From: Clostridia bacterium
GTDB lineage: Bacteria; Bacillota; Clostridia; Christensenellales; Aristaeellaceae
DNA: 54,494 bases
Reading direction: 5' to 3'
Assembly (NCBI GenBank): GCA_017938695.1
Contig: JAGBBA010000028.1
Span: forward strand, 1 to 54,494
Positions 1 through 54,494 of the stretch are shown one piece after another. The notes under the pieces were generated by a model that ran no database searches, was not told where the DNA came from, and saw only the letters and a program-made list of their open reading frames with translations. The position numbers and the translations under genes were made by a program. The stretch's first letter is position 1; every line of letters begins with the position of its first letter.

Positions 1-2565
1 AATGGTCTTCAGGGTATTCGTGATGGCAGTGCCAACTACGCTGGTAGCATAGCCAGGCACAGCTTCTTCAACCACCGTGTAAGTGATCTCGTTGCCTTCA
101 GCATCGAACTTGGGCAGATCCTCGATCGTCCAGCTCCAGTCGCCGTTCTCATCGGGAGTCACTTCAACACTCTTGACCACAGTCTCGCCCTTCATCGCCT
201 TCACGATGATGCTGGCAGGACGGGTCAGGGTTTCGTAGCCTTCGTCACCAACCCAGTTCTTGGTGCCTTCCAGATCGGTGGTGATCAGGGTATTGGTAAT
301 GGTACAAGTAACAGAGCCATCCTCTGCCTGTACAGAATTTGAGGAAGGCACGTAGCCAGCAGGCATATTGGTTTCTTCAACTGTATAGGCCGCGCCCTTT
401 TCCAGGCTAGACCAAGTATGAGTCCAATTGGGTGCAGACAGGGTAACAGCGTCACCTACGATAGTGCCATCCTTCTTCAACTGAACAGAAACACTATCCG
501 GGCGGAAGTTGTACTGGTCGTTGCCATCGTTCCAAGACTTAATGACGGTAACATTAATCTTTTCAGGCTGTTCAGGTTCCTTTGTGTAAGCATAATACTC
601 GATATGGCGATCTACCATGCCGAATGTTTCGCCAACAACGCCAGTAACTCTGGACAGTGGCGTCACAACTCCACCACTATTATCATTAACCTCGCTCTTG
701 TTATCGTTAAAATCAATCAGTACAAAGTCCCATTTAGTAGATGTATATTCCTTTCCTGCCTCAAGTGCCGGCATAGGTTTAACAATAACATCTTGTCCTC
801 TGCTCGCATCCAATCTGGGAGTTAGCCATTCCGTTTGATAAACTGGGTCGCCATCTACAAAATATTTTACAGAAAACTTTGCAGGTTTATCATACTTATA
901 CAATAGATACCAGTAAGGCTGACTAGCACCTTCCGCACCCGGATGAGCAGATTTTAGACCACCGGTAAACACCAACGGAGTTTCCATCAACTCTGTATAC
1001 GGAACCGCAATCGTATCATTGAGCGTTTTCTGATTCACAGGATCATCTTGGTTATTAGCGCGATATCTCCACAGATACAGAGTAGCATCCTTATAATAGT
1101 CCAAACCGCCATGTTCACCAGGACCATATTTTACTACTGTCGTCTGCGGCCAATTCACCGTCACTGTTTCGCCAAAGTGCGCACCTGTATAATAGTTCGC
1201 CTGATGCGTTTCCCAGAAACCCGAACCATCAAACGATGCATTATACTCATTAAAATAGCGCGGATTGTATGCTGCCTGGAAGACCGCAACACGTTCCTTT
1301 AGATTATAAACTTTATAAATCGTAGAGCCAAGGGGCGGAAGTGAGCTACCAAGAAGAATCGGCTCCTTCGAACCAGGCACAGTGTAATAATTCTTTGCAT
1401 TTGCATCATAATATCCCGGCATATTGCTATGCAAGCTTTCAACCGAAAACTGCGCACCAAACACATGCGTTTCCGGTTTGACTTCATCGAAGTCATCACC
1501 CGTTGCATTCAATTTCAGCAGCGCATTGCCATGTAAAAAATCAGACTTAACGCCCGGAAGCGTCTCTTCAGCTGTTTCCAGGTCAACAACAAAGTTAACT
1601 GTGTATACAGGATCGAAATAGAACTTGATTGTCACTTCACCATGATGATTATCATCCAACGGCACATCATATGTATTGAATACAATCTTGCCGTTTTCAC
1701 GATCAATCTGAGCTCCGTTATAATTGTTCAGATTGGTAACCCTAATAGAAGGACTTTCGTTGTCCTTTGCTACATAACTCAGGTTTTCGTATGTACCGGC
1801 TTCCACTTCATAATTAGTGTTGTGTTCAGTTATCGTAACAATTTCTTTTTCGCCATACAGTTTATCATAAGTACCCTTATTCGTACCAGCATAATAACGC
1901 TCGATATTAAGGGTAATATCAAAGCCACCCCATACAGCAGTATATTCCACATCGCCACTCAAACTCACCTGGGTACCAGGCTTAAGGCATTGCATCAAAT
2001 CTCCATTGGGAGCCCATCCGTAAAATACTTTACCGTCGGGAGCAGTAAAAGAATTCTCCGGCAGCTGATAGTAAATATCCGACAGCTGAATAGAATCCAT
2101 ACTTCCGCTGCCTTCACCAGCAGCAAAAGACACGGTGGGACCAACAACAGAATAGGAAATATTCCAATTCGTAGTTCCATTAAACTCGCTATTAATTACA
2201 TTTTCAACAGACAAGTTCTGATTCAATGCAACAGACTTGCCCTTTATCGTAACAACACAACGATATATCTTACTATTTTCGTCAGATCCATATTTTATAT
2301 TTGTTGACTCACTGGTGCTGTTTACAACTTCGAGTCCATTTTTATTCCACGCATTACCCGGAGAATGATTCTGCACTGCATAGTAGGAGATCGTTTCTTC
2401 TTCTCCGACCTTCAGCTCGATACGCGCACCGTCTGCCAGCGAGCCTTTCTCAAGCACCGTAACGGGGTTCTGCTGTTCCGCAGCAAAAGCAACCACGGGC
2501 ATGTTGCTTGTAAACATCATGACCGACATGATCAATGCCAGAATACGCTTGAACTTATTCATCAT
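1..2565 (-). CDS. Secreted cell-surface protein with Cna_B-type domains (C-terminus beyond window)
   Basis: The frame opens at two adjacent ATGs (2565-2560) with GGAGG at 2574-2578 and stays open for 855 codons to the window edge, so the C-terminus, where a sortase signal would lie, is not visible. Residues 1-28 form a signal peptide (hydrophobic core, AFA/A cleavage). The middle is a beta-rich, Tyr-rich region with a segment around residue 320 (YFDPVYTVNF) like those joining bacterial surface repeats. Two Cna_B-like modules follow at about 667-755 (VTVIKSWNDG to CTITNTL) and 757-850 (LEGTKNWVGD to ITYTVVEEAVPGYATS). Such domains build rigid stalks in adhesins and pili and often hold isopeptide bonds. 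The middle of the gene is visibly more AT-rich than its neighbours. It is last in an operon with the two PT-repeat genes. Surface location is inferred; the ligand is unknown. Confidence 0.85.
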   Translation of the reverse strand, partial: MMNKFKRILALIMSVMMFTSNMPVVAFAAEQQNPVTVLEKGSLADGARIELKVGEEETISYYAVQNHSPGNAWNKNGLEVVNSTSESTNIKYGSDENSKIYRCVVTIKGKSVALNQNLSVENVINSEFNGTTNWNISYSVVGPTVSFAAGEGSGSMDSIQLSDIYYQLPENSFTAPDGKVFYGWAPNGDLMQCLKPGTQVSLSGDVEYTAVWGGFDITLNIERYYAGTNKGTYDKLYGEKEIVTITEHNTNYEVEAGTYENLSYVAKDNESPSIRVTNLNNYNGAQIDRENGKIVFNTYDVPLDDNHHGEVTIKFYFDPVYTVNFVVDLETAEETLPGVKSDFLHGNALLKLNATGDDFDEVKPETHVFGAQFSVESLHSNMPGYYDANAKNYYTVPGSKEPILLGSSLPPLGSTIYKVYNLKERVAVFQAAYNPRYFNEYNASFDGSGFWETHQANYYTGAHFGETVTVNWPQTTVVKYGPGEHGGLDYYKDATLYLWRYRANNQDDPVNQKTLNDTIAVPYTELMETPLVFTGGLKSAHPGAEGASQPYWYLLYKYDKPAKFSVKYFVDGDPVYQTEWLTPRLDASRGQDVIVKPMPALEAGKEYTSTKWDFVLIDFNDNKSEVNDNSGGVVTPLSRVTGVVGETFGMVDRHIEYYAYTKEPEQPEKINVTVIKSWNDGNDQYNFRPDSVSVQLKKDGTIVGDAVTLSAPNWTHTWSSLEKGAAYTVEETNMPAGYVPSSNSVQAEDGSVTCTITNTLITTDLEGTKNWVGDEGYETLTRPASIIVKAMKGETVVKSVEVTPDENGDWSWTIEDLPKFDAEGNEITYTVVEEAVPGYATSVVGTAITNTLKTI

Positions 2566-2608
2566 ACGATTTTCCTCCATTTGCAATCATGAATGTGCTT
2601 CATGCTGC

Positions 2609-3202
2609 TCATTCAACCGTTTCCGGCTGCGTCGTGTTAATCGTTGCTCGCCAGCAGATTCCAGTATGTGCCGGCTGAAGGATCAGTCGATACTGATGAT
2701 CATTCGCACCGGGAATATCCTCCCAGGTCGCGCCATAATCGAAAGACTGCTGCCACTGAACCGTGTACTGAACATTTTCTGCATTCGCAACTTCCAATGT
2801 CAGAACCATCTCAGTTCCAGCAAGGAAGACCGTCTGGTTTCCCAGGTTGGAGATCACATTCAGCACCGGCTCGGGGAGAGGTTCAGGCGTAGGCTCGGCG
2901 GTAGGTTCGGCCGTGGGTTCCTCGGTAGGAACCTCAGTCGGAACTTCCGTGGGAGCCTCGGTGGGCTCGGCAGTCACTTCCGGCTCAACCGTAGGCTCCT
3001 CGGTGGGAGCCTCCGTCGGTTCGGCGGTGGGCTCTGCCGTCGGTTCGGCAGTAGGTTCGGCGGTAGGAGCTTCCGTGGGGCGTTCCTGCACGCTGGGGAA
3101 GCGGAACACCGGCGACACGATGGTGTCTGCCACAGCAGTGGTGGTCAGCGTCATGACCAACGCCAGGGCCAGGATGATTGCTTTGCGCATGTTCTTTTTC
3201 AT
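2609..3202 (-). CDS. Secreted PT-repeat stalk protein with C-terminal Ig-like domain
   Basis: 197 residues with AAGGAG before the ATG. Residues 1-26 are a signal peptide (MKKNMRKAIILALALVMTL, cleavage near AVA/D). Residues about 39-112 are a low-complexity run of PTAEPT, PTEAPT and PTEVPT units, a probable extended acidic stalk. The last 85 residues look like a single Ig-like beta domain of the kind found in clostridial surface proteins (VQWQQSFDYGATWEDI, CWRATI). It lies 43 bp upstream of the Cna_B gene with no promoter between them, so the two are probably co-transcribed. No sortase motif or other anchor is visible. The specific role is unknown. Confidence 0.8.
   Translation of the reverse strand: MKKNMRKAIILALALVMTLTTTAVADTIVSPVFRFPSVQERPTEAPTAEPTAEPTAEPTAEPTEAPTEEPTVEPEVTAEPTEAPTEVPTEVPTEEPTAEPTAEPTPEPLPEPVLNVISNLGNQTVFLAGTEMVLTLEVANAENVQYTVQWQQSFDYGATWEDIPGANDHQYRLILQPAHTGICWRATINTTQPETVE
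2868..3085 (-). repeat. Tandem DNA repeat coding for PTAE/PTEA units
   Basis: The coding DNA repeats with a period of about 12 bp (Pro-Thr-x-Glu), with synonymous drift between units. It can expand or contract by slippage without breaking the frame. Its antisense reading gives spurious Gly/Val/Ser-rich open frames. Confidence 0.8.
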
Positions 3203-3271
3203 GTTTCTATCTCCTTACCGTCGGATTTTTAGGTTTGGGTGGTTGATTTTTGTATCTCTCTTTCAACGCCA

Positions 3272-3297
3272 AAACCGAAACGCGTTGGTTTCGGTTT
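3272..3297 (-). terminator. Hairpin between the two PT-repeat genes
   Basis: A perfect 9-bp inverted repeat (AAACCGAAA / TTTCGGTTT) lies 25 bp after the stop of the upstream PT-repeat gene. Only a short T run (TTTT) follows, so it may attenuate rather than stop transcription into the downstream gene. Confidence 0.4.
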
Positions 3298-3321
3298 CAG
3301 CAGGTGTATTCATTGTAACGA

Positions 3322-4194
3322 TCATTCCAGCACAGTCAGCACTGCGCGATATTCCAGATAAGCATTGGAGGGGCTCAGCACGAAGGTGTAGTTGAGACCG
3401 GTTTCAACGGTTTCCCACTTGTCGATGCCCACCAGCACCTGCCAGGTGATGGTGTAGGCACAATCCACATCCTTCACATCCGCGTACAGGGTAACTTCAT
3501 CACCGAAGTAGATGGGGCCCTGGTTCCGCAGGAGGATGGTCACCTTGCCCTGCAGCACCGGATCGGGTTCGACCGTAGGTTCCGCGGTAGGCTCGGCAGT
3601 GGGTTCAACAGTGGGCTCAGCGGTGGGTTCCACAGTAGGTTCGATCGTGGGTTCCGCGGTAGGCTCAACAGTGGGCTCGGCGGTGGGAGCCTCGGTGACC
3701 GTAACGATCACTTCTTCAGTGGCTTCCGGCAACCGACTCTCGGTCGGTTCTTCGGTGGGCTGCTCGGTGATCACCGGCTCGGCAGTGGGCTCGGCGGTGG
3801 GTTCAGCAGTGGGCTCAACCGTAGGCGTTTCCACGGGTGCCTCGGTGGGAGCGGCCGTTTCTACCACGGGCTCAGCAGTGGGTTCGGCGGTAGGTTCAGC
3901 GGTCGGTTCCACAGTGGGCTCCGCGGTAGGCACAGCAGTGGGTTCTGCGGTAGGCTCAGCGGTGGGCTCAGCAGTGACCACCGGTTCTTCGACTGCAGGG
4001 GCGGGAGCTTCCACATTTTCGGTTACATTGGAAGCGGTTTCATCCGCCGCAGGCATCTCAGCAGGAACCTCAACAACGGGCTGCAGGTCGGTGGGAGTCG
4101 CGATACCTTCGGCCAGCGCGCCCATCGGCAGCATAGCCATCAGCACCAGGGCCAACGCCAATGCAGCAAAGCGTTTCACAGTCGAATTCATCAT
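3322..4194 (-). CDS. Secreted PT-repeat stalk protein, longer paralogue
   Basis: 290 residues with GGAGG seven bases before two adjacent ATGs. Residues 1-28 are a signal peptide ending ALA/EG. A Glu/Pro-rich spacer precedes about 140 residues of PTAEPT, PTVEPT and PTIEPT units (about 72-212). A C-terminal domain of about 75 residues resembles an Ig-like fold (VTLYADVKDVDCAYTITWQV, YRAVLTVLE). The architecture matches the next gene downstream, so the pair looks like a duplication with a different stalk length. It is the first gene of the surface operon, with a palindrome at 4231-4246 just upstream. It is probably exported and loosely wall-associated; no anchor is seen. Confidence 0.8.
   Translation of the reverse strand: MMNSTVKRFAALALALVLMAMLPMGALAEGIATPTDLQPVVEVPAEMPAADETASNVTENVEAPAPAVEEPVVTAEPTAEPTAEPTAVPTAEPTVEPTAEPTAEPTAEPVVETAAPTEAPVETPTVEPTAEPTAEPTAEPVITEQPTEEPTESRLPEATEEVIVTVTEAPTAEPTVEPTAEPTIEPTVEPTAEPTVEPTAEPTAEPTVEPDPVLQGKVTILLRNQGPIYFGDEVTLYADVKDVDCAYTITWQVLVGIDKWETVETGLNYTFVLSPSNAYLEYRAVLTVLE
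3558..3980 (-). repeat. Tandem DNA repeat coding for PTAE/PTVE units
   Basis: About 420 bp of 12-bp-period coding repeats (Pro-Thr-Ala/Val-Glu), interrupted once by a non-repeat stretch near 3690-3770. Same repeat type as 2868-3085, roughly twice as long. Confidence 0.8.
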
Positions 4195-4230
4195 GGTGGA
4201 GCCTCCTTTGATCGCCAGGGTTTAGGTGAA

Positions 4231-4246
4231 TGCCAATGTATTGGCA
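4231..4246. promoter_or_regulatory. Palindrome upstream of the surface operon, possible operator
   Basis: TGCCAATGTATTGGCA is a perfect 7-bp inverted repeat with a 2-bp centre, 37 bp upstream of the first PT-repeat start codon. Two -10-like sequences, TATAAT (4271-4276) and GATAAT (4251-4256), precede it on the minus strand. Neither has a convincing -35. Its position downstream of the -10 candidates would suit a repressor site; the protein that binds is unknown. Confidence 0.4.
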
Positions 4247-4339
4247 AATATTATCCCAATTTCAACTACATTATAACACCCAACGGTTACCTGGACAGTT
4301 ACATAAAGGCCAAATCCACAACTTTTTCAAATAATTTTC

Positions 4340-4375
4340 AAAAAAAAGGAAAGCACCGATCACTCAGCACTTTCC
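4340..4375 (-). terminator. Intrinsic terminator of the pilus/regulator cluster
   Basis: A 9-bp stem (GGAAAGTGC / GTGCTTTCC, two wobbles) followed by eight T on the minus strand. The stem contains the stop codon of the regulator gene, so transcription ends immediately after it. Confidence 0.75.
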
Positions 4376-5592
4376 TCATCTTTCAGCTCGTTTGTTATGT
4401 CGTCATCCACCTCGCCGTCCAGGGGGCCGACGCGGTAATCGAAAACGATATTGGAGTTGGGATACTGCCGGTAGAACACCCGTTTGATGCGCTCCAGCAC
4501 CATATGGCCGGTGGCGTAATTCACCGTGGGCAAAAGCATGGCGCACATGGCCGGCGCGAAACGGGTGATGATATCGCCCTTGCGCAGGTTCTGGCTGAGG
4601 ATCTGCATCAGGCCGTTCATGATGCTGTTCTGCCGGATGTTGTCCATCACCTGATTGTCGTAGGGGCGGATCATCACGATGGCCAGGAACATGGTGGTGC
4701 CCATGCGCTCCAGGTTGCGCATCTGCAGGTTGTAGATCTCCTTGAACACCGCGTATTCGCACACATAGGCGTCGTGCTTATCGTTTTCGCGCAGCTCGTT
4801 GCGGATGGCCTGCAGGCTGAAGTCCAGCGTTTTGCCAGCGGTGACGATATGCTTGTAGAACTCCTGCATTTCCTGGCTGGGCTGCACGCCCAGGTAGCAG
4901 TAGTCCAGCTCCACCACATGCTTGTACTGCTGCATGGCTTCGCCAGTGCGGTTCATGTGGATGAGGGCCGTCATCAGCTCGATGTGCAGCCTGTCGTGGA
5001 ACTGGTCCACCTCCAGGGCGCGGCGGCATACGCTGACGATGCCCTTGTGCTCGCCCTGGATCTTCAGCAGGTCGATGTAACCCAGCACCGCCTTCATGTA
5101 GCCTTCATGCAGGGAGGCGGCCTCCACCACGGCCCATTCGTTGCGCTCGTTGTTCTGCAAAAGGTCGCCGGGGTACAGGTCCAGCAGCTTTTCGCACAGG
5201 CTGCGCTGCTCCGCCTCGGTCACGCCGTTTTCCAGCTTGGCCAGGATATCGTCGATCTCATACATATCCACGGTCATGCCGGGCAGGCATTCCCAGTGGT
5301 AGGCACCGCGGTCGGCCACCACACAGCTGCCCAGGTCGGGGCTGATCTGGTTCAGCAGGGTGCGCAGGCGGCTCACCAGGGTTTTCAGCGCGTTTTCCGG
5401 GTTGCTACTCTTTTCCTCCGACCACAGGGTCGACAAAAGACGGCTGTTGGGCACCGGGCTGCCCCGGTGGCTGATCAGCAGCTGGATCAGGCTCGCGCCC
5501 TTGCGGGATTTGTTGACCAGCAGGTCGATTTTCCGCTCGTTGATGTAAATTGCAAACGTGTCCATCATCTGGATACGCACGATATCTGCCAT
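4360..5592 (-). CDS. SARP/BTAD-type transcriptional regulator with degenerate GGDEF-like C-terminus
   Basis: 410 residues from the ATG at 5592, which has GGAGG eight bases upstream; a GTG five codons earlier would lie on top of that site. Residues 1-95 resemble the winged-helix Trans_reg_C domain, about 100-245 a BTAD helical-repeat domain (CRRALEVDQFHDRLHIELM, GEAMQQYKHVVE), and about 275-390 a nucleotidyl-cyclase-like fold. In that fold the segment RKGDIITRFAPAMCAMLLP sits where diguanylate cyclases have R.GD..GR.GGDEF, so the catalytic GGDEF motif is lost. Probably a cytoplasmic DNA-binding regulator. It lies 22 bp after pilT and is probably co-transcribed with the pilus genes, so it may regulate them. 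Ligand unknown. Confidence 0.75.
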   Translation of the reverse strand: MADIVRIQMMDTFAIYINERKIDLLVNKSRKGASLIQLLISHRGSPVPNSRLLSTLWSEEKSSNPENALKTLVSRLRTLLNQISPDLGSCVVADRGAYHWECLPGMTVDMYEIDDILAKLENGVTEAEQRSLCEKLLDLYPGDLLQNNERNEWAVVEAASLHEGYMKAVLGYIDLLKIQGEHKGIVSVCRRALEVDQFHDRLHIELMTALIHMNRTGEAMQQYKHVVELDYCYLGVQPSQEMQEFYKHIVTAGKTLDFSLQAIRNELRENDKHDAYVCEYAVFKEIYNLQMRNLERMGTTMFLAIVMIRPYDNQVMDNIRQNSIMNGLMQILSQNLRKGDIITRFAPAMCAMLLPTVNYATGHMVLERIKRVFYRQYPNSNIVFDYRVGPLDGEVDDDITNELKDEESAE

Positions 5593-5614
5593 CAGGTTAT
5601 CCTCCACACATCAG

Positions 5615-6718
5615 TTAAAACCGTTTGCCCAGACCCAGGCCGCCGCCCATGGGCGAGGGCGGTGCCATGCGGCTGCCGCGCTCCATGGTTTCGGGGTGCA
5701 CGGCATGCAGAATGGCCGTTTCCTGGGTGATTTGCCCATCCTTCACCAGGCGCATCAGCTCCGTATCCATAGAAAGCATGCCCGGGCCGCCGCTGAAAAT
5801 GGCGTTGTCAATTTGATGGGTCTTGCCTTCGCGGATCAGGTTCTGGATGGCCGGGTTAACGGTCATCACCTCGAACACGGGGGTCAGGCCGCCGTCACGG
5901 GTGAGGATCAGCCGCTGGGAAACCACGCCCTTGAGCACCATGGACAGCTGGGCGCGGATCTGGTTCTGCTGTTCGGCAGGGAATGCGTCCACAATACGGT
6001 CGATGGTCTTGGCTGCACCCAGGGTGTGCAGCGAGGACATCAGCAGATGGCCGGTTTCCGCCGCGGTAATGGCGGTGGAGATGGTCTCCTGGTCGCGCAT
6101 TTCGCCCAGCATGATCACGTCCGGAGCCTGGCGCAGGGCTGCGCGCAAGGCACGAGCAAAGGTGGAGGCGTCGTTGGGCACCTCTCGCTGGCTGACCAGG
6201 GACATCCGGTGAGGATGCAGGAATTCGATGGGGTCCTCAATGGTGATGATATGCCCGCTGCGGGTGGAGTTGATGCGATCCACCAGGCAGGCCAGGGTGG
6301 TACTCTTGCCGTTGCCGGCAGGGCCGGTGACCAGCACCATGCCGCTGCGGAGCTCCGCCAGGTTCAGCACCACGTCGGGGATATTCACATCCTTGGGATT
6401 GGGCAGACCGAAGGCCACCACGCGGCAGGTGGCTGCCACGGTGCCGCGCTGCTTGTAGGTGTTGCAGCGAAAACGACTCACGTCGCGCACGGAGAAAGAA
6501 AAGTCGTCGTCGCCTTCTTCATCCAGCACGTTGGTATTGCGGCTGGCCAGGCTGTAAGCCGTGCGGACAAGGGCCTCGGCGTCGGCGGGCATCAGGCGTT
6601 CCTGGGTCAGGGCCACCATGCGGCCGTTGGCCTTGACCATCACAGGTGAACCGGGAATGATAAAAACGTCCGAGCCATCCTTGGCCAGGGCATCCTTCAG
6701 TAACTCAATCAGTTCCAT
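5615..6718 (-). CDS. pilT: PilT-type twitching ATPase
   Basis: 367 residues from the ATG at 6718 (GGAGG just upstream; a longer open frame upstream has no such site). It belongs to the GspE/PilT secretion ATPases, hexamers that drive retraction or assembly of type IV pili at the inner membrane. Walker A is GPAGNGKSTT (about 132-141; the third residue is usually T). The Asp box is ITIEDPIEFLH, Walker B VIMLGEMRD (about 201-209), and the His box AAETGHLLMSSLHT. The C-terminal tail is Gly/Met-rich. The start overlaps the end of the preceding pilin-like gene by 10 bp, so translation is likely coupled. No PilB-type extension ATPase is present in this window. Family assignment is firm; pilT rather than pilB is by similarity of motifs and length. 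Confidence 0.9.
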   Translation of the reverse strand: MELIELLKDALAKDGSDVFIIPGSPVMVKANGRMVALTQERLMPADAEALVRTAYSLASRNTNVLDEEGDDDFSFSVRDVSRFRCNTYKQRGTVAATCRVVAFGLPNPKDVNIPDVVLNLAELRSGMVLVTGPAGNGKSTTLACLVDRINSTRSGHIITIEDPIEFLHPHRMSLVSQREVPNDASTFARALRAALRQAPDVIMLGEMRDQETISTAITAAETGHLLMSSLHTLGAAKTIDRIVDAFPAEQQNQIRAQLSMVLKGVVSQRLILTRDGGLTPVFEVMTVNPAIQNLIREGKTHQIDNAIFSGGPGMLSMDTELMRLVKDGQITQETAILHAVHPETMERGSRMAPPSPMGGGLGLGKRF

Positions 6719-7143
6719 AAGTCCTCCGCTCCCACCGTCAGGTAATGCTGGGCCCAGGCCGCCCGGGGCATGCTCCCCCACTGCGACAGCTGCACCGCGC
6801 ATTCCAGGTTACGGTCGCCCTCGGTTTCCGTCCAGTAGACTAAATCGTTTTCCAGGTACATGAACTCCGGCAGGTTCTTCTCCACCAGGGAAAGATATTC
6901 GTCATGGCTGGCTGCCTGGCTGGCGCACTGGGCCAGCAGGGTATCCAGCTGGGCAAAGCTACCCTCACTGCGGGCATTCAGGCCGTACACGGTTTCGATC
7001 ATCACCGCGCTGCGGCTGCTGAGGGATTCGTCGTTCCGGGCACTGATGAAGGTGAGCATGCAAAGCACGCACATGCTCAGTACCACCACGATCAGGATCA
7101 GCGACGCCGCGCCAGGACCCAGGGCGATTTTCCGCTGCTTCAT
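6709..7143 (-). CDS. Small membrane-anchored pilin-like protein
   Basis: 144 residues with GGGAGG before the ATG. An N-terminal hydrophobic helix (about 12-34, ASLILIVVVLSMCVLCMLTF) follows a short basic leader KQRKIALGPG, as in prepilin-like proteins. The Glu at mature position 5 that marks major pilins is absent. The rest is soluble with no recognised domain and ends with two Trp-containing segments. It overlaps the upstream pilin-like gene by 4 bp and pilT by 10 bp. By position it is probably a minor component of the pilus-like machine. The family is not recognised. Confidence 0.7.
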   Translation of the reverse strand: MKQRKIALGPGAASLILIVVVLSMCVLCMLTFISARNDESLSSRSAVMIETVYGLNARSEGSFAQLDTLLAQCASQAASHDEYLSLVEKNLPEFMYLENDLVYWTETEGDRNLECAVQLSQWGSMPRAAWAQHYLTVGAEDLWN

Positions 7144-7541
7144 GGCTGCACCTCCCCGGGGATATATCGGTCGGCAGGCAGGGCAAACAGGGCTTCACCG
7201 TCATACAACGCGGTGATCGTCATCCGCCGCAGGATGCCTGCATCATGGGCTTCATCATCACAGGACACGGCAAGGCGATACAGCTCGTCCGCCTTCTCCC
7301 AGCCGGTTTCACCCTGCACAAAGCCCAATTCCGCCAGCTTGTCCTGGGGCGCATCGGCTGCGTAGAGGGTTTCCGCCAGGTTCTGGGCCTGCATCAGGGC
7401 CTCGTTCCGGGCACCGGCCCGGGTGCTGTATTGCTTGGCTGCACCGAAGATCTCCATCAGCGTGGTGGATGCCAGCATGAAAAACAGCACCACGATGAGC
7501 AGCTCCACCAGGAGCGCATTCACACGTCCGTTCTGCTTCAT
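7140..7541 (-). CDS. Prepilin-like protein with VELL N-terminus
   Basis: 133 residues; GGAGGAGT precedes the ATG. The N-terminus KQNGRVNALLVELLIVVLFF is a type III-style prepilin helix: the Glu of VELL falls at mature position 5 if cleavage follows Asn8, although the usual Gly at -1 is replaced. The remainder (MEIFGAAKQYSTRAGARNEALMQAQNLAETLYA) is the typical amphipathic continuation of pseudopilins, followed by a small C-terminal domain. It is probably a pseudopilin processed by a prepilin peptidase encoded elsewhere. Translation appears coupled to the next gene (4-bp overlap). Confidence 0.75.
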   Translation of the reverse strand: MKQNGRVNALLVELLIVVLFFMLASTTLMEIFGAAKQYSTRAGARNEALMQAQNLAETLYAADAPQDKLAELGFVQGETGWEKADELYRLAVSCDDEAHDAGILRRMTITALYDGEALFALPADRYIPGEVQP

Positions 7542-7545
7542 TGTG

Positions 7546-8043
7546 TTACTCCTCCGGGCTGATCTGGCAGCGCAGCTGGTGCTGCACCGCGCTTTGGGTG
7601 CCGTCCTGCCCGGTGAGGTGCACCGTCAGGAAGCCGTCTTCTATCACAGGCTGGAAAGCCGCCGCCTGGCAGATGCTCTCGCCGGATTCCAGGCTGAAGC
7701 CATACTCGGCAGACATGAAGCTTTCATACAGCATGCCGTCGCGGCAGAAAAGCCGCTTGATGTAACATTCGTCGCCGTAATCGCTGACGATGGCCAGCAC
7801 GGTTACGCCGTCGTGTTCCTCAATGGTTACTTCGCTCAGGCCGTCCTCGGCCCACAGAGCACTACGCACCACGGTAGAAAGGATGCGTGCCTGGTTGTTG
7901 GCGTTGGCACGCTCCACCGTGCCGCGGTAGACCTGGGCACCCAGGGTCACCAGCAAGGTGCTCATGGCAGCAAACACCGCCAGGAGCAGCAGCACAAACA
8001 CGTTCTGGATCATGCGGGGCGGCCGCTTGTCATGGATGCTCAC
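7546..8043 (-). CDS. DUF4860-like pilus-cluster membrane protein
   Basis: 165 residues from a GTG at 8043 that overlaps the stop of the previous gene (GTGA). A single N-terminal membrane helix (about 11-35, MIQNVFVLLLLAVFAAMSTLLV) is followed by LGAQVYRGTVERANANNQAR and a beta-rich periplasmic-side domain. The layout matches the DUF4860 family, which I recall from clostridial type IV pilus clusters; I hold that match as likely, not proven. No enzymatic motif. The only start signal is a modest G-rich tract upstream. Confidence 0.65.
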   Translation of the reverse strand: MSIHDKRPPRMIQNVFVLLLLAVFAAMSTLLVTLGAQVYRGTVERANANNQARILSTVVRSALWAEDGLSEVTIEEHDGVTVLAIVSDYGDECYIKRLFCRDGMLYESFMSAEYGFSLESGESICQAAAFQPVIEDGFLTVHLTGQDGTQSAVQHQLRCQISPEE

Positions 8044-8345
8044 GGCTGGCTGCGCCCCCTCTCCATCACGCGGATATCCGGCATAACGTTGGAGGCAAAG
8101 GCCTCGTAATACACCAGATACCGGTCCTCGTTGTAACCCAGGCCATAATGTTCACGGAGGTAATCCAGGTCGTCGGGGTATGCGCCTTCCACGGCATAGC
8201 AGGTCAGGGCTGCGTTTTTCACAGCGTCGCGCACCAGGCCCAGCTCCGCCTCGTCACTGGCACTGGTTACACGGTCGATGGCCAGGCAGAAGATCAGCAC
8301 GATGGCCACAAAAATGGCTGCTGCGGCAAAATCCTTTCGATTCAC
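8040..8345 (-). CDS. Short pilin-like protein
   Basis: 101 residues from GTG (8345) with GGAGG seven bases upstream. It has an N-terminal membrane helix (about 6-25), then RVTSASDEAELGLVRDAVKNAALTCYAVEG and YPDDLDYLREHYGL. The last segment is the pattern seen after the N-terminal helix in small pseudopilins, where a disordered loop precedes a compact domain. It lacks a clear prepilin peptidase site. It lies 36 bp downstream of the GspF gene and overlaps the DUF4860-like gene. Confidence 0.65.
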   Translation of the reverse strand: MNRKDFAAAAIFVAIVLIFCLAIDRVTSASDEAELGLVRDAVKNAALTCYAVEGAYPDDLDYLREHYGLGYNEDRYLVYYEAFASNVMPDIRVMERGRSQP

Positions 8346-8381
8346 TGCATTCCCTCCTTTCTTTCGTTTTGGTGTGCCCTA

Positions 8382-9440
8382 TCAGGGCAGGTTGGACAGA
8401 ATGCCCGCCATGGGCAGCATCACAGACAGAAGGATCGCGCCGATAACCACAGACAGCAGGGCCACCAGGGTGGGCTCGATGATCGCCACCAGGCGGGAGA
8501 AGCCGTCCTCCACCTGCTCTTCGTAAAGAGAGGCGATCTTGGCCATCACCTGGGGCTCGTGGCCGGAGGCTGCACCCACGCGGATCATACGGTTGTGGAA
8601 GTCCTCAAACAGCTTGGAGGCACTCAGGGCCTCGGTGAAGGTGGCACCGTCCTGCATGGCCAGGCGGATGCCCTCCACGCGCTTGGCAGCTTCCTTGTCT
8701 GTCAGGGCATAGGGGGCCATTTCCAGCGCACTCTCCATGGGGAAGCCGCTGGACAGCATCAGGGACAGCATGCTGGCCACACGGGCAGAAGACAGCTTGG
8801 CGTTGATTTTCTTCAGCGGGGGGAAGCAGGTCTGGATCAGGTGCATCACCTTGTCGCGGTAGGGGGTGCGCAGCAGAATGATACACACCAGGGCCGCCAC
8901 GCCCACCAGGGCGATCAGGGCCAGCACCACCCAGCCCACCACGGCACCGGCGTTCATCAGCACGCTGCCGCCCTCGGAGGCACCCACGCCCAGGCTGTCC
9001 AGCACGCGGTTGAACACGGGCAGCACGCGCATCAGCAGCACCAGGATGATCACCACCAGCATGGCACCCAGCACCAGGGGATAGGTGATGGCACTGGTGG
9101 CGGCAGTACGGATGCGGCCCTCACGCTCGTAGTACTGGCTCAGGCTGAGCATGATGTCCTCCAGGCGGCCGGTTTCTTCGCCGATGCCCACCATCTGCAC
9201 CATGTACTGGGGCCAGCGGTCGTCCTGGCGCAACGCCTCGTACAGCGAGCCGGTGTTCTGCATGCCGCCAAGAATGGTAGCATAAACAGGATCCGCCTCC
9301 TGCCCCTCTTCCGCCGCCAGCATTTCAATGCCGTCGTAGAGGGTCATGCCGGAATCCAGCATCAGGGCGATCTGGGCGCAGAAGCTGCTCAGCTCTTCCG
9401 GGGTGATCTTGCGTTTCTTCGCGTTCTGTTCCTTTGCCAT
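8382..9440 (-). CDS. Type II secretion/type IV pilus inner-membrane protein of the GspF/PilC family
   Basis: 352 residues with GGAGG nine bases before the ATG. It has two copies of the T2SSF helical domain: residues about 15-135 (LSSFCAQIALMLDSGMTLYDGIEML, MVGIGEETGRLEDIMLSLSQYYE) and about 215-335 (ARVASMLSLMLSSGFPMESALE, VGAASGHEPQVMAKIASLYEEQVE). Membrane helices lie near 140-160, 185-205 and 325-350. GspF/PilC proteins form the inner-membrane platform linking the ATPase to pilin assembly. It is shorter than typical 400-residue PilC because the N-terminal extension is missing. It lies 43 bp after the transglutaminase-fold gene. Confidence 0.85.
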   Translation of the reverse strand: MAKEQNAKKRKITPEELSSFCAQIALMLDSGMTLYDGIEMLAAEEGQEADPVYATILGGMQNTGSLYEALRQDDRWPQYMVQMVGIGEETGRLEDIMLSLSQYYEREGRIRTAATSAITYPLVLGAMLVVIILVLLMRVLPVFNRVLDSLGVGASEGGSVLMNAGAVVGWVVLALIALVGVAALVCIILLRTPYRDKVMHLIQTCFPPLKKINAKLSSARVASMLSLMLSSGFPMESALEMAPYALTDKEAAKRVEGIRLAMQDGATFTEALSASKLFEDFHNRMIRVGAASGHEPQVMAKIASLYEEQVEDGFSRLVAIIEPTLVALLSVVIGAILLSVMLPMAGILSNLP

Positions 9441-9483
9441 GTGATTTATCCTCCCTGTTCAAGGGTATGCATTCGGTAGCGTA

Positions 9484-10317
9484 TTAATAGAAGCGTTCTA
9501 CCGTGTATTCGCTTTCCTTCGATACGGCGTTCAGTTCCGCCGTGGGGTCGAACATGATCTCCTGGCCATCCACCACAGCCACGATCCAAGCGTGGTACAT
9601 GCCGTTATCCAGATAGCCGATCATCAGCTTGGTGGGGATGCCCTGCACGCGCATCATGCAGGCCGTCATGGCTGCCAGGTCCTGGCAGATGCCCATGCGC
9701 TTTTCAAAGCAGCCGTCAATGTCGGGCATCATGCCGGGCTTGACGGTGACCATCTTCACATAATCATAAACGAAGCCGGTTTTCACAAACTTGCAGATGG
9801 CATCGAAGCGTTCCTTCTGGGTGGCAAGCCCCTCGCACAGCTCCGAGGACTTCTGCACCGCCGGAGTACTTTCGTCGTAGAGCACATACTGGTTGGGGTA
9901 CAGGAATGCGGTGTTAGGATCGGGCAGCTCGGCCTTCACCCCGGCGCGGCCTTCCTCGGCGTACTTCTTGCCGGAAACGTTCTTATACAATATGCAGTTA
10001 TAGCTGCCGCTGCCCAGCTGCAGGGGGATGATCTCATACTCGCCCTTGCCGTTCAGGTCATAGTCCAGGGTCTGGTCGCCGCACTTCACGCGGAACTTTA
10101 GTCGCTTGTCCGTCTGGGGACCCTTCACCATGATGTAACCCTGATCCGCATGGCTGGCGTCCACCGTCAAGCCGCCGCTCTGCTGGCGTTTCGTCCCGTC
10201 GGCAGAGGGCCACAGCGCATCCGCCAGGCCAGCCAGGGCAAGCACCGCCTGCAATACAAAAAGGGCAGCCAAAACACACGCTGTCCACGCGCGGATACGG
10301 CTGCTCCTCTTCATCAT
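9484..10317 (-). CDS. Membrane-anchored transglutaminase-like protein
   Basis: 277 residues from the first of two ATGs at 10317, with GGAGGG seven bases upstream. An N-terminal helix (about 9-35) acts as anchor or signal. The C-terminal half matches the transglutaminase-like/cysteine-protease fold: catalytic Cys in KRMGICQDLAAMTACMMR, His in NGMYHAWIVAVV and Asp in MFDPTAELN, the Cys-His-Asp triad in order. It probably acts outside the membrane as an amide-bond-forming or peptidase-like enzyme; substrate unknown. It has its own promoter (10357-10385) and heads the run of pilus genes, which suggests processing or crosslinking of a surface structure. Confidence 0.8.
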   Translation of the reverse strand: MMKRSSRIRAWTACVLAALFVLQAVLALAGLADALWPSADGTKRQQSGGLTVDASHADQGYIMVKGPQTDKRLKFRVKCGDQTLDYDLNGKGEYEIIPLQLGSGSYNCILYKNVSGKKYAEEGRAGVKAELPDPNTAFLYPNQYVLYDESTPAVQKSSELCEGLATQKERFDAICKFVKTGFVYDYVKMVTVKPGMMPDIDGCFEKRMGICQDLAAMTACMMRVQGIPTKLMIGYLDNGMYHAWIVAVVDGQEIMFDPTAELNAVSKESEYTVERFY

Positions 10318-10356
10318 CAGGTTTCCCTCCCAATTAGGGTATAATATACCAGTTAC

Positions 10357-10385
10357 ATTATATTCCCCTTTTGGTTCATTTGCAA
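10357..10385 (-). promoter_or_regulatory. SigA-type promoter for the transglutaminase/pilus cluster
   Basis: TTGCAA (10385-10380), 17-bp spacer, TATAAT (10362-10357) on the minus strand, about 40 bp before the start codon. No other convincing promoter is seen until 4.4 kb, so this may drive the whole cluster. Confidence 0.75.
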
Positions 10386-10423
10386 CCTGAATCAACAATT
10401 TTCTTGAATCTATGTGACACCCC

Positions 10424-12139
10424 TCAGCCTATGCTGCCGCCCTTCATGGGTGACTGGGCATGCTGGCTGAACAATTTCAGCACGCCATGCTGGTATTTGA
10501 TCTGGGGTTTCGTCCAGCATTTGCGCCGCTGTTCCAGCACGCTGGCGACCTCCTCCGGCGGCATACGCTTGCCCTTGACGCCCACGATCTCCAGCCGCCG
10601 GGCAGGGATATCCAGCAGGATCAGGTCCCCCTCCTCCACCAGGGCGATGGGGCCGCCCTCGGCCGCCTCCGGGGACACATGCCCGATGGACGGGCCCGTG
10701 GACGCGCCGGAAAACCGGCCGTCGGTGATCAGTGCCACGCTGCGGCCCAGCTCTGCATCGGACGAAATGGCCTCGGTGGTGTAGAACATCTCCGGCATGC
10801 CGGAGCCCTTGGGGCCCTCATAGCGGATGAACACCGCGTCGCCGGGCTGAATGTCATGGTGCAGCACGGCCTGCAGGGCGTCCTCCTCGCAGTCGAAGGG
10901 CCGTGCCCGCAGAACGGCGGTGAACATCTCCTTCGGGCAGGCAGTATGCTTGATCACCGCGCCCTCCGGGGCCAGGTTGCCCTTGAGGATGGCAATGGCC
11001 CCGTCCGTGCCGATGGCCTGGTGGTAGGGCCGGATGATATCCTGCCAGTGCAGACCCACCTGGCGGCAGTCCTCGTCGCAGCGGTCGTAATAGCCGGTGC
11101 GCTTCAGTTCGTCCAGATTTTCGCCCAGGGTCTTGCCTGTTACGGTCATGGCGTCCAGGTGCAGCACGGAGCGGATCTCCTCCATCACCCGGGGCACGCC
11201 GCCGGCATAGGTGAAATACTGGGCAGGCCAGCGTCCGGCGGGGCGGATGTCCAGCAGATAGTGGGCACCCCTGTGGAGCCGGTCGAACATTTCTGCATCG
11301 AAGTCAATGCCGAATTCCCTGGCGATGGCCGGGATGTGCAGCAGGCTGTTGGTGGAGCCGGAGATGGCCGCATGCACCATCACCGCATTTTCAAATGACT
11401 CCACCGTCACCATGTCCCTGGGGCGCAGGCCCGTCCGGGCCAGGTGTATCACCTGCTGACCGGCGCGGCGGGCGGCGTCCTTCAGCCGCTGGCTGGTGGC
11501 AGGAAGCAGTGCCGTGCCGGGGAGCATCAGGCCCAGTGCCTCACCCATCACCTGCATGGTGGACGCAGTGCCCATAAAGGAGCATGCGCCGCAGCTGGGG
11601 CAAGCGTGGTGCTTGTACCATTCCAGCTTTTCCGGGGTGATCTCCCCCCGGGCGCATTTCGCCGCATAGATGCCGATCTGCTCCAGGGTGAGCAGATCCG
11701 GCCCGGCGTCCATCACGCCGCCGGTGACCAGAATGGAGGGCATGTTCACCCGGCCGATGCCCATCAGGTGGGCAGGCACAGCTTTGTCGCAGCTGGAAAT
11801 GAACACGCCGCCGTTAAAGGGCGTGGCTCCGGCGTGGATCTCGATCATCCCGGCGATGGCGTCCCGGCTGGCCAGGGAGTAGTTCATGCCATCATGGCCC
11901 TGAGCCATGCCGTCGCAGATATCCGTGGCGAAATACCGGGCAGCCTTGCCGCCGCTTTCCGCCACGCTGCGCACGGTTTCCTCCACCAGCTGCAAAAGGT
12001 GGGCACTGCCCGGATGGCTGTCGCCAAAGGTGCTCTCCACCATGATCTGCGGTTTGCTGAGGTCCTCCGCCTTCCAGCCCATGCCCATGCGCAGGGGATC
12101 CATCTCCGGCGCGGCAGCGCGAATGTCCTGACTGATCAT
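10424..12139 (-). CDS. IlvD/Edd-family dehydratase, probably acting on a sugar acid
   Basis: 571 residues from ATG 12139 (AAGGAG seven bases upstream). The IlvD/Edd family dehydrates dihydroxy-acids or sugar acids with an Fe-S cluster. Two cluster cysteine motifs are present: SSCDKAVPAHLMG and CPSCGACSFMGTASTMQ. The third IlvD ligand (PCN.H) is replaced by DSHPGSAHL, which is nearer to the Edd form, where that Cys is also absent. The C-terminal TDGRFSGASTGPSIGHVSPEAAEGG motif is intact. It lies 10 bp downstream of a beta-glycosidase-type enzyme in the same transcript. No isoleucine/valine genes are nearby, so a catabolic sugar-acid dehydratase is more likely than branched-chain synthesis. The exact substrate is not deducible. 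Confidence 0.75.
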   Translation of the reverse strand: MISQDIRAAAPEMDPLRMGMGWKAEDLSKPQIMVESTFGDSHPGSAHLLQLVEETVRSVAESGGKAARYFATDICDGMAQGHDGMNYSLASRDAIAGMIEIHAGATPFNGGVFISSCDKAVPAHLMGIGRVNMPSILVTGGVMDAGPDLLTLEQIGIYAAKCARGEITPEKLEWYKHHACPSCGACSFMGTASTMQVMGEALGLMLPGTALLPATSQRLKDAARRAGQQVIHLARTGLRPRDMVTVESFENAVMVHAAISGSTNSLLHIPAIAREFGIDFDAEMFDRLHRGAHYLLDIRPAGRWPAQYFTYAGGVPRVMEEIRSVLHLDAMTVTGKTLGENLDELKRTGYYDRCDEDCRQVGLHWQDIIRPYHQAIGTDGAIAILKGNLAPEGAVIKHTACPKEMFTAVLRARPFDCEEDALQAVLHHDIQPGDAVFIRYEGPKGSGMPEMFYTTEAISSDAELGRSVALITDGRFSGASTGPSIGHVSPEAAEGGPIALVEEGDLILLDIPARRLEIVGVKGKRMPPEEVASVLEQRRKCWTKPQIKYQHGVLKLFSQHAQSPMKGGSIG

Positions 12140-12149
12140 AGCCTGCTCC

Positions 12150-14915
12150 TTATTCAAAGACCTGGGTGCGGATGATGCGGATCTCCTTGACTTCCATGCC
12201 ACCCACCGCGAAGAAGAACTTGATGTAGAAGATCAGCCTTCTGCGCACCTCATGGGTGGTGAAGGACAGGGTCTGCCATTCCTTGTCGCCGCCGGTGATC
12301 ACCTGTGCGCCCAGGTGCATCCGGTCAACGGACACGGAAATGGGCAGCTGCGCAGTATCCGGCAGGGCGGCAGAGGCGCGGCAGATCACATCAATGCGGT
12401 ACTGGCCGCGCTTGTCCAGCTTCATCTGGAAGAGGTTGTTCTGGCCGGAAGCGGTGTTCAGCGCATCGCCGGGGATCACCGCTTCCTTGCCCACCTCCAC
12501 CTCGGGGATATGCAAGATCACGTCACCGTCCTCGTCGCGCAGCTGCTGGAGCTGCTCGTCCTCGGGGCTGGTCTGGCCCGTGAGGCGGCGGAAGGCCGGG
12601 GTATCCAGCAGGAAGCGGCAGATATTCATGGCGCTGCGCTGGTATTCCGCCCGGGTGACCGTACCGTTGGCCAGGGATTCAGCAGAATCGTCGTTGCCGC
12701 TGTTGGCAGCAGGGTTGTTGGTGACCATGAACAGGTCGTTCTGCGCCCTGACCATGGAGGCCACCTTCGACACAGAGCTCTCGCCCTGATCCTCGGAGCC
12801 TGCGGCCCACCAGTCGGTCATCACGATGCCGGTATAGCCCCACTCGCCGCGGAGGATGGTGGTGTTCAGGTCGTAGTGGCTGGCAGTCCACCAGCCGTTG
12901 AGCGGATTGTACGCCGTCATGATGGAGCGCGCGCCGCCTTCCTTTACGGCGATCTCATACCCCTTGAGGTAGATCTCCCGCAGGGCGCGCTCGGACACCA
13001 CCGCGTTCACCTGGCGGCGGTAGCTCTCCTGGTTGTTGCAGGCGTAGTGCTTGATGGTGCCCGTCACGCCGCTCTGGTGCATGCCCTTCAACTGGGCAGA
13101 GGCCATCAGGCCCGTCACCAGGGGATCCTCGGAGAAATATTCAAAGTTGCGGCCGTTCAGCGGATGCCGGTGGATGTTCATGCCGGGGCCCAGCAGGCTG
13201 TCCACCTGGTACTTGCGCATTTCCAGGCCCTCCAGCACATAGAGCTCCTCCACCAGCTTTTCGTTCCAGGTGCAGGCCTGCAGGGTGCCGTTGGGCATGG
13301 AGAAAGCGATGTTGCCGCAGTCCATGCGGATGCCGCTGGGGCCGTCGGCGCAGCAGGCGGCAGGCAGGCCGAACAGGCCGGTGAGCCTATCCGTCACGCC
13401 GCCGAAAGCACTGGCCGTGCCAGGGGTGACCCTGGGCGAGCTCATGCCCTCGCCCCGGACGATGCAGCACAGGTCGTCATCGGTCATTTGGGCGATGAAC
13501 TGCTCCATGGTGCAGCGGCCAGATGCCACGTCCGCCAGCTTCAGGCCGGCGTATTCAGCAGGGGCGATCTCCTCCGGCAGCCGCGCCATGCGCCGCTGGA
13601 CAGGGTCAATCTGCCGGGTGGGAGCATCCTCCCAGGCAATGCAGCCATCCACCGGGTGCAGCCGCTGGAAGCTCTCCACAGGGGCGCAGGCTTCCTCCAG
13701 CTGCTCAAGCGCCCGGAGCTCCGCCTGCACAAAGGTGCCTGCCTTTTCGGTGCAGCGCACGTCATGACCGGCATAGAAGGCGTACTCGCCCGCCTCCAGC
13801 ACATAGCAGGAGCGGCAGCCCGTCACGCCGCCGTCATCATAGGAGGCCAGGCGCGCCGCAGGGATGGTGATCTCCACCTCCACCGCGTCGCCGGGACGGA
13901 GCACCTCCGTCTTGGCAAAGCCACACAGCACGCGGCTGGGCTTGCCCAGCTTGCCCTGGAGCTGCTCCACGTAGACCTGCACCACTTCCTTGGCGGCAGC
14001 GTCCCCGGTGTTGGTCACCCGGGTACGAAGGATGGCCTTTTCCCCGTCCCAGGCGAAGGACACCGGCTCGTGCAGGAAGGTGGTGTAGCTCAGACCAAAG
14101 CCGAAGGGGTATAGCACCTTCTCCTTGGCGAAGGATTCAAAATAGCGGTAGCCCACGTAGATGTCCTCGGCGTACACGCTGCGGTGAGCATCGCCGAAGC
14201 CCTCGTAAGCCGGATAATCGCTGATGGCGGCAATGGTGTCGGTCAGTCTGCCGCAGGGAGCCACCCGGCCGCAGAGCACATCCGCCACACCCAGGCCACC
14301 CTCCTGGCCGCCCTGCCACACGTACAACACCGCCGCAGGCTGGAACTTTTCCACCCAGCCCATGTCGATGATATTGCCCACGTTCAGCAGCACGATGGTC
14401 CGTTCAAAATGCCGGCACACGCTCTCCAGCATGGCTTCTTCTTCCCCGGTGAGCCGCCAGCTGCCGGGTTCGTCGGCGTTATCCCGGTCCTCGCCGGCGG
14501 TGCGGCCGATGATCACCACCGCCGCATCGTTGCGCTGAGCCGCCGCGCTGACCAGGCCGTCCGCCAGGGGCATCTCCTGCTGATACCAGGGGTGGTGCGC
14601 CCAGCCGTCGCCCACGTCGAAGGGGTGCTCCGCCACATAATCCACATAGGCCTGGCGGATCTCCCCGTCCAGCCGGATATCCGCTTCGGCGGACAGTGCC
14701 TCGTAAATGCCGGTGACGTAACGGGTGTTCACCAATCCGCCGGAGCCCAGGCCGCTCTTGAAATAGTTCATCTGGGTGCGGCCAAAAAGGGCCACACGGC
14801 AGCCTTTTTCCAGGGGCAGGGCTCGGTTTTCATTGCGCAGCAGCACGCAGCCCTCGGCAATCACTTCCCGGGCCTTATCTTTAAACGCCTGATTGGTCAG
14901 CATCGGCTTTGTCAT
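12150..14915 (-). CDS. Family 3 glycoside hydrolase with permuted domain order
   Basis: 921 residues from ATG 14915 (GGAGG eight bases upstream). The C-terminal-type GH3 domain comes first (about 15-260, CVLLRNENRALPLEKG), then a fibronectin-III-like domain (about 295-385, TRVTNTGDAAAKEVVQVYVE). The catalytic barrel follows (about 440-790: DGPSGIRMD, GPGMNIHRHPLNGRNFEYFSEDP, KHYACNNQE, nucleophile Asp about 701 in VMTDWW). A C-terminal beta-sandwich of about 120 residues may bind carbohydrate. The swapped order is known from Ruminococcus albus and Butyrivibrio beta-glucosidases. No signal peptide is seen, so it probably acts in the cytoplasm on imported oligosaccharides. Operon with the dehydratase; own promoter at 14949-14977. 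Confidence 0.9.
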   Translation of the reverse strand: MTKPMLTNQAFKDKAREVIAEGCVLLRNENRALPLEKGCRVALFGRTQMNYFKSGLGSGGLVNTRYVTGIYEALSAEADIRLDGEIRQAYVDYVAEHPFDVGDGWAHHPWYQQEMPLADGLVSAAAQRNDAAVVIIGRTAGEDRDNADEPGSWRLTGEEEAMLESVCRHFERTIVLLNVGNIIDMGWVEKFQPAAVLYVWQGGQEGGLGVADVLCGRVAPCGRLTDTIAAISDYPAYEGFGDAHRSVYAEDIYVGYRYFESFAKEKVLYPFGFGLSYTTFLHEPVSFAWDGEKAILRTRVTNTGDAAAKEVVQVYVEQLQGKLGKPSRVLCGFAKTEVLRPGDAVEVEITIPAARLASYDDGGVTGCRSCYVLEAGEYAFYAGHDVRCTEKAGTFVQAELRALEQLEEACAPVESFQRLHPVDGCIAWEDAPTRQIDPVQRRMARLPEEIAPAEYAGLKLADVASGRCTMEQFIAQMTDDDLCCIVRGEGMSSPRVTPGTASAFGGVTDRLTGLFGLPAACCADGPSGIRMDCGNIAFSMPNGTLQACTWNEKLVEELYVLEGLEMRKYQVDSLLGPGMNIHRHPLNGRNFEYFSEDPLVTGLMASAQLKGMHQSGVTGTIKHYACNNQESYRRQVNAVVSERALREIYLKGYEIAVKEGGARSIMTAYNPLNGWWTASHYDLNTTILRGEWGYTGIVMTDWWAAGSEDQGESSVSKVASMVRAQNDLFMVTNNPAANSGNDDSAESLANGTVTRAEYQRSAMNICRFLLDTPAFRRLTGQTSPEDEQLQQLRDEDGDVILHIPEVEVGKEAVIPGDALNTASGQNNLFQMKLDKRGQYRIDVICRASAALPDTAQLPISVSVDRMHLGAQVITGGDKEWQTLSFTTHEVRRRLIFYIKFFFAVGGMEVKEIRIIRTQVFE

Positions 14916-14948
14916 ATGAATATCCTCCAAACGATTCCTTGGAGCATG

Positions 14949-14977
14949 AGTATAGCATATTCTTCCAGTGTTCTCAA
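14949..14977 (-). promoter_or_regulatory. SigA-type promoter for the GH3-dehydratase operon
   Basis: TTGAGA (14977-14972), 17-bp spacer, TATACT (14954-14949), 34 bp before the GH3 start codon. Confidence 0.75.
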
Positions 14978-15048
14978 GGCGTGCAGGACTTCGAAAATCC
15001 GAAAATTCCACGAAAAACGCCCTGCGGCACAAGCTACAGAGCGTGATG

Positions 15049-15134
15049 CGGAGGCGGTGGGATTCGAACCCACGGAGAGTTGCCCCTCAACTGATTTCGA
15101 GTCAGTCCCGTTATGACCACTTCGATACACCTCC
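15049..15134 (-). tRNA. tRNA-Ser(CGA)
   Basis: An 86-nt cloverleaf reads on the minus strand. The acceptor stem is GGAGGTG / CGCCTCC with discriminator G, the anticodon arm ACTGA-CTCGAAA-TCAGT gives anticodon CGA (codon UCG), there is a long variable arm of class II type, and the T arm holds GTTCGAATCC. The 3' CCA is not encoded (CAT follows the discriminator) and must be added after transcription. Confidence 0.93.
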
Positions 15135-15149
15135 ACGGGCAACAGCGAT

Positions 15150-15178
15150 ATATTATCATAAATTCAACCGTTTGGCAA
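15150..15178 (-). promoter_or_regulatory. Promoter of the tRNA-Ser gene
   Basis: TTGCCA (15178-15173), 17-bp spacer, TAATAT (15155-15150) on the minus strand, 16 bp before the tRNA 5' end. It is back-to-back with the dnaE promoter. Confidence 0.65.
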
Positions 15179-15189
15179 GGGTGGAAGCA

Positions 15190-15218
15190 TTGCAAAAAGC
15201 AGCGTATTTCTGTATAAT
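15190..15218 (+). promoter_or_regulatory. Promoter of dnaE
   Basis: TTGCAA (15190-15195), 17-bp spacer, perfect TATAAT (15213-15218), 33 bp before the dnaE start codon. Confidence 0.8.
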
Positions 15219-15251
15219 TGAAGCTGAGATTTTATCGCTACGGAGGACGCC

Positions 15252-18200
15252 ATGAGCTTCACGCATCTGCATCTGCACACGGAGTACAGCCTGCTGGACG
15301 GCGCGTGCCGCATTCCCAAGCTGGTTCAGCGCATCAAGTCGCTGGGCATGGACAGTTGCGCCATCACCGACCATGGCGTGATGTATGGCGTGATCGACTT
15401 CTACTCCGCCATGAAGGATGCGGGGCTCAAGCCCGTCATCGGCTGCGAGGCCTATGTGAGCCGCGACCGCCGGGACAAGAGCACCATCAACCGCGAGTAC
15501 AGCCACCTGATCCTCCTGTGCGAAAACAACACCGGCTACCAGAACCTGATGTACCTGATCTCCGAGGGCTTCCTTACCGGCTACTACTACCGCCCCCGTA
15601 TCGACTACGACCTGATCCGGCAGCATCACGAGGGCCTGATCTGCCTTTCCGCCTGCCTTTCCGGCGACCTGCCCAAGCTGCTCCTGGGCGACCAGTGGGA
15701 TACCGCCCGGGCCTATGTGCGCGAAATGCAGGAGATCTTCGGCAAGGAAAATTTCTATATCGAGATCATGGATCACGGCATCCGGGAAGAAAAGATCGTC
15801 CTGCCCAAATTGATCCAGTTGGCCCGGGAGATGGACGTGCCCCTGGTGGCCACCAACGACTGCCACTACCTGGAAGAAAAGGACGCCGACGCCCAGGAAG
15901 TGCTCATGTGCATCCAGACCGGCAAAACCCTGGACGACGAGGCCCGCATGCGCATGGAAACCACCCAGCTCTATGTGAAGAGCGAGGAGGAAATGCGCGC
16001 CCTGTTCCGCTCCTGCCCCGAGGCTGTTGACAATACCAAGCTTATCGCCGACCGCTGCAATGTAGAGTTCGAGTTCGGCGTCACCCGTCTGCCCCAGTAC
16101 CCCGTACCCGAAGGCGAAACCGCCCTTTCCATGCTCAAGCGGCTGTGCCACGAGGGCATGGTTCGCCTCTACCCCGATGCCAAAGAGGGCGCCGAGCCCT
16201 ACACCCGTCTGGAATACGAGCTCAACGTCATCGCCGGCATGGGTTATGTGGATTACTTCCTCATCGTGTGGGATTTCATCCACTACGCCAAGCAGAACGG
16301 CATCATGGTGGGCCCGGGCCGCGGCTCCGGCGCAGGCTCCATCGTGGCGTACACCCTGGGCATCACCATGCTGGACCCCCTGAAGTACCAGCTGCTGTTC
16401 GAACGCTTCCTCAACCCCGAGCGCGTCACCATGCCCGATATCGACGTGGACTTCTGCTACGAACGCCGCCAGGAGGTCATCGACTATGTGGCCCGCAAGT
16501 ACGGCGCGGATCACGTGAGCCAGATTATCACCTTCGGTACCATGGCTGCCAAGGGCGTGGTGCGCGACGTGGGCCGCGTGCTGGGCATGAGCTACCAGGA
16601 CACCGATGCTGTGGCCAAGGCCATTCCCTTCGACCTGGGCATGACCCTGGAAAAAGCCTTGAAGCTCTCCCCCATGCTGAAAACCATGTATGAGGAGCAG
16701 AGCGAGGTCAAGCGGCTCATCGACACCGCCATGACCCTGGAGGGCATGCCCCGCCATGCCTCTACTCATGCCGCAGGCGTGCTGATCACCGGCAAGCCCG
16801 TGATGGAATACGTCCCCCTGCAGCGCAACGATGAGGTAATCACCACCCAGTACCCCATGGGCACCATCGAACGCCTGGGCCTACTGAAAATGGACTTCCT
16901 GGGCCTGCGCACCCTGACGGTGATCCGCGACACCTTGGATATGCTCCGGGAGCAGGGCATCGACATGAAGCCCGAGGATATCCCCCTGGACGATCCTGCC
17001 GTGTATGAGATGATCTCCGCTGGCGACACCAACGGCGTGTTCCAGCTGGAAGGCAGCGGCATGACCAGCTTCCTCACCAACATGAAGCCTGCCTGCTTCG
17101 AGGATATCATCGCCGCCATTTCCCTCTACCGCCCCGGCCCCATGGATTCCATCCCCCGCTACATCGAGGGCAAGCAGAACCCGGCCTCCGTGCACTACGA
17201 AACACCCCTGCTCCGCCCCATCCTGGACGTGACCTACGGCTGCATGGTGTACCAGGAGCAGGTCATGCAGATCGTCCGCGACCTGGCAGGCTACTCCTAT
17301 GGCCGCTCCGACCTGGTGCGCCGCGCCATGGCCAAGAAAAAGCACAAGATCATGGAGCAGGAGCGCGAGTACTTCGTCTACGGCAAGACCGCTGAGGACG
17401 GCAGCATCGAGATCGCGGGCTGTATCCGCAACGGTGTGCCCGAGGCCGTGGCCAACCAGATCTACGACGAGATGATCTCCTTCGCGTCCTACGCGTTCAA
17501 CAAATCCCACGCCGCGGCTTACGGTGTGGTCACCATGCAGACGGCCTGGCTGAAGAAACACCACCCCGTGCCCTTCCTGGCCGCCATGCTCAACAGCGTT
17601 TACGGCAACCCGGGCAAGATCGCCGGGTACATCCAGCACTGCCGCTCGAAGAACATCCCCATCCTGCCCCCGGACGTGAACCGTTCCGGCTGGAAGTTCA
17701 CCGTGCAGAAGATGGATGACGGCCAGCTGGGCATCCTCTTCGGCCTGGGTGCCGTGAAGACCGTGGGCCACAACGCCGTGGCCGCCATCATGGCCGAGCG
17801 CACTGAGAAAGGCCCCTACAAAGACATTTTCGATTTCTGCCGCCGCATTGATCCCGGCGAATGCAACAAGCGCGTGGTGGAAAACCTGATCCGTGCCGGT
17901 GCCTTCGACCAGATGGGTGCCTTCCGCCCCCAGATGCTGGCCGTGTTTGAATCCGCCATGGACGCCAACATCAGCCAGCGCAAGCAGAATGTGGACGGCC
18001 AGCTGAGCCTGTTCGACCTGGCCTTCGGCAATGACGAGCCCATTTTCGAAGAGCATCGCCCCATGCCGGATATCCCCGACTTCCCCCTGCGCACCCGCCT
18101 GGCCATGGAAAAAGAGGTGTCCGGCGTGTACATCACCGGCCACCCCCTGGACGACTACCGGGACATCCTGGCCGAGCTGCCCTTCTCCACCGCCGACCTG

Positions 18201-18824
18201 GAGGGCCTGGAGGAGCGCGAGGATCACGGCATCCTGCTGGACGGCCGCCCCGTGGACATGGGCGGCATCCTTACCGAGGTAAAGGGCAAGGCCACCAAGA
18301 AGGGCGCGTACATGGGCTTCGTCACCCTGGAAGACCTCACCGGACAGATCGAGTGCCTGGTGTTCCCCAAGGTGTACGAGCGTTATCAGGGCATGATGGC
18401 CGCCGACGACCTGGTGGTGCTCTCCGGCAAGCTGTCCATCCGCGAGGAAGAAGCCCCCAAGCTGCTGGTGGATCGCGTGGTGCCCCTGGAGGAGTGGAAC
18501 AACCAGCCCGCCCCCAAGCCTGCGCCCAGGGCCACGGCTGAGCCCGTCACTCACCGCCAGCCCGCCGCCCCCGTCCTCACCGATGCCCAGGCAGCCCAGC
18601 AGGCCCCCCGCAAGCTGTTCATCAAGCTTGCCCGCACCCAGATGGACCGTGTCTCCACCCTGCTCTCCCTCCACCCCGGCAGCGTGCCCGTCTATCTGCA
18701 CATCCCCGAGGAAAAAATCACCCTGCTGGTGCCCCGCCTCACCTGGTGCGACGCCACCGACAACTGCCTCAAACGCCTGCGCACCTTCCTGGGTGAAGAA
18801 AACGTGAAGCTCACCGGGCAATAA
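15252..18824 (+). CDS. dnaE: DNA polymerase III alpha subunit (DnaE)
   Basis: 1190 residues with GGAGG before the ATG. It is a replicative C-family polymerase acting in the replisome. Residues 1-210 form the PHP domain (HLHLHTEYSLLDGACR, ITDHGVMYG). The polymerase palm is about 330-570 (VGPGRGSGAGSIVAY; PDIDVDFCYERR carries catalytic Asp residues), then fingers and helix-hairpin-helix regions (SFASYAFNKSHAAAYG). An OB fold (about 1000-1070, KKGAYMGFVTLEDLTGQIECLVFP) and a C-terminal tail of about 90 residues complete it. The length and OB-near-C-terminus layout match DnaE1/DnaE3 types rather than PolC. It is monocistronic, with its own promoter and a palindrome array downstream. In many Clostridia dnaE sits next to whiA-crh; here it does not. 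Confidence 0.97.
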   Translation: MSFTHLHLHTEYSLLDGACRIPKLVQRIKSLGMDSCAITDHGVMYGVIDFYSAMKDAGLKPVIGCEAYVSRDRRDKSTINREYSHLILLCENNTGYQNLMYLISEGFLTGYYYRPRIDYDLIRQHHEGLICLSACLSGDLPKLLLGDQWDTARAYVREMQEIFGKENFYIEIMDHGIREEKIVLPKLIQLAREMDVPLVATNDCHYLEEKDADAQEVLMCIQTGKTLDDEARMRMETTQLYVKSEEEMRALFRSCPEAVDNTKLIADRCNVEFEFGVTRLPQYPVPEGETALSMLKRLCHEGMVRLYPDAKEGAEPYTRLEYELNVIAGMGYVDYFLIVWDFIHYAKQNGIMVGPGRGSGAGSIVAYTLGITMLDPLKYQLLFERFLNPERVTMPDIDVDFCYERRQEVIDYVARKYGADHVSQIITFGTMAAKGVVRDVGRVLGMSYQDTDAVAKAIPFDLGMTLEKALKLSPMLKTMYEEQSEVKRLIDTAMTLEGMPRHASTHAAGVLITGKPVMEYVPLQRNDEVITTQYPMGTIERLGLLKMDFLGLRTLTVIRDTLDMLREQGIDMKPEDIPLDDPAVYEMISAGDTNGVFQLEGSGMTSFLTNMKPACFEDIIAAISLYRPGPMDSIPRYIEGKQNPASVHYETPLLRPILDVTYGCMVYQEQVMQIVRDLAGYSYGRSDLVRRAMAKKKHKIMEQEREYFVYGKTAEDGSIEIAGCIRNGVPEAVANQIYDEMISFASYAFNKSHAAAYGVVTMQTAWLKKHHPVPFLAAMLNSVYGNPGKIAGYIQHCRSKNIPILPPDVNRSGWKFTVQKMDDGQLGILFGLGAVKTVGHNAVAAIMAERTEKGPYKDIFDFCRRIDPGECNKRVVENLIRAGAFDQMGAFRPQMLAVFESAMDANISQRKQNVDGQLSLFDLAFGNDEPIFEEHRPMPDIPDFPLRTRLAMEKEVSGVYITGHPLDDYRDILAELPFSTADLEGLEEREDHGILLDGRPVDMGGILTEVKGKATKKGAYMGFVTLEDLTGQIECLVFPKVYERYQGMMAADDLVVLSGKLSIREEEAPKLLVDRVVPLEEWNNQPAPKPAPRATAEPVTHRQPAAPVLTDAQAAQQAPRKLFIKLARTQMDRVSTLLSLHPGSVPVYLHIPEEKITLLVPRLTWCDATDNCLKRLRTFLGEENVKLTGQ

Positions 18825-18841
18825 TATTTCGCCTTCGGCGA

Positions 18842-18973
18842 CCAAAGGGGCTTCGCCCCTTTGGAAACCCCACCCAAGGGCGCTGCCCTTGGGAATCCCG
18901 GGAGGGGCACTGCCCCTCCACCCCGCCAGAGGCTCTGCCTCTGGACTCCGCGAAGGGCCCTTCGGCCCTTTCG
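18842..18973 (-). repeat. Array of five short GC-rich hairpins (palindromic element, locus 1)
   Basis: Five consecutive inverted repeats at 18842-18864, 18873-18893, 18901-18919, 18926-18944 and 18951-18973, each with an 8-10 bp stem and a 3-5 nt loop. They are separated by short linkers that read TGGGGTTT, CGGGATT, CGGGGTG and CGGAGT on the minus strand. The same hairpin-linker logic recurs at 33.0, 38.5, 42.6-43.0 and 51.7 kb. This copy lacks the CGTCGC...GTGACCCC module. It fills the dnaE to GtrA gap and may terminate dnaE transcription. Confidence 0.85.
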
Positions 18974-19038
18974 AAACCCGTTCGGGCGGGTGCGGCGAAG
19001 CTCTTTTCTTGCTGCTTTGTGATAAAGGAGGTTGGATT

Positions 19039-19467
19039 ATGCAAAAGATTATGGACAAGGTTAAGGTTTTGGCGGAGAAATATCCGCAGCTGGCGGAGGT
19101 GTTCCGCTTTGCCTTCACCGGGGGCGTGTGCTTCGTGGTGGAGTTCGTGGCCCTTACGCTGCTGGTGGAGCTGCTGCATGTGCCGGTGCTGGTCGCCACG
19201 GCCATTGCGTTCCTGATCTCAGTAGCGGTGAATTATGTCATGTGCATCAAGTGGGTGTTCACCGGTGCCAAGGATGGCGGCGCAGGGGTGAAGGCCACGT
19301 TCCTGATCACCAGCGGCATGGGCTTTGCGCTGAACGAGTTGTTCATGTGGGTGCTGAACATTGTGCTGGGCATCCACTACATGATCGCCAAGGTGATTTC
19401 CACCCTGCTGGTGATGATCTGGAATTATTTCACCAAACGTATGGTTTTGAAGGGAAAGACAAAATGA
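19039..19467 (+). CDS. GtrA-like membrane protein
   Basis: 142 residues from ATG 19039, preceded by AAAGGAGG; longer upstream readings run through the palindrome array and lack a ribosome site. Four predicted membrane helices (about 24-45, 50-68, 85-105 and 112-130) with FRFAFTGGVCFVVEFVALTL and the NYVMCIKWVF motif typical of GtrA. These proteins are thought to move or flip polyprenyl-linked sugars across the membrane. The stop overlaps the next start (ATGA), so it is translationally coupled to the HAD phosphatase. Confidence 0.85.
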   Translation: MQKIMDKVKVLAEKYPQLAEVFRFAFTGGVCFVVEFVALTLLVELLHVPVLVATAIAFLISVAVNYVMCIKWVFTGAKDGGAGVKATFLITSGMGFALNELFMWVLNIVLGIHYMIAKVISTLLVMIWNYFTKRMVLKGKTK

Positions 19468-20093
19468 AACGACCTGTGATCTTTTTTGACTGGGACGGCA
19501 CCATTGCCGACAGCATGCCCCTGTGCATCGGGGAGATCCGCCTGGCCCTGGAGCGCATGGGGCTGCCTGTGCCCCCGGTGGAGCGGCTGATGGCCTGCAA
19601 CGGCCCTACCTACGAGGAATCCGTGGCGGTGCTGGGGCTGCCTGAGGAGCGGGGCGCAGAGTTCCTACGCCTGCGCAAGGAGGCCGAAATGGAGCTGGTG
19701 CCCCAGGTGCAGCAGTTCTTCCCCGGCATCCGGGATATGCTGGACGAGCTGCGCACCTTTGCCGATCTGGCCATCGTCAGCAACGGTTTGCAGGAGTACC
19801 TGGAGCTGTCCAGCCGCGTACTGGGCGTGGAGGATTGCTTCATCCGGCTGCAGGCGCATATTCCTGGCAAGAACAAGGCCGAGGCATTGGCACTGCTCTT
19901 GGATGAGCTCAAGCCCGACCGTTGCGTGATGGTGGGTGACCGCCTGGGGGACATTGACGCTGGCAAGGCCAACGGCATCCTCACCGTGGCGGCCTGCTAC
20001 GGCTTTGGCAACGATGCTGAATACGCCCAGGCCGACTACCAGGCAGCCACGGTGGCGGACATGACGTTGCTTCTCAAAAAGCTGCTGGCATAA
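19464..20093 (+). CDS. HAD-superfamily phosphatase
   Basis: 209 residues. Motif I FFDWDGT (nucleophile Asp9, general acid Asp11), a helical cap about 16-85, motif II IVSNG, motif III Lys in PGKNKAEAL, and motif IV MVGDRLGDIDAG are all in order, as in phosphoglycolate phosphatase-like (subfamily IA) enzymes. It is predicted to be cytoplasmic and hydrolyse a small phosphate ester; the substrate cannot be told. Its start overlaps the GtrA stop, and a strong terminator follows one base after the stop. Confidence 0.87.
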   Translation: MKRPVIFFDWDGTIADSMPLCIGEIRLALERMGLPVPPVERLMACNGPTYEESVAVLGLPEERGAEFLRLRKEAEMELVPQVQQFFPGIRDMLDELRTFADLAIVSNGLQEYLELSSRVLGVEDCFIRLQAHIPGKNKAEALALLLDELKPDRCVMVGDRLGDIDAGKANGILTVAACYGFGNDAEYAQADYQAATVADMTLLLKKLLA

Positions 20094-20094
20094 G

Positions 20095-20126
20095 AAAAAC
20101 CGGAGAGGACTTCCTCTCCGGTTTTT
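20095..20126. terminator. Bidirectional intrinsic terminator
   Basis: A perfect 15-bp stem, AAAAACCGGAGAGGA / TCCTCTCCGGTTTTT, with a 2-nt loop and T tracts on both strands. It lies between the convergent HAD and MBL genes and serves both. Confidence 0.92.
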
Positions 20127-20127
20127 C

Positions 20128-20967
20128 TTATTGGGCGAACTGCCCCGGTTCCACTTGGGTATGCACTTCAATGGTTACGCCGTCGGACAGGAGCACCACA
20201 TGGCCCTTGCTGTAATCCAGCACCTGGGTATCGCCCACGCAAGTCTTGGCCACCATGTCCTTCACGGCCCAGCCGCTGGCACCGGGCACCAGCACCAGCT
20301 TGGGCTGCAGAATCTTGACCACCCAGGCATCCACGCAGTAGGGCGTCAGGCCGTGGTGGGGGAACTTGAACACGTCGATATCCTTCACCAGGGCCTCATG
20401 GTCGCGGATCACGCTCTTGCCGCGAACGAAGTCGCCGGTGAACAGGTAGCGATGCGCGCCGTAGGTCAGCACCACATTGAGTGAGTCCCGGTTGATGCCG
20501 CCCTTGCCGTCGATGGTATCAGGGCCCACGCAGGTCAGGTGCAGGGGGCCGATGTCCACCTCGTCGAAATTCTTCATCTGCCGGTAGGTTCCGGCAGCCA
20601 GGTCGCGGTAGTTGTAGGCCATTTCCTCCGTGGGGCCATAGGTCACGGTATGCTCGTCGCCGAAGGCCGTCAGGATATGCTGGATGTTGCCCACATGGTC
20701 GCCGTGATAGTGGGTCACGATCACCGCGTCCAGGGTATCGACGCCAGCCAGGCGAATGTACTCCATCATTTCCAGGCGTTTGGCGTCGTGCTCGGTGCCG
20801 CCGTCGAACATGATCTTCGTATCGCCGCAGATCAGCAGATAGGAGTCCGCGCAGCCCACGTTGATCTGGTGCACCTGCAGGGGTTCCATGCCCTCAGCGG
20901 CTGCACAGCCCAGCAAAAGGGACAAGGCCACCAGCAGCGCAAGGGCTGCCCGCATCATCTTTTGCAT
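20128..20967 (-). CDS. Exported MBL-fold hydrolase (ComEC C-terminal-like)
   Basis: 279 residues, GTGAGG before the ATG. Residues 1-24 form a signal sequence ending LLLGC, a possible lipobox although the -2 residue is Leu. The metallo-beta-lactamase fold follows: INVGCADSYLLI, FDGGTEHD, the metal motif THYHGDHVG (about 89-97), YLFTGDF and FPHHG. The layout resembles the hydrolase domain of ComEC and free-standing homologues often exported by Clostridia. Substrate unknown, possibly a phosphodiester. The start lies 7 bp after the CofE-like gene, with which it shares a promoter at 21754-21782. Confidence 0.82.
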   Translation of the reverse strand: MQKMMRAALALLVALSLLLGCAAAEGMEPLQVHQINVGCADSYLLICGDTKIMFDGGTEHDAKRLEMMEYIRLAGVDTLDAVIVTHYHGDHVGNIQHILTAFGDEHTVTYGPTEEMAYNYRDLAAGTYRQMKNFDEVDIGPLHLTCVGPDTIDGKGGINRDSLNVVLTYGAHRYLFTGDFVRGKSVIRDHEALVKDIDVFKFPHHGLTPYCVDAWVVKILQPKLVLVPGASGWAVKDMVAKTCVGDTQVLDYSKGHVVLLSDGVTIEVHTQVEPGQFAQ

Positions 20968-20974
20968 GGGTGCC

Positions 20975-21715
20975 TCACTTCACAGGGCGGATCAGGATCA
21001 GGGGCGTCAGCTCGTCGCCCTGGCCGCAGGGGTTGTCCTTCAGCGCATCCTGGATCTGGTCGTCCGTCAGGGGGAAGGTATCGCACTTGCCCAGCTGGTT
21101 CTGGTCAATGTCGTTGGCGTCCATGATCACCACGGGCATGCCGGTGTTCTTGGCCATCTCGTTGGACAGCTCCACCGGGTTCTCCGGGTTGATGAGGGCC
21201 AGGGTCTTATAACGCTCGAAGCTGGAGCGGAAGTAGAAGCCGTCGATGCCAGCCACGCCGTGGCCGCAGATCTTGTAGAACAGGCCCTTGATGCCGAAGG
21301 GACGAGTCACCGCGGACACAAAGCCAGCCAGCAGCACCCGGGGCAGGCCCACCATGTCGATGACCAGCTGCAGCTTATAGGGCTCGTGCATGCCAACGCC
21401 CGTGGAGTTGATGCCCGCAAACCGGGCCATCAGCTTGGCAAAGAAACCCAGCTTCATGTCCTCCATCTTTTTCACGTTGCCGGTGCACATGGCCATCACC
21501 TTGGCGGTGATCGCCACGCAGTCCCCCTCCTGATACAGGGGGCGCACATACTTCTCCACCAGGGCAGAAGCATCCTCGCCCACCTCAACAAAGTGGGTCT
21601 GGATGGCAAAGCGGTCATACTGCTTGCCGTCGCGGCCGTTGAGCCGTCCGCGGTCAAAATATACGATGCCGTCTTTCTCGCGGCGTTGTTCTTCCAGGTT
21701 GCGGGTATCGCCCAT
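20975..21715 (-). CDS. CofE-like protein (F420:glutamyl ligase fold)
   Basis: 246 residues with AAGGAGG eight bases before the ATG. It resembles coenzyme F420-0:L-glutamate ligase family proteins: THFVEVGEDASALVEKYV, EGDCVAITAKVMAMCTGNV near the N-terminus, and a Gly-rich centre GIKGLFYKICGHGVAGIDG. F420 synthesis is not known in most gut Clostridia and no other cof/fbi gene is in the window, so the reaction may be a different amide ligation, for example glutamylation of another metabolite. It is first in a two-gene operon with the exported MBL hydrolase. Confidence 0.65.
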   Translation of the reverse strand: MGDTRNLEEQRREKDGIVYFDRGRLNGRDGKQYDRFAIQTHFVEVGEDASALVEKYVRPLYQEGDCVAITAKVMAMCTGNVKKMEDMKLGFFAKLMARFAGINSTGVGMHEPYKLQLVIDMVGLPRVLLAGFVSAVTRPFGIKGLFYKICGHGVAGIDGFYFRSSFERYKTLALINPENPVELSNEMAKNTGMPVVIMDANDIDQNQLGKCDTFPLTDDQIQDALKDNPCGQGDELTPLILIRPVK

Positions 21716-21753
21716 CTCAAGTGCCTCCTTGTTTATGTCGTACCATAACCATT

Positions 21754-21782
21754 ATTGTACAACGCTTTCCCAAGCCTGTCAA
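21754..21782 (-). promoter_or_regulatory. Promoter of the CofE-like/MBL operon
   Basis: Consensus TTGACA (21782-21777), 17-bp spacer, TACAAT (21759-21754) on the minus strand. Confidence 0.85.
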
Positions 21783-21817
21783 TTTTCTATCTTGATCAAT
21801 TCATTGGTTTTTATTCC

Positions 21818-21846
21818 TTGCACGCTGCATCCCCCTGGGGTATAAT
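21818..21846 (+). promoter_or_regulatory. Promoter of ybaK
   Basis: TTGCAC (21818-21823), 17-bp spacer, TATAAT (21841-21846). Transcription would start near 21853, 28 bp before the start codon. Confidence 0.8.
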
Positions 21847-21880
21847 GAGCCGTATGCTTACAAAACAAGGATGTGATCCC

Positions 21881-22363
21881 ATGGCCAAGGCCATCAAAAC
21901 CAACGTGCTGCGCCACCTGGACGCCCGCAAGATCCCCTACGAAACCCGGGAATACGCTGTGGAGGACGACAATTTCGACGGCAAGCTGGTCGCCGGAAAA
22001 ACCGGCCTGGATCCGGTGATGATCTACAAGACCCTGGTGCTCACCGGCGACAAGCAGAGCCACCTGGTGTGCGTGATCCCCGTAGAAAAGGAGCTGGACC
22101 TGAAGGCCGTGGCCCGTGCCAGCGGCAACAAGAGCGTGGCCATGCTGCCCCAGAAGGATCTTTTACCCCTCACCGGCTACCTGCGCGGCGGCTGCAGCCC
22201 CATCGGCATGAAGAAGCTTTTCCCCACCTATATCCACAGCGATGCAGCTGCGCTGGAAACCATCAGCGTCAGCGCAGGGGTGCGCGGCTGCCAGGTGATC
22301 CTGGCCAAGGAGGCCCTGATCAGCGAAACCAGGGCCGTTCTGGCAGATTTGTGCAGGGAATGA
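21881..22363 (+). CDS. ybaK: Cys-tRNA(Pro) deacylase-like protein YbaK/EbsC
   Basis: 160 residues from ATG 21881, preceded by AAGGAT. Longer readings begin before the predicted transcription start. YbaK proteins hydrolyse mischarged Cys-tRNA(Pro) in the cytoplasm. Family landmarks are TGLDPVMIYKTLVLTG, HLVCVIPVEKELDLKAVA with Lys near 46 for catalysis, and GYLRGGCSPIGMKK. Length fits the family (about 155-160). Monocistronic, flanked by two promoters of its own class. Confidence 0.9.
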   Translation: MAKAIKTNVLRHLDARKIPYETREYAVEDDNFDGKLVAGKTGLDPVMIYKTLVLTGDKQSHLVCVIPVEKELDLKAVARASGNKSVAMLPQKDLLPLTGYLRGGCSPIGMKKLFPTYIHSDAAALETISVSAGVRGCQVILAKEALISETRAVLADLCRE

Positions 22364-22367
22364 AGCA

Positions 22368-22396
22368 TTGTCATCCGCGCCGATTTATAGTATAAT
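22368..22396 (+). promoter_or_regulatory. Promoter of the M1-type peptidase gene
   Basis: TTGTCA (22368-22373), 17-bp spacer, TATAAT (22391-22396), starting just after the ybaK stop codon. Confidence 0.8.
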
Positions 22397-22435
22397 ATAA
22401 GATGGTTTACTTTGGTGGCGCGAAAGGAGCGATCC

Positions 22436-23959
22436 ATGAGACAGAAGCTCTCCCCCCGGGAGAATCGCAAGGCCTGGCTTTATGCCGCGCTGATCGTGCT
22501 GGGCATGGTGCTGTGCATCGCCCTGGCCTGGTATGTTTCTGCGCAGGAATGGGGCCGCGAGGCCGTGTACCTGCCGCCTGCCAATGAAGCCGTGCTGGAA
22601 AAAGCACAAACCCTTGATACCATCGTGATCGACGCGGTGTTCGACCCGGAAAGCAAGCAGCTCACCGCCACCCAGGTGATGACGCTGCGCAACCCCTCCG
22701 GCCAGGTGCTGGACAGCGTCGTTCTGCGCAGCTATTCCGGGGCTTATCTGTCAGAGGATACTTCCCCCGCCGCCACCGACGAGCTTTTCGCTGCCTGCTA
22801 CGGCGAGAGGTTCTCCACCGGCGGATTGATCCTGGACTGCGTGCAGGTGAACGGCGAAACCGTCCGGCACAGCTGGAACGAGGACAAAACCGTGCTCACC
22901 CTGCCCGTTCAGTGGTCGGCGGAGAGAACCCTCACCCTGCAGCTGGCCTATCATGTGAACATCCCCGACTGCGGCAGCCGTTTCGGTGTGAAGGACGGCA
23001 TTTATGCCCTGGGGAATGTGTTCCCCACCCTGGCACTGTGGGATGACGGCTGGCGCACCGAAGGCTACTGCGCCATCGGCGATCCCTTCCTTTCGGCCTG
23101 CGCCAACTGGACGGTACGCCTCACCGTGCCCAAGGGGTATCAGTTGGCCGCCACCGGCTATGCCGAGCCTGCCCTGCTGGCAGATTCCGCCGTGTACACC
23201 CTGCAGGCCCCGGCCGTGCGGGACTTCGCGCTGGTCATCAGCGACCGGTTCACCAGTGCTTCCGCCATGGCGGATGACGTGCTGGTCACCGCCTACGCTG
23301 CCGATAAAAAGGCCGCCCAGCGCATGGTGAAGTACGCCAGACAAGCCATCGCTTGCTACGAGGCCCACTACGGCTCCTATGTGTACCCCACCTTCACCCT
23401 GGCAGAGGTCGCCTTCCCCTACGGCGGTATGGAATATCCGCAGATGGTGATGATCGGCTCCTCCGCCATCGCCGCCACCGACGACACCCTGGAGGTGCTG
23501 GTGGCCCACGAAACCGCCCATCAGTGGTGGTACGCCATGGTGGGCAGCGACAGCTACTATGAGCCCTGGCAGGATGAATCCCTGTGCGAATACGCGCTGA
23601 TGGACTACATCGGCGATGTGTACAGTGCCTCCGCCCGGGAAAACGCGGTGTTCCAGCGCATTGAAACCGCGCTGCGCATCACCATCCCCCGGGGTGTGAC
23701 CCCCGGCAGCCCCATCGATTATTTTCAGGATCTGACCGAGTATACCCAGGTGGTCTACCGCCGCGGCGCGGCCCTGTGGATGGCCCTGGAAAACCTGCTG
23801 GGCAAGGACGCGCTGGATGCCGCCCTGACCCAGTATCAAGAGGCATTCCGGTTCGGCCATGCCACCCGCGAGGACCTGACCCTGCTGCTTTCCCAGGCCG
23901 CCGGACGGGACCTTGCGCCGCTGATGACAGACTATCTGGATACCTATATCACCAATTGA
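22436..23959 (+). CDS. Membrane-anchored M1-family metallopeptidase
   Basis: 507 residues from ATG 22436 (AAAGGAG six bases upstream). A single N-terminal membrane helix (about 14-34) anchors it with the enzyme outside. A beta-sandwich domain (about 55-270) precedes the gluzincin catalytic domain. The zinc site HETAH is at 358-362, with third ligand Glu381 in DESLCEY (H-x18-E spacing), and the substrate-binding loop GGMEYP (330-335) replaces the classical GAMEN. A catalytic Tyr may be in TQVVYRRGA. It is probably an extracytoplasmic aminopeptidase or endopeptidase. The C-terminal helical domain is short compared with full M1 enzymes (850 residues). Confidence 0.87.
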   Translation: MRQKLSPRENRKAWLYAALIVLGMVLCIALAWYVSAQEWGREAVYLPPANEAVLEKAQTLDTIVIDAVFDPESKQLTATQVMTLRNPSGQVLDSVVLRSYSGAYLSEDTSPAATDELFAACYGERFSTGGLILDCVQVNGETVRHSWNEDKTVLTLPVQWSAERTLTLQLAYHVNIPDCGSRFGVKDGIYALGNVFPTLALWDDGWRTEGYCAIGDPFLSACANWTVRLTVPKGYQLAATGYAEPALLADSAVYTLQAPAVRDFALVISDRFTSASAMADDVLVTAYAADKKAAQRMVKYARQAIACYEAHYGSYVYPTFTLAEVAFPYGGMEYPQMVMIGSSAIAATDDTLEVLVAHETAHQWWYAMVGSDSYYEPWQDESLCEYALMDYIGDVYSASARENAVFQRIETALRITIPRGVTPGSPIDYFQDLTEYTQVVYRRGAALWMALENLLGKDALDAALTQYQEAFRFGHATREDLTLLLSQAAGRDLAPLMTDYLDTYITN

Positions 23960-23989
23960 TAAGCAATTGACGCGAAAGGATATGTACCC

Positions 23990-25081
23990 ATGAAGCTCGA
24001 TCCTACCCAAGCTGTGATCCTCATTCCCTCCCTGGAGCCCGACGAGCGTCTGCCCGTCTACGTCCGCGCCCTGCTGGACGAAGGCTTCTCCCATGTGGTG
24101 ATTGTAGACGACGGCTCCAGCGAGAAGTATCAGGATATTTTCAACCGTTTGGCCGCCATGGAGGGCTGCTCCGTGGTGCACCACGAGGTGAACAAGGGCA
24201 AGGGCGTGGCCCTGAAAACCGGCTATGCCTTCATCCAGAAGAACCTGCCCGACGCCATGGGCGTGATCACCGCCGATGCCGACGGCCAGCACACCGTGGA
24301 TGACTGCTGGAAGCTGGCGCAGTCCCTGGCCGAGGGCAAGGACGAATTGTACCTGGGCAGCCGCGACTTCAACCAGAGCAACGTGCCGCCCAAGTCCCGC
24401 TACGGCAACAAGATCACCTCTCTGGTGTTCCAGCTGCTCTACGGCCAGTGGCTGCCGGATACCCAGACGGGCCTGCGTGCCTTCCCTGCCAGCCGGCTGG
24501 GCTTTATGCAGCAGGTGGAGGGCGACCGCTTTGAGTACGAGATGAACGTGCTCATCGCCTGCGCCCGGGCCAAGATGCCCATGGTGCCCATCACCATCGA
24601 AACCATCTATGAGGATGACAACGCCGGTACCCACTTCCACCCCATCCGGGACAGCTACCGCATCTACAAGGTCATCCTGGGCAACTTCATCAAGTTTATG
24701 GGTGCATCCATCGTGTCCTTCCTGCTGGATAACGGCGTGTTCGCCCTGTGCGAAAACCTGATCTTCGCCGGTCTGGGCGACGGCCGGGAGTTCCTCAGTT
24801 CCGTGGTGGCGCGCCTGATCTCCGCCCCCTGCAACTTCCTGATGAACAAAAATTTTGTTTTCAAGGCCAAGAGCAGCAAGAAAGCCTTTATGCGCTACGT
24901 TATTCTGGCTGTGGGGCTTCTGCTGGCCTCTGCCGTGGGCGTGGAGCTTTTGATGGACCTGCTGCACTTCTCCCCCGCCCTGGCTTCCATCGTGAAGATC
25001 GTGGTGGATCTGGTGCTGTATCTGGTCAGCTACCGGGTGCAGAACCACTGGGTGTTCCAGGAGGATGAAACCCATGCGTGA
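23990..25081 (+). CDS. GT2 glycosyltransferase fused to GtrA
   Basis: 363 residues; AAAGGAT precedes the ATG. Residues 8-220 are a DPM1-like GT-A domain: VDDGSS, NKGKGVALKTGY, ADADGQH (the metal-binding DxD equivalent) and QTGLRAFPASRLG. Residues about 238-355 are a four-helix GtrA domain (FLLDNGVFALCENLIF, NFLMNKNFVF). Such fusions transfer a sugar from a nucleotide to undecaprenyl phosphate and flip it. It is first in a run of overlapping or closely spaced envelope genes (55-residue peptide, phosphodiester glycosidase, Lgt-like). It probably decorates a wall polymer; the sugar is unknown. Confidence 0.88.
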   Translation: MKLDPTQAVILIPSLEPDERLPVYVRALLDEGFSHVVIVDDGSSEKYQDIFNRLAAMEGCSVVHHEVNKGKGVALKTGYAFIQKNLPDAMGVITADADGQHTVDDCWKLAQSLAEGKDELYLGSRDFNQSNVPPKSRYGNKITSLVFQLLYGQWLPDTQTGLRAFPASRLGFMQQVEGDRFEYEMNVLIACARAKMPMVPITIETIYEDDNAGTHFHPIRDSYRIYKVILGNFIKFMGASIVSFLLDNGVFALCENLIFAGLGDGREFLSSVVARLISAPCNFLMNKNFVFKAKSSKKAFMRYVILAVGLLLASAVGVELLMDLLHFSPALASIVKIVVDLVLYLVSYRVQNHWVFQEDETHA

Positions 25082-25241
25082 TACCGTCAAGAACCTGCTT
25101 TTGTCCCTGCTGGCCCTGGCGATGCTCTGCGGCTTCGCCCTGACTGTTCCCTCCCCCGACCTGACCCCCGAGGCCCAGCAGGCCTACCTGGAGGAAGGCC
25201 CCACCACCGAAGACGACGAGTATGCTTTCCTTTTCGAATGA
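25074..25241 (+). CDS. Small membrane peptide of 55 residues
   Basis: A short frame with AGGAGG nine bases before its ATG, overlapping the end of the GT2-GtrA gene by 8 bp and ending 16 bp before the next gene. It has an N-terminal hydrophobic helix (about 7-27, KNLLLSLLALAMLCGFALTV) and an acidic tail rich in Glu/Asp ending in YAFLFE. It has no Gly/Ala/Ser before the Cys, so it is not a standard lipoprotein. The good ribosome site and tight packing argue that it is real. Function unknown; it could be a small partner of its membrane-enzyme neighbours. Confidence 0.65.
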   Translation: MRDTVKNLLLSLLALAMLCGFALTVPSPDLTPEAQQAYLEEGPTTEDDEYAFLFE

Positions 25242-25257
25242 TATTGGAGGTACGTTT

Positions 25258-26169
25258 ATGCGCAAGCTGATCGCCCTGCTGTTGACCGTGCTGATGCTCC
25301 CCTGCGCCGCCCTGGCGGAGGAAGCCGCAGCCCTGCCCATCGACTTCACCCCCGGCCATGTGGCCTCCCCCGAGGGCTTTACTGAGGGCGGCTACGAGGA
25401 TGCCAGCATCACCGTAACGATGGAACGCATCTGGGTGGACAACGCCCACTTCAACGTGGCCCGGGTCAAGATCGCCCATCCCTCCCAGCTGCGCACCACC
25501 CTGGCCAACCCCAAGAATACCAACAAGACCAACCGCATTTCCACCATCGCCCAGGATAACAACGCTGTGGTGGCCATCGGCGGCGATTTCTTCACCAAGG
25601 ACAGCTACGGCTACGTCGTCCGCATGACGGAGGTCTTCCGCAAGAAGCCCCTGAAGAGCCGCGACATGCTCATCACCGATGAGAACGGCGACTTCCACAT
25701 CATCAAGGGCTCCGACGCCACCCAGCTCCAGGCCCTGATGGAAGCCCACACCATCATCAACGCCTTCAACTTTGGCCCCGCGCTGGTCATCGACGGCCAG
25801 AAGCAGCCCATCGACAAGGACTACAAGTACAACCCCGGCGGCTTCGAGCCCCGCTGCGCCATCGGCCAGGTGGGCCCTCTGGAATATCTGCTGGTGGTGG
25901 TGGACGGCGGCAAGAGCCGCGAGGTAACCATCACCAATGCCGACGGCTCCACCAAGAAGTCCAGCGGCTGCAACATGGAGATCCTGGCCCAGTTCATGGC
26001 TGACCAGGGCTGCCAGCAGGCCTACAACCTGGACGGCGGCAACAGCGCCCTGATGGTCTTCGGCCAGGAGAACTTCTCCAAGAAAACCGTGAAGGCCGAG
26101 CGCGCCGTGAGCGACATCATCTACTTTGCCACCTCCATCGACTTTGGCCTGGACGGCGCGAAGGAGTGA
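25258..26169 (+). CDS. Secreted phosphodiester glycosidase (NAGPA/DUF2233 family)
   Basis: 303 residues with GGAGG seven bases before the ATG. A signal peptide of about 20 residues ends ALA/E. The NAGPA domain covers about 80-295: VAIGGDFF, FNFGPALVIDGQ, PRCAIGQVG, LLVVVDGG and the signature AYNLDGGNSALMVF. Related enzymes remove GlcNAc from phosphodiester-linked sugars; bacterial members are linked to wall polymer or exopolysaccharide turnover. It lies between a sugar transferase and an Lgt-like protein, with overlapping signals on both sides, which supports a role at the cell envelope. Confidence 0.87.
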   Translation: MRKLIALLLTVLMLPCAALAEEAAALPIDFTPGHVASPEGFTEGGYEDASITVTMERIWVDNAHFNVARVKIAHPSQLRTTLANPKNTNKTNRISTIAQDNNAVVAIGGDFFTKDSYGYVVRMTEVFRKKPLKSRDMLITDENGDFHIIKGSDATQLQALMEAHTIINAFNFGPALVIDGQKQPIDKDYKYNPGGFEPRCAIGQVGPLEYLLVVVDGGKSREVTITNADGSTKKSSGCNMEILAQFMADQGCQQAYNLDGGNSALMVFGQENFSKKTVKAERAVSDIIYFATSIDFGLDGAKE

Positions 26170-26174
26170 AGCCC

Positions 26175-27131
26175 ATGAACGATGCGCTGTTCACCCTGGG
26201 CAATGTGCCTGTAACGCCCTTCGGCGCGGGCATGGCCCTGGCCCTGCTGGTTTTCCTGGCCGCTGCATACCTGGCCTGCGTCCGGCAAAAGATAGGCTAT
26301 GGCGTGTTCATCCGCTATGCGGTGCTGGCCCTGCCCCTGTGCTTTATCCTGTCCCGGCTGGTGTTCGTGCTGGCCAACATTTCCTACTATTGCGTCACCC
26401 TTTCCAATCCGGCCCTGGCCCTGCGCTTCTGGGACGGCGGATACTCCATGACCGGCGCGCTATCCGGCCTGCTGCTGGCGGCTTTCCTGGCCGGCAAATG
26501 GACCCGCCAGTCCTGCGGCAAGCTGCTGGACGCCGCTGCCTGGGCTGCCCTGCCCGCCCTGTGTGTGGAGCGTTTGTTTGAAAGCTTCACCACCATGGGT
26601 CTGGGCCGCCCCTTCACCTACGAGTGGATGCAGTTTCTGGGCGTGGACGACGGCTACGGCGAGCTGGTGCACCCCGTGTACCGCTATGAGATCGCCGCCG
26701 CGCTGATCATCCTGCTGTCCGTAACGATGTGGCTCCTGCGGCGCAAGCAGCCTGTGAAGCCCGGCGATGCGTGCCTGGTGATTCTCACCCTGCTGGGCAG
26801 CACCCAGGTGATCATGGAAAGCCTCCGTGCCGACGGCCATATGATCGTGTTCCACTTCATCCGCGTGCAGCAGGTGCTTTCCCTGGCCTGCGCAGTGGTG
26901 ATCCTGGGCATTTTTGCCCGGCGGCTGCACAAGCTGGGCGGCATCAAAAAAAGCCAGCAGCTGTTGCTGTGGCTTGTGGTGGCCGTTTGCATCGGCCTGG
27001 GCATCTTCATGGAGTTCCGCGTGGACCGCGGCGCACTGAAAATGCTGTATTACGCTGTGCTGACCCTGTGCATGGGCACCATTGCCGCCCTGGCCCTGGT
27101 GCTGCGCTGCAAGGCTGAAAAGCTGCGTTAA
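26175..27131 (+). CDS. Divergent Lgt-like integral membrane protein
   Basis: 318 residues from ATG 26175, nine bases after AAGGAG. An in-frame GTG at 26166 directly abuts that site and is less likely. About seven to eight membrane helices are predicted. The segment RFWDGGYSMTGALSGLLLAAFLAGKW resembles the glycine-rich core of prolipoprotein diacylglyceryl transferase, but the conserved His of the HGG motif is replaced, and the GR..N motif reads VERLFES. A genuine Lgt is therefore uncertain; it may transfer a different lipid group or have lost activity. It ends the envelope operon. The stop of the glycosidase gene lies inside its ribosome site region. Confidence 0.7.
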   Translation: MNDALFTLGNVPVTPFGAGMALALLVFLAAAYLACVRQKIGYGVFIRYAVLALPLCFILSRLVFVLANISYYCVTLSNPALALRFWDGGYSMTGALSGLLLAAFLAGKWTRQSCGKLLDAAAWAALPALCVERLFESFTTMGLGRPFTYEWMQFLGVDDGYGELVHPVYRYEIAAALIILLSVTMWLLRRKQPVKPGDACLVILTLLGSTQVIMESLRADGHMIVFHFIRVQQVLSLACAVVILGIFARRLHKLGGIKKSQQLLLWLVVAVCIGLGIFMEFRVDRGALKMLYYAVLTLCMGTIAALALVLRCKAEKLR

Positions 27132-27571
27132 TCCTTGCGGTTGGGGCAATCCTTCTTGCAGCCCTTGCAGGTGTCCAGGCAGAGGTCCTCGCCCCTGAGC
27201 ATCATGGGCTGGGGATCGGCCTCCCCCTCAGGCTTGAAGCCCAGCTTGGCAAAGAAGCCCGTCACATCCTTGGGGGACACCAGGCGCATCAGCCGCGCGG
27301 CATGACTCTCCGCCTTGAAGAGCAAAAGCCTAAGCGTCAGATCGCCCAAACGGCGGCCGCGCAATTCCGGCAGCACGGCGATATCCCCCAGCCAGAAGGC
27401 ACCTTCCTTCCACCAGATACGGCCGGTGGCGGCAGGCTCGCCCTGGAACCACACCAGCACGTTCCAGGCTTCGCTGTCCAGCGCATCCTGGCCGCGGCCA
27501 AACACCTTTTCACGAATGGCGAACGCCTCGGCAGCATCTGCGCCGGGCTGGAACCACTTGCCTTCAACCAT
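27128..27571 (-). CDS. GNAT acetyltransferase with C-terminal Cys cluster
   Basis: 147 residues from ATG 27571 (AAAGGG nine bases upstream; two earlier in-frame ATGs overlap that site). The GNAT fold is shown by RIWWKEGAFWLGDIAVLPELRGRRLGDLTLRLLL, with the acetyl-CoA loop R-G-R-R-L-G-D, and FFAKLGFKPEG. After the fold, residues 131-142 hold C-x3-C-x2-C-x3-C, a possible zinc or Fe-S site unusual in this family. The substrate is unknown. It is convergent with the Lgt-like gene (4-bp overlap of 3' ends) and divergent from DUF896, whose start is only 35 bp away. Confidence 0.75.
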   Translation of the reverse strand: MVEGKWFQPGADAAEAFAIREKVFGRGQDALDSEAWNVLVWFQGEPAATGRIWWKEGAFWLGDIAVLPELRGRRLGDLTLRLLLFKAESHAARLMRLVSPKDVTGFFAKLGFKPEGEADPQPMMLRGEDLCLDTCKGCKKDCPNRKD

Positions 27572-27605
27572 CAATAACATCCCTTTCATCAGGAGGAGAT
27601 AGCTC

Positions 27606-27815
27606 ATGGAGCGAGAGAAGATCGAGCGCATCAACGAACTGGCCCGCAAAAAAAAGACCGTCGGTCTCACCCAGCAGGAGGCCGAGGAACAGGCCCTGCT
27701 GCGCCGTGAATACCTGGACGGCTTCCGCGCCAATATGGAGGACATCCTCAAGAATACCGTCATTCAGCGGCCCGACGGCACCAAGGCTCCCCTGCAAAAG
27801 AAACGCCCTAACTAA
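27606..27815 (+). CDS. DUF896-family protein (YnzC-like)
   Basis: 69 residues; GGAGGAG precedes the ATG. The whole length fits DUF896, a helical-hairpin protein of unknown function conserved in Firmicutes: KIERINELARKKKTVGLTQQEAEEQ, LRREYLDGFRAN and a basic tail. The B. subtilis homologue belongs to the SOS regulon region, but no LexA-like site was seen here. Its promoter must lie inside the divergent GNAT coding sequence or further left, since only 34 bp separate the start codons. Confidence 0.88.
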   Translation: MEREKIERINELARKKKTVGLTQQEAEEQALLRREYLDGFRANMEDILKNTVIQRPDGTKAPLQKKRPN

Positions 27816-27868
27816 TAGTATACAAGAGCCGGCAATGAAAGTCAAATAAAAAACTTTGGCCAAAACTA

Positions 27869-27897
27869 TTGCCAAAATAGCCATGCTTGTGTATAAT
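27869..27897 (+). promoter_or_regulatory. Promoter of the DUF1292 gene
   Basis: TTGCCA (27869-27874), 17-bp spacer, TATAAT (27892-27897). It predicts a transcript start near 27904 and a 5' leader of about 170 nt. Confidence 0.75.
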
Positions 27898-27903
27898 AAA
27901 GGT

Positions 27904-28075
27904 GCACCAAGGGAAAGAGAAAGAAGAAAAAAGAGCCGCTCTCCCCGGCAGCCATCGACCCTGACGGATCAACCCGCACGACCGATGGTAACCCCTTGAC
28001 CCAGGCCCCGCCTGTTCCCATACAAGCACTGCCTGGCTGCCGAGCGACAGCGATTGAAGAAAGAGGTGATCCCCG
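27904..28075 (+). promoter_or_regulatory. Long structured 5' leader of the DUF1292 gene
   Basis: CGGCAGCC (27946-27953) can pair perfectly with GGCTGCCG (28035-28042), enclosing a CAGGC/GCCTG hairpin (28002-28014). CCATCG (27952-27957) can instead pair with CGATGG (27983-27988). The two long pairings share bases 27952-27953, so they exclude each other, as in a switch. It does not match any riboswitch class I know. No terminator is seen in the leader. A translation-level control or embedded small RNA is possible. Confidence 0.4.
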
Positions 28076-28450
28076 TTGTACGAAGAGGAAAATGAATCCC
28101 TGGACATCATCGAGATGACTGACGACGAAGGTAATACCATCCTGATGCAGGTAGTCGATTATTTCTTCTACAATGGTGAAGAATACGTGATTCTGACCGA
28201 CAGCATCCACGATGATGAATGTGATTGCGAAGAATGTCACCACGAGCACGAGCATGATGAACAGTGCGCCTGCGGCTGCGAAGATATCGATGAGACCGAA
28301 GAAATCACCTGCTACATTATGAAGGTGATCGAGTCCACCGTGGACGGTGAAGAGGTCGAAGAATTCGTTCCCGTGGAAGACCAGGCACTTGAGGCAAAAC
28401 TGATCGAGATCGCCACCACCAAGCTCAACTCGGAGGACGACGAGGAATAA
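28076..28450 (+). CDS. DUF1292-family acidic protein with Cys/His-rich insert
   Basis: 124 residues. The start is TTG: an in-frame TGA lies nine bases upstream (28067-28069) and AGAGGTGAT is positioned correctly before it. DUF1292 (YrzB-like) features are IIEMTDDEGNTILMQVVDYFFYNGEEYVIL and, after the insert, YIMKVIE and EEFVPVEDQALEAKLIEIA. Residues 49-68 hold six Cys and four His (C49, C51, C54, H55, H56, H58, H60, C64, C66, C68), an apparent metal-binding loop not needed by the family. Function unknown; predicted cytoplasmic. Confidence 0.85.
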   Translation: MYEEENESLDIIEMTDDEGNTILMQVVDYFFYNGEEYVILTDSIHDDECDCEECHHEHEHDEQCACGCEDIDETEEITCYIMKVIESTVDGEEVEEFVPVEDQALEAKLIEIATTKLNSEDDEE

Positions 28451-28475
28451 TCCCACAACTTCATACGTAACCTGC

Positions 28476-28506
28476 GCGGATGGCAGCTGCCATCCGCTTT
28501 TTCTTT
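28476..28506 (+). terminator. Intrinsic terminator after the DUF1292 gene
   Basis: Perfect 10-bp stem GCGGATGGCA / TGCCATCCGC with a 2-nt loop, followed by TTTTTCTTT. Confidence 0.92.
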
Positions 28507-28557
28507 ACATTTGCGGTGACTCCCGGTCGGTTCTTCATACTTTTGTCATGGTATTTC

Positions 28558-28779
28558 TGTGGAAAACCTGTGGATTATGTGGAAAACTTATGCTGATTTG
28601 ATCAAGATTCCCTGTGGAAAACTTATGAAGAACCGACGTTACATTTCCTTCGCATTTGCCGCAAAACGTGATGATTCAGCACTTTCCGCAAACCGACCCT
28701 GCGTTTTCCCGCAACAAAGTGTCCTTCCACAGCATCTTCCACAGGCGGCGGTCTGTACAGTTATCCACAGTGTGGATAA
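28558..28779. other. Cluster of DnaA-box-like sites in a 387-bp gene-free gap
   Basis: The gap 28451-28837 has no gene. It holds eight 9-mers like DnaA boxes. Same orientation: TGTGGAAAA at 28558-28566, 28578-28586 and 28613-28621, plus TGTGGATTA at 28569-28577. Opposite orientation: CTTCCACA-type at 28723-28731 and 28735-28743, and perfect TTATCCACA at 28761-28769. A perfect TGTGGATAA at 28771-28779 forms an inverted pair with the last, 1 bp apart. No dnaA, dnaN or rpmH is nearby, and genes to the right are transcribed toward it, which argues against the main origin. A DnaA-titrating or DnaA-regulated site is possible. Confidence 0.6.
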
Positions 28780-28799
28780 CATATTACAACTTTTGCACG

Positions 28800-28823
28800 A
28801 AAAAAGCGGCCGCTATGGGCCGC
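28800..28823 (-). terminator. Intrinsic terminator after the histidine kinase gene
   Basis: GCGGCC / GGCCGC stem with a 6-nt loop and a run of six T on the minus strand, 15 bp after the stop codon. Confidence 0.75.
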
Positions 28824-28837
28824 AATGAGGGCATTCC

Positions 28838-29719
28838 TTATGGGTTTTCCTTCACAGGGGTGATTTCCTTGGGCAGCCAGCCGCTGAATTCGGTGCGCTC
28901 CGCATCGCTGACCAGAGTAATATCGCCGCCCCGGTCGTTAAGCACCTTCTTCACAATAAACAATCCCATGCCGTGGCCCGTTGCCTTGGTCGTGATGCCC
29001 GCCGAGAAGATGCTCTTCTGGCTCTTCACCGGGATCATGGGGCCATTGTTGCTCACGCTGAACCGGAAGGACTTCAGGTCTTCGGTGAGGGTCAGGGTCA
29101 GCTGCCTGTCGGTAACTTCCTCCAGAGCGTCGATGGCGTTGTCGATCAGGTTGGACAGCACCTTGCACATTTCCCAGCCCTGGATGGGCAGATCCTTCCA
29201 GGCGGACTGAATGTTCAGCTTCACGCGGATGCCGGCCTTCTCGCAGGCGGCCAGCTTCACTTGCAGCAGCGCATTGATGGCCGGGTTGGCGGTTTTCATC
29301 ACCCGGCTCACCGAGGTAATGGCGCCGTACACCTTCTCGATGTAAGCGTTGGCCTCCTCGTACTCCTCCATCTCCATCAGGCTGTACACCACCTGCAAAT
29401 GGTTCAGGAAGTCGTGCCGCTGGGCGCGCAGGGTGTTGTTCAGCGTTTCCATGGCAGTGATGGTATCGTCCATGTCGTCCAGCTGGTTCATCAGCTTTCG
29501 GGTGGCAAAGGCTTCGCGGATGTCCACCACGCCGCCCCAGATCACCACGCAGGCGGCAATGGCCAGTATGTACCGCGCCATGGGGAGGTGCATCACGGCC
29601 TCGGGCATCAGCAATAGATAGGCCACGATCACCACGATCAGCCCCACCTGCATACCGTTGGTCACGATGGCCATCACGAATGCTTTTTTCGGGTTCACGT
29701 TCCGTTTGAGTTTTTTCAC
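28838..29719 (-). CDS. Sensor histidine kinase without partner regulator
   Basis: 293 residues from GTG (29719), overlapping the rarA stop (GTGA); GGGGATG lies upstream. Two membrane helices (about 14-38 and 48-66) with almost no external loop, then a Spo0B-type dimerisation helix with the phospho-acceptor His in RAQRHDFLNHLQVV. The HATPase domain has its N box in NLIDNAIDAL and G box in GHGMGLFIVKKV. It belongs to the Spo0B/CitA-like kinases. With so small an external part it may sense the membrane or an internal cue. No response regulator is adjacent. It is last in the lipase-DUF1294-rarA transcript. Confidence 0.87.
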   Translation of the reverse strand: MKKLKRNVNPKKAFVMAIVTNGMQVGLIVVIVAYLLLMPEAVMHLPMARYILAIAACVVIWGGVVDIREAFATRKLMNQLDDMDDTITAMETLNNTLRAQRHDFLNHLQVVYSLMEMEEYEEANAYIEKVYGAITSVSRVMKTANPAINALLQVKLAACEKAGIRVKLNIQSAWKDLPIQGWEMCKVLSNLIDNAIDALEEVTDRQLTLTLTEDLKSFRFSVSNNGPMIPVKSQKSIFSAGITTKATGHGMGLFIVKKVLNDRGGDITLVSDAERTEFSGWLPKEITPVKENP

Positions 29720-31014
29720 TTTATCATCCCCTTCCTCGCCTGGTGATTTTTGAGGATGGTGGCCTCGTGCCCCATGTCGCTGGGCTGGTAATACTCCCTG
29801 CCCTTGACCTCCGGGGGCATGTATTCCTGCGGCACCCAGTGGCCGGGGAAATCGTGAGGATACTTATACCCCTCGCCGCTGCCGATGCGCACGTGCCCGG
29901 CGTAGTGGGTATCACGCAAGTGCACCGGCACCGGGCCGAAGCCGCCCTTCTCCGCATCCGCCATAGCCGCGTCGATAGCCGCGCTGACGCTGTTGGACTT
30001 GGGGCTTTCGCACACCGCGATGATGGCCTGGGCGATGGGCAGCTTAGCCTCCGGCATACCCATGGTTTCCAGGGCGGTAGCCGCCGCTGCGGCCTGCAGC
30101 ATGGCAATAGGATTAGCCAGGCCCACGTCCTCGCTGGCATGGGCCAGGATGCGCCGCACGATCAGCCGGGGATCCACCCCAGCGTAGTTCAGCCTTGCAA
30201 ACCAGGCCAGGGCAGCGTTGCTGTCCGACCCACGCAGGGACTTGCAGAACGCGCTGAGCATATCGTAATACAGGCTCTCGTCGCAGCGCAGCATGGGCTT
30301 CTGGATGCTCTCTTCGGCCACGTCCAGGTTCACGTGGATCACGCCGTTTTCATCCGCCGCAGTGGTCAGCACCGCCAGCTCGATGGCACCCAGGGCCGCC
30401 CGGGTATCGCCGTTGGCGATTCGGGCGATGTGCCGCAGGGCGTCCTCGTCCGCCTGCACATTCAGCATGCCGTAGCCGCGTTCCGTGTCCATGAGGGCCC
30501 GGCGCATGGCCGTCAGCACGTCCTTCTCCTGCAGGGGCTGGAACTGGAACACCCTGCACCGGCTGACGATAGCCGGGGTCATGGCCACCATGGGGTTCTC
30601 CGTGGTGGAGCCGATGAACCGGATCGTACCCCGTTCGATGGCCGGCAGGATGCTGTCGCTCTGCGCCTTGGACCAGCGGTGGCACTCGTCCAGCAGCAGG
30701 TACGTCGCCTGACCGTACAGGCTGCGCCGCTCTTGGGCGGCTTTGAGCACCTCGCGCACATCCGCCACGCCGCTGGTCACGGCGTTCAGCTGCACAAAAT
30801 TGGCCTTCGTGGCCCTGGCAATGATGGACGCCAGCGTGGTTTTGCCGCAGCCGGGCGGCCCGAAAAAGATGGACGAGGTCAGCCTGTCCGCCTCAATGGC
30901 GCGGCGCAACAGCCTCCCCTTGCCCACCAGATGCTCCTGACCGATAAACTCTTCCAGCGTCCTTGGCCGCATCCGGTCCGCCAGCGGCGCATCGTCTTGT
31001 GTGAATAGATCCAT
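29716..31014 (-). CDS. rarA: Replication-associated recombination protein RarA (MgsA)
   Basis: 432 residues from ATG 31014 (AAGGAG five bases upstream). The AAA+ ATPase related to clamp loaders acts at stalled forks. Walker A FGPPGCGKTT (51-60), Walker B LLLDECHRW (usually DEIHRF), sensor 1 FIGSTTENP and an Arg-finger region SRCRVFQFQPL are present. The C-terminal MgsA domain contains LRGSDSNAALAWFARL, the HASEDVGLANP signature and the HWVPQEYMPPEVKGREYYQP end. Length fits the family. Translation is coupled to the kinase gene downstream. A large hairpin (31035-31076) occupies its leader. Confidence 0.95.
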   Translation of the reverse strand: MDLFTQDDAPLADRMRPRTLEEFIGQEHLVGKGRLLRRAIEADRLTSSIFFGPPGCGKTTLASIIARATKANFVQLNAVTSGVADVREVLKAAQERRSLYGQATYLLLDECHRWSKAQSDSILPAIERGTIRFIGSTTENPMVAMTPAIVSRCRVFQFQPLQEKDVLTAMRRALMDTERGYGMLNVQADEDALRHIARIANGDTRAALGAIELAVLTTAADENGVIHVNLDVAEESIQKPMLRCDESLYYDMLSAFCKSLRGSDSNAALAWFARLNYAGVDPRLIVRRILAHASEDVGLANPIAMLQAAAAATALETMGMPEAKLPIAQAIIAVCESPKSNSVSAAIDAAMADAEKGGFGPVPVHLRDTHYAGHVRIGSGEGYKYPHDFPGHWVPQEYMPPEVKGREYYQPSDMGHEATILKNHQARKGMIK

Positions 31015-31034
31015 AGTAGCTCCTTTGTGTGCGT

Positions 31035-31076
31035 GCGAGAGAGGCGGCTTTTTCTGAGAAAAAGCCCCTCTCTCGC
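31035..31076 (-). other. Long hairpin in the rarA leader
   Basis: GCGAGAGAGG and the following GGCTTTTT pair with AAAAAGCC and CCTCTCTCGC to give an almost perfect 18-bp stem with a small loop, 21 bp before the start codon. It has T-rich arms but no T tract after it. It may slow or stop transcription entering from the DUF1294 gene, or affect mRNA stability. Confidence 0.6.
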
Positions 31077-31119
31077 GCTCTCTCCCGAAAAAGCGGCGAC
31101 TTTGAGCCGACAATGCTCG

Positions 31120-31395
31120 TTACTTGAGTAGGTTGATACCGATGCAGAGCAATACGATCTGCACGATCAGCAAGGCTGGGAAGCCCAGTTTGAAATACCA
31201 GTGCTTGGTTTTGTGGCGGAAGGCGTACATGCCCAGTGTGCCGCCCAGGCCGCCGAACAGGGCCGTGACCAGGAACAGCGTGGCCTCCTTGATGCGCCAC
31301 TGGCCGGTTTTGGCCCTGTGTTTGTCGATGCCCATCAGGGCAAAGGCCAGCAGGTTCATCAGCGCCAGCAGGGCGATCAATACCTTACTTAACAT
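31120..31395 (-). CDS. DUF1294 membrane protein
   Basis: 91 residues; AGAGGAT before the ATG, which lies inside the 3' end of the lipase-like gene (11-bp overlap). The DUF1294 pattern is complete: FALMGIDKHRAKTGQWRIKEATLFLVTALFGGLGGTLGMYAFRHKTKHWYF. Three membrane helices. Function unknown; often found as a stand-alone or C-terminal partner domain in Firmicutes. Confidence 0.9.
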   Translation of the reverse strand: MLSKVLIALLALMNLLAFALMGIDKHRAKTGQWRIKEATLFLVTALFGGLGGTLGMYAFRHKTKHWYFKLGFPALLIVQIVLLCIGINLLK

Positions 31396-32986
31396 GCACG
31401 ATCCTCTCTCCCGGCTTCAGCGCGCCGGGCTCCAGCGTGGGTGTTTTATGCCGCGTGTCCGTGCGGCGACGGGGCGTAGCATACCGCGGATGCCTGTGTA
31501 CGCGCCGGGGCGGTGCCGTCATGCGGCGGTTCAGCAGCTCGCTCTGCTCCACCTCCATGATGGGATGTCCCACCTCGTGGGTGGCCTTGGCCATCCGCGG
31601 CGGACGGCCGCTGAGCCAGATCATCGGCACCAGGTCATCCATGCCGTTCAGGGCAATATACATGTAGGGGCTGTCGTCCTCCGCCTCCGTCCGGCAGGAG
31701 ATGCGGTGGGGCTGGTTCAACCATTCCAGCAGCGCAGCCGAGTATGCCTTCAGGCCGATTTCGCCAATGATTTCGCTGATCTCCGCCTGGTACTCCGCCA
31801 CCCGGGCCATGTCCATGGGCTTGCCTGCAATGGACGCATAGGCCGATGCCATGTGCCTGCTGGCTGTGCGCAGCAGGGCATCCACCCGTTCATCCGCAGC
31901 CGCCGCCAGGGATTTCACCGGCAGCCTGGCTCCCAGGGCTCCCAGGGCCTCCACCATATCACCGGAGGTATAGCCCCCCAGCACGTTCAGATAGGCCATG
32001 GTGACCTCGATGCTGCTGGGCGTGTCCGTCATGTGCCGCAGCACCCGGGCCAGCAGCTGCCTGTTCCGGCAGGAGGCCTCGTCCGTGTCCCAGGTATAGC
32101 AGCGGCGGCGCAATGCCTCCGTGGTAGGATAGACCAGGCACATGCCCAGGTGCACCTCCGCGCCCATGCGGGGCACCAGATCCTCGCTGTTCTGCACATG
32201 ATACAAAGGATACGCCGCCGGGTCGTCCACGGCCAGGCCGGTCATCACCGAAGGTGCCGCAAAGCCGTAGCCCACCATGTTGCGGGGCAGCACGCCATCC
32301 TCCATGATCTTCCGGTGGGTATACACCTGCATCACCGCCGCGCCCTGGCTGTGGCCGCTCAGCCACAGCACGAACCGGCTGTTGGGGTGCTTCATTTCCT
32401 GCAAAATATGCCCCAGGGTGAGCTTCTCCAGCCCCAGCTCCTGGGCCGTTTCAGGAAAGTCGATGTCCTCTTCGTTGTCCTCAAACTGCTGGGTCAGTTG
32501 CAAAAAGCCTTTGTGCACGCCGCCCTCGCTGGTCATTCGGAAGTTGGAAAACCAGTCGTGCAGCCTGCCGCCGGTGCCCATAAAACTGATGGCCACCACG
32601 TACCGCCCCAGGGGCGCAGGGTGGATCATCACCAGGGCCTTGCCGGTGTCGCTCTTTTCCCTCTGCCGCAGCGCGCCGAACACCTGCTCCAGGGGATTCG
32701 TCCCTTTGATGCGCTGCCGCACGCGATACATTTTCCACGCGCTGGCCAGCTTTTGCACCGGCGATTTCTCACTGCTTTCGATGCCGTCGGTCAGGTCGCC
32801 GTCCACCTGGATGGTCACGTCGCGCCACCCGGCCTGGAGCCACCTTTGCACGTCCATGCTATACGTTGCTTTCGCCAGCATGGCCGACATCTGCACCGCC
32901 TCCACCGATAGCGGCGGCCTGAGCTTCCCCCACGGGTCGCTCTCCCACGCCCCCATCAGCGGCGTCACATTGCTTAAATCAATCAT
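31385..32986 (-). CDS. Lipase class 3-like alpha/beta hydrolase with basic tail
   Basis: 533 residues; GAGGAG before the ATG. The nucleophile elbow is SGHSQGAAVMQVY (Ser about 210), preceded by ISFMGTG (oxyanion region) and followed by YHVQNSEDLVPRMG, where the Asp lies, as in class 3 lipases. The His is less certain. A helical C-terminal half of about 200 residues and a very basic last 50 residues (RRMTAPPRRVHRHPRYATPRR) have no recognised family. No signal peptide, so it is presumably cytoplasmic or membrane-peripheral. First gene of the lipase-DUF1294-rarA-kinase run. No promoter is seen; the palindromic element lies immediately upstream. Confidence 0.75.
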   Translation of the reverse strand: MIDLSNVTPLMGAWESDPWGKLRPPLSVEAVQMSAMLAKATYSMDVQRWLQAGWRDVTIQVDGDLTDGIESSEKSPVQKLASAWKMYRVRQRIKGTNPLEQVFGALRQREKSDTGKALVMIHPAPLGRYVVAISFMGTGGRLHDWFSNFRMTSEGGVHKGFLQLTQQFEDNEEDIDFPETAQELGLEKLTLGHILQEMKHPNSRFVLWLSGHSQGAAVMQVYTHRKIMEDGVLPRNMVGYGFAAPSVMTGLAVDDPAAYPLYHVQNSEDLVPRMGAEVHLGMCLVYPTTEALRRRCYTWDTDEASCRNRQLLARVLRHMTDTPSSIEVTMAYLNVLGGYTSGDMVEALGALGARLPVKSLAAAADERVDALLRTASRHMASAYASIAGKPMDMARVAEYQAEISEIIGEIGLKAYSAALLEWLNQPHRISCRTEAEDDSPYMYIALNGMDDLVPMIWLSGRPPRMAKATHEVGHPIMEVEQSELLNRRMTAPPRRVHRHPRYATPRRRTDTRHKTPTLEPGALKPGERIVHVK

Positions 32987-32999
32987 GAACTACTCCTCA

Positions 33000-33135
33000 C
33001 CAGAGGGGACGTTGTCCCCTCTGGACTCCCCTACCAAAGGGTCTTCGACCCTCTGGACTCCCATTTTCGGAGATATGGGGCTTGGTTGGTTTCCTTGCTG
33101 GGGTCACGGTGCACAACAGGTGCACCGCGACGCGT
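33000..33135 (-). repeat. Palindromic element, locus 2 (module plus two hairpins)
   Basis: Read on the minus strand: CGCGTCGC, stem GGTGCAC, loop CTGTT, stem GTGCACC, GTGACCCC (33135-33099), then about 42 bp. Linker GGGAGT leads to a hairpin at 33056-33034 with loop GAA, and linker TAGGGGAGT to a hairpin at 33024-33000 with loop AAC. It fills the gap between the small 72-residue protein gene and the lipase gene. Confidence 0.85.
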
Positions 33136-33146
33136 GGTTGCGGCGT

Positions 33147-33365
33147 TTAGTCCTGTCCTTCGTCGCCGCGCTTATAGTCGGCAGAGAGCAGGCGATCCAG
33201 GGGGATGTCATAAGTCCCTTTGGGTCGCAGGCTGGTGAAGGTCACCCGGCCGGGCTGAAGATTTGTCACTTGGGCGTTCAGCTGCTTCATGCTGCCGTCG
33301 TCCGCAAAAAAGATCAGGCGAATGGGCCGCTGCTTTTCCAGGGAATAACGCAGAAATCGTTCCAT
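33147..33365 (-). CDS. Conserved-looking small protein of 72 residues
   Basis: It starts one base after the stop of the large membrane-protein gene, with GGAGG seven bases before the ATG inside that gene's last codons, so translation is probably coupled. The sequence (RYSLEKQRPIRLIFFADDG, RVTFTSLRPKGTYDIPLDRLLSADYKRGDEGQ) looks like a small beta-barrel with a WYL- or Sm-like rhythm. I recall similar small proteins in Clostridia, but no named family. Function unknown. Confidence 0.75.
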   Translation of the reverse strand: MERFLRYSLEKQRPIRLIFFADDGSMKQLNAQVTNLQPGRVTFTSLRPKGTYDIPLDRLLSADYKRGDEGQD

Positions 33366-33366
33366 G

Positions 33367-35331
33367 TCAGCCCTCCGGGATCTTGTAGATGGTAGCCTCG
33401 TCGTTTTCGAAGACGGGGGTGAACAGCTCGTCCAGGGCAGCTTCGTCCAGCGCGTAGTCATTGCGCTCGTAGCTGCTGACGTAGATGTAATCCACATCAT
33501 ATTTCGCCAGGACGTCCAGGTTTTCCTCCGGGGATGTGAAGAAGGCCTCAATGTCCTGCTTGCGCTCGTTGGTGTTGAAGCCGTGGTAATACAGCCACAA
33601 GTCGGGGCCGCACACGGTGGTACGCCCGGCAATGCTGCTGATGGGGTTCAGGTGCTGCGTACCGGAAAGGAACACGCTGTCCTCATCGGTGTTGTTTTGG
33701 GCATATTCGGCGGCCTCCACCGCACTGGCGTTGAAGGCCTGGTAGTCGCTGAGGCACTCGCGCCACAGGGTCAGCCCAGCGGAGAGGAACACGACAACCG
33801 CCGCTGCCGCCGCGATCACCGGACGGGCGCGCAGGCCCTCCAGCCGCCGCCACATTTTGGCGCACCAGTCCGCCACGATCATGCAGCACAAAAGCCATGC
33901 CAGGTACAGGAGCTTATTGTTATCATAGGCGTTGGGTTGGAAGCGGATCAGCTCCGCCACCACGATGATCACCGCCGCGCCAGAGAAAATGCGCCGGGTG
34001 TGCTTGTCTTTTTCGATCACCGCCAGGATCAGCGCGATCACCGGCAGGCCGATGTTTTTCACATAGAACCACAGGTAGAAGTCCCGCAGCTCGCCGTCGC
34101 CGTAGGGGTTGTTCACCCAGTTGAACCACAGCCGGATAAAGCTGTTGCTGCCCTCCCCCTGGAACACCTGGGCGAAGGTGAACAGCACCAGCTGGGGCAC
34201 CGCCAGCACGGCGGCCAGCAGCCCGTAGCACAGGTACCGCCGGAACTGCGGCCAGCGGTCTTCATCATGAATGAGGTCATAGACCATCATACCGGCGGAA
34301 CACAGGGCCAGTGCCACAAAGGAGTGGGTGTGGATCAGCGGCAGCGCGCCGCCCCACACGCCCAGCAGCGCAATGGCCCGTCCCCCGCCCAGCCGCTGCC
34401 GCTTGGCAGGGTCAAAGCAGGTGTACAGCAGGTAGAAGCAAGGGATCACCATGCACCAGCCGCCCAGCAGCGTACGCTGGGGGATCATCAGGTCGGCGAT
34501 GACGTTGCTCCAGCGCAGGTTGTTGGGGTCAGGCTGGTTGGTGGGCGTCTTGTAGTAGCCGTTGAGGATATGCTCGATCCGCGCCACCACGGTCAGCTTG
34601 CCGTTGGGTTCGTGCCCGGCCGCCTGGTCGAAATCGTAGAGGAAACCCAGGCCGCCGTTGAGGAAGAACAGCAGCGTGGCCAGCACCACAGTCTTTTTAC
34701 CCAGGGTCATTTCCCGGGCCAGGATCATCACGCCCAGGTAGCACAGGGCCATCATCAGCGTGCCGGGGAGGATCAGCGCCACCTGCTGGCTGCAGCCCAG
34801 CAGGTAGAACGTGGTGGACAGGCTGTCCATCAGGAAGGGGTAGGACAGCTGCTGCCCGGGATAGAAGGGATAATCCGGCGGAAAGGCTGCGTTCTTCAGC
34901 CCGGTGATGAAGCTCATGTGCATGGGCAGATCGCCGTAGGTGCTTTGCCCCACACACCAGTTGCCCCATTCGTCCACCCGCACCATATGGGTGTATTGCA
35001 GATAGCCGGAAAGCACCGTCAGCGGCAGCACCACAAGCAGGCATTGCCGCAGCAGCTGCTCCTCCCGCTCGTCCCAGGGGGCAGCCGCACGCCGGTCCCG
35101 CAGGAAAAAGCACCCAGCGGTAATCAATGCCAGCGGCACCAGCGCAACGCCATGAGCCTTTGCCGTAAAGCCCAGCCCGAAGGCGCACAGCGCAGGCAGC
35201 CACATCATCATGAGCAGGCCCGCGCTCAGCCCCAGCCAGATCCGCGTCAGTGGCGAATGCCGCGGCAAAAGGCAGCGCATCATCACCACGCCGCACGCCA
35301 GATAAACCGCCAGATACAATCCTGCAATCAC
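33367..35331 (-). CDS. Polytopic membrane protein, GT-C glycosyltransferase-like
   Basis: 654 residues from GTG 35331 with GGGAGG seven bases upstream. Longer readings run into the terminator of the M42 genes. About 12-14 membrane helices are followed by a C-terminal external domain of about 120 residues (SVFLSGTQHLNPISSIAGRTT, VDYIYVSSYERND). The first loop holds VDEWGNWCVGQSTYGDLPMHMSFITG and YPFYPGQQLSYPFLMD, typical of GT-C enzymes that use polyprenyl-linked sugars (acidic residues after the first helix). It probably adds a sugar to an exported polymer. The family is inferred from layout; the donor is unknown. Confidence 0.7.
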   Translation of the reverse strand: MIAGLYLAVYLACGVVMMRCLLPRHSPLTRIWLGLSAGLLMMMWLPALCAFGLGFTAKAHGVALVPLALITAGCFFLRDRRAAAPWDEREEQLLRQCLLVVLPLTVLSGYLQYTHMVRVDEWGNWCVGQSTYGDLPMHMSFITGLKNAAFPPDYPFYPGQQLSYPFLMDSLSTTFYLLGCSQQVALILPGTLMMALCYLGVMILAREMTLGKKTVVLATLLFFLNGGLGFLYDFDQAAGHEPNGKLTVVARIEHILNGYYKTPTNQPDPNNLRWSNVIADLMIPQRTLLGGWCMVIPCFYLLYTCFDPAKRQRLGGGRAIALLGVWGGALPLIHTHSFVALALCSAGMMVYDLIHDEDRWPQFRRYLCYGLLAAVLAVPQLVLFTFAQVFQGEGSNSFIRLWFNWVNNPYGDGELRDFYLWFYVKNIGLPVIALILAVIEKDKHTRRIFSGAAVIIVVAELIRFQPNAYDNNKLLYLAWLLCCMIVADWCAKMWRRLEGLRARPVIAAAAAVVVFLSAGLTLWRECLSDYQAFNASAVEAAEYAQNNTDEDSVFLSGTQHLNPISSIAGRTTVCGPDLWLYYHGFNTNERKQDIEAFFTSPEENLDVLAKYDVDYIYVSSYERNDYALDEAALDELFTPVFENDEATIYKIPEG

Positions 35332-35358
35332 GTTGGAACCTCCCGGGCATTTGTTTAC

Positions 35359-35406
35359 GAAAAAAAGAACGTGCGCGGGGTGGAAAACACTCCCCTCCCC
35401 GCGCAC
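35359..35406 (-). terminator. Terminator after the M42 peptidase genes
   Basis: 10-bp stem GTGCGCGGGG / CCCCGCGCAC with a 16-nt internal loop, then TTCTTTTTTT on the minus strand, just after the last M42 stop codon. Confidence 0.75.
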
Positions 35407-35415
35407 AAAATGATA

Positions 35416-36399
35416 TTACTTCTTCAGATAGGTCTGCAAAAGCTTCAGCGCAGCATCCATGTCGCGCATGTCGATCACTTCACAGGCGGAGTGCACATAA
35501 CGGCAGGGAATGGAGATGGTGCACACCGGGATGCCGCCGCGGGAGGTCTGCATAGCACCAGCATCAGTGCCGCCGAAGGGCAGCACTTCGCGCTGGGTCT
35601 TCACACCGGCCTTTTCGCCGCAGGCCAGCAGCTCGTCGCGCAGGGCAGGGTTGGAAATGCTGGCACGGTCCATCACCTTCACGGCGCAGCCCTCGCCCAG
35701 CTTGATGGCAGGGATCTTGGTTTCGGGGGTATCGCCCCAGGTGGTCACATCCAGCGCGATGCCGATATCGGGCTCCTTGGCAAAGGAGGCCACCTTCGCG
35801 CCGCGCAGGCCCACTTCCTCCTGCACGGAGAACACGGCGATCACGGTGTCCTTGGTTTCGCCGATGGTCTGCATCAGCTTCACCAGCAAGGCGCAGGCAC
35901 AGCGGTCGTCCATGGCGGGAGAAGCCACGCGGTTTTCGCCCAGGCGGAAGCAATCAGGCGCATACACAGCCATGTCGCCCAGCTTGACCATCTTTTCGGC
36001 CTCTTCCTTGCTTTCCGCGCCGATGTCGATAAACAGGTTCTTCATGGCCTTGGCACCCTGCACAGGCTCGCAGACCACCACGCCCTCCACGCCATTGGTA
36101 AACACTACATGGCGGGTCAGGCTCACGTCGATGCCGATGCCGCCCACGTTGGTCACACGCAGGAAGCCTTCCTTTTCATAGCCGGTCACGATGAAGCCGA
36201 TGTGGTCCATATGCGCGCTGAACATGATCTTCTTTCCGTTGGGGTCCGTGCCGTTCTTCACGCAGATCAGGTTGCCCAGGGCGTCGGTCTCCATGGAGTC
36301 AACGCACCAGTTCAGTTCCTCATGGATGGCAGCGGCCACAGGCTCTTCCATGCCGGAGGGGCCGATGGGCTTGAGCACTTTCTTCAGAATATCAAACAT
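35416..36399 (-). CDS. M42-family aminopeptidase, copy 3
   Basis: 327 residues; GGGAGAG before the ATG. M42 enzymes (PepA/FrvX/TET type) are cytosolic, self-compartmentalising di-metal aminopeptidases. Metal and catalytic residues are in place: His in FSAHMDHIGF, Asp in SPAMDDRCA, the Glu pair in VQEEVGLRG, Asp in IALDVTTWG, and His in CRYVHSACE. Last of three tandem paralogues, 20 bp after copy 2, followed by a terminator. Sequence divergence among the three suggests different peptide preferences within one oligomeric system. Confidence 0.9.
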   Translation of the reverse strand: MFDILKKVLKPIGPSGMEEPVAAAIHEELNWCVDSMETDALGNLICVKNGTDPNGKKIMFSAHMDHIGFIVTGYEKEGFLRVTNVGGIGIDVSLTRHVVFTNGVEGVVVCEPVQGAKAMKNLFIDIGAESKEEAEKMVKLGDMAVYAPDCFRLGENRVASPAMDDRCACALLVKLMQTIGETKDTVIAVFSVQEEVGLRGAKVASFAKEPDIGIALDVTTWGDTPETKIPAIKLGEGCAVKVMDRASISNPALRDELLACGEKAGVKTQREVLPFGGTDAGAMQTSRGGIPVCTISIPCRYVHSACEVIDMRDMDAALKLLQTYLKK

Positions 36400-36419
36400 G
36401 TTGAATCTCTCCCTCTGTA

Positions 36420-37433
36420 TCAGATGCTCTTCAGCAGAGCTTTGGTCAGTTCAAGCTGGCTGTCCACATCGCTGTATTTCACAACGGAGGACGGGCTGTG
36501 GATGTAGCGGCAGGGCACAGACAGCACCACCACGGGCATGCCGCCCCGGGCGCGCTGCATGTTGCCTGCATCGTTGCCGCCGGAAACGCTGCGCTTGACA
36601 TGGTAGCTCAGGCCATTCTTTTCCGCCACGTCAATGGTGTGCTGGAACAGCTTGCGGTTGGCGATGGAGGTGCCGTCCATAAAGGACACGCACACGCCTG
36701 CGCCGGTATTGCACACCTGCAGGGTCTCGGGCACGTTGCCCAGGTCGTTGCAGGTGGTGCCTTCCAGCACGATGCCCATATCGGGATCCATGGCGAAGGC
36801 CGCACCCTTGGAGCCGCGGCAGCCGGTTTCTTCCTGGGAGGCGAACACGCAGATCACGTCGCAGTCGTAGTCGCCCTTCAGCACACGCAGCATATTGAAG
36901 ATGCCCACGCGGTCGTCCAGGGCCTTGGCGGACACATAGCCGTCGCCAAACTCCACATAGTCGGTATCAAAGCAGATGTAGGTGCCCTTGGGGGCCTTGG
37001 CCTCGGCCTCTTCGCGCTTCTTGGCACCGATATCCACATAGATATCGCTGTAGCCCAGCACACGCTCCCGGTCGGCAGCGGACTGCAGGTGGATGGCCAT
37101 TGCGCCGATGATGCCAGGGATCTTGTCGTCGCCCACGGTAACGCGCTTGGAGATGATCACCCGGGGATCCACGCCGCCCACGCAGTTCACGCGCAGGAAG
37201 CCGTCCTCCGTGCAGGAGGTGACGATGAGGCCCACCTCATCCATGTGGGCAGAGAGCATCACGCGCTTGCGGGGCTCTGCGCCCTTGCCCTGTTTCACGG
37301 CCACCACATTGCCCATGCGGTCGATGGAGGTGGTCACGCCGGGGTATTCCTTCAGCTCTTCCAGCAGAGCGCGGCGCAGGGCCTGCTCGTGACCGGCAGG
37401 AGCGTTGAATTCAGTCAGCCATTTCAGATCCAT
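36420..37433 (-). CDS. M42-family aminopeptidase, copy 2
   Basis: 337 residues; GGAGG seven bases before the ATG, which lies within the 3' end of copy 1 (10-bp overlap). Motifs: LSAHMDEVGL, SAKALDDRVG, FASQEETGCRG, IVLEGTTCND and CRYIHSPSSV. At the fourth metal position this copy has Glu (LEG) where the other two have Asp. Cytosolic peptide degradation is likely. Confidence 0.9.
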   Translation of the reverse strand: MDLKWLTEFNAPAGHEQALRRALLEELKEYPGVTTSIDRMGNVVAVKQGKGAEPRKRVMLSAHMDEVGLIVTSCTEDGFLRVNCVGGVDPRVIISKRVTVGDDKIPGIIGAMAIHLQSAADRERVLGYSDIYVDIGAKKREEAEAKAPKGTYICFDTDYVEFGDGYVSAKALDDRVGIFNMLRVLKGDYDCDVICVFASQEETGCRGSKGAAFAMDPDMGIVLEGTTCNDLGNVPETLQVCNTGAGVCVSFMDGTSIANRKLFQHTIDVAEKNGLSYHVKRSVSGGNDAGNMQRARGGMPVVVLSVPCRYIHSPSSVVKYSDVDSQLELTKALLKSI

Positions 37434-38461
37434 AGGTCATCCTCCCATCCTGCGTCCAGCTCGCTGAGGAAGTGGGCGATCACGCGGCCGCCCTCGGTCA
37501 GTGCCTGGAGGTCGATGGTCTCCACCGTGGTGTGCATGTACTTCAGCGGCAGGGACAAAAGCACCGTGGGGATGCCCGCACGGGCGATGCCCACTGCGTC
37601 AGCATCGGTGTAGGTGCTGCGGGCACTGACAGCGGTCTGCAGCTTTACATGGTGCTCCTTGGCGCACTTCATCAGCCGGTCCAGCAGCTTGGGCTGGATG
37701 TAGGGGCCGATGGTGGCGCACAGGCTATCGCCGTCCACGGTGGTATCGGGGCGGCTGCCGGGGATGGTGGCATGATCCACATCCAGGGCCACAGCCAGGT
37801 CGGGATCAATGGCGAAGGCCGCCGTCATGGCACCGCGGGAGCCGACCTCCTCCTGGGTGGAACCCACGAAGTACACGTCAGCGTCGCAGTGCATCTTGCT
37901 CAGCCGCTCGGCAGCCAGCAGCAGAATGGTCACGCAGGCGCGGTCATCCATGGTCTTGCAGGCGATCTGCCCGTTCATCAGCTCGGTCAAGGGGGCGTTG
38001 AAGGTCACCAGGTCGCCGATGTGCACCAGCTCCTTCACCTTGTCGCCGGGCAGGCCCACGTCCACATAAAGATCCTTGCTGCTGTAATTCTTGCTGCGCA
38101 TTTCATCCGTCAGCAGGTGGGGCGGCAGCGCGCCGATGGTGCCGAACAGCTTCTCCTTGCCATGCACCCACACGCGGCAAGCAGGCAGGATGCGGGGATC
38201 CACGCCGCCCACATTGCCCAGGCGGATGCTGCCGTCGTCCTCGATATCCACCACCATCAGGCCGATCTCGTCCATATGGGCACAGAGCATCACCTTGGGG
38301 CCGTTGCCCTTCTTATGGGCAATGACATTGTACATGCTGTCAATGCTCACTTCATCCACAAAAGGGCGGAACTGCTCTGCAAAATATTCTGCAATTTCCA
38401 TTTCCTGTCCACTGGGCCCCAGCTTGCCTGCGGCCTCAGACAGTACCTTCTGTATGTCCAT
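37424..38461 (-). CDS. M42-family aminopeptidase, copy 1
   Basis: 345 residues; AAGGAGG before the ATG. Motifs: LCAHMDEIGL, CKTMDDRACV, STQEEVGSRG, VALDVDHATI and LKYMHTTVETID. First of the three-gene operon, with an extended -10 promoter just upstream. All ligands of the di-metal site are conserved. Overlap with copy 2 suggests coupled translation and a possible mixed complex. Confidence 0.9.
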   Translation of the reverse strand: MDIQKVLSEAAGKLGPSGQEMEIAEYFAEQFRPFVDEVSIDSMYNVIAHKKGNGPKVMLCAHMDEIGLMVVDIEDDGSIRLGNVGGVDPRILPACRVWVHGKEKLFGTIGALPPHLLTDEMRSKNYSSKDLYVDVGLPGDKVKELVHIGDLVTFNAPLTELMNGQIACKTMDDRACVTILLLAAERLSKMHCDADVYFVGSTQEEVGSRGAMTAAFAIDPDLAVALDVDHATIPGSRPDTTVDGDSLCATIGPYIQPKLLDRLMKCAKEHHVKLQTAVSARSTYTDADAVGIARAGIPTVLLSLPLKYMHTTVETIDLQALTEGGRVIAHFLSELDAGWEDDLWI

Positions 38462-38489
38462 GCTTTTCCTCCTTCATAAAATTGCCAAT

Positions 38490-38498
38490 ATTATACCA
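38490..38498 (-). promoter_or_regulatory. Extended -10 promoter of the M42 operon
   Basis: TGGTATAAT on the minus strand (TG-N-TATAAT), 28 bp before the first M42 start codon. There is no good -35, which fits an extended -10 type. Confidence 0.6.
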
Positions 38499-38525
38499 TA
38501 GATGCCCGAAAAATGAAACCACCGC

Positions 38526-38660
38526 CCAAAGGGAGGTGCTGCCTCCCTTTGGAAACCCTCCGCCCGAGGGATGGCATCCCTCGGGGCTCCCCCTTTGGCT
38601 GCGTGTTGCGTACGCATCCAAGCAGGGGTCACGCCGCGCAACGGGCGCGGCGCGACGTGG
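38526..38660 (-). repeat. Palindromic element, locus 3 (module plus two hairpins)
   Basis: Read on the minus strand: ACGTCGC, stem GCCGCGC, loop CCGTT, stem GCGCGGC, GTGACCCCTGC (38660-38622), about 37 bp, then hairpins at 38585-38563 (10-bp stem, 3-nt loop) and 38552-38526 (11-bp stem), separated by CGGAGGGTTT. It lies between crh and the M42 operon promoter. Confidence 0.85.
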
Positions 38661-38678
38661 AATATGGGGCGTATGGGG

Positions 38679-38930
38679 TCAGGCGTTCAGCCATTCCAGG
38701 ATGGCAGCAGAGGCAGCGTCCTCGTCCGGGCCCTCTGCCAGAAGCACCATATTGCACTGGTCATCCAGTCCCAGGGATAACAGCCCCAGCATGGACTTGG
38801 CATTCACCAGCTTCTGATTGTGCTCGATCATCACCCGGCTCTCAAACCGGTTGGCGATCTGCACCAGCTGCGCCGCACTGGAACGATTCAGCGGCTTACC
38901 TTCTGGAAAAGTGATCTGGTTTTTAATCAT
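38679..38930 (-). CDS. crh: Crh-like HPr paralogue lacking the active-site His
   Basis: 83 residues from ATG 38930 (GGGAGG seven bases upstream), overlapping whiA by 8 bp. It has the HPr fold, but the HPr active-site segment GLHARPA reads PLNRSSA, so the phosphorylatable His is missing. The regulatory Ser46 region is kept (NAKSMLGLLSLG). That combination and the place after whiA match Crh of Bacillus subtilis, a regulatory HPr phosphorylated on Ser by HPr kinase that acts in catabolite repression and, in some species, methylglyoxal control. HPr kinase is not in the window. Confidence 0.85.
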   Translation of the reverse strand: MIKNQITFPEGKPLNRSSAAQLVQIANRFESRVMIEHNQKLVNAKSMLGLLSLGLDDQCNMVLLAEGPDEDAASAAILEWLNA

Positions 38931-39909
38931 TTGTGTTCCTCCCTTCCGCCTTTTGTATGGGCAGTGTCGCCCTGATTTCCTTTGCAATATCCATCAAGCG
39001 GCGCATACGGTGATTCACGCCGCTTTTTCCCACAGGTGGATCCATCAGCTGGCCCAGCTCGTTCAGGCTGAGGGACGTGTGCTCCAGCCGCAGCCGGGCA
39101 ATTTCCTGCAAGCCCGGGGGCAGGGTGAACAGTCCTCGTTGGATGGAGATCAGCTTGATGGCCTCGATTTGCTCATCCGCCGCATTCAGCATGCGCTCGG
39201 AGTTGTGCTCGTCGCAGTTGGAAGCCCGGTTGGCCTCAGCCCGCATCTGCTTTTTGATGCGGATGTTTTCCAGCTCCAGCACGGCCTGGCTGGCACCCAT
39301 CAGGGCCAGCATATCGGCAATCTGCTGCGCGCCCTTGAGGTACATCACGTTTTGCCCCTTGCGCACATGCTCGTGCACGGGCAGGCCACACTTGTCCAGC
39401 AGCTTGGCCAGGGTCTGGCGCAGGCTCTGATCCTCCGCCACCCATTCGAAATGATAGCTCTTTTCCGGGTTGTTCATGGAGCCGCAGCCCAGGAACGCGC
39501 CGCGCAGGAAGGCCCTGCGGCAGCACTGCCGCGTCATGGGATGCCGGGGCGCGGTGCGCTTCAGGCTGATGTGCCCCTCCTCGTCACGCTCCATCATGTG
39601 CAGGGCGATGAGCAGCGTCTGGGAGTCCTGGTCACCCAGGGTCAGCACGCAGCTGCGGCGGCCGCCCAGGCGGGTGTGCTGCACAAAATGCAGCTTGGCC
39701 GTAATGTTGAGCTGGGTGCGCAAAAGCAGAAAGATGCGGCGCGCCAGGGCGGCGTTTTCCACCCGGTAGGTCACCTGCACGCGACCCAGGCCGCGCAGGG
39801 CCAGGCTGCCGGAGGTCTGCGTCAGGGCAGACAATTCGCTGAGAATACAGCAGCTTTTGCCCATGGGCAGGCGGATCAGCTCATCCTTTGCCACAGATGA
39901 AAAGGACAT
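38923..39909 (-). CDS. whiA: DNA-binding protein WhiA
   Basis: 328 residues; AAGGAG before the ATG. An N-terminal degenerate LAGLIDADG-like domain (about 1-200, with CCRRAFLRGAFLGCGSMNNPEKSYHFEW) and a C-terminal helix-turn-helix (about 215-315: NRASNCDEHNSERMLNAADEQIEAI, SLNELGQLMDPPVGKSGVNHRMRRL). WhiA affects division and chromosome segregation in Bacillus and sporulation in Streptomyces. It follows rapZ directly. The yvcK/mgfK gene normally between them is absent here. Confidence 0.97.
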   Translation of the reverse strand: MSFSSVAKDELIRLPMGKSCCILSELSALTQTSGSLALRGLGRVQVTYRVENAALARRIFLLLRTQLNITAKLHFVQHTRLGGRRSCVLTLGDQDSQTLLIALHMMERDEEGHISLKRTAPRHPMTRQCCRRAFLRGAFLGCGSMNNPEKSYHFEWVAEDQSLRQTLAKLLDKCGLPVHEHVRKGQNVMYLKGAQQIADMLALMGASQAVLELENIRIKKQMRAEANRASNCDEHNSERMLNAADEQIEAIKLISIQRGLFTLPPGLQEIARLRLEHTSLSLNELGQLMDPPVGKSGVNHRMRRLMDIAKEIRATLPIQKAEGRNTND

Positions 39910-39918
39910 TTTCTCTCC

Positions 39919-40821
39919 TTATTCGTCGGTCACGGTGCCGTTTTTCCAGCGCGCCTGCTCGATCTCCAGGTCGCGGTGGCTGGCGGCTACCTCGTATTTC
40001 TTGCTGCTCAGGTGCTGGGCAATGGCCTCAGCGATGGCCACGCTGCGGTGCTGGCCGCCGGTGCAGCCGATGGCGATCATCAGCCGGTGCTTGCCCTCTT
40101 CCTGATAATGGGGCAGCAGGAATTCCAGCAGGTCGGTGACCTTGCTCATGAACTGCTCCGTTACCGGATGCTCCATCACAAACTTGCGCACGTCCTCGTC
40201 CAGGCCGGTCTGGCAGCCCAGGCCCTCGATGTAGAAAGGGTTGGGCAGGAAGCGTACATCGTACACCAGGTCTGCCTGGCGGGGCAGGCCGCGCTTGAAG
40301 CCGAAAGACATCACCTCAATGCGCAGGGGGATGTTCTCCCCGTCTGCCTTGACAATGTTCTGCAGCTTCTTCTGCAGCTGCTTGGGCTTCAAAACGGAGG
40401 TGTCGATCACATAATTGGCGATCTCCCGCAGGGGCTGCAACCGGTCGCGCTCCTGCTGGATGGCCTCCATCAAGCTCACCTGGGCATTGGCCAGGGGATG
40501 GTCGCGACGGGTTTCCTTGTAGCGGCTCATGAGCACGTCATCACTGGCCTCAATGAACACCGTTTCGATCTGGTAGCCCAGCTTGCAGGCCTCGCCGATC
40601 AGCGTGCTCACCGCATCGGCATCGAAAAACTCGCCGCTGCGCACGTCAACAGCCAGGGCCACCACACTGTTGGGCAGTGCAGTGGTCTGGCAGATCTCCA
40701 TAAACTTGAACATCATCATGGGCGGGAGGTTATCCACACAGAATGCGCCCATGTCCTCCAGATAGCGGGTCGCCAGGGTCTTGCCTGCGCCGCTCAGGCC
40801 CGTCAACAGCAGAAATCGCAA
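39919..40821 (-). CDS. rapZ: Nucleotide-binding protein RapZ (YvcJ)
   Basis: 300 residues. The start is TTG at 40821 with GAGAGGG six bases upstream, giving the canonical MRFLLLTGLSGAGKT N-terminus. Walker A is LSGAGKT (P-loop, 9-16). Other landmarks are FCVDNLPP, DVRSGEFF, FIEASDDVLMSRYKETRRDHPL, MSFGFKRGLP, DVRFLPNPFY and GCTGGQHRSV near the C-terminus. It binds UDP-GlcNAc in B. subtilis and controls GlmS RNA decay in E. coli. Operon: murB-rapZ-whiA-crh with 9-28 bp gaps. Confidence 0.97.
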   Translation of the reverse strand: MRFLLLTGLSGAGKTLATRYLEDMGAFCVDNLPPMMMFKFMEICQTTALPNSVVALAVDVRSGEFFDADAVSTLIGEACKLGYQIETVFIEASDDVLMSRYKETRRDHPLANAQVSLMEAIQQERDRLQPLREIANYVIDTSVLKPKQLQKKLQNIVKADGENIPLRIEVMSFGFKRGLPRQADLVYDVRFLPNPFYIEGLGCQTGLDEDVRKFVMEHPVTEQFMSKVTDLLEFLLPHYQEEGKHRLMIAIGCTGGQHRSVAIAEAIAQHLSSKKYEVAASHRDLEIEQARWKNGTVTDE

Positions 40822-40849
40822 GGGATTCCCTCTCTTTCGTGATGCAATG

Positions 40850-41782
40850 TCAAACAGCGTTCACCGGCGCGTCTTCCCCCAGGATGCGCACCTCCGGCTC
40901 CAGCATGATACCTTTCTGTTCGTAAACCACCTTTTGCACATGGGCGATCATCGCCAGGAAGTCCGCCGCTGTGCCGCCCAGGTTGACCACAAAGCCCGCA
41001 TGCTTTTCGCTTACCTGGGCACCGCCGATGGTCGCGCCCTTCAGCCCGCATTCGTCGATCAGCACCGAAGCATAGCCGCCCACGGGCCGCTTGAAGGTGC
41101 TGCCTGCGCTGGGCACCGTCAGGGGCTGCTTTTCAGCACGGCGGCGATTCAGCTCCACCATTTCCTTCAGCAGGGTTTCACGGTCTGCCTTGGGCAGCTG
41201 GCAGGTCACATGGGTGATCACCTTATCCTCGTTCATCAGCCGGCTGAAGCGGTAGCCAAACTCCATCTCCGGCCGGGTGTAGGCGAAGGGTTCGCCTTCC
41301 ATGGTGAAGCCTTCTACTTTGGTGACCACTTGGCTCATTTCGCCGCCGTAGGCACCGGCGTTCATGTACACACCGCCGCCCACCGTGCCGGGAATGCCGC
41401 TGGCGAAGGTCAGGCCGCCCAGGTTGTGCTCGGCAGCGGTCATGGCCAGGCTGGAGAGCATCGCCCCGGCCTCAGCGCGAACGGTGCCGCCCTGCACAGT
41501 GATGCTGCGCATTTCGCGGCACAGCCGGATCACCAGGCCGCGGATGCCGCCGTCCTTCACCAGCAGGTTGCTGCCGTGGCCCATCAGCGTTACGGGGATA
41601 TCCAGGTCGTGTGCTTCTTTCAGCAGCCGCTGCAGCTGCTGGGGGCTATTGGGCTCTGCCAGCAGGTCTGCCGGGCCGCCCAGCCTCAGGGTCGTATATT
41701 GCGCCATGGGGGCCATGGAGATCATCTTGATCTCGCCACCCAAGCGGTTTTCCAGTTCGTTCAAGGGTCGCATATCGGTCAT
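40850..41782 (-). CDS. murB: UDP-N-acetylenolpyruvoylglucosamine reductase MurB
   Basis: 310 residues from ATG 41782 (AGGAGG upstream). A FAD enzyme making UDP-MurNAc in the cytoplasm for peptidoglycan. FAD motifs TTLRLGGPADLL and LMGHGSNLLVKDGGIRGLVIRL; FASGIPGTVGGGVYMNAGAYG; the catalytic Ser in PSAGSTFKRP; the C-terminal Glu in GIMLEPEVRILG. It is type II-like in length (about 300 residues). Own promoter at 41805-41833; first gene of the rapZ-whiA-crh transcript. Confidence 0.96.
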   Translation of the reverse strand: MTDMRPLNELENRLGGEIKMISMAPMAQYTTLRLGGPADLLAEPNSPQQLQRLLKEAHDLDIPVTLMGHGSNLLVKDGGIRGLVIRLCREMRSITVQGGTVRAEAGAMLSSLAMTAAEHNLGGLTFASGIPGTVGGGVYMNAGAYGGEMSQVVTKVEGFTMEGEPFAYTRPEMEFGYRFSRLMNEDKVITHVTCQLPKADRETLLKEMVELNRRRAEKQPLTVPSAGSTFKRPVGGYASVLIDECGLKGATIGGAQVSEKHAGFVVNLGGTAADFLAMIAHVQKVVYEQKGIMLEPEVRILGEDAPVNAV

Positions 41783-41804
41783 AATCGATCCTCCTGTATC
41801 TTTT

Positions 41805-41833
41805 ATTGTACCGCATTTCAGCCCCTTCATCAA
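41805..41833 (-). promoter_or_regulatory. Promoter of the murB-rapZ-whiA-crh operon
   Basis: TTGATG (41833-41828), 17-bp spacer, TACAAT (41810-41805), 23 bp before the start codon. Confidence 0.78.
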
Positions 41834-41856
41834 GCAGAAAACCTGTCGAAAGCAAC

Positions 41857-41884
41857 AAAAAACCATGCCAAAATTGACACGGTT
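41857..41884 (-). terminator. Intrinsic terminator after the VTC gene
   Basis: Stem AACCGTG / CATGGTT (one wobble) with a 10-nt loop and six T on the minus strand, 10 bp after the stop codon. Confidence 0.78.
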
Positions 41885-41893
41885 TTTTTGTGC

Positions 41894-42601
41894 TTATGCT
41901 TCTAAATTTTCAAACCGGCGGCACCAGGTGTATTTGCTGATGGCCGTCTGCACCACACCGCCGCAATAGGTGGTCAGCAGATCGCGGATGTAGGGCGGCA
42001 TCACCTGGTTGTACTTGACCTCCAGGATCATCACATTCTCATCCAGGGGCGGCACCGTGGGCACATAGGGGTTGAACAGGTCGATGGAGCCCAGCCCCGT
42101 GCGCAGCTGCTTGTCGAAGGTGATGCGCACCTCCTCCGCCGGATGCAGGTAGGCCTCGCGCACATAGTCCACCAGCACCACCGGATGCAGAAGGTTGGTG
42201 GTCATTTCCCGGTACACGTCGCCCAGCAGGCCCGAGCGCGTGGTTTCCAGCCCCGTGGGATCAGCGGCTATCAGCTGCTCGCACAGGTCCATGGGAATGG
42301 ACAGCGAGCGCTTGGAGATCAGGCTGCCCACCTTGGTCTTGCACTCCAGCTTGATGACCTTGTCACTCAAATTATAAATGCGGATACGGTACTTGTCACG
42401 GGCCGGATCGCCGTCCAGCTTATCATGCAGGGCGGTGTCGAACGCCGTGTCAAAATACAAACTGCGAATATGATACTCGTTGTTTTCATCGCCGTTCGGA
42501 TCGCGCCACAGCACCTTATCCAGCGCATTGCGCAGCAGATGATACTGCATATCGTTGATGAAAAACTTCAGCTCATGCCGCAAAGGAATATTAACCGCCA
42601 C
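41894..42601 (-). CDS. VTC-domain polyphosphate polymerase
   Basis: 235 residues from GTG 42601, preceded by a perfect AAGGAGGTGAT. The VTC tunnel fold is shown by LRHELKFFIND, the YHIRSLYFDT motif, KYRIRIYNLSDKVIKLECKTK (basic tunnel residues), and VMILEVKYNQVMPPYIRDLL with the catalytic Glu/Lys. VTC domains polymerise ATP into polyphosphate in yeast. Bacterial forms commonly neighbour DUF4956 and CotH genes, as here. No own promoter is visible: a 380-bp repeat element separates it from DUF4956. Confidence 0.9.
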   Translation of the reverse strand: MAVNIPLRHELKFFINDMQYHLLRNALDKVLWRDPNGDENNEYHIRSLYFDTAFDTALHDKLDGDPARDKYRIRIYNLSDKVIKLECKTKVGSLISKRSLSIPMDLCEQLIAADPTGLETTRSGLLGDVYREMTTNLLHPVVLVDYVREAYLHPAEEVRITFDKQLRTGLGSIDLFNPYVPTVPPLDENVMILEVKYNQVMPPYIRDLLTTYCGGVVQTAISKYTWCRRFENLEA

Positions 42602-42617
42602 AGTATCACCTCCTTCG

Positions 42618-42989
42618 TCAGGGCTCTGCCCTGACAACCCGCCAGAGGCTCTGCCTCTGGACTCCGCTCAAGGGGCGTTGTTCCGCAACCTCAATCGTCG
42701 CCTTCTCGCTACGCTCGAATGCTCGTTTCGGTTGATTCGCTCAGCTCGCTCATTGTCGCCACTGGCGACGCTCGCATCGCTCACCCTTGAGAATCCCTTT
42801 CTGCGATTGACACTACTCACTTGCCAGCAATGCGCGCATGTAGCGCGTCCCTTCCCCCGCGTCGCGGCGCATCCGTTATGCGCCGTGACCCCTGCCCGGA
42901 AATCACCCAGTAACACCACCCCCGAACGGGAGTCCAGAGGGCAGAGCCCTCTGGTCAGGGGATCCCTAAGGGGGCGAAGCCCCCTTAGG
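42618..42989 (+). repeat. Palindromic element, locus 4 (370 bp, hairpin arrays at both ends)
   Basis: Two hairpins (42618-42634 and 42642-42660) in one orientation, about 195 bp of interior, then the module CGCGTCGC - GGCGCAT - CCGTT - ATGCGCC - GTGACCCCTGC (42857-42894), and two hairpins in the other orientation (42934-42954 and 42965-42989). The last hairpin includes the DUF4956 stop codon. Inverted hairpin arrays at the ends look like a small non-coding mobile unit inserted between VTC and DUF4956. No ORF in the interior is supported. Confidence 0.8.
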
Positions 42990-43701
42990 CCCCGGCTTCG
43001 GTCTGGCAGGCGACGAGGGTCGCGTCGTGCACGCCGTCGATGTTCAGCATGGAGGCGACCAGGTCCTGCTTGTTGTCCAGGCGGACTTCATAGGTCATTT
43101 CGGCACCGGCGCGGGTCATGGTCTTGGAGCGCAGGCGGCGGTTCTTCACGGTGCGGCGCAGCTGCTGGTTGATGTCATACTCGGCAGCCTCGTCGTAGTG
43201 GAGCACCAGCAGGTAGGCGTTGGGGTTGGTGAACTTGACGAAGGTCATCAGGAACAGCACCACAGAAATACCCAGCACCACCACCAGAGCGATGACGTAG
43301 AGCTCTGCACCCAGCAGAATGCCCATGGTCAGTGCCCAGAACATGTAGGCAGTATCCATGGGGTCCTTCACGGCGGTACGGAAGCGGACGATGGACAGCG
43401 CGCCCACCATGCCCATGGACAGGGCAATGTCGCTCTTGATACACATAACCACGGGGGTGGTGATCAGGGTGAGCATCACCAGGGTCATGGCGAAAGAGGG
43501 GCTGTACAGCACGCCGCGGTAGCACTTCTTGTACACGAAGGCTATCACCACGCCCACCACAAAGCCCATGATCAGCGCAATAAGCACCTTCATGGGGGTC
43601 AGGCTGGCAAACTGCTCGGCAAAGTAGGTGTTCAGGGCCGCGTCGTTGGACACCAGGTTGCCAACGTTCAGGCTTTCCAGAAGGGCAAAATTCGTCTGCA
43701 T
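42985..43701 (-). CDS. DUF4956 membrane protein
   Basis: 238 residues; AGGAGG before the ATG. Three to four membrane helices in the first 155 residues (PMKVLIALIMGFVVGVVIAFV, FAMTLVMLTLITTPVVM, ALTMGILLGAELYVIALVVVL) include the conserved GMVGALSIVRFRTAVKDPMD. A cytoplasmic ferredoxin-like C-terminal domain follows (YEVRLDNKQDLVASMLNIDGVHDATLV). It belongs to DUF4956, usually found with VTC and CotH proteins. It may pass polyphosphate or a signal across the membrane, which is inference. Own promoter at 43734-43763. Confidence 0.9.
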   Translation of the reverse strand: MQTNFALLESLNVGNLVSNDAALNTYFAEQFASLTPMKVLIALIMGFVVGVVIAFVYKKCYRGVLYSPSFAMTLVMLTLITTPVVMCIKSDIALSMGMVGALSIVRFRTAVKDPMDTAYMFWALTMGILLGAELYVIALVVVLGISVVLFLMTFVKFTNPNAYLLVLHYDEAAEYDINQQLRRTVKNRRLRSKTMTRAGAEMTYEVRLDNKQDLVASMLNIDGVHDATLVACQTEAGA

Positions 43702-43733
43702 GGGGTTACCTCCTGTATTTCACAGTAACTGAT

Positions 43734-43763
43734 ATTATACCGCATTCAGGCCGCATCCGTAAA
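43734..43763 (-). promoter_or_regulatory. Promoter of DUF4956
   Basis: TTTACG (43763-43758), 18-bp spacer, TATAAT (43739-43734); about 30 bp before the start codon. The -35 matches 4 of 6. Confidence 0.55.
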
Positions 43764-43805
43764 CAGGCAAGCGGCATTTTTCAGCAATTTCCTTCAGGGC
43801 ACGTC

Positions 43806-46800
43806 TTAAGGCACATACTCCGGCGGGAATTCCGGCATGGGGCCGAAGTAGCCGATCATCTGCTCCTCAGAGAGATTGAAGGCATCCTTGATGAAGCCCC
43901 ACAGGCGGGTAGGACGGCCGTAGATCACGTTGCGCAGGCGGTTCACGCGCTGCTCCCAGTAGCGGTAGGCACCGTCGGGCGTGGTGGGCCACTCGGAAAT
44001 GACCATCTTGTCGTGCTCCTCGGCCCAGCGGGCAAAGTGCAGCTGCATTTCCGGCTGAATCTGATCCACCATGGGGTTGAGGATCTCCAGCATCTTCTCG
44101 GTAGAGAAGAACTTGTAGATGTCTGCCAGCTTGGTCAGGAACTTGTCCTTGTACTCCGGCACGGACAGAAGCTTGAGCAGAATGGTATTGTCGATATTCT
44201 GGTCGCCCATGCCCTTGGCCTTAAGGTAGCTCTTGGGGCTATCGAAGCCGGAGCGGAACATGCCGTAGTCCGAGTCGAAGAAGATCCACTTCCACTTGTT
44301 GCCCTCGCCGTCGATGCGGTAGGCGCGCAGGTTACCGATGTCGGAGTTGCCTACAAACATCTCCAGGGCAATGTACTCGAAGTAATTGTCCACATCCACA
44401 TTGTCCAGGATGTACTGCAAGTCTTCCTCGTTGTTGGCCGGGTCGGAGGCCTTGATCTTCTTGATCATGCTGCGGTAGCCGGAGTTGTCGCCATACTTGT
44501 AGGCACCACTACCCTCAATGATGACCATGTTGTCCGCTTCCTCCAGGGACAGGCCCTCATGCTGGGCCACAAAGAAGCGGTCAACGCGCTCGCGCATGTT
44601 GTAGTGGCCCCAGTAGATGCCGTTGAGGTACACCACCACCGGGTTCCAGGCCTGGTGGATCACCTGGGAGCCGTAGGCGTCCAGCATCCGCGACTGGAAG
44701 CCGTCCAGCAGGCGGGTCCAAGCGCAGTCGTTGCCGGAGTTGCGCAGCACGATGGACTTGTACTCCGTGTACGGCCGGTCCTCAAACAGCTTGGCGGCAA
44801 AGGTCTTTTCGCCGTAAAGGGTCTTGGCGCGGAGCTTGAAGGTCTTTTGAGGCATGTCCAGGCTGTACTGGCCCTGCAGGGAGAACGCCATGCCCTGGTC
44901 AAGCACCTGGGTGCCGTCCAGCAGGTAGTATTCCACATGGCCTTCCTTGTCGGGCAGGTTCTCCTTCACCTCGCGGTAGACCGTGTTTTTGAAGGGGATC
45001 TTGGGCTTGCCGTTTTCATCCGTTTTGATGACGTTGTCGCCAATGGTCAGCATGCCGGTTTCCGGGTGCCACAGATCCACCGGATCGGCCACCAGGGACA
45101 CGATGGGCAGGTTGTGATAGGCGTTCACAAAATAGCTGCCGGTGATGACCGGGCTGGGCTGCAGGCCACTGTTGGAGAAAGCCCGGGCCCGCAGCACCGT
45201 GGCGGTGCTGTTCAATTCCAGCGTTTCGCCGTTGTAGGGCGTGGAGGCCTGAGTGGGCACCGAGCCATCCGTAGTGTAATACACGGTGGTGTCCGCCGGG
45301 ATGGTGAAGCCGGTGTGCACGGTGGTGTAGTACAATCCCGGCTCGGTCACGAAGGCGGGGGCCTCCGCATAGCCCTTGAAGCCAGTGCCGTTGGCCGCCA
45401 TGGGGGTGGGAGCATCATAATAAAAAAAGCCCGACAGCCCGATGGTACGGCCATAGGACACATTCGTCGGCACATGAGGCAGCACCACTTTGTCGATCAC
45501 CTTGCCCTCGGGCGTGGCCAGGCACATGATCTCGCCCCCGGTACGGGTGATCTTGAAGCTGGTGTGCAGCTGCGCCGTGGTGGACAATTCCGCCTGTCCG
45601 TCGCAGAGGATCACCTTGTATTCGCCGGGATGGATAATCGTCCCCTGGGGGAACTGCCACTTGCGGCCCCGGCCCAGGTTGTCCGAAAAACCGTAGCCGG
45701 TCAGGTCGACGATAGTCTGGGAGGCGTTGTAGATCTCCACCCAGTCCACAAAAACGTCGTCCTGGTACACCAGGGTGGAATCGTTGGAGGCCATGACCTC
45801 GGTGATGTACACGCCCACCGGGTTCATGGCGCGGAGGTTCTCATCCATCCGCGCAGCACCGGCCTCTGTGTTGGAGAGGCCGGGCGTTGCGATCTGATGC
45901 ACGGAGAAGCTGCCGTCGCTTTCGCGGGCGTAGGAGCAATCCTCCGGCAGGTTGTCGATGGTCACGCGGTCCACCAGGCGGCCATGGCCGTCGGACAGGA
46001 CCACGGTATCATGCTCTGCGCTGAGCTTGAAATTGGCATGGGGCACGCTGGATGCGCTGATGGCCCGGTCCTTGCCGGAGCAGAACACCACATAGTACCC
46101 GTGGGGGGCCACCACCGCGCCCTGGGGGAAGCGCCACTGCAAGGGCTTGTTTTCCTTGTCGCTCAGGGCGTAGTTATCCAGGCTGATGGCATAGTCCGTG
46201 GTGTTGTACAGTTCGATCCAGTCGCTGAGCTCGCCGTCCTCGTCGGTGAGGCCGGTGATGGGGTCGGCCATCACCTCATTGATGATCAGCGCGCCGGTGG
46301 TGACCATGGTATCCGCCTGGTAGGCATGATAGCCGGTCTCGCTGTTTTCATAGCCGGGGCTGAAGAAGGTGGTGGACGCAAACTTGCCGTCCATCAGGGC
46401 CCAGCTTTCGTCGCTGGCCATGATGGGGTTGGTGGCGGAGTCGATCAGGTAGGCGTTGGGGTCGTAGAGGTACACCGTTTCGCCCACGGAGCTCAGCTTG
46501 AACTTGGCATGGAAGGGCTTGCCCACCTCCGCCGCATTGGTATCCGAGCAGAACACCACCACCCGCTGGCCGGGCTGCAAGGTCATGTCCGGGAAGATAA
46601 AGCGAATGGAGTCGCTGCGGTCGCTCAGGCCCACGTCCTTGATGTTGATGGGCGCGTCAGAGCTGTTCCAGATCTCCACCCAGTCGCTGTAAGAGCCGTT
46701 TTCATCCGGCACAGCGGTCTGGTTGGAGGGCATCATTTCGCTGATGACCAGGCCCTCATAGGCCGCGCTGCGCCCGTCGGCAGCGGCGCTCACATGGCCG

Positions 46801-47009
46801 TCGGCCGTACCGGAGGTATAGGTGGCGCGGGCAACGGGCTCCTTGGGGCTGATCACCACGATCAAACCCACCAGGGCAATAAACACCGCCAGGGCCAGGA
46901 TAATGCTGGCACGGGATTTCTTTTTCCGGCTGCTTTGCCGGGCAGGCTCGTAGCTGCGCTGATTGCTCCGCGCCCTGCTGCTTCGCCTTACGGGAGGCAT
47001 CTGCTCCAT
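43806..47009 (-). CDS. CotH-kinase family surface protein with three lamin-tail domains
   Basis: 1067 residues; GGAAGGAT before the ATG. A basic cytoplasmic leader (1-34) and one membrane helix (about 35-55) are followed by lamin-tail (LTD) domains at about 87-200, 240-370 and 400-520 (each with VISEM/IINEVMA/YITEVMA and SDWVEIWN/SDWIELYN/VDWVEIYN). A chitobiase-C-like domain covers about 555-630 (YYTTDGSVPTQAS), then the CotH kinase domain about 640-1000: KTFKLRAK, LRNSGNDCAWTR, YLNGIYWGHYNMRERVDRFF, and KWIFFDSDYGMF with the catalytic DxD-like Asp pair. CotH in B. subtilis is a spore coat kinase. Here it is the outside partner of DUF4956 and VTC. Confidence 0.92.
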   Translation of the reverse strand: MEQMPPVRRSSRARSNQRSYEPARQSSRKKKSRASIILALAVFIALVGLIVVISPKEPVARATYTSGTADGHVSAAADGRSAAYEGLVISEMMPSNQTAVPDENGSYSDWVEIWNSSDAPINIKDVGLSDRSDSIRFIFPDMTLQPGQRVVVFCSDTNAAEVGKPFHAKFKLSSVGETVYLYDPNAYLIDSATNPIMASDESWALMDGKFASTTFFSPGYENSETGYHAYQADTMVTTGALIINEVMADPITGLTDEDGELSDWIELYNTTDYAISLDNYALSDKENKPLQWRFPQGAVVAPHGYYVVFCSGKDRAISASSVPHANFKLSAEHDTVVLSDGHGRLVDRVTIDNLPEDCSYARESDGSFSVHQIATPGLSNTEAGAARMDENLRAMNPVGVYITEVMASNDSTLVYQDDVFVDWVEIYNASQTIVDLTGYGFSDNLGRGRKWQFPQGTIIHPGEYKVILCDGQAELSTTAQLHTSFKITRTGGEIMCLATPEGKVIDKVVLPHVPTNVSYGRTIGLSGFFYYDAPTPMAANGTGFKGYAEAPAFVTEPGLYYTTVHTGFTIPADTTVYYTTDGSVPTQASTPYNGETLELNSTATVLRARAFSNSGLQPSPVITGSYFVNAYHNLPIVSLVADPVDLWHPETGMLTIGDNVIKTDENGKPKIPFKNTVYREVKENLPDKEGHVEYYLLDGTQVLDQGMAFSLQGQYSLDMPQKTFKLRAKTLYGEKTFAAKLFEDRPYTEYKSIVLRNSGNDCAWTRLLDGFQSRMLDAYGSQVIHQAWNPVVVYLNGIYWGHYNMRERVDRFFVAQHEGLSLEEADNMVIIEGSGAYKYGDNSGYRSMIKKIKASDPANNEEDLQYILDNVDVDNYFEYIALEMFVGNSDIGNLRAYRIDGEGNKWKWIFFDSDYGMFRSGFDSPKSYLKAKGMGDQNIDNTILLKLLSVPEYKDKFLTKLADIYKFFSTEKMLEILNPMVDQIQPEMQLHFARWAEEHDKMVISEWPTTPDGAYRYWEQRVNRLRNVIYGRPTRLWGFIKDAFNLSEEQMIGYFGPMPEFPPEYVP

Positions 47010-47096
47010 GTGCCGATCCTTCCTTTCGTGTATCGGGATACAGGCTTGCGCCTGCTGGCTTCACTGATAGAACGAACCAAATCCGCTCCATCTTGC

Positions 47097-47125
47097 ATTG
47101 TACCATATCTTTCCCCGATATGCAA
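47097..47125 (-). promoter_or_regulatory. Promoter of the CotH gene
   Basis: TTGCAT (47125-47120), 17-bp spacer, TACAAT (47102-47097). It lies 7 bp after the stop of the SNF2 gene; the leader is about 80 nt. Confidence 0.78.
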
Positions 47126-47131
47126 TCTTGC

Positions 47132-50100
47132 TTATGTGAACAATGCCCGAATATCCTGCTCCGTCAGCGCGGTCACCAGTTCCTCGCCGGGGGTGATCAG
47201 CTGGTCGAACAGGGCCTTCTTGCGCTGCCCCAGCTCCACCACCTGCTCCTCGATGGAGCCGTGGGTCACCAGGCGGATGACCTCCACCTTGCGGGTCTGG
47301 CCAATGCGGTGGGCACGGTCGGTGGCCTGATCCTCCGCCGCCGGGTTCCACCAGGGATCGTAGTGGATCACCATGTCCGCACCGGTCAGGTTCAATCCGG
47401 TACCGCCTGCCTTCAGGGAGATCAGGAAGATGGAGCCCTGCCCGGCATTGAACTGCTCGGTCATCTCCAGCCGCTTGGCCGGAGGCGTTTCGCCGTCCAG
47501 GTACATGGTGGCGTAGCCTTCGCTTTCCAGCTGCTTGCGCAATATTTTGAGCATGGACGTGAACTGGGAGAACAGCAGCACGCGCCTGCCTGCGGCGATG
47601 GCACCGGGCAGGATTTCCAGCAGCAGGTCCATTTTGCCTGCGGTGCCGCTGTAATCCGGCAGCACCAGGGCCGGGTGGCAGCAGATCTGCCGAAGCTCGG
47701 TGATGGCTGCCAGCACTTCGGTGCGGCCGCGGCCCAGGCCTTTTTCGGCCATCACATGATCCACGCGCTCCTTCAGGCGGATCATAGCGGAGCGGTAGAC
47801 CTTGTTCTGCTCCGGGCTCATCTGGGCGGTAAGCACTTCTTCGATCTTGTCCGGCAGCTCGGTGAGCACGTCCTTTTTCAGTCGGCGCATGAGGAACGGG
47901 CGGATCTTCCGGCGCAGGTCGTCGGCGTTTTCCCCGTCCTGATAGCGGCGCAGGAAGGCCCCGTAGCTATTGAGGTAGCCCGGCAGCACAAAGTCGAAGA
48001 TGCTCCACAGTTCGCCCGTGGAGTTCTCCATGGGCGTGCCCGTCAGCGCAAAACGGGTGCGGGCCTGCAATTGCTTTACCGCCACCGCGCCCACACTGCC
48101 GGCGTTCTTGATGTGCTGTGCTTCGTCCAGGATCACGAAGCGGAACTGGATATCCGTCATCTGGTCGATATCGCGGCGGATCAAGGGGTAGGAGGTGATC
48201 AGCACGTCCACGTCCTTGACTTCCTTCACGTGGTGGATCTGGCTGGCCCGCTGGGCACTGGGACCGGAGAGCACCATCACGCTCAATTCGGGGGCAAAGC
48301 GGTTCAGTTCGCTCAGCCAGTTGTAAGTCAGGGAAGTGGGTGCCACCACCAGCGACACCTGGTCGCTTTCCTGGGTGGCCTTGAGCAGCGAGATCACCTG
48401 CACGGTTTTGCCCAGGCCCATGTCGTCTGCCAGGATGCCGCCCATGTGCAGCCTGTCCAGGGTGTGCAGCCACTGGTAGCCGCGCTGCTGGTAGGGCCGC
48501 AGGGTGAGGCCGTGGGGCAGGCGCACGTTGCTCTCTTTGGGGGCGGTCAGCGTCTGCACCGTCTGCTGGACGGATTCATCCACCTCCACGGGCAGCTTGC
48601 ACTCTTCCAGGAGGCTGTTCAGGTAGCAGGTACGGTAGGCCTGCAGGGTCACTGTATCGCCGCTGATGTTCGTAAGGCCCTCGGCGTCGGCGGCATCGGC
48701 CAGGTTGTCTGCCAGGGGCTGCCATTCCTCCATGTCGGTCAGATCCAGGAAGGAGCCGTCCTTCAGCCGGAAATACCGGCGGCGTTTGCTCAGGGCTTCC
48801 ATGATGCCCAGGATCTCCTGGGCAGGCTCGCCTTCCTCGGTAAACTGCAATTCCAGCTGGCCGCCCTTCATCTGCATGCGGCCGCGCAGGAGGGGCTTGC
48901 GGGGCGTCATTTTGCGGAAGTCCCGGCTGAAATACACTTCGCACAGGCTTTGCAGCTTCTGCACACCGCCGGAAACAAAGTCGAAGATGGCGTCCTGCCC
49001 GGTGAGGTACACCCGGCCCTTGCTCACATAGAAGCCGGAGCCGCCCAGGGCATCCAGCACCTGGCGTTCCGCCGCTGCATCGCGCAGGAGCAGCTTTTCA
49101 TTCCGGGAGAAGGTTTCCGGGGGCGGCGTTTCATCAAAGGGGTCGATCTCCGTTTCGCCATAGCGGAAAGCCGTGCGGGCCACCACGTCCCGGCCCTCGC
49201 GGTCCAAGTAGAGCTGGGCCAGCAAGGGCAGCTTCACCAGCTGCTTTTCCAGTTCCGGGGCGATCTCCACCACGCCGGTCAATTTCAGAAAGGGGATCAG
49301 TTCGCCGATGACCCGGCCCATCTCCCGCATGGGATACTCAAAGGCACTGCGGCCGTCAAACTGCTCCTGCCACAAAACGCGCATCACGCCGCGCTGCTTT
49401 TCGTCCACTTCCACCACGTTGCCCGCCACCACCGCATAGGCGCAGGAGGAGGTCAGGGGCTGAAAATCCTTTGGGAAAAGGCCGGTGATGGTCAGACCGC
49501 GCATGGTGCTGCTTACCTTGAAATGCAAGGGAAGCCGCGCGCCGCGCACACGCTTGACCGTAAACACCTTGCCATCCACCGCCATGCGGAAGGGCAGGCC
49601 GGTCAGTTCTTTCAGCACAGCCTCGGCAAAGGGCTCCGGCAGGGTCATCACCCGGGCATCCGCGCCGCGCAGGGCCAGGCCAGCCTCCTGCTGGGCCAGA
49701 CACAGCGACCGCAGGATGTCCAGCACGCGCATCTCCCGGGGCGCAAAGTGCATCCATTCCGGATGGTAGGCAAACCCCTTGCCAAACTCCATGGGTGCGC
49801 CGTCCACCACCGCGTCGATCAGCTGGGGAATGGAGCGCACCACATACAGCCGCTCCTCCCCCACCCTGAGGCCAATCTTCAGCCGGGGCTTTTGCTTCAG
49901 GCGCGGCGTTTCATAAAACAGGGTGATCTCCATGCTCAGGGTGCCGTCTTCGGGCAGGGCGGATTCCATGGCGTTCATCAGCAGCGGTGCCGCCGATGCA
50001 GCCTTGCGGCGGAACAACTCGTCCAGCGCACCGGCATCCTTGGCCATCAGCGTGGCCGCCACCAAATGCCTACACGCGCCTTTCTCCTGGAATACCTCGC

Positions 50101-50287
50101 AGCCGCACTGGGCCGGTGCCTCCGCGGTAAAGGTGATCTCCCGGCGGATATCCCCGGCCACAGCATATTTCACGGCCTCGGCAGATTGCTCCGCCAGGCG
50201 CACACCGCCGCGCTCCACCAATAATTCGCCGGCCTTATATTCATCCTCGCCAGCCAGGATCTTTAAACGATAAGGGCTCAGTGTCAT
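47132..50287 (-). CDS. SWIM-SNF2 family helicase
   Basis: 1051 residues from ATG 50287; an in-frame GTG four codons earlier abuts the GGAG site and is possible. N-terminal SWIM zinc finger about 60-85 (CGCEVFQEKGACRH), a bacterial SNF2-associated region (about 95-580), then the two RecA-like lobes. Motifs are I (DDMGLGKTVQ), Ia (VVAPTSLTYNW), II (DEAQ), III (LTGTPMENS) and V-VI (GGTGLNLTGADMVIHYDPWWNPAAEDQATDRAHRIGQ). It is an ATP-driven DNA translocase that remodels protein-DNA or RNA polymerase complexes, by homology to RapA-like proteins. Monocistronic. Confidence 0.93.
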   Translation of the reverse strand: MTLSPYRLKILAGEDEYKAGELLVERGGVRLAEQSAEAVKYAVAGDIRREITFTAEAPAQCGCEVFQEKGACRHLVAATLMAKDAGALDELFRRKAASAAPLLMNAMESALPEDGTLSMEITLFYETPRLKQKPRLKIGLRVGEERLYVVRSIPQLIDAVVDGAPMEFGKGFAYHPEWMHFAPREMRVLDILRSLCLAQQEAGLALRGADARVMTLPEPFAEAVLKELTGLPFRMAVDGKVFTVKRVRGARLPLHFKVSSTMRGLTITGLFPKDFQPLTSSCAYAVVAGNVVEVDEKQRGVMRVLWQEQFDGRSAFEYPMREMGRVIGELIPFLKLTGVVEIAPELEKQLVKLPLLAQLYLDREGRDVVARTAFRYGETEIDPFDETPPPETFSRNEKLLLRDAAAERQVLDALGGSGFYVSKGRVYLTGQDAIFDFVSGGVQKLQSLCEVYFSRDFRKMTPRKPLLRGRMQMKGGQLELQFTEEGEPAQEILGIMEALSKRRRYFRLKDGSFLDLTDMEEWQPLADNLADAADAEGLTNISGDTVTLQAYRTCYLNSLLEECKLPVEVDESVQQTVQTLTAPKESNVRLPHGLTLRPYQQRGYQWLHTLDRLHMGGILADDMGLGKTVQVISLLKATQESDQVSLVVAPTSLTYNWLSELNRFAPELSVMVLSGPSAQRASQIHHVKEVKDVDVLITSYPLIRRDIDQMTDIQFRFVILDEAQHIKNAGSVGAVAVKQLQARTRFALTGTPMENSTGELWSIFDFVLPGYLNSYGAFLRRYQDGENADDLRRKIRPFLMRRLKKDVLTELPDKIEEVLTAQMSPEQNKVYRSAMIRLKERVDHVMAEKGLGRGRTEVLAAITELRQICCHPALVLPDYSGTAGKMDLLLEILPGAIAAGRRVLLFSQFTSMLKILRKQLESEGYATMYLDGETPPAKRLEMTEQFNAGQGSIFLISLKAGGTGLNLTGADMVIHYDPWWNPAAEDQATDRAHRIGQTRKVEVIRLVTHGSIEEQVVELGQRKKALFDQLITPGEELVTALTEQDIRALFT

Positions 50288-50299
50288 CCAGTGATTCAC

Positions 50300-50654
50300 T
50301 CCGAAAACATAACTTTGTGGATGCTATGCCAAAACAGCATCCTTCATAACTTCTCCACAGGCCGAGCAAATCCCTGCCTTAAAAAAATTGGAAATCATGT
50401 TTTTTTGCATCTCGCATATTGCCGGGCGAAACCGGATAAACTGCCATTGGGCAGGACGGAAAGCCAACCGCACAGGCGGCCCGCGCCGCGCAAGGATGAA
50501 CATCCCTAATTGCACAGCCTTTCCAATCATGCAGCATGAAAACATTCGGCTGCATCCCCTGCCCAGGCTTCTGGCAAAACCAGAAGCCTTTTTCACACCG
50601 CACCAAGCCGCTGCATAGCATGAACCATCCTTCGTAAAGCGAGGCGGTTTTGCC
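50300..50654 (+). other. Leader region upstream of the ZIP gene
   Basis: No gene is supported in these 355 bp. It holds a segment (50433-50466) reading GGATAAACTGCC-ATT-GGGCAG-GACGGAAAGCC. This has the shape AAAC, hairpin, GGACG-AAAGCC found in the first half of GEMM-type c-di-GMP riboswitches, with G in place of the usual C. The second-half conserved bases are not convincing. A strong terminator follows at 50565-50593, then 61 bp to the ZIP start, consistent with conditional read-through. A promoter could not be placed. Confidence 0.35.
50565..50593 (+). terminator. Intrinsic terminator upstream of the ZIP gene
   Basis: Perfect 10-bp stem AGGCTTCTGG / CCAGAAGCCT with loop CAAAA and a TTTTT tract. 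No plus-strand gene precedes it, so it ends either a short RNA or the leader of the ZIP mRNA. Confidence 0.85.
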
Positions 50655-51446
50655 ATGAACAGCTTGTTTTCTTTGCCTTTTACGTTGCAGGCACTGCTTG
50701 CAACCTTGTTTACATGGTCGGTCACAGCCCTTGGGGCGGCCTTGGTGGTTTTCACGCGGAAAACCCGTCCCACCCTGATGGACGCCATGCTGGGTTTTGG
50801 TGCCGGGGTGATGCTGGCTTCCTCTTTCTGGTCGCTGCTGGCGCCCAGCATTGAGTGGGCGGAGCAGCTCCAGCAGCTGCCCTGGCTGGTCACCTGCGCT
50901 GGTTTTCTATGCGGCGGAAGCATCCTGATGGTGGGCGACGCGATCCTTTCCCGATGCCTGCGCCGCAAGGACACCACCGACACCCACCGCCGCTGCTGGA
51001 TGCTGATCACTTCCATCACGCTGCACAATATCCCCGAGGGCCTGGCTGTGGGCGTGGCTTTCGGTGCACTGACGCTGGCCTCCAGCGAAGCGGCTATCAT
51101 CGGCGCATGGATGCTGGCCATTGGCATCGGACTGCAGAACTTCCCCGAGGGAGCAGCCGTCAGCCTGCCCCTGCGCCGGGAAGGTGCCAGCCGGGGAAGA
51201 GCGTTCTTCCTTGGGCAGCTCAGTGGCGTGGTGGAGCCCATTGCAGGCGTTTTGGGCGCGTTGCTGGCCCTCACTGTGCAGGAAGTGCTGCCCTTTATGC
51301 TCAGCTTTGCCGCCGGAGCGATGATCGCTGTGGTCATTGCCGAGCTTGTCCCGGAAAGCCAGCGCAATCCCCGCAAGAACCTGATGACCCTGGCCACCTT
51401 GGCTGGATTCACCGTGATGATGCTGCTGGACGTGGCATTGGGATAA
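50655..51446 (+). CDS. ZIP-family divalent metal transporter
   Basis: 263 residues from ATG 50655; the ribosome site is weak (GAGG, 14 bases upstream). About eight membrane helices with a His-containing loop after helix 3 (RRKDTTDTHRRC). The metal site motifs are HNIPEG in helix 4 and QNFPEG in helix 5, with a further Glu in AELVPES. This is the GufA-like bacterial ZIP subfamily, moving Zn or related ions across the membrane. It stands alone on the plus strand behind a terminator-containing leader, so metal- or ligand-controlled attenuation is plausible. Confidence 0.92.
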   Translation: MNSLFSLPFTLQALLATLFTWSVTALGAALVVFTRKTRPTLMDAMLGFGAGVMLASSFWSLLAPSIEWAEQLQQLPWLVTCAGFLCGGSILMVGDAILSRCLRRKDTTDTHRRCWMLITSITLHNIPEGLAVGVAFGALTLASSEAAIIGAWMLAIGIGLQNFPEGAAVSLPLRREGASRGRAFFLGQLSGVVEPIAGVLGALLALTVQEVLPFMLSFAAGAMIAVVIAELVPESQRNPRKNLMTLATLAGFTVMMLLDVALG

Positions 51447-51527
51447 GCGCACAGGCGAACACAGTTCGCTCTACAAGTGCAAAAATATGCAACCTCCCGA
51501 TGCAAGCCGCAGAACACCCCTCTCAGT

Positions 51528-51755
51528 CGCCTTGCGGCGACAGCTCTCCCCAAGGAGAGCCAAGTGCCTGTGCCAGCTTTGCTGCTCCCCCGCGTCGCGG
51601 TGCGCCCTTTGCGCACCGTGACCCCTGCTTATATCCGAATGCATTGCATACCCGGAATGGGTTTCGAAAGGGCCGAACGGCCCTTCGCGGGAGAGTCCAG
51701 AGAGGGCAGAGCCCTCTCTGGCAGGGGATCCCCAAGGGGACAGAGTCCCCTTGGG
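51528..51755 (+). repeat. Palindromic element, locus 5 (module plus three hairpins)
   Basis: Left part holds hairpins GTCGCC/GGCGAC and GCTCTCC/GGAGAGC. Then come the module CGCGTCGC - GGTGCGC - CCTTT - GCGCACC - GTGACCCCTGC (51590-51628), about 36 bp, and hairpins at 51665-51687, 51697-51721 and 51731-51755. Their linkers are CGGGAGAGT and CAGGGGATC. The whole gap 51447-51810 between ZIP and rplA has no gene; it ends with the rplA terminator. Confidence 0.85.
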
Positions 51756-51762
51756 CGCAAAC

Positions 51763-51794
51763 AAAAAGCCCGCCCTGGATTGCTCCAGGACGGG
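51763..51794 (-). terminator. Intrinsic terminator after rplA
   Basis: 11-bp stem CCCGTCCTGGA / TCCAGGGCGGG (one wobble) with loop GCAA and TTTTT on the minus strand, 16 bp after the stop codon. Confidence 0.88.
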
Positions 51795-51810
51795 AGAAGC
51801 GGGGTTATGA

Positions 51811-52500
51811 TTAGAACTTGAGGGGGTTCACACGCACGGCGGGGCCCATGGTGCTGCTCAGGTACAGGGAGCGCACATAGGTGCCCTTGGCGGCGGCGGG
51901 CTTGGCCTTGTTGATGGCGTCCATCAGGGTCTGCAGGTTCTCAGCCAGCTTTTCGGGGCCGAAGGAAACCTTGCCGATGGGGCAGTGGATGATAGCGGTC
52001 TTGTCCAGACGATACTCCACCTTACCAGCCTTGATCTCGCTGATGGCCTTGGTCACGTCCATGGTGACGGTGCCGGACTTGGGGTTGGGCATCAGGCCCT
52101 TGGGGCCCAGCACGCGGCCGATGCGGCCGATCAGGCCCATCATGTCAGGGGTGGCCACGCAGACGTCGAATTCGAACCAGTTCTCGTTCTGGATCTTGGC
52201 GATCATGTCCTCGGCACCCACATAGTCGGCACCGGCGGCGGCGGCTTCGTCAGCCTTAGCACCCTTGGCGATGACCAGCACGCGGATGCTGCGGCCAGTG
52301 CCGTGGGGCAGAACGACCGCGCCACGGACCTGCTGGTCAGCGTGACGGGGATCAACGCCCAGACGGACGGAGATCTCAACGGTCTCGTCGAACTTGGCCT
52401 TGCCGGTCTGCACAACCAGGCTCACAGCCTCTTCAGGATCATACTGCTTCAGATGGTCGATCAGCTTAACGCTGTCTTGGTACTTCTTACCATGCTTCAT
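51811..52500 (-). CDS. rplA: Ribosomal protein L1
   Basis: 229 residues from ATG 52500 (GGGAGG seven bases upstream). It is the L1-stalk protein of the large subunit and a translational repressor of its own operon in many bacteria. Family hallmarks: [67 protein letters not shown] and [11 protein letters not shown]. Follows rplK by 103 bp. Confidence 0.98.
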
Positions 52501-52514
52501 TTTAATTCCTCCCA

Positions 52515-52545
52515 TGTGGTATTAGCGGCACTATGTCCTCCCACA
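52515..52545 (-). promoter_or_regulatory. Leader motif before rplA, candidate L1 operator
   Basis: On the minus strand TGTGGGAGGA ... TGCCGC ... TACCACA: outer arms TGTGG/CCACA pair around a GAGGA internal loop. The same arrangement precedes rplK (53052-53087). L1 operators mimic the L1 site of 23S rRNA; assignment is by position and shared motif only. Confidence 0.45.
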
Positions 52546-52603
52546 TTGTTAAGGGGCGAGCGCCCCACTTGGTTGTCAGGTCAAACACCGGAGCGTAAGT
52601 CCC

Positions 52604-53029
52604 TTATTCCTCCACGGTGACGCCCATGCTGCGAGCGGTACCGGCGACCATGGACATGGCAGCCTCGATGCTGGCGGCATTCAGGTCGGGCATCTTGATG
52701 GTGGCGATCTTACGGACCTGCTCCTGGGTCAGCTGGCCAACCTTGTCGCGGTTGGGGCGGGCGGAAGCAGATTCCAGACCCAGTTCCTTCTTGATCAGCA
52801 CGGGGACCGGGGGGGTCTTGGTGATGAAGGTGAAGGTACGGTCGGAGTACACAGTGATGACGACAGGGATCACCAGACCGATGTCGTTCTTGGTACGCTC
52901 ATTGAACTCCTTGCAGAAGCCGGGGATGTTCACGCCGTGCTGACCCAGAGCAGGGCCGATAGGCGGAGCGGGGTTGGCCTTGCCAGCCTGAACCTGCAGC
53001 TTGATGTATGCGCTAACTTTCTTGGCCAT
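52604..53029 (-). CDS. rplK: Ribosomal protein L11
   Basis: 141 residues; AGGAGGTG before the ATG. Full-length L11: [76 protein letters not shown], and the C-terminal RNA-binding domain ending [13 protein letters not shown]. Part of the GTPase-associated centre. Lies between nusG and rplA in the standard order. Confidence 0.98.
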
Positions 53030-53051
53030 GTTAATGGCACCTCCTAAAAAA

Positions 53052-53087
53052 TGTGGTCACGCGGAAGCGTTTCAACTTCCTCCCACG
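53052..53087 (-). promoter_or_regulatory. Leader motif before rplK, candidate L1 operator
   Basis: On the minus strand CGTGGGAGGAAG, loop, CTTCCGC, then GACCACA. GTGG/CCAC and GGAAG/CTTCC stems flank a small internal loop. It shares GTGGGAGGA, CCGC and ACCACA in the same order with the rplA leader motif. It sits 23 bp before the rplK start. Confidence 0.45.
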
Positions 53088-53225
53088 TTGCGGCAGTGCG
53101 GTGCACCGCCACTTTGGTAAAAGCAGCTATTGCTGCCTGCTTCGCCGCAAAAGCGGCGGAAAAGCCTTGGGTTGATCGTGACATACGTCCCGACCGTATC
53201 TGGTGCTTCGGAGAGGAGCAGCAGA

Positions 53226-53759
53226 TCAGTCTTCCTTCTCTACCTGATCCAGATCCACTTCCACGGGGGTCTCACGGTCAAACATTTGCACTTTGACCGT
53301 CAGCTTGCCGCGCAGGGTATCTACATCCTCAACGATCGCGCTGAAATTCTCCAGGGGGCCGGACAGGATGCGGACACGCTCGCCGATGGCGATGCCGAAT
53401 TCCACACTCTTGGCCTCGGAGTTGAGCATCATGTCAACCTCGTCCTGGGTAAGGGCGATGGGCTTGCTGTCGGGGCCGACAAAGCCCGTGACGCCACGGG
53501 TGTTACGCACCACATACCAGCTGCGGGTGGTTTCGATCATGTGCACAAGCACATAGCCGGGAAACACCTTGCGCTGGGTCTTGACGCGCTTGCCGTTTTT
53601 GATCTCGACAACATCCTCGACCGGGACCCGGACATCGAAGATCAGATCCTGCATGCCATTGTTTTCAATGGACTTTTCCAGGGTATCCTTTACCTTGTTT
53701 TCATACCCCGAATAGGTATGTACCACATACCAGCAGGGCTCCTTGCTCTTTTCAGTCAT
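53226..53759 (-). CDS. nusG: Transcription elongation/termination factor NusG
   Basis: 177 residues. NGN domain (about 8-115: WYVVHTYSGYENKVKDTLEKSI, KVFPGYVLVHMIETTRSWYVVRNTRGVTGFVG) and a C-terminal KOW domain (about 122-175: IGERVRILSGPLENFSAIVEDVDTLRGKLTVKVQMFDRETPVEVD). It binds RNA polymerase and couples it to Rho or the ribosome. Standard place between secE and rplK. Confidence 0.98.
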   Translation of the reverse strand: MTEKSKEPCWYVVHTYSGYENKVKDTLEKSIENNGMQDLIFDVRVPVEDVVEIKNGKRVKTQRKVFPGYVLVHMIETTRSWYVVRNTRGVTGFVGPDSKPIALTQDEVDMMLNSEAKSVEFGIAIGERVRILSGPLENFSAIVEDVDTLRGKLTVKVQMFDRETPVEVDLDQVEKED

Positions 53760-53783
53760 GTTCGTCTCTCCTATGCTACCGCC

Positions 53784-54068
53784 TTAGAGGACCAGCAGCT
53801 TCACCAGGGAAGATGCACCCATATCCAACAGACCGATCACAATGCCCATGAACAGCATGAACAGAAGAACGGTGACCGAGCAGGCAATCAGCTTGCGCTT
53901 GCTGGGCCAGGTGACCTTCTTCAGTTCGTACCACATGTTCTTAAAGGGCTTGGCGATCCGGGAGGGAAGCTTCTTGCACCAGGCGATGAACTTGTCCATC
54001 TTGGACGCTTCAGTCTTCTTCGCAGGAGCCTTAGTCTCCTGGGTAGCGACCTTCTTTTCCTCTGCCAT
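53784..54068 (-). CDS. secE: Preprotein translocase subunit SecE
   Basis: 94 residues from ATG 54068; GAGGAT is nine bases upstream, and an in-frame GTG at 54077 abuts it. A charged Lys/Glu-rich N-terminus precedes the conserved amphipathic helix FKNMWYELKKVTWPSKRKL and a single membrane helix (about 65-88). Stabilises SecY in the translocon. Its N-terminal extension is longer than the usual 60-residue Gram-positive SecE. Confidence 0.96.
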   Translation of the reverse strand: MAEEKKVATQETKAPAKKTEASKMDKFIAWCKKLPSRIAKPFKNMWYELKKVTWPSKRKLIACSVTVLLFMLFMGIVIGLLDMGASSLVKLLVL

Positions 54069-54099
54069 GTTTTTCACATCCTCACGGTGGTCGTTGAGA

Positions 54100-54261
54100 T
54101 TACTTCGTTTCGCGGTGAGCGGTGTGCTTCTTGCAGAAGCGGCAGTACTTCATCAGCTCAATGCGATCCGGGGTGTTCTTCTTGTTCTTCATGTTGTTGT
54201 AGTTGCGCTGCTTGCACTCGGTGCAGGCCAGGCAAATCTTGTTACGAGCGGCGTTTGCCAT
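54100..54261 (-). CDS. rpmG: Ribosomal protein L33
   Basis: 53 residues; AGGAGGTG before ATG 54261. A zinc-ribbon form with two C-x2-C pairs (CLACTEC and CRFC): starts [20 protein letters not shown], ends [17 protein letters not shown]. The presence of four Cys marks it as the zinc-containing (C+) type. Standard position between tuf and secE. Confidence 0.97.
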
Positions 54262-54330
54262 GTAGGACACCTCCTGCCAATGTATGGGCTGTCCCGGCCG
54301 GTGTGTAACGGCACCGGCCGGGCAGGTTAA

Positions 54331-54494
54331 TTACTCGATGACCTTGGCAATAACGCCGGAGCCAACGGTACGGCCACCCTCGCGGATAGCAAAGCGCAGG
54401 CCCTGCTCCATAGCGATGGGGGTGATCAGCGTCAGTTCCATGTCGATGTTGTCGCCAGGCATAACCATCTCGACGCCCTCGGGCAGCTTGATGT
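54331..54494 (-). CDS. tuf: Elongation factor Tu, C-terminal part (cut by window edge)
   Basis: The last 54 codons are visible: [20 protein letters not shown], then [20 protein letters not shown] and [13 protein letters not shown] to the TAA. This is the end of EF-Tu domain III, the aminoacyl-tRNA delivery GTPase. The start and GTPase domain lie beyond the right edge. Confidence 0.98.

Follow-up and report, generated by a model that had tools for sequence, protein, structure and literature searches.

The four palindromic modules found in the window (the entire stretch of 54,494 nucleotides of DNA that was analysed) belong to what we regard, with moderate confidence, as a new family of small, non-autonomous and modular palindromic repeats of a REP- or BOX-like kind, which are kept as hairpins and are either tolerated or useful at the 3' ends of mRNAs. 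The copies are numerous and fold into hairpins with covarying stems, their modules are exchanged, they are present at some orthologous sites and absent from others, they are carried by phages, and they are positioned at stop codons. The restriction of the head hairpin to one genus, the fusion of many elements to stop codons and the carriage by phages are new relative to the initial annotation, which described a module of fixed flanks around a 7-bp stem at four places.

As judged from the aligned copies, a unit consists, in this order, of a 5' leader (A-AGC-N-GC..CCCCG), a head hairpin of 12 bp (CGTC[G]C..GTGACCCC), a self-folding spacer, and one to several GC-rich cassettes, with marked conservation beginning about 15 nt before CGTCGC. 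The units of the window and the features connected with them are the following.

18842..18944, minus strand: further array without recognised head, composed of four cassettes (18842-18864, 18873-18893, 18901-18919, 18926-18944)
33000..33056, minus strand: cassettes of copy 1, hairpin 1 at 33034-33056 (CCAGAGGG..CCCTTTGG type, GAA loop) and hairpin 2 at 33000-33024
33095..33147, minus strand: head of copy 1 (exact core 33100-33132), identified by pattern and model; leader and 12-bp hairpin GTCGCGGTGCAC/GTGCACCGTGAC, loop CTGTT
38526..38585, minus strand: cassettes of copy 2, hairpins at 38563-38585 and 38526-38552
38620..38672, minus strand: head of copy 2 (exact core 38625-38657), stem GCCGCGC/GCGCGGC, loop CCGTT, located between the genes for HPr and an M42 peptidase
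42617..42660, minus strand: array without recognised head, divergent to copy 3, hairpins at 42642-42660 and 42617-42635
42686..42800, minus strand: repeat of about 110 nt (...GAGCGAATCAACCGAAACGAGC...) in a cassette-hairpin loop of this headless array, limits set by eye
42845..42897, plus strand: head of copy 3 (exact core 42860-42892), stem GGCGCAT/ATGCGCC, loop CCGTT
42934..42989, plus strand: cassettes of copy 3, hairpin at 42934-42954 and terminal hairpin at 42965-42989
51578..51630, plus strand: head of copy 4 (exact core 51593-51625), stem GGTGCGC/GCGCACC, loop CCTTT
51665..51755, plus strand: cassettes of copy 4, hairpin 1 at 51665-51687 (by eye), followed by hairpins at 51697-51721 and 51731-51755

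All four modules are present with the stems and loops given before, and their exact cores, matched by a degenerate head pattern with 0 mismatches, lie a few bases inside the earlier coordinates. The same pattern returned these four copies alone from the window; with three mismatches allowed, 10 matches were obtained compared to a mean of 5.67 in shuffled sequences, and none stood out as a diverged further copy. The region of 42618-42989, from which the module had been described, consists of two divergent units, namely the headless array on the minus strand and the headed copy 3 on the plus strand. Elsewhere in the window, three tandem and mutually similar genes of about 1 kb occupy positions 35416-38461, the one tested (37424-38461) coding for an M42 peptidase, and a long run of a degenerate 12-bp repeat extends over positions 2858-4000, mostly in predicted coding sequence.

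The genome containing the window (G000; 2,530,275 bases or 2.53 Mb in 76 contigs, 87.5% complete) harbors 84 matches to CGTCGC-N15-25-GTGACCCC, compared to 0 for a reversed-pattern control. Of these 84, 83 are palindromic and were taken as real copies, because the exception (C28:89070) is not. A covariance model trained on the 83 palindromic copies yielded at least 118 matches in the same genome at E<=0.01 when the best 150 of 2362 first-look candidates were scored, comprising the 83 copies and 35 more, so that the existence of further copies, on which the initial annotation had staked its proposal of a family, is evident from both searches. Most model-found copies start with CGTC and a few with CATC or TGTC, and in 13 matches of G000 (70-71 nt) a longer stretch, which reads as further hairpins, takes the place of the loop. 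Since heads and contig end are separated by about 30-110 nt in contigs C10, C42, C52, C14, C47, C55, C61, C37, and C43 of G000, the assemblies seem to break at the arrays, and the copy numbers are probably undercounted. Close divergent pairs of heads occur at L089 11385-11514, L073 2496-2899, and G000:C31:12622-12739, recalling the head-to-head dimers of REPs.

The stem of the head had been given as 7 bp and is corrected here to 12 bp, because GTCGC pairs with GTGAC, including one G.U pair. What had been taken for fixed flanks is thus the foot of the 12-bp stem with its near-fixed G.U pair, but the foot is changed in rare copies: among 22 copies outside the pattern, compensated changes to GTCAC/GTGAC occur in three and to GTCTC/GAGAC in one, and the flanks had seemed fixed partly because four copies only were at hand. 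In the 83 pattern-found copies, 99.4% of the cells are paired, compared to 90.8% after re-dealing. As the search itself had fixed the flanks of these copies, a set of 47 copies found by the covariance model in genomes of the genus other than G000, and aligned by fitting to it, is the fairer one. In this set, 98.0% of the cells are paired versus 87.8% after re-dealing, both-sided changes affect 5 of the 12 pairs, and 51 cells represent double changes, compared to 11.8 after re-dealing and 0-8 in slid controls. The covariation of the head stem, originally read from four copies, is genuine and holds once many copies are aligned. The G.U pair is retained in 44 of the 47 copies, while two contain A-U and one G-C, and at one site common to G002 and G001, as judged by eye from the similarity of both flanks (G017 sharing one of them), three pairs of the stem have changed on both sides. 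Selection on structure, as deduced previously from compensatory change, is the likely cause, but templated mutation by template switching could give a similar pattern.

The remainder of the unit is structured as well. The spacer ends in (GA)AYGGG in most copies, and its arms covary, as indicated by a mean duplex energy of -11.2 compared to -10.14 after re-dealing, with 0 of 200 re-dealings as low (75 of the 83 copies parsed, spacer length set by rule to 15-50 nt). A hairpin finder recorded two or more hairpins in the 150 nt behind the head for 77 of 78 copies compared to 42 of 78 composition-matched shuffles, which bears out the two or more GC-rich hairpins reported to follow each module; the actual number ranges from 1 to 5. 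The cassette loops are mostly composed of three bases. By eye, the first cassette mostly contains a GAA loop, together with a G.T pair when it is of the CCAGAGGG/CCCTTTGG type, and AGA, AAC, or AAA loops are common in the later ones. Among 80 copies, the head stem is linked to its own loop (V 0.8), the spacer is linked to the first cassette (V 0.37), and no linkage exists between the head stem and either the spacer class (V 0.15, p 0.89; classes set by our own text patterns) or the first cassette (V 0.16, p 0.81), indicating that the modules re-assort between copies. Two larger arrangements were considered and rejected: for an outer helix formed by the 5' leader with the sequence following GTGACCCC, the best of 400 tested pairs reached z 3.0 and no run of pairs was apparent, and a closed global fold of the CCCCG leader with CGGGG linkers, seen in single folds, is unsupported by re-dealing (z 0.46). 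No common right end or terminal inverted repeat was seen across the 83 copies.

Some further repeats are associated with the units. A GGAATTC/GGAATGC tract occurs within 700 nt on the head side of 25 out of 93 heads of G000, compared to 6 of 500 random windows of 700 nt, and on the cassette side in 0 of 98 cases; as units of phages contain a similar tract, it may belong to the unit. The repeat of about 110 nt (..GAGCGAATCAACCGAAACGAGC..) is located in the loop of a cassette hairpin at 42686-42800 of the window and likewise in L232, L237, and L205, as if a second element were targeting hairpin loops. Moreover, an interspersed palindromic repeat (..CTCTCAGTC..GACAGCTC..GGAGAGCCAAG..) is often found just before the leader of the head, in the window at 51512-51565.

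A model search of 60 genomes including G000, using stricter filters for large sets, detected heads in 16 of 18 genomes of the same genus and in 0 of 42 genomes of other genera. Their numbers across the genus amount to 1-4, then 13-52, and up to at least 97, which equals the number scored, and the pattern has 105 matches in G012 and 101 in G006. Among 150 genomes of the family, seven of which belong to the genus, the pattern is numerous in the genus only; outside of it, 15 genomes contain one or two matches, none of them palindromic, which is about the level of the reversed control. The cassette GTCCAGAGGG..CCCTCTGG is present in 18 of 18 genomes of the genus and in 2 of 42 others. G008, a member of the genus without any head recognised by the model, contains 43 of these cassettes, and 30 places viewed there often represent arrays of similar spacer and order with a different leading hairpin (..GGGGGCGATCGGAAAGCCCCC..; loci L314-L333). 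A similar array in G034 from another genus ends at a stop codon (one locus). Among the matches listed, the named records containing the pattern are the MAGs of uncultured Clostridia RGIG4032, RGIG9056, RGIG5426, SIG355, and SRR17382103_bin.47, the first three of which originate from roe deer, water deer, and sheep gut.

A view on orthologous sites shows that they may be filled, half-filled, or empty. The junction between rplA and a ZIP transporter gene holds a unit and other repeats in G000, while the same junction in the four closest genomes by rplA (G006, G012, G004, and G015) is short and contains a terminator and no unit; the other ten rplA loci have different neighbors or too little sequence. 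Eleven of 101 copies of G000 were placed with both flanks in about 799 kb of G012, where four sites, all short junctions between same-strand genes, are without unit, five carry a different head stem and different cassettes, and two retain cassettes without head. In the closer pair of G006 and G012, 8 of 37 copies were placed, all at filled sites and with the same head stem in four and a different one in four; the complete filling is biased, because five of the eight lie in pieces of G012 chosen for holding heads. Units thus persist in both species at some orthologous sites, which also fits a host-useful element.

Three contigs of IMG/VR match the head pattern. One of them (L216) has genes for portal, major head, and major tail proteins and carries the unit directly behind the major head gene. 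Two further contigs, L337 and L338 (head protein 97% identical), contain a unit with different hairpins at the same place, the DNA identity of the two phage types being about 82-89%. Among 17 more distant phage relatives (49-78% identical), no head was found within 260 nt of the end of the major head gene; this comparison covers 22 of 35 phage loci, and of the other 13, L353 and L357 end inside the gene and eleven are 27-38% identical. A viral search with a second pattern, representing the class with six-base loops, gave no match. Empty sites in relatives, which the initial annotation had suggested looking for, accordingly exist at the rplA junction of four relatives, at 4 of the 11 sites placed in G012, and in the distant phage contigs. 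The genus restriction, the absence from some orthologous sites and the carriage by phages suggest that the heads are probably mobile. Neither clean-ended insertions nor target duplications were found in relatives that are too diverged for defining exact junctions, and transposition is therefore inferred. A small set of head alleles keeps recurring at different sites and in different species, and orthologous sites often contain different alleles, suggesting copying between sites.

The position of the units relative to genes was evaluated with a simple codon model of our own, which gives approximate gene starts, for 101 of the 118 copies (left out were three within 140 nt of contig ends, L222, and 13 others). 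Of 98 copies, 74 have a convergent and 24 a non-convergent neighbor on the cassette side, and between co-directional genes the cassette side faces the stop of the upstream gene in 52 cases and the head side in 16. If G-T pairs and a single mismatch are tolerated, 56 of these 74 convergent genes have the end of the last hairpin at or within their stop codon. Among 59 perfect stems of at least 7 bp that were scored, 26 start right after the stop codon, and 13 start one or two bases earlier and thereby enclose it. Endings at stop codons also occur in 5 of 10 cases in G012 and in 39 of 58 at loci from four further genomes. In 673 genes of G012 that were not chosen for units, the first hairpin most often lies at an offset of 9 bases, and the offsets peak at 3, 0, and 1 in 474 genes around the units of G000. 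Within the window, the terminal stem of copy 3 (CCTAAGGGGG/CCCCCTTAGG) encloses the stop codon (42985-42987) of the convergent gene 42985-43701 (minus strand) together with two bases of its last sense codon, and the first base of the head of copy 1 lies inside the TAA stop codon (33147-33149) of the upstream gene on the same strand. The cassettes of copy 4 stop beside a terminator-like hairpin of rplA (51769-51794, minus strand), the headless array at 42617..42660 ends beside a sequence resembling a ribosome-binding site (by eye) of the next gene, which encodes a VTC domain, and the array at 18842..18944 lies 17 nt past the stop codon of gene 15252-18824 (plus strand). In the pair of phages, the stop-codon stem is CTTAAGGGG/CCCCTTAAG versus CCTAAGGGGG/CCCCCTTAGG, and the last codon is GCT versus GCC, a synonymous change that is matched across the stem in the 3' UTR; between the two phage lineages, the two arms of the stem have gained a G and a C, respectively, and the adjacent base pair has changed. 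Nearness to stop codons is already known for the REP class, since GTAG REPs are reported to supply the stop codon often, and REPs to lie mostly within 20 bp of 3' ends, by Di Nocera et al. (2013; PMC3733652). What stands out against known REPs is the stem that encloses the stop codon, to the base, in many copies.

These positions would also be expected if the hairpins served their hosts as 3' UTR elements, blocking 3' exonucleases or stopping transcription or read-through (by Rho or pausing), such that they are selected and their spread is secondary. We consider this a possible but less probable reading. The stems that start immediately behind the stop codon (26 of 59) or enclose it (13 of 59), the refilling of the same site by different, equally folded units, and the phage pair that keeps its stop-codon stem by a synonymous change matched in the 3' UTR argue for it. 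Near relatives contain unit-free sites, four of which in G012 are short same-strand junctions, copy numbers vary from 1 to about 100 within one genus, 24 of 98 copies have a non-convergent gene on their cassette side, and rplA keeps an ordinary terminator-like hairpin beside the unit, all of which argues against it, as does a T-tract after only 1 of the 59 stop-proximal stems. The latter value, together with a terminator scan of 32950-51900 that recorded none at the cassettes, renders the simplest version, in which the GC-rich hairpins directly behind genes are intrinsic terminators, scarcely tenable.

The orientation of the units bears on the question of whether they are expressed. The near-constant G.U pair of the head corresponds to an A.C mismatch on the opposite strand, and intermediates show a small excess of G.T (10) over A.C (4), besides 20 other mismatches, which points to folding of the head strand. 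The evidence on strands is conflicting: the head strand gives the better fold for 56 of 80 whole units, whereas for the cassettes alone the opposite strand does so in 56 of 80. Expression of the unit as a structured non-coding RNA or riboswitch would agree with its covariation, its ordered architecture, and its strong folding, with a mean z of -5.78 on the head strand across 80 units, yet we regard it as very improbable. The head strand is antisense to both neighbors in 52 of 101 copies, and no marked conservation of a promoter-like kind is seen farther upstream of the head than about 15 nt, leaving no sign of a shared promoter. Transcription of a head-strand RNA is hence unlikely, and re-dealing does not indicate long-range pairing of the leader with the linkers either (z 0.46). 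Among the covariance models of Rfam, tRNA alone reaches its gathering score within the window, and no match at E<=1 was obtained in 42600-43000.

The covariation itself might originate from growth in place, if template switching in replication (quasi-palindrome correction) rather than selection or copying between sites produced the paired changes and extended the arrays up to a stop codon or ribosome-binding site. We regard this as unlikely, even though stop codons and bases of the last codon lie inside the stems, the loops are as short as three bases, and the two phage lineages differ by a paired gain of G and C plus one neighboring base-pair change in the stop-codon stem. The few head alleles recurring across sites and species and the differences between orthologous sites suggest copying between sites instead, and a near-constant G.U pair (44 of 47) should become a Watson-Crick pair if the stems were corrected against each other.

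Under the preferred reading as a family of REP- or BOX-like repeats, the units may be copied by a trans-acting enzyme recognising the folded head in single-stranded DNA, and the near-constant G.U pair would mark one of the strands. Compensatory change would then reflect the need to fold, and units would survive where their hairpins do the least harm or are of some help, i.e., directly behind a stop codon, where they could shield or delimit the 3' end of the mRNA. A more far-reaching and rather doubtful idea is that of a previously unrecognised, hairpin-only genetic element, which would be copied between cells, sites, and phages via a folded single strand, exchange its modules freely and absorb the stop codon of the host (perhaps also the ribosome-binding site) by its outermost hairpins, with the coding sequence co-evolving, as the matched synonymous change in the last codon of the phage capsid gene would illustrate.

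CGTC REPs, BIMEs, and BOX elements raise the questions of how they are moved and of whether the host benefits from their hairpins. The genus described here offers a graded series of copy numbers (0, 1-4, 13-52, and about 100), filled, empty, and half-filled orthologous sites, a head amenable to model searches, and carriage by a phage, which makes mobility, the cost or benefit of a stop-codon hairpin and the origin of the covariation by selection or templated mutation testable. It also provides a warning that covariation in an intergenic repeat need not imply a functional RNA.

No description of these elements was found in the open-access literature of PMC. The initial annotation knew of no named class for them, and Rfam contains no match, but small interspersed palindromes of this general kind, such as REP and BOX, are a known class. 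RAYTs share the fold of Y1 transposases, which were therefore considered as movers and rejected. No match to a Y1 transposase exists in G004, G015, G003, and G013, which contain 13-52 heads in genomes that are 77-88% complete, and the one IS200-like gene of G000 has no head beside it; matches are present in G006, in G009 and, interrupted by an internal stop, in G012. As far as incomplete genomes tell, Y1 transposases do not look like the mover in this genus, nor was a RAYT of the kind that characterises the genomes of RAYT-associated (GTAG) REPs, where it is typically flanked by the repeats, found in them.

BIMEs are mosaics of REPs. The present units likewise form a mosaic of palindromic units with linkers, but their head differs from the cassettes, and by eye the cassettes and linkers point the same way, whereas the units of BIMEs alternate in orientation (PMC2817692). 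With MITEs they share the small size, the non-autonomous nature and the presence or absence between relatives; they differ in that no common right end or terminal inverted repeat was seen and in being GC-rich, MITEs being described as AT-rich (PMC3049150).

Assignment to the CGTC-tagged REPs proper, or to REPs moved by a RAYT, appears improbable. As described by Di Nocera et al. (2013; PMC3733652), CGTC and GTAG REPs are also short intergenic palindromes of tens to hundreds of copies or more, located at the 3' ends of genes and often by the stop codon, with numbers varying between species and with variable stems, and the CGTC REPs are likewise without known transposase. The units match CGTC REPs in the CGTC at the end of the palindrome (83 of 84 pattern matches, the pattern having required CGTC), the 9-bp stem after the tag, the 5-nt loop, the intergenic location at 3' ends and the lack of a dedicated transposase. 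In the CGTC REPs of the same account, listed for Proteobacteria, Chlorobi, Bacteroidetes, Spirochaetes, and Thermotogae, the tag is unpaired, the stem of 8-9 bp almost always starts with AT, and the tail is mostly CCA. In contrast, the tag is paired here (GTC with GAC; pairs 17-71, 18-70, and 19-69 form in 43/45, 44/45, and 47/47 cells), the stem starts with GC and the tail is (GA)CCCC; the units are further distinguished from both types of REPs by an ordered spacer and cassettes, by their occurrence in a genus of Clostridia and by the lack of a RAYT found with them. The BOX elements of pneumococcus, built as boxA-(boxB)n-boxC with terminal inverted repeats and target duplications according to Croucher et al. 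(2011; PMC3049150), resemble the units in their modular build with inner modules of varying number, their enrichment between convergent genes, their predicted hairpins and their presumed mobility, a likeness of architecture by description and not by sequence comparison. Unlike BOX elements, the units end at stop codons, and neither terminal inverted repeats nor, in relatives too diverged to define exact junctions, target duplications were found. Since three traits of the CGTC REPs fail and the plan of BOX elements is present while their reported ends were not found, the units are filed as a new family of the REP/BOX kind.
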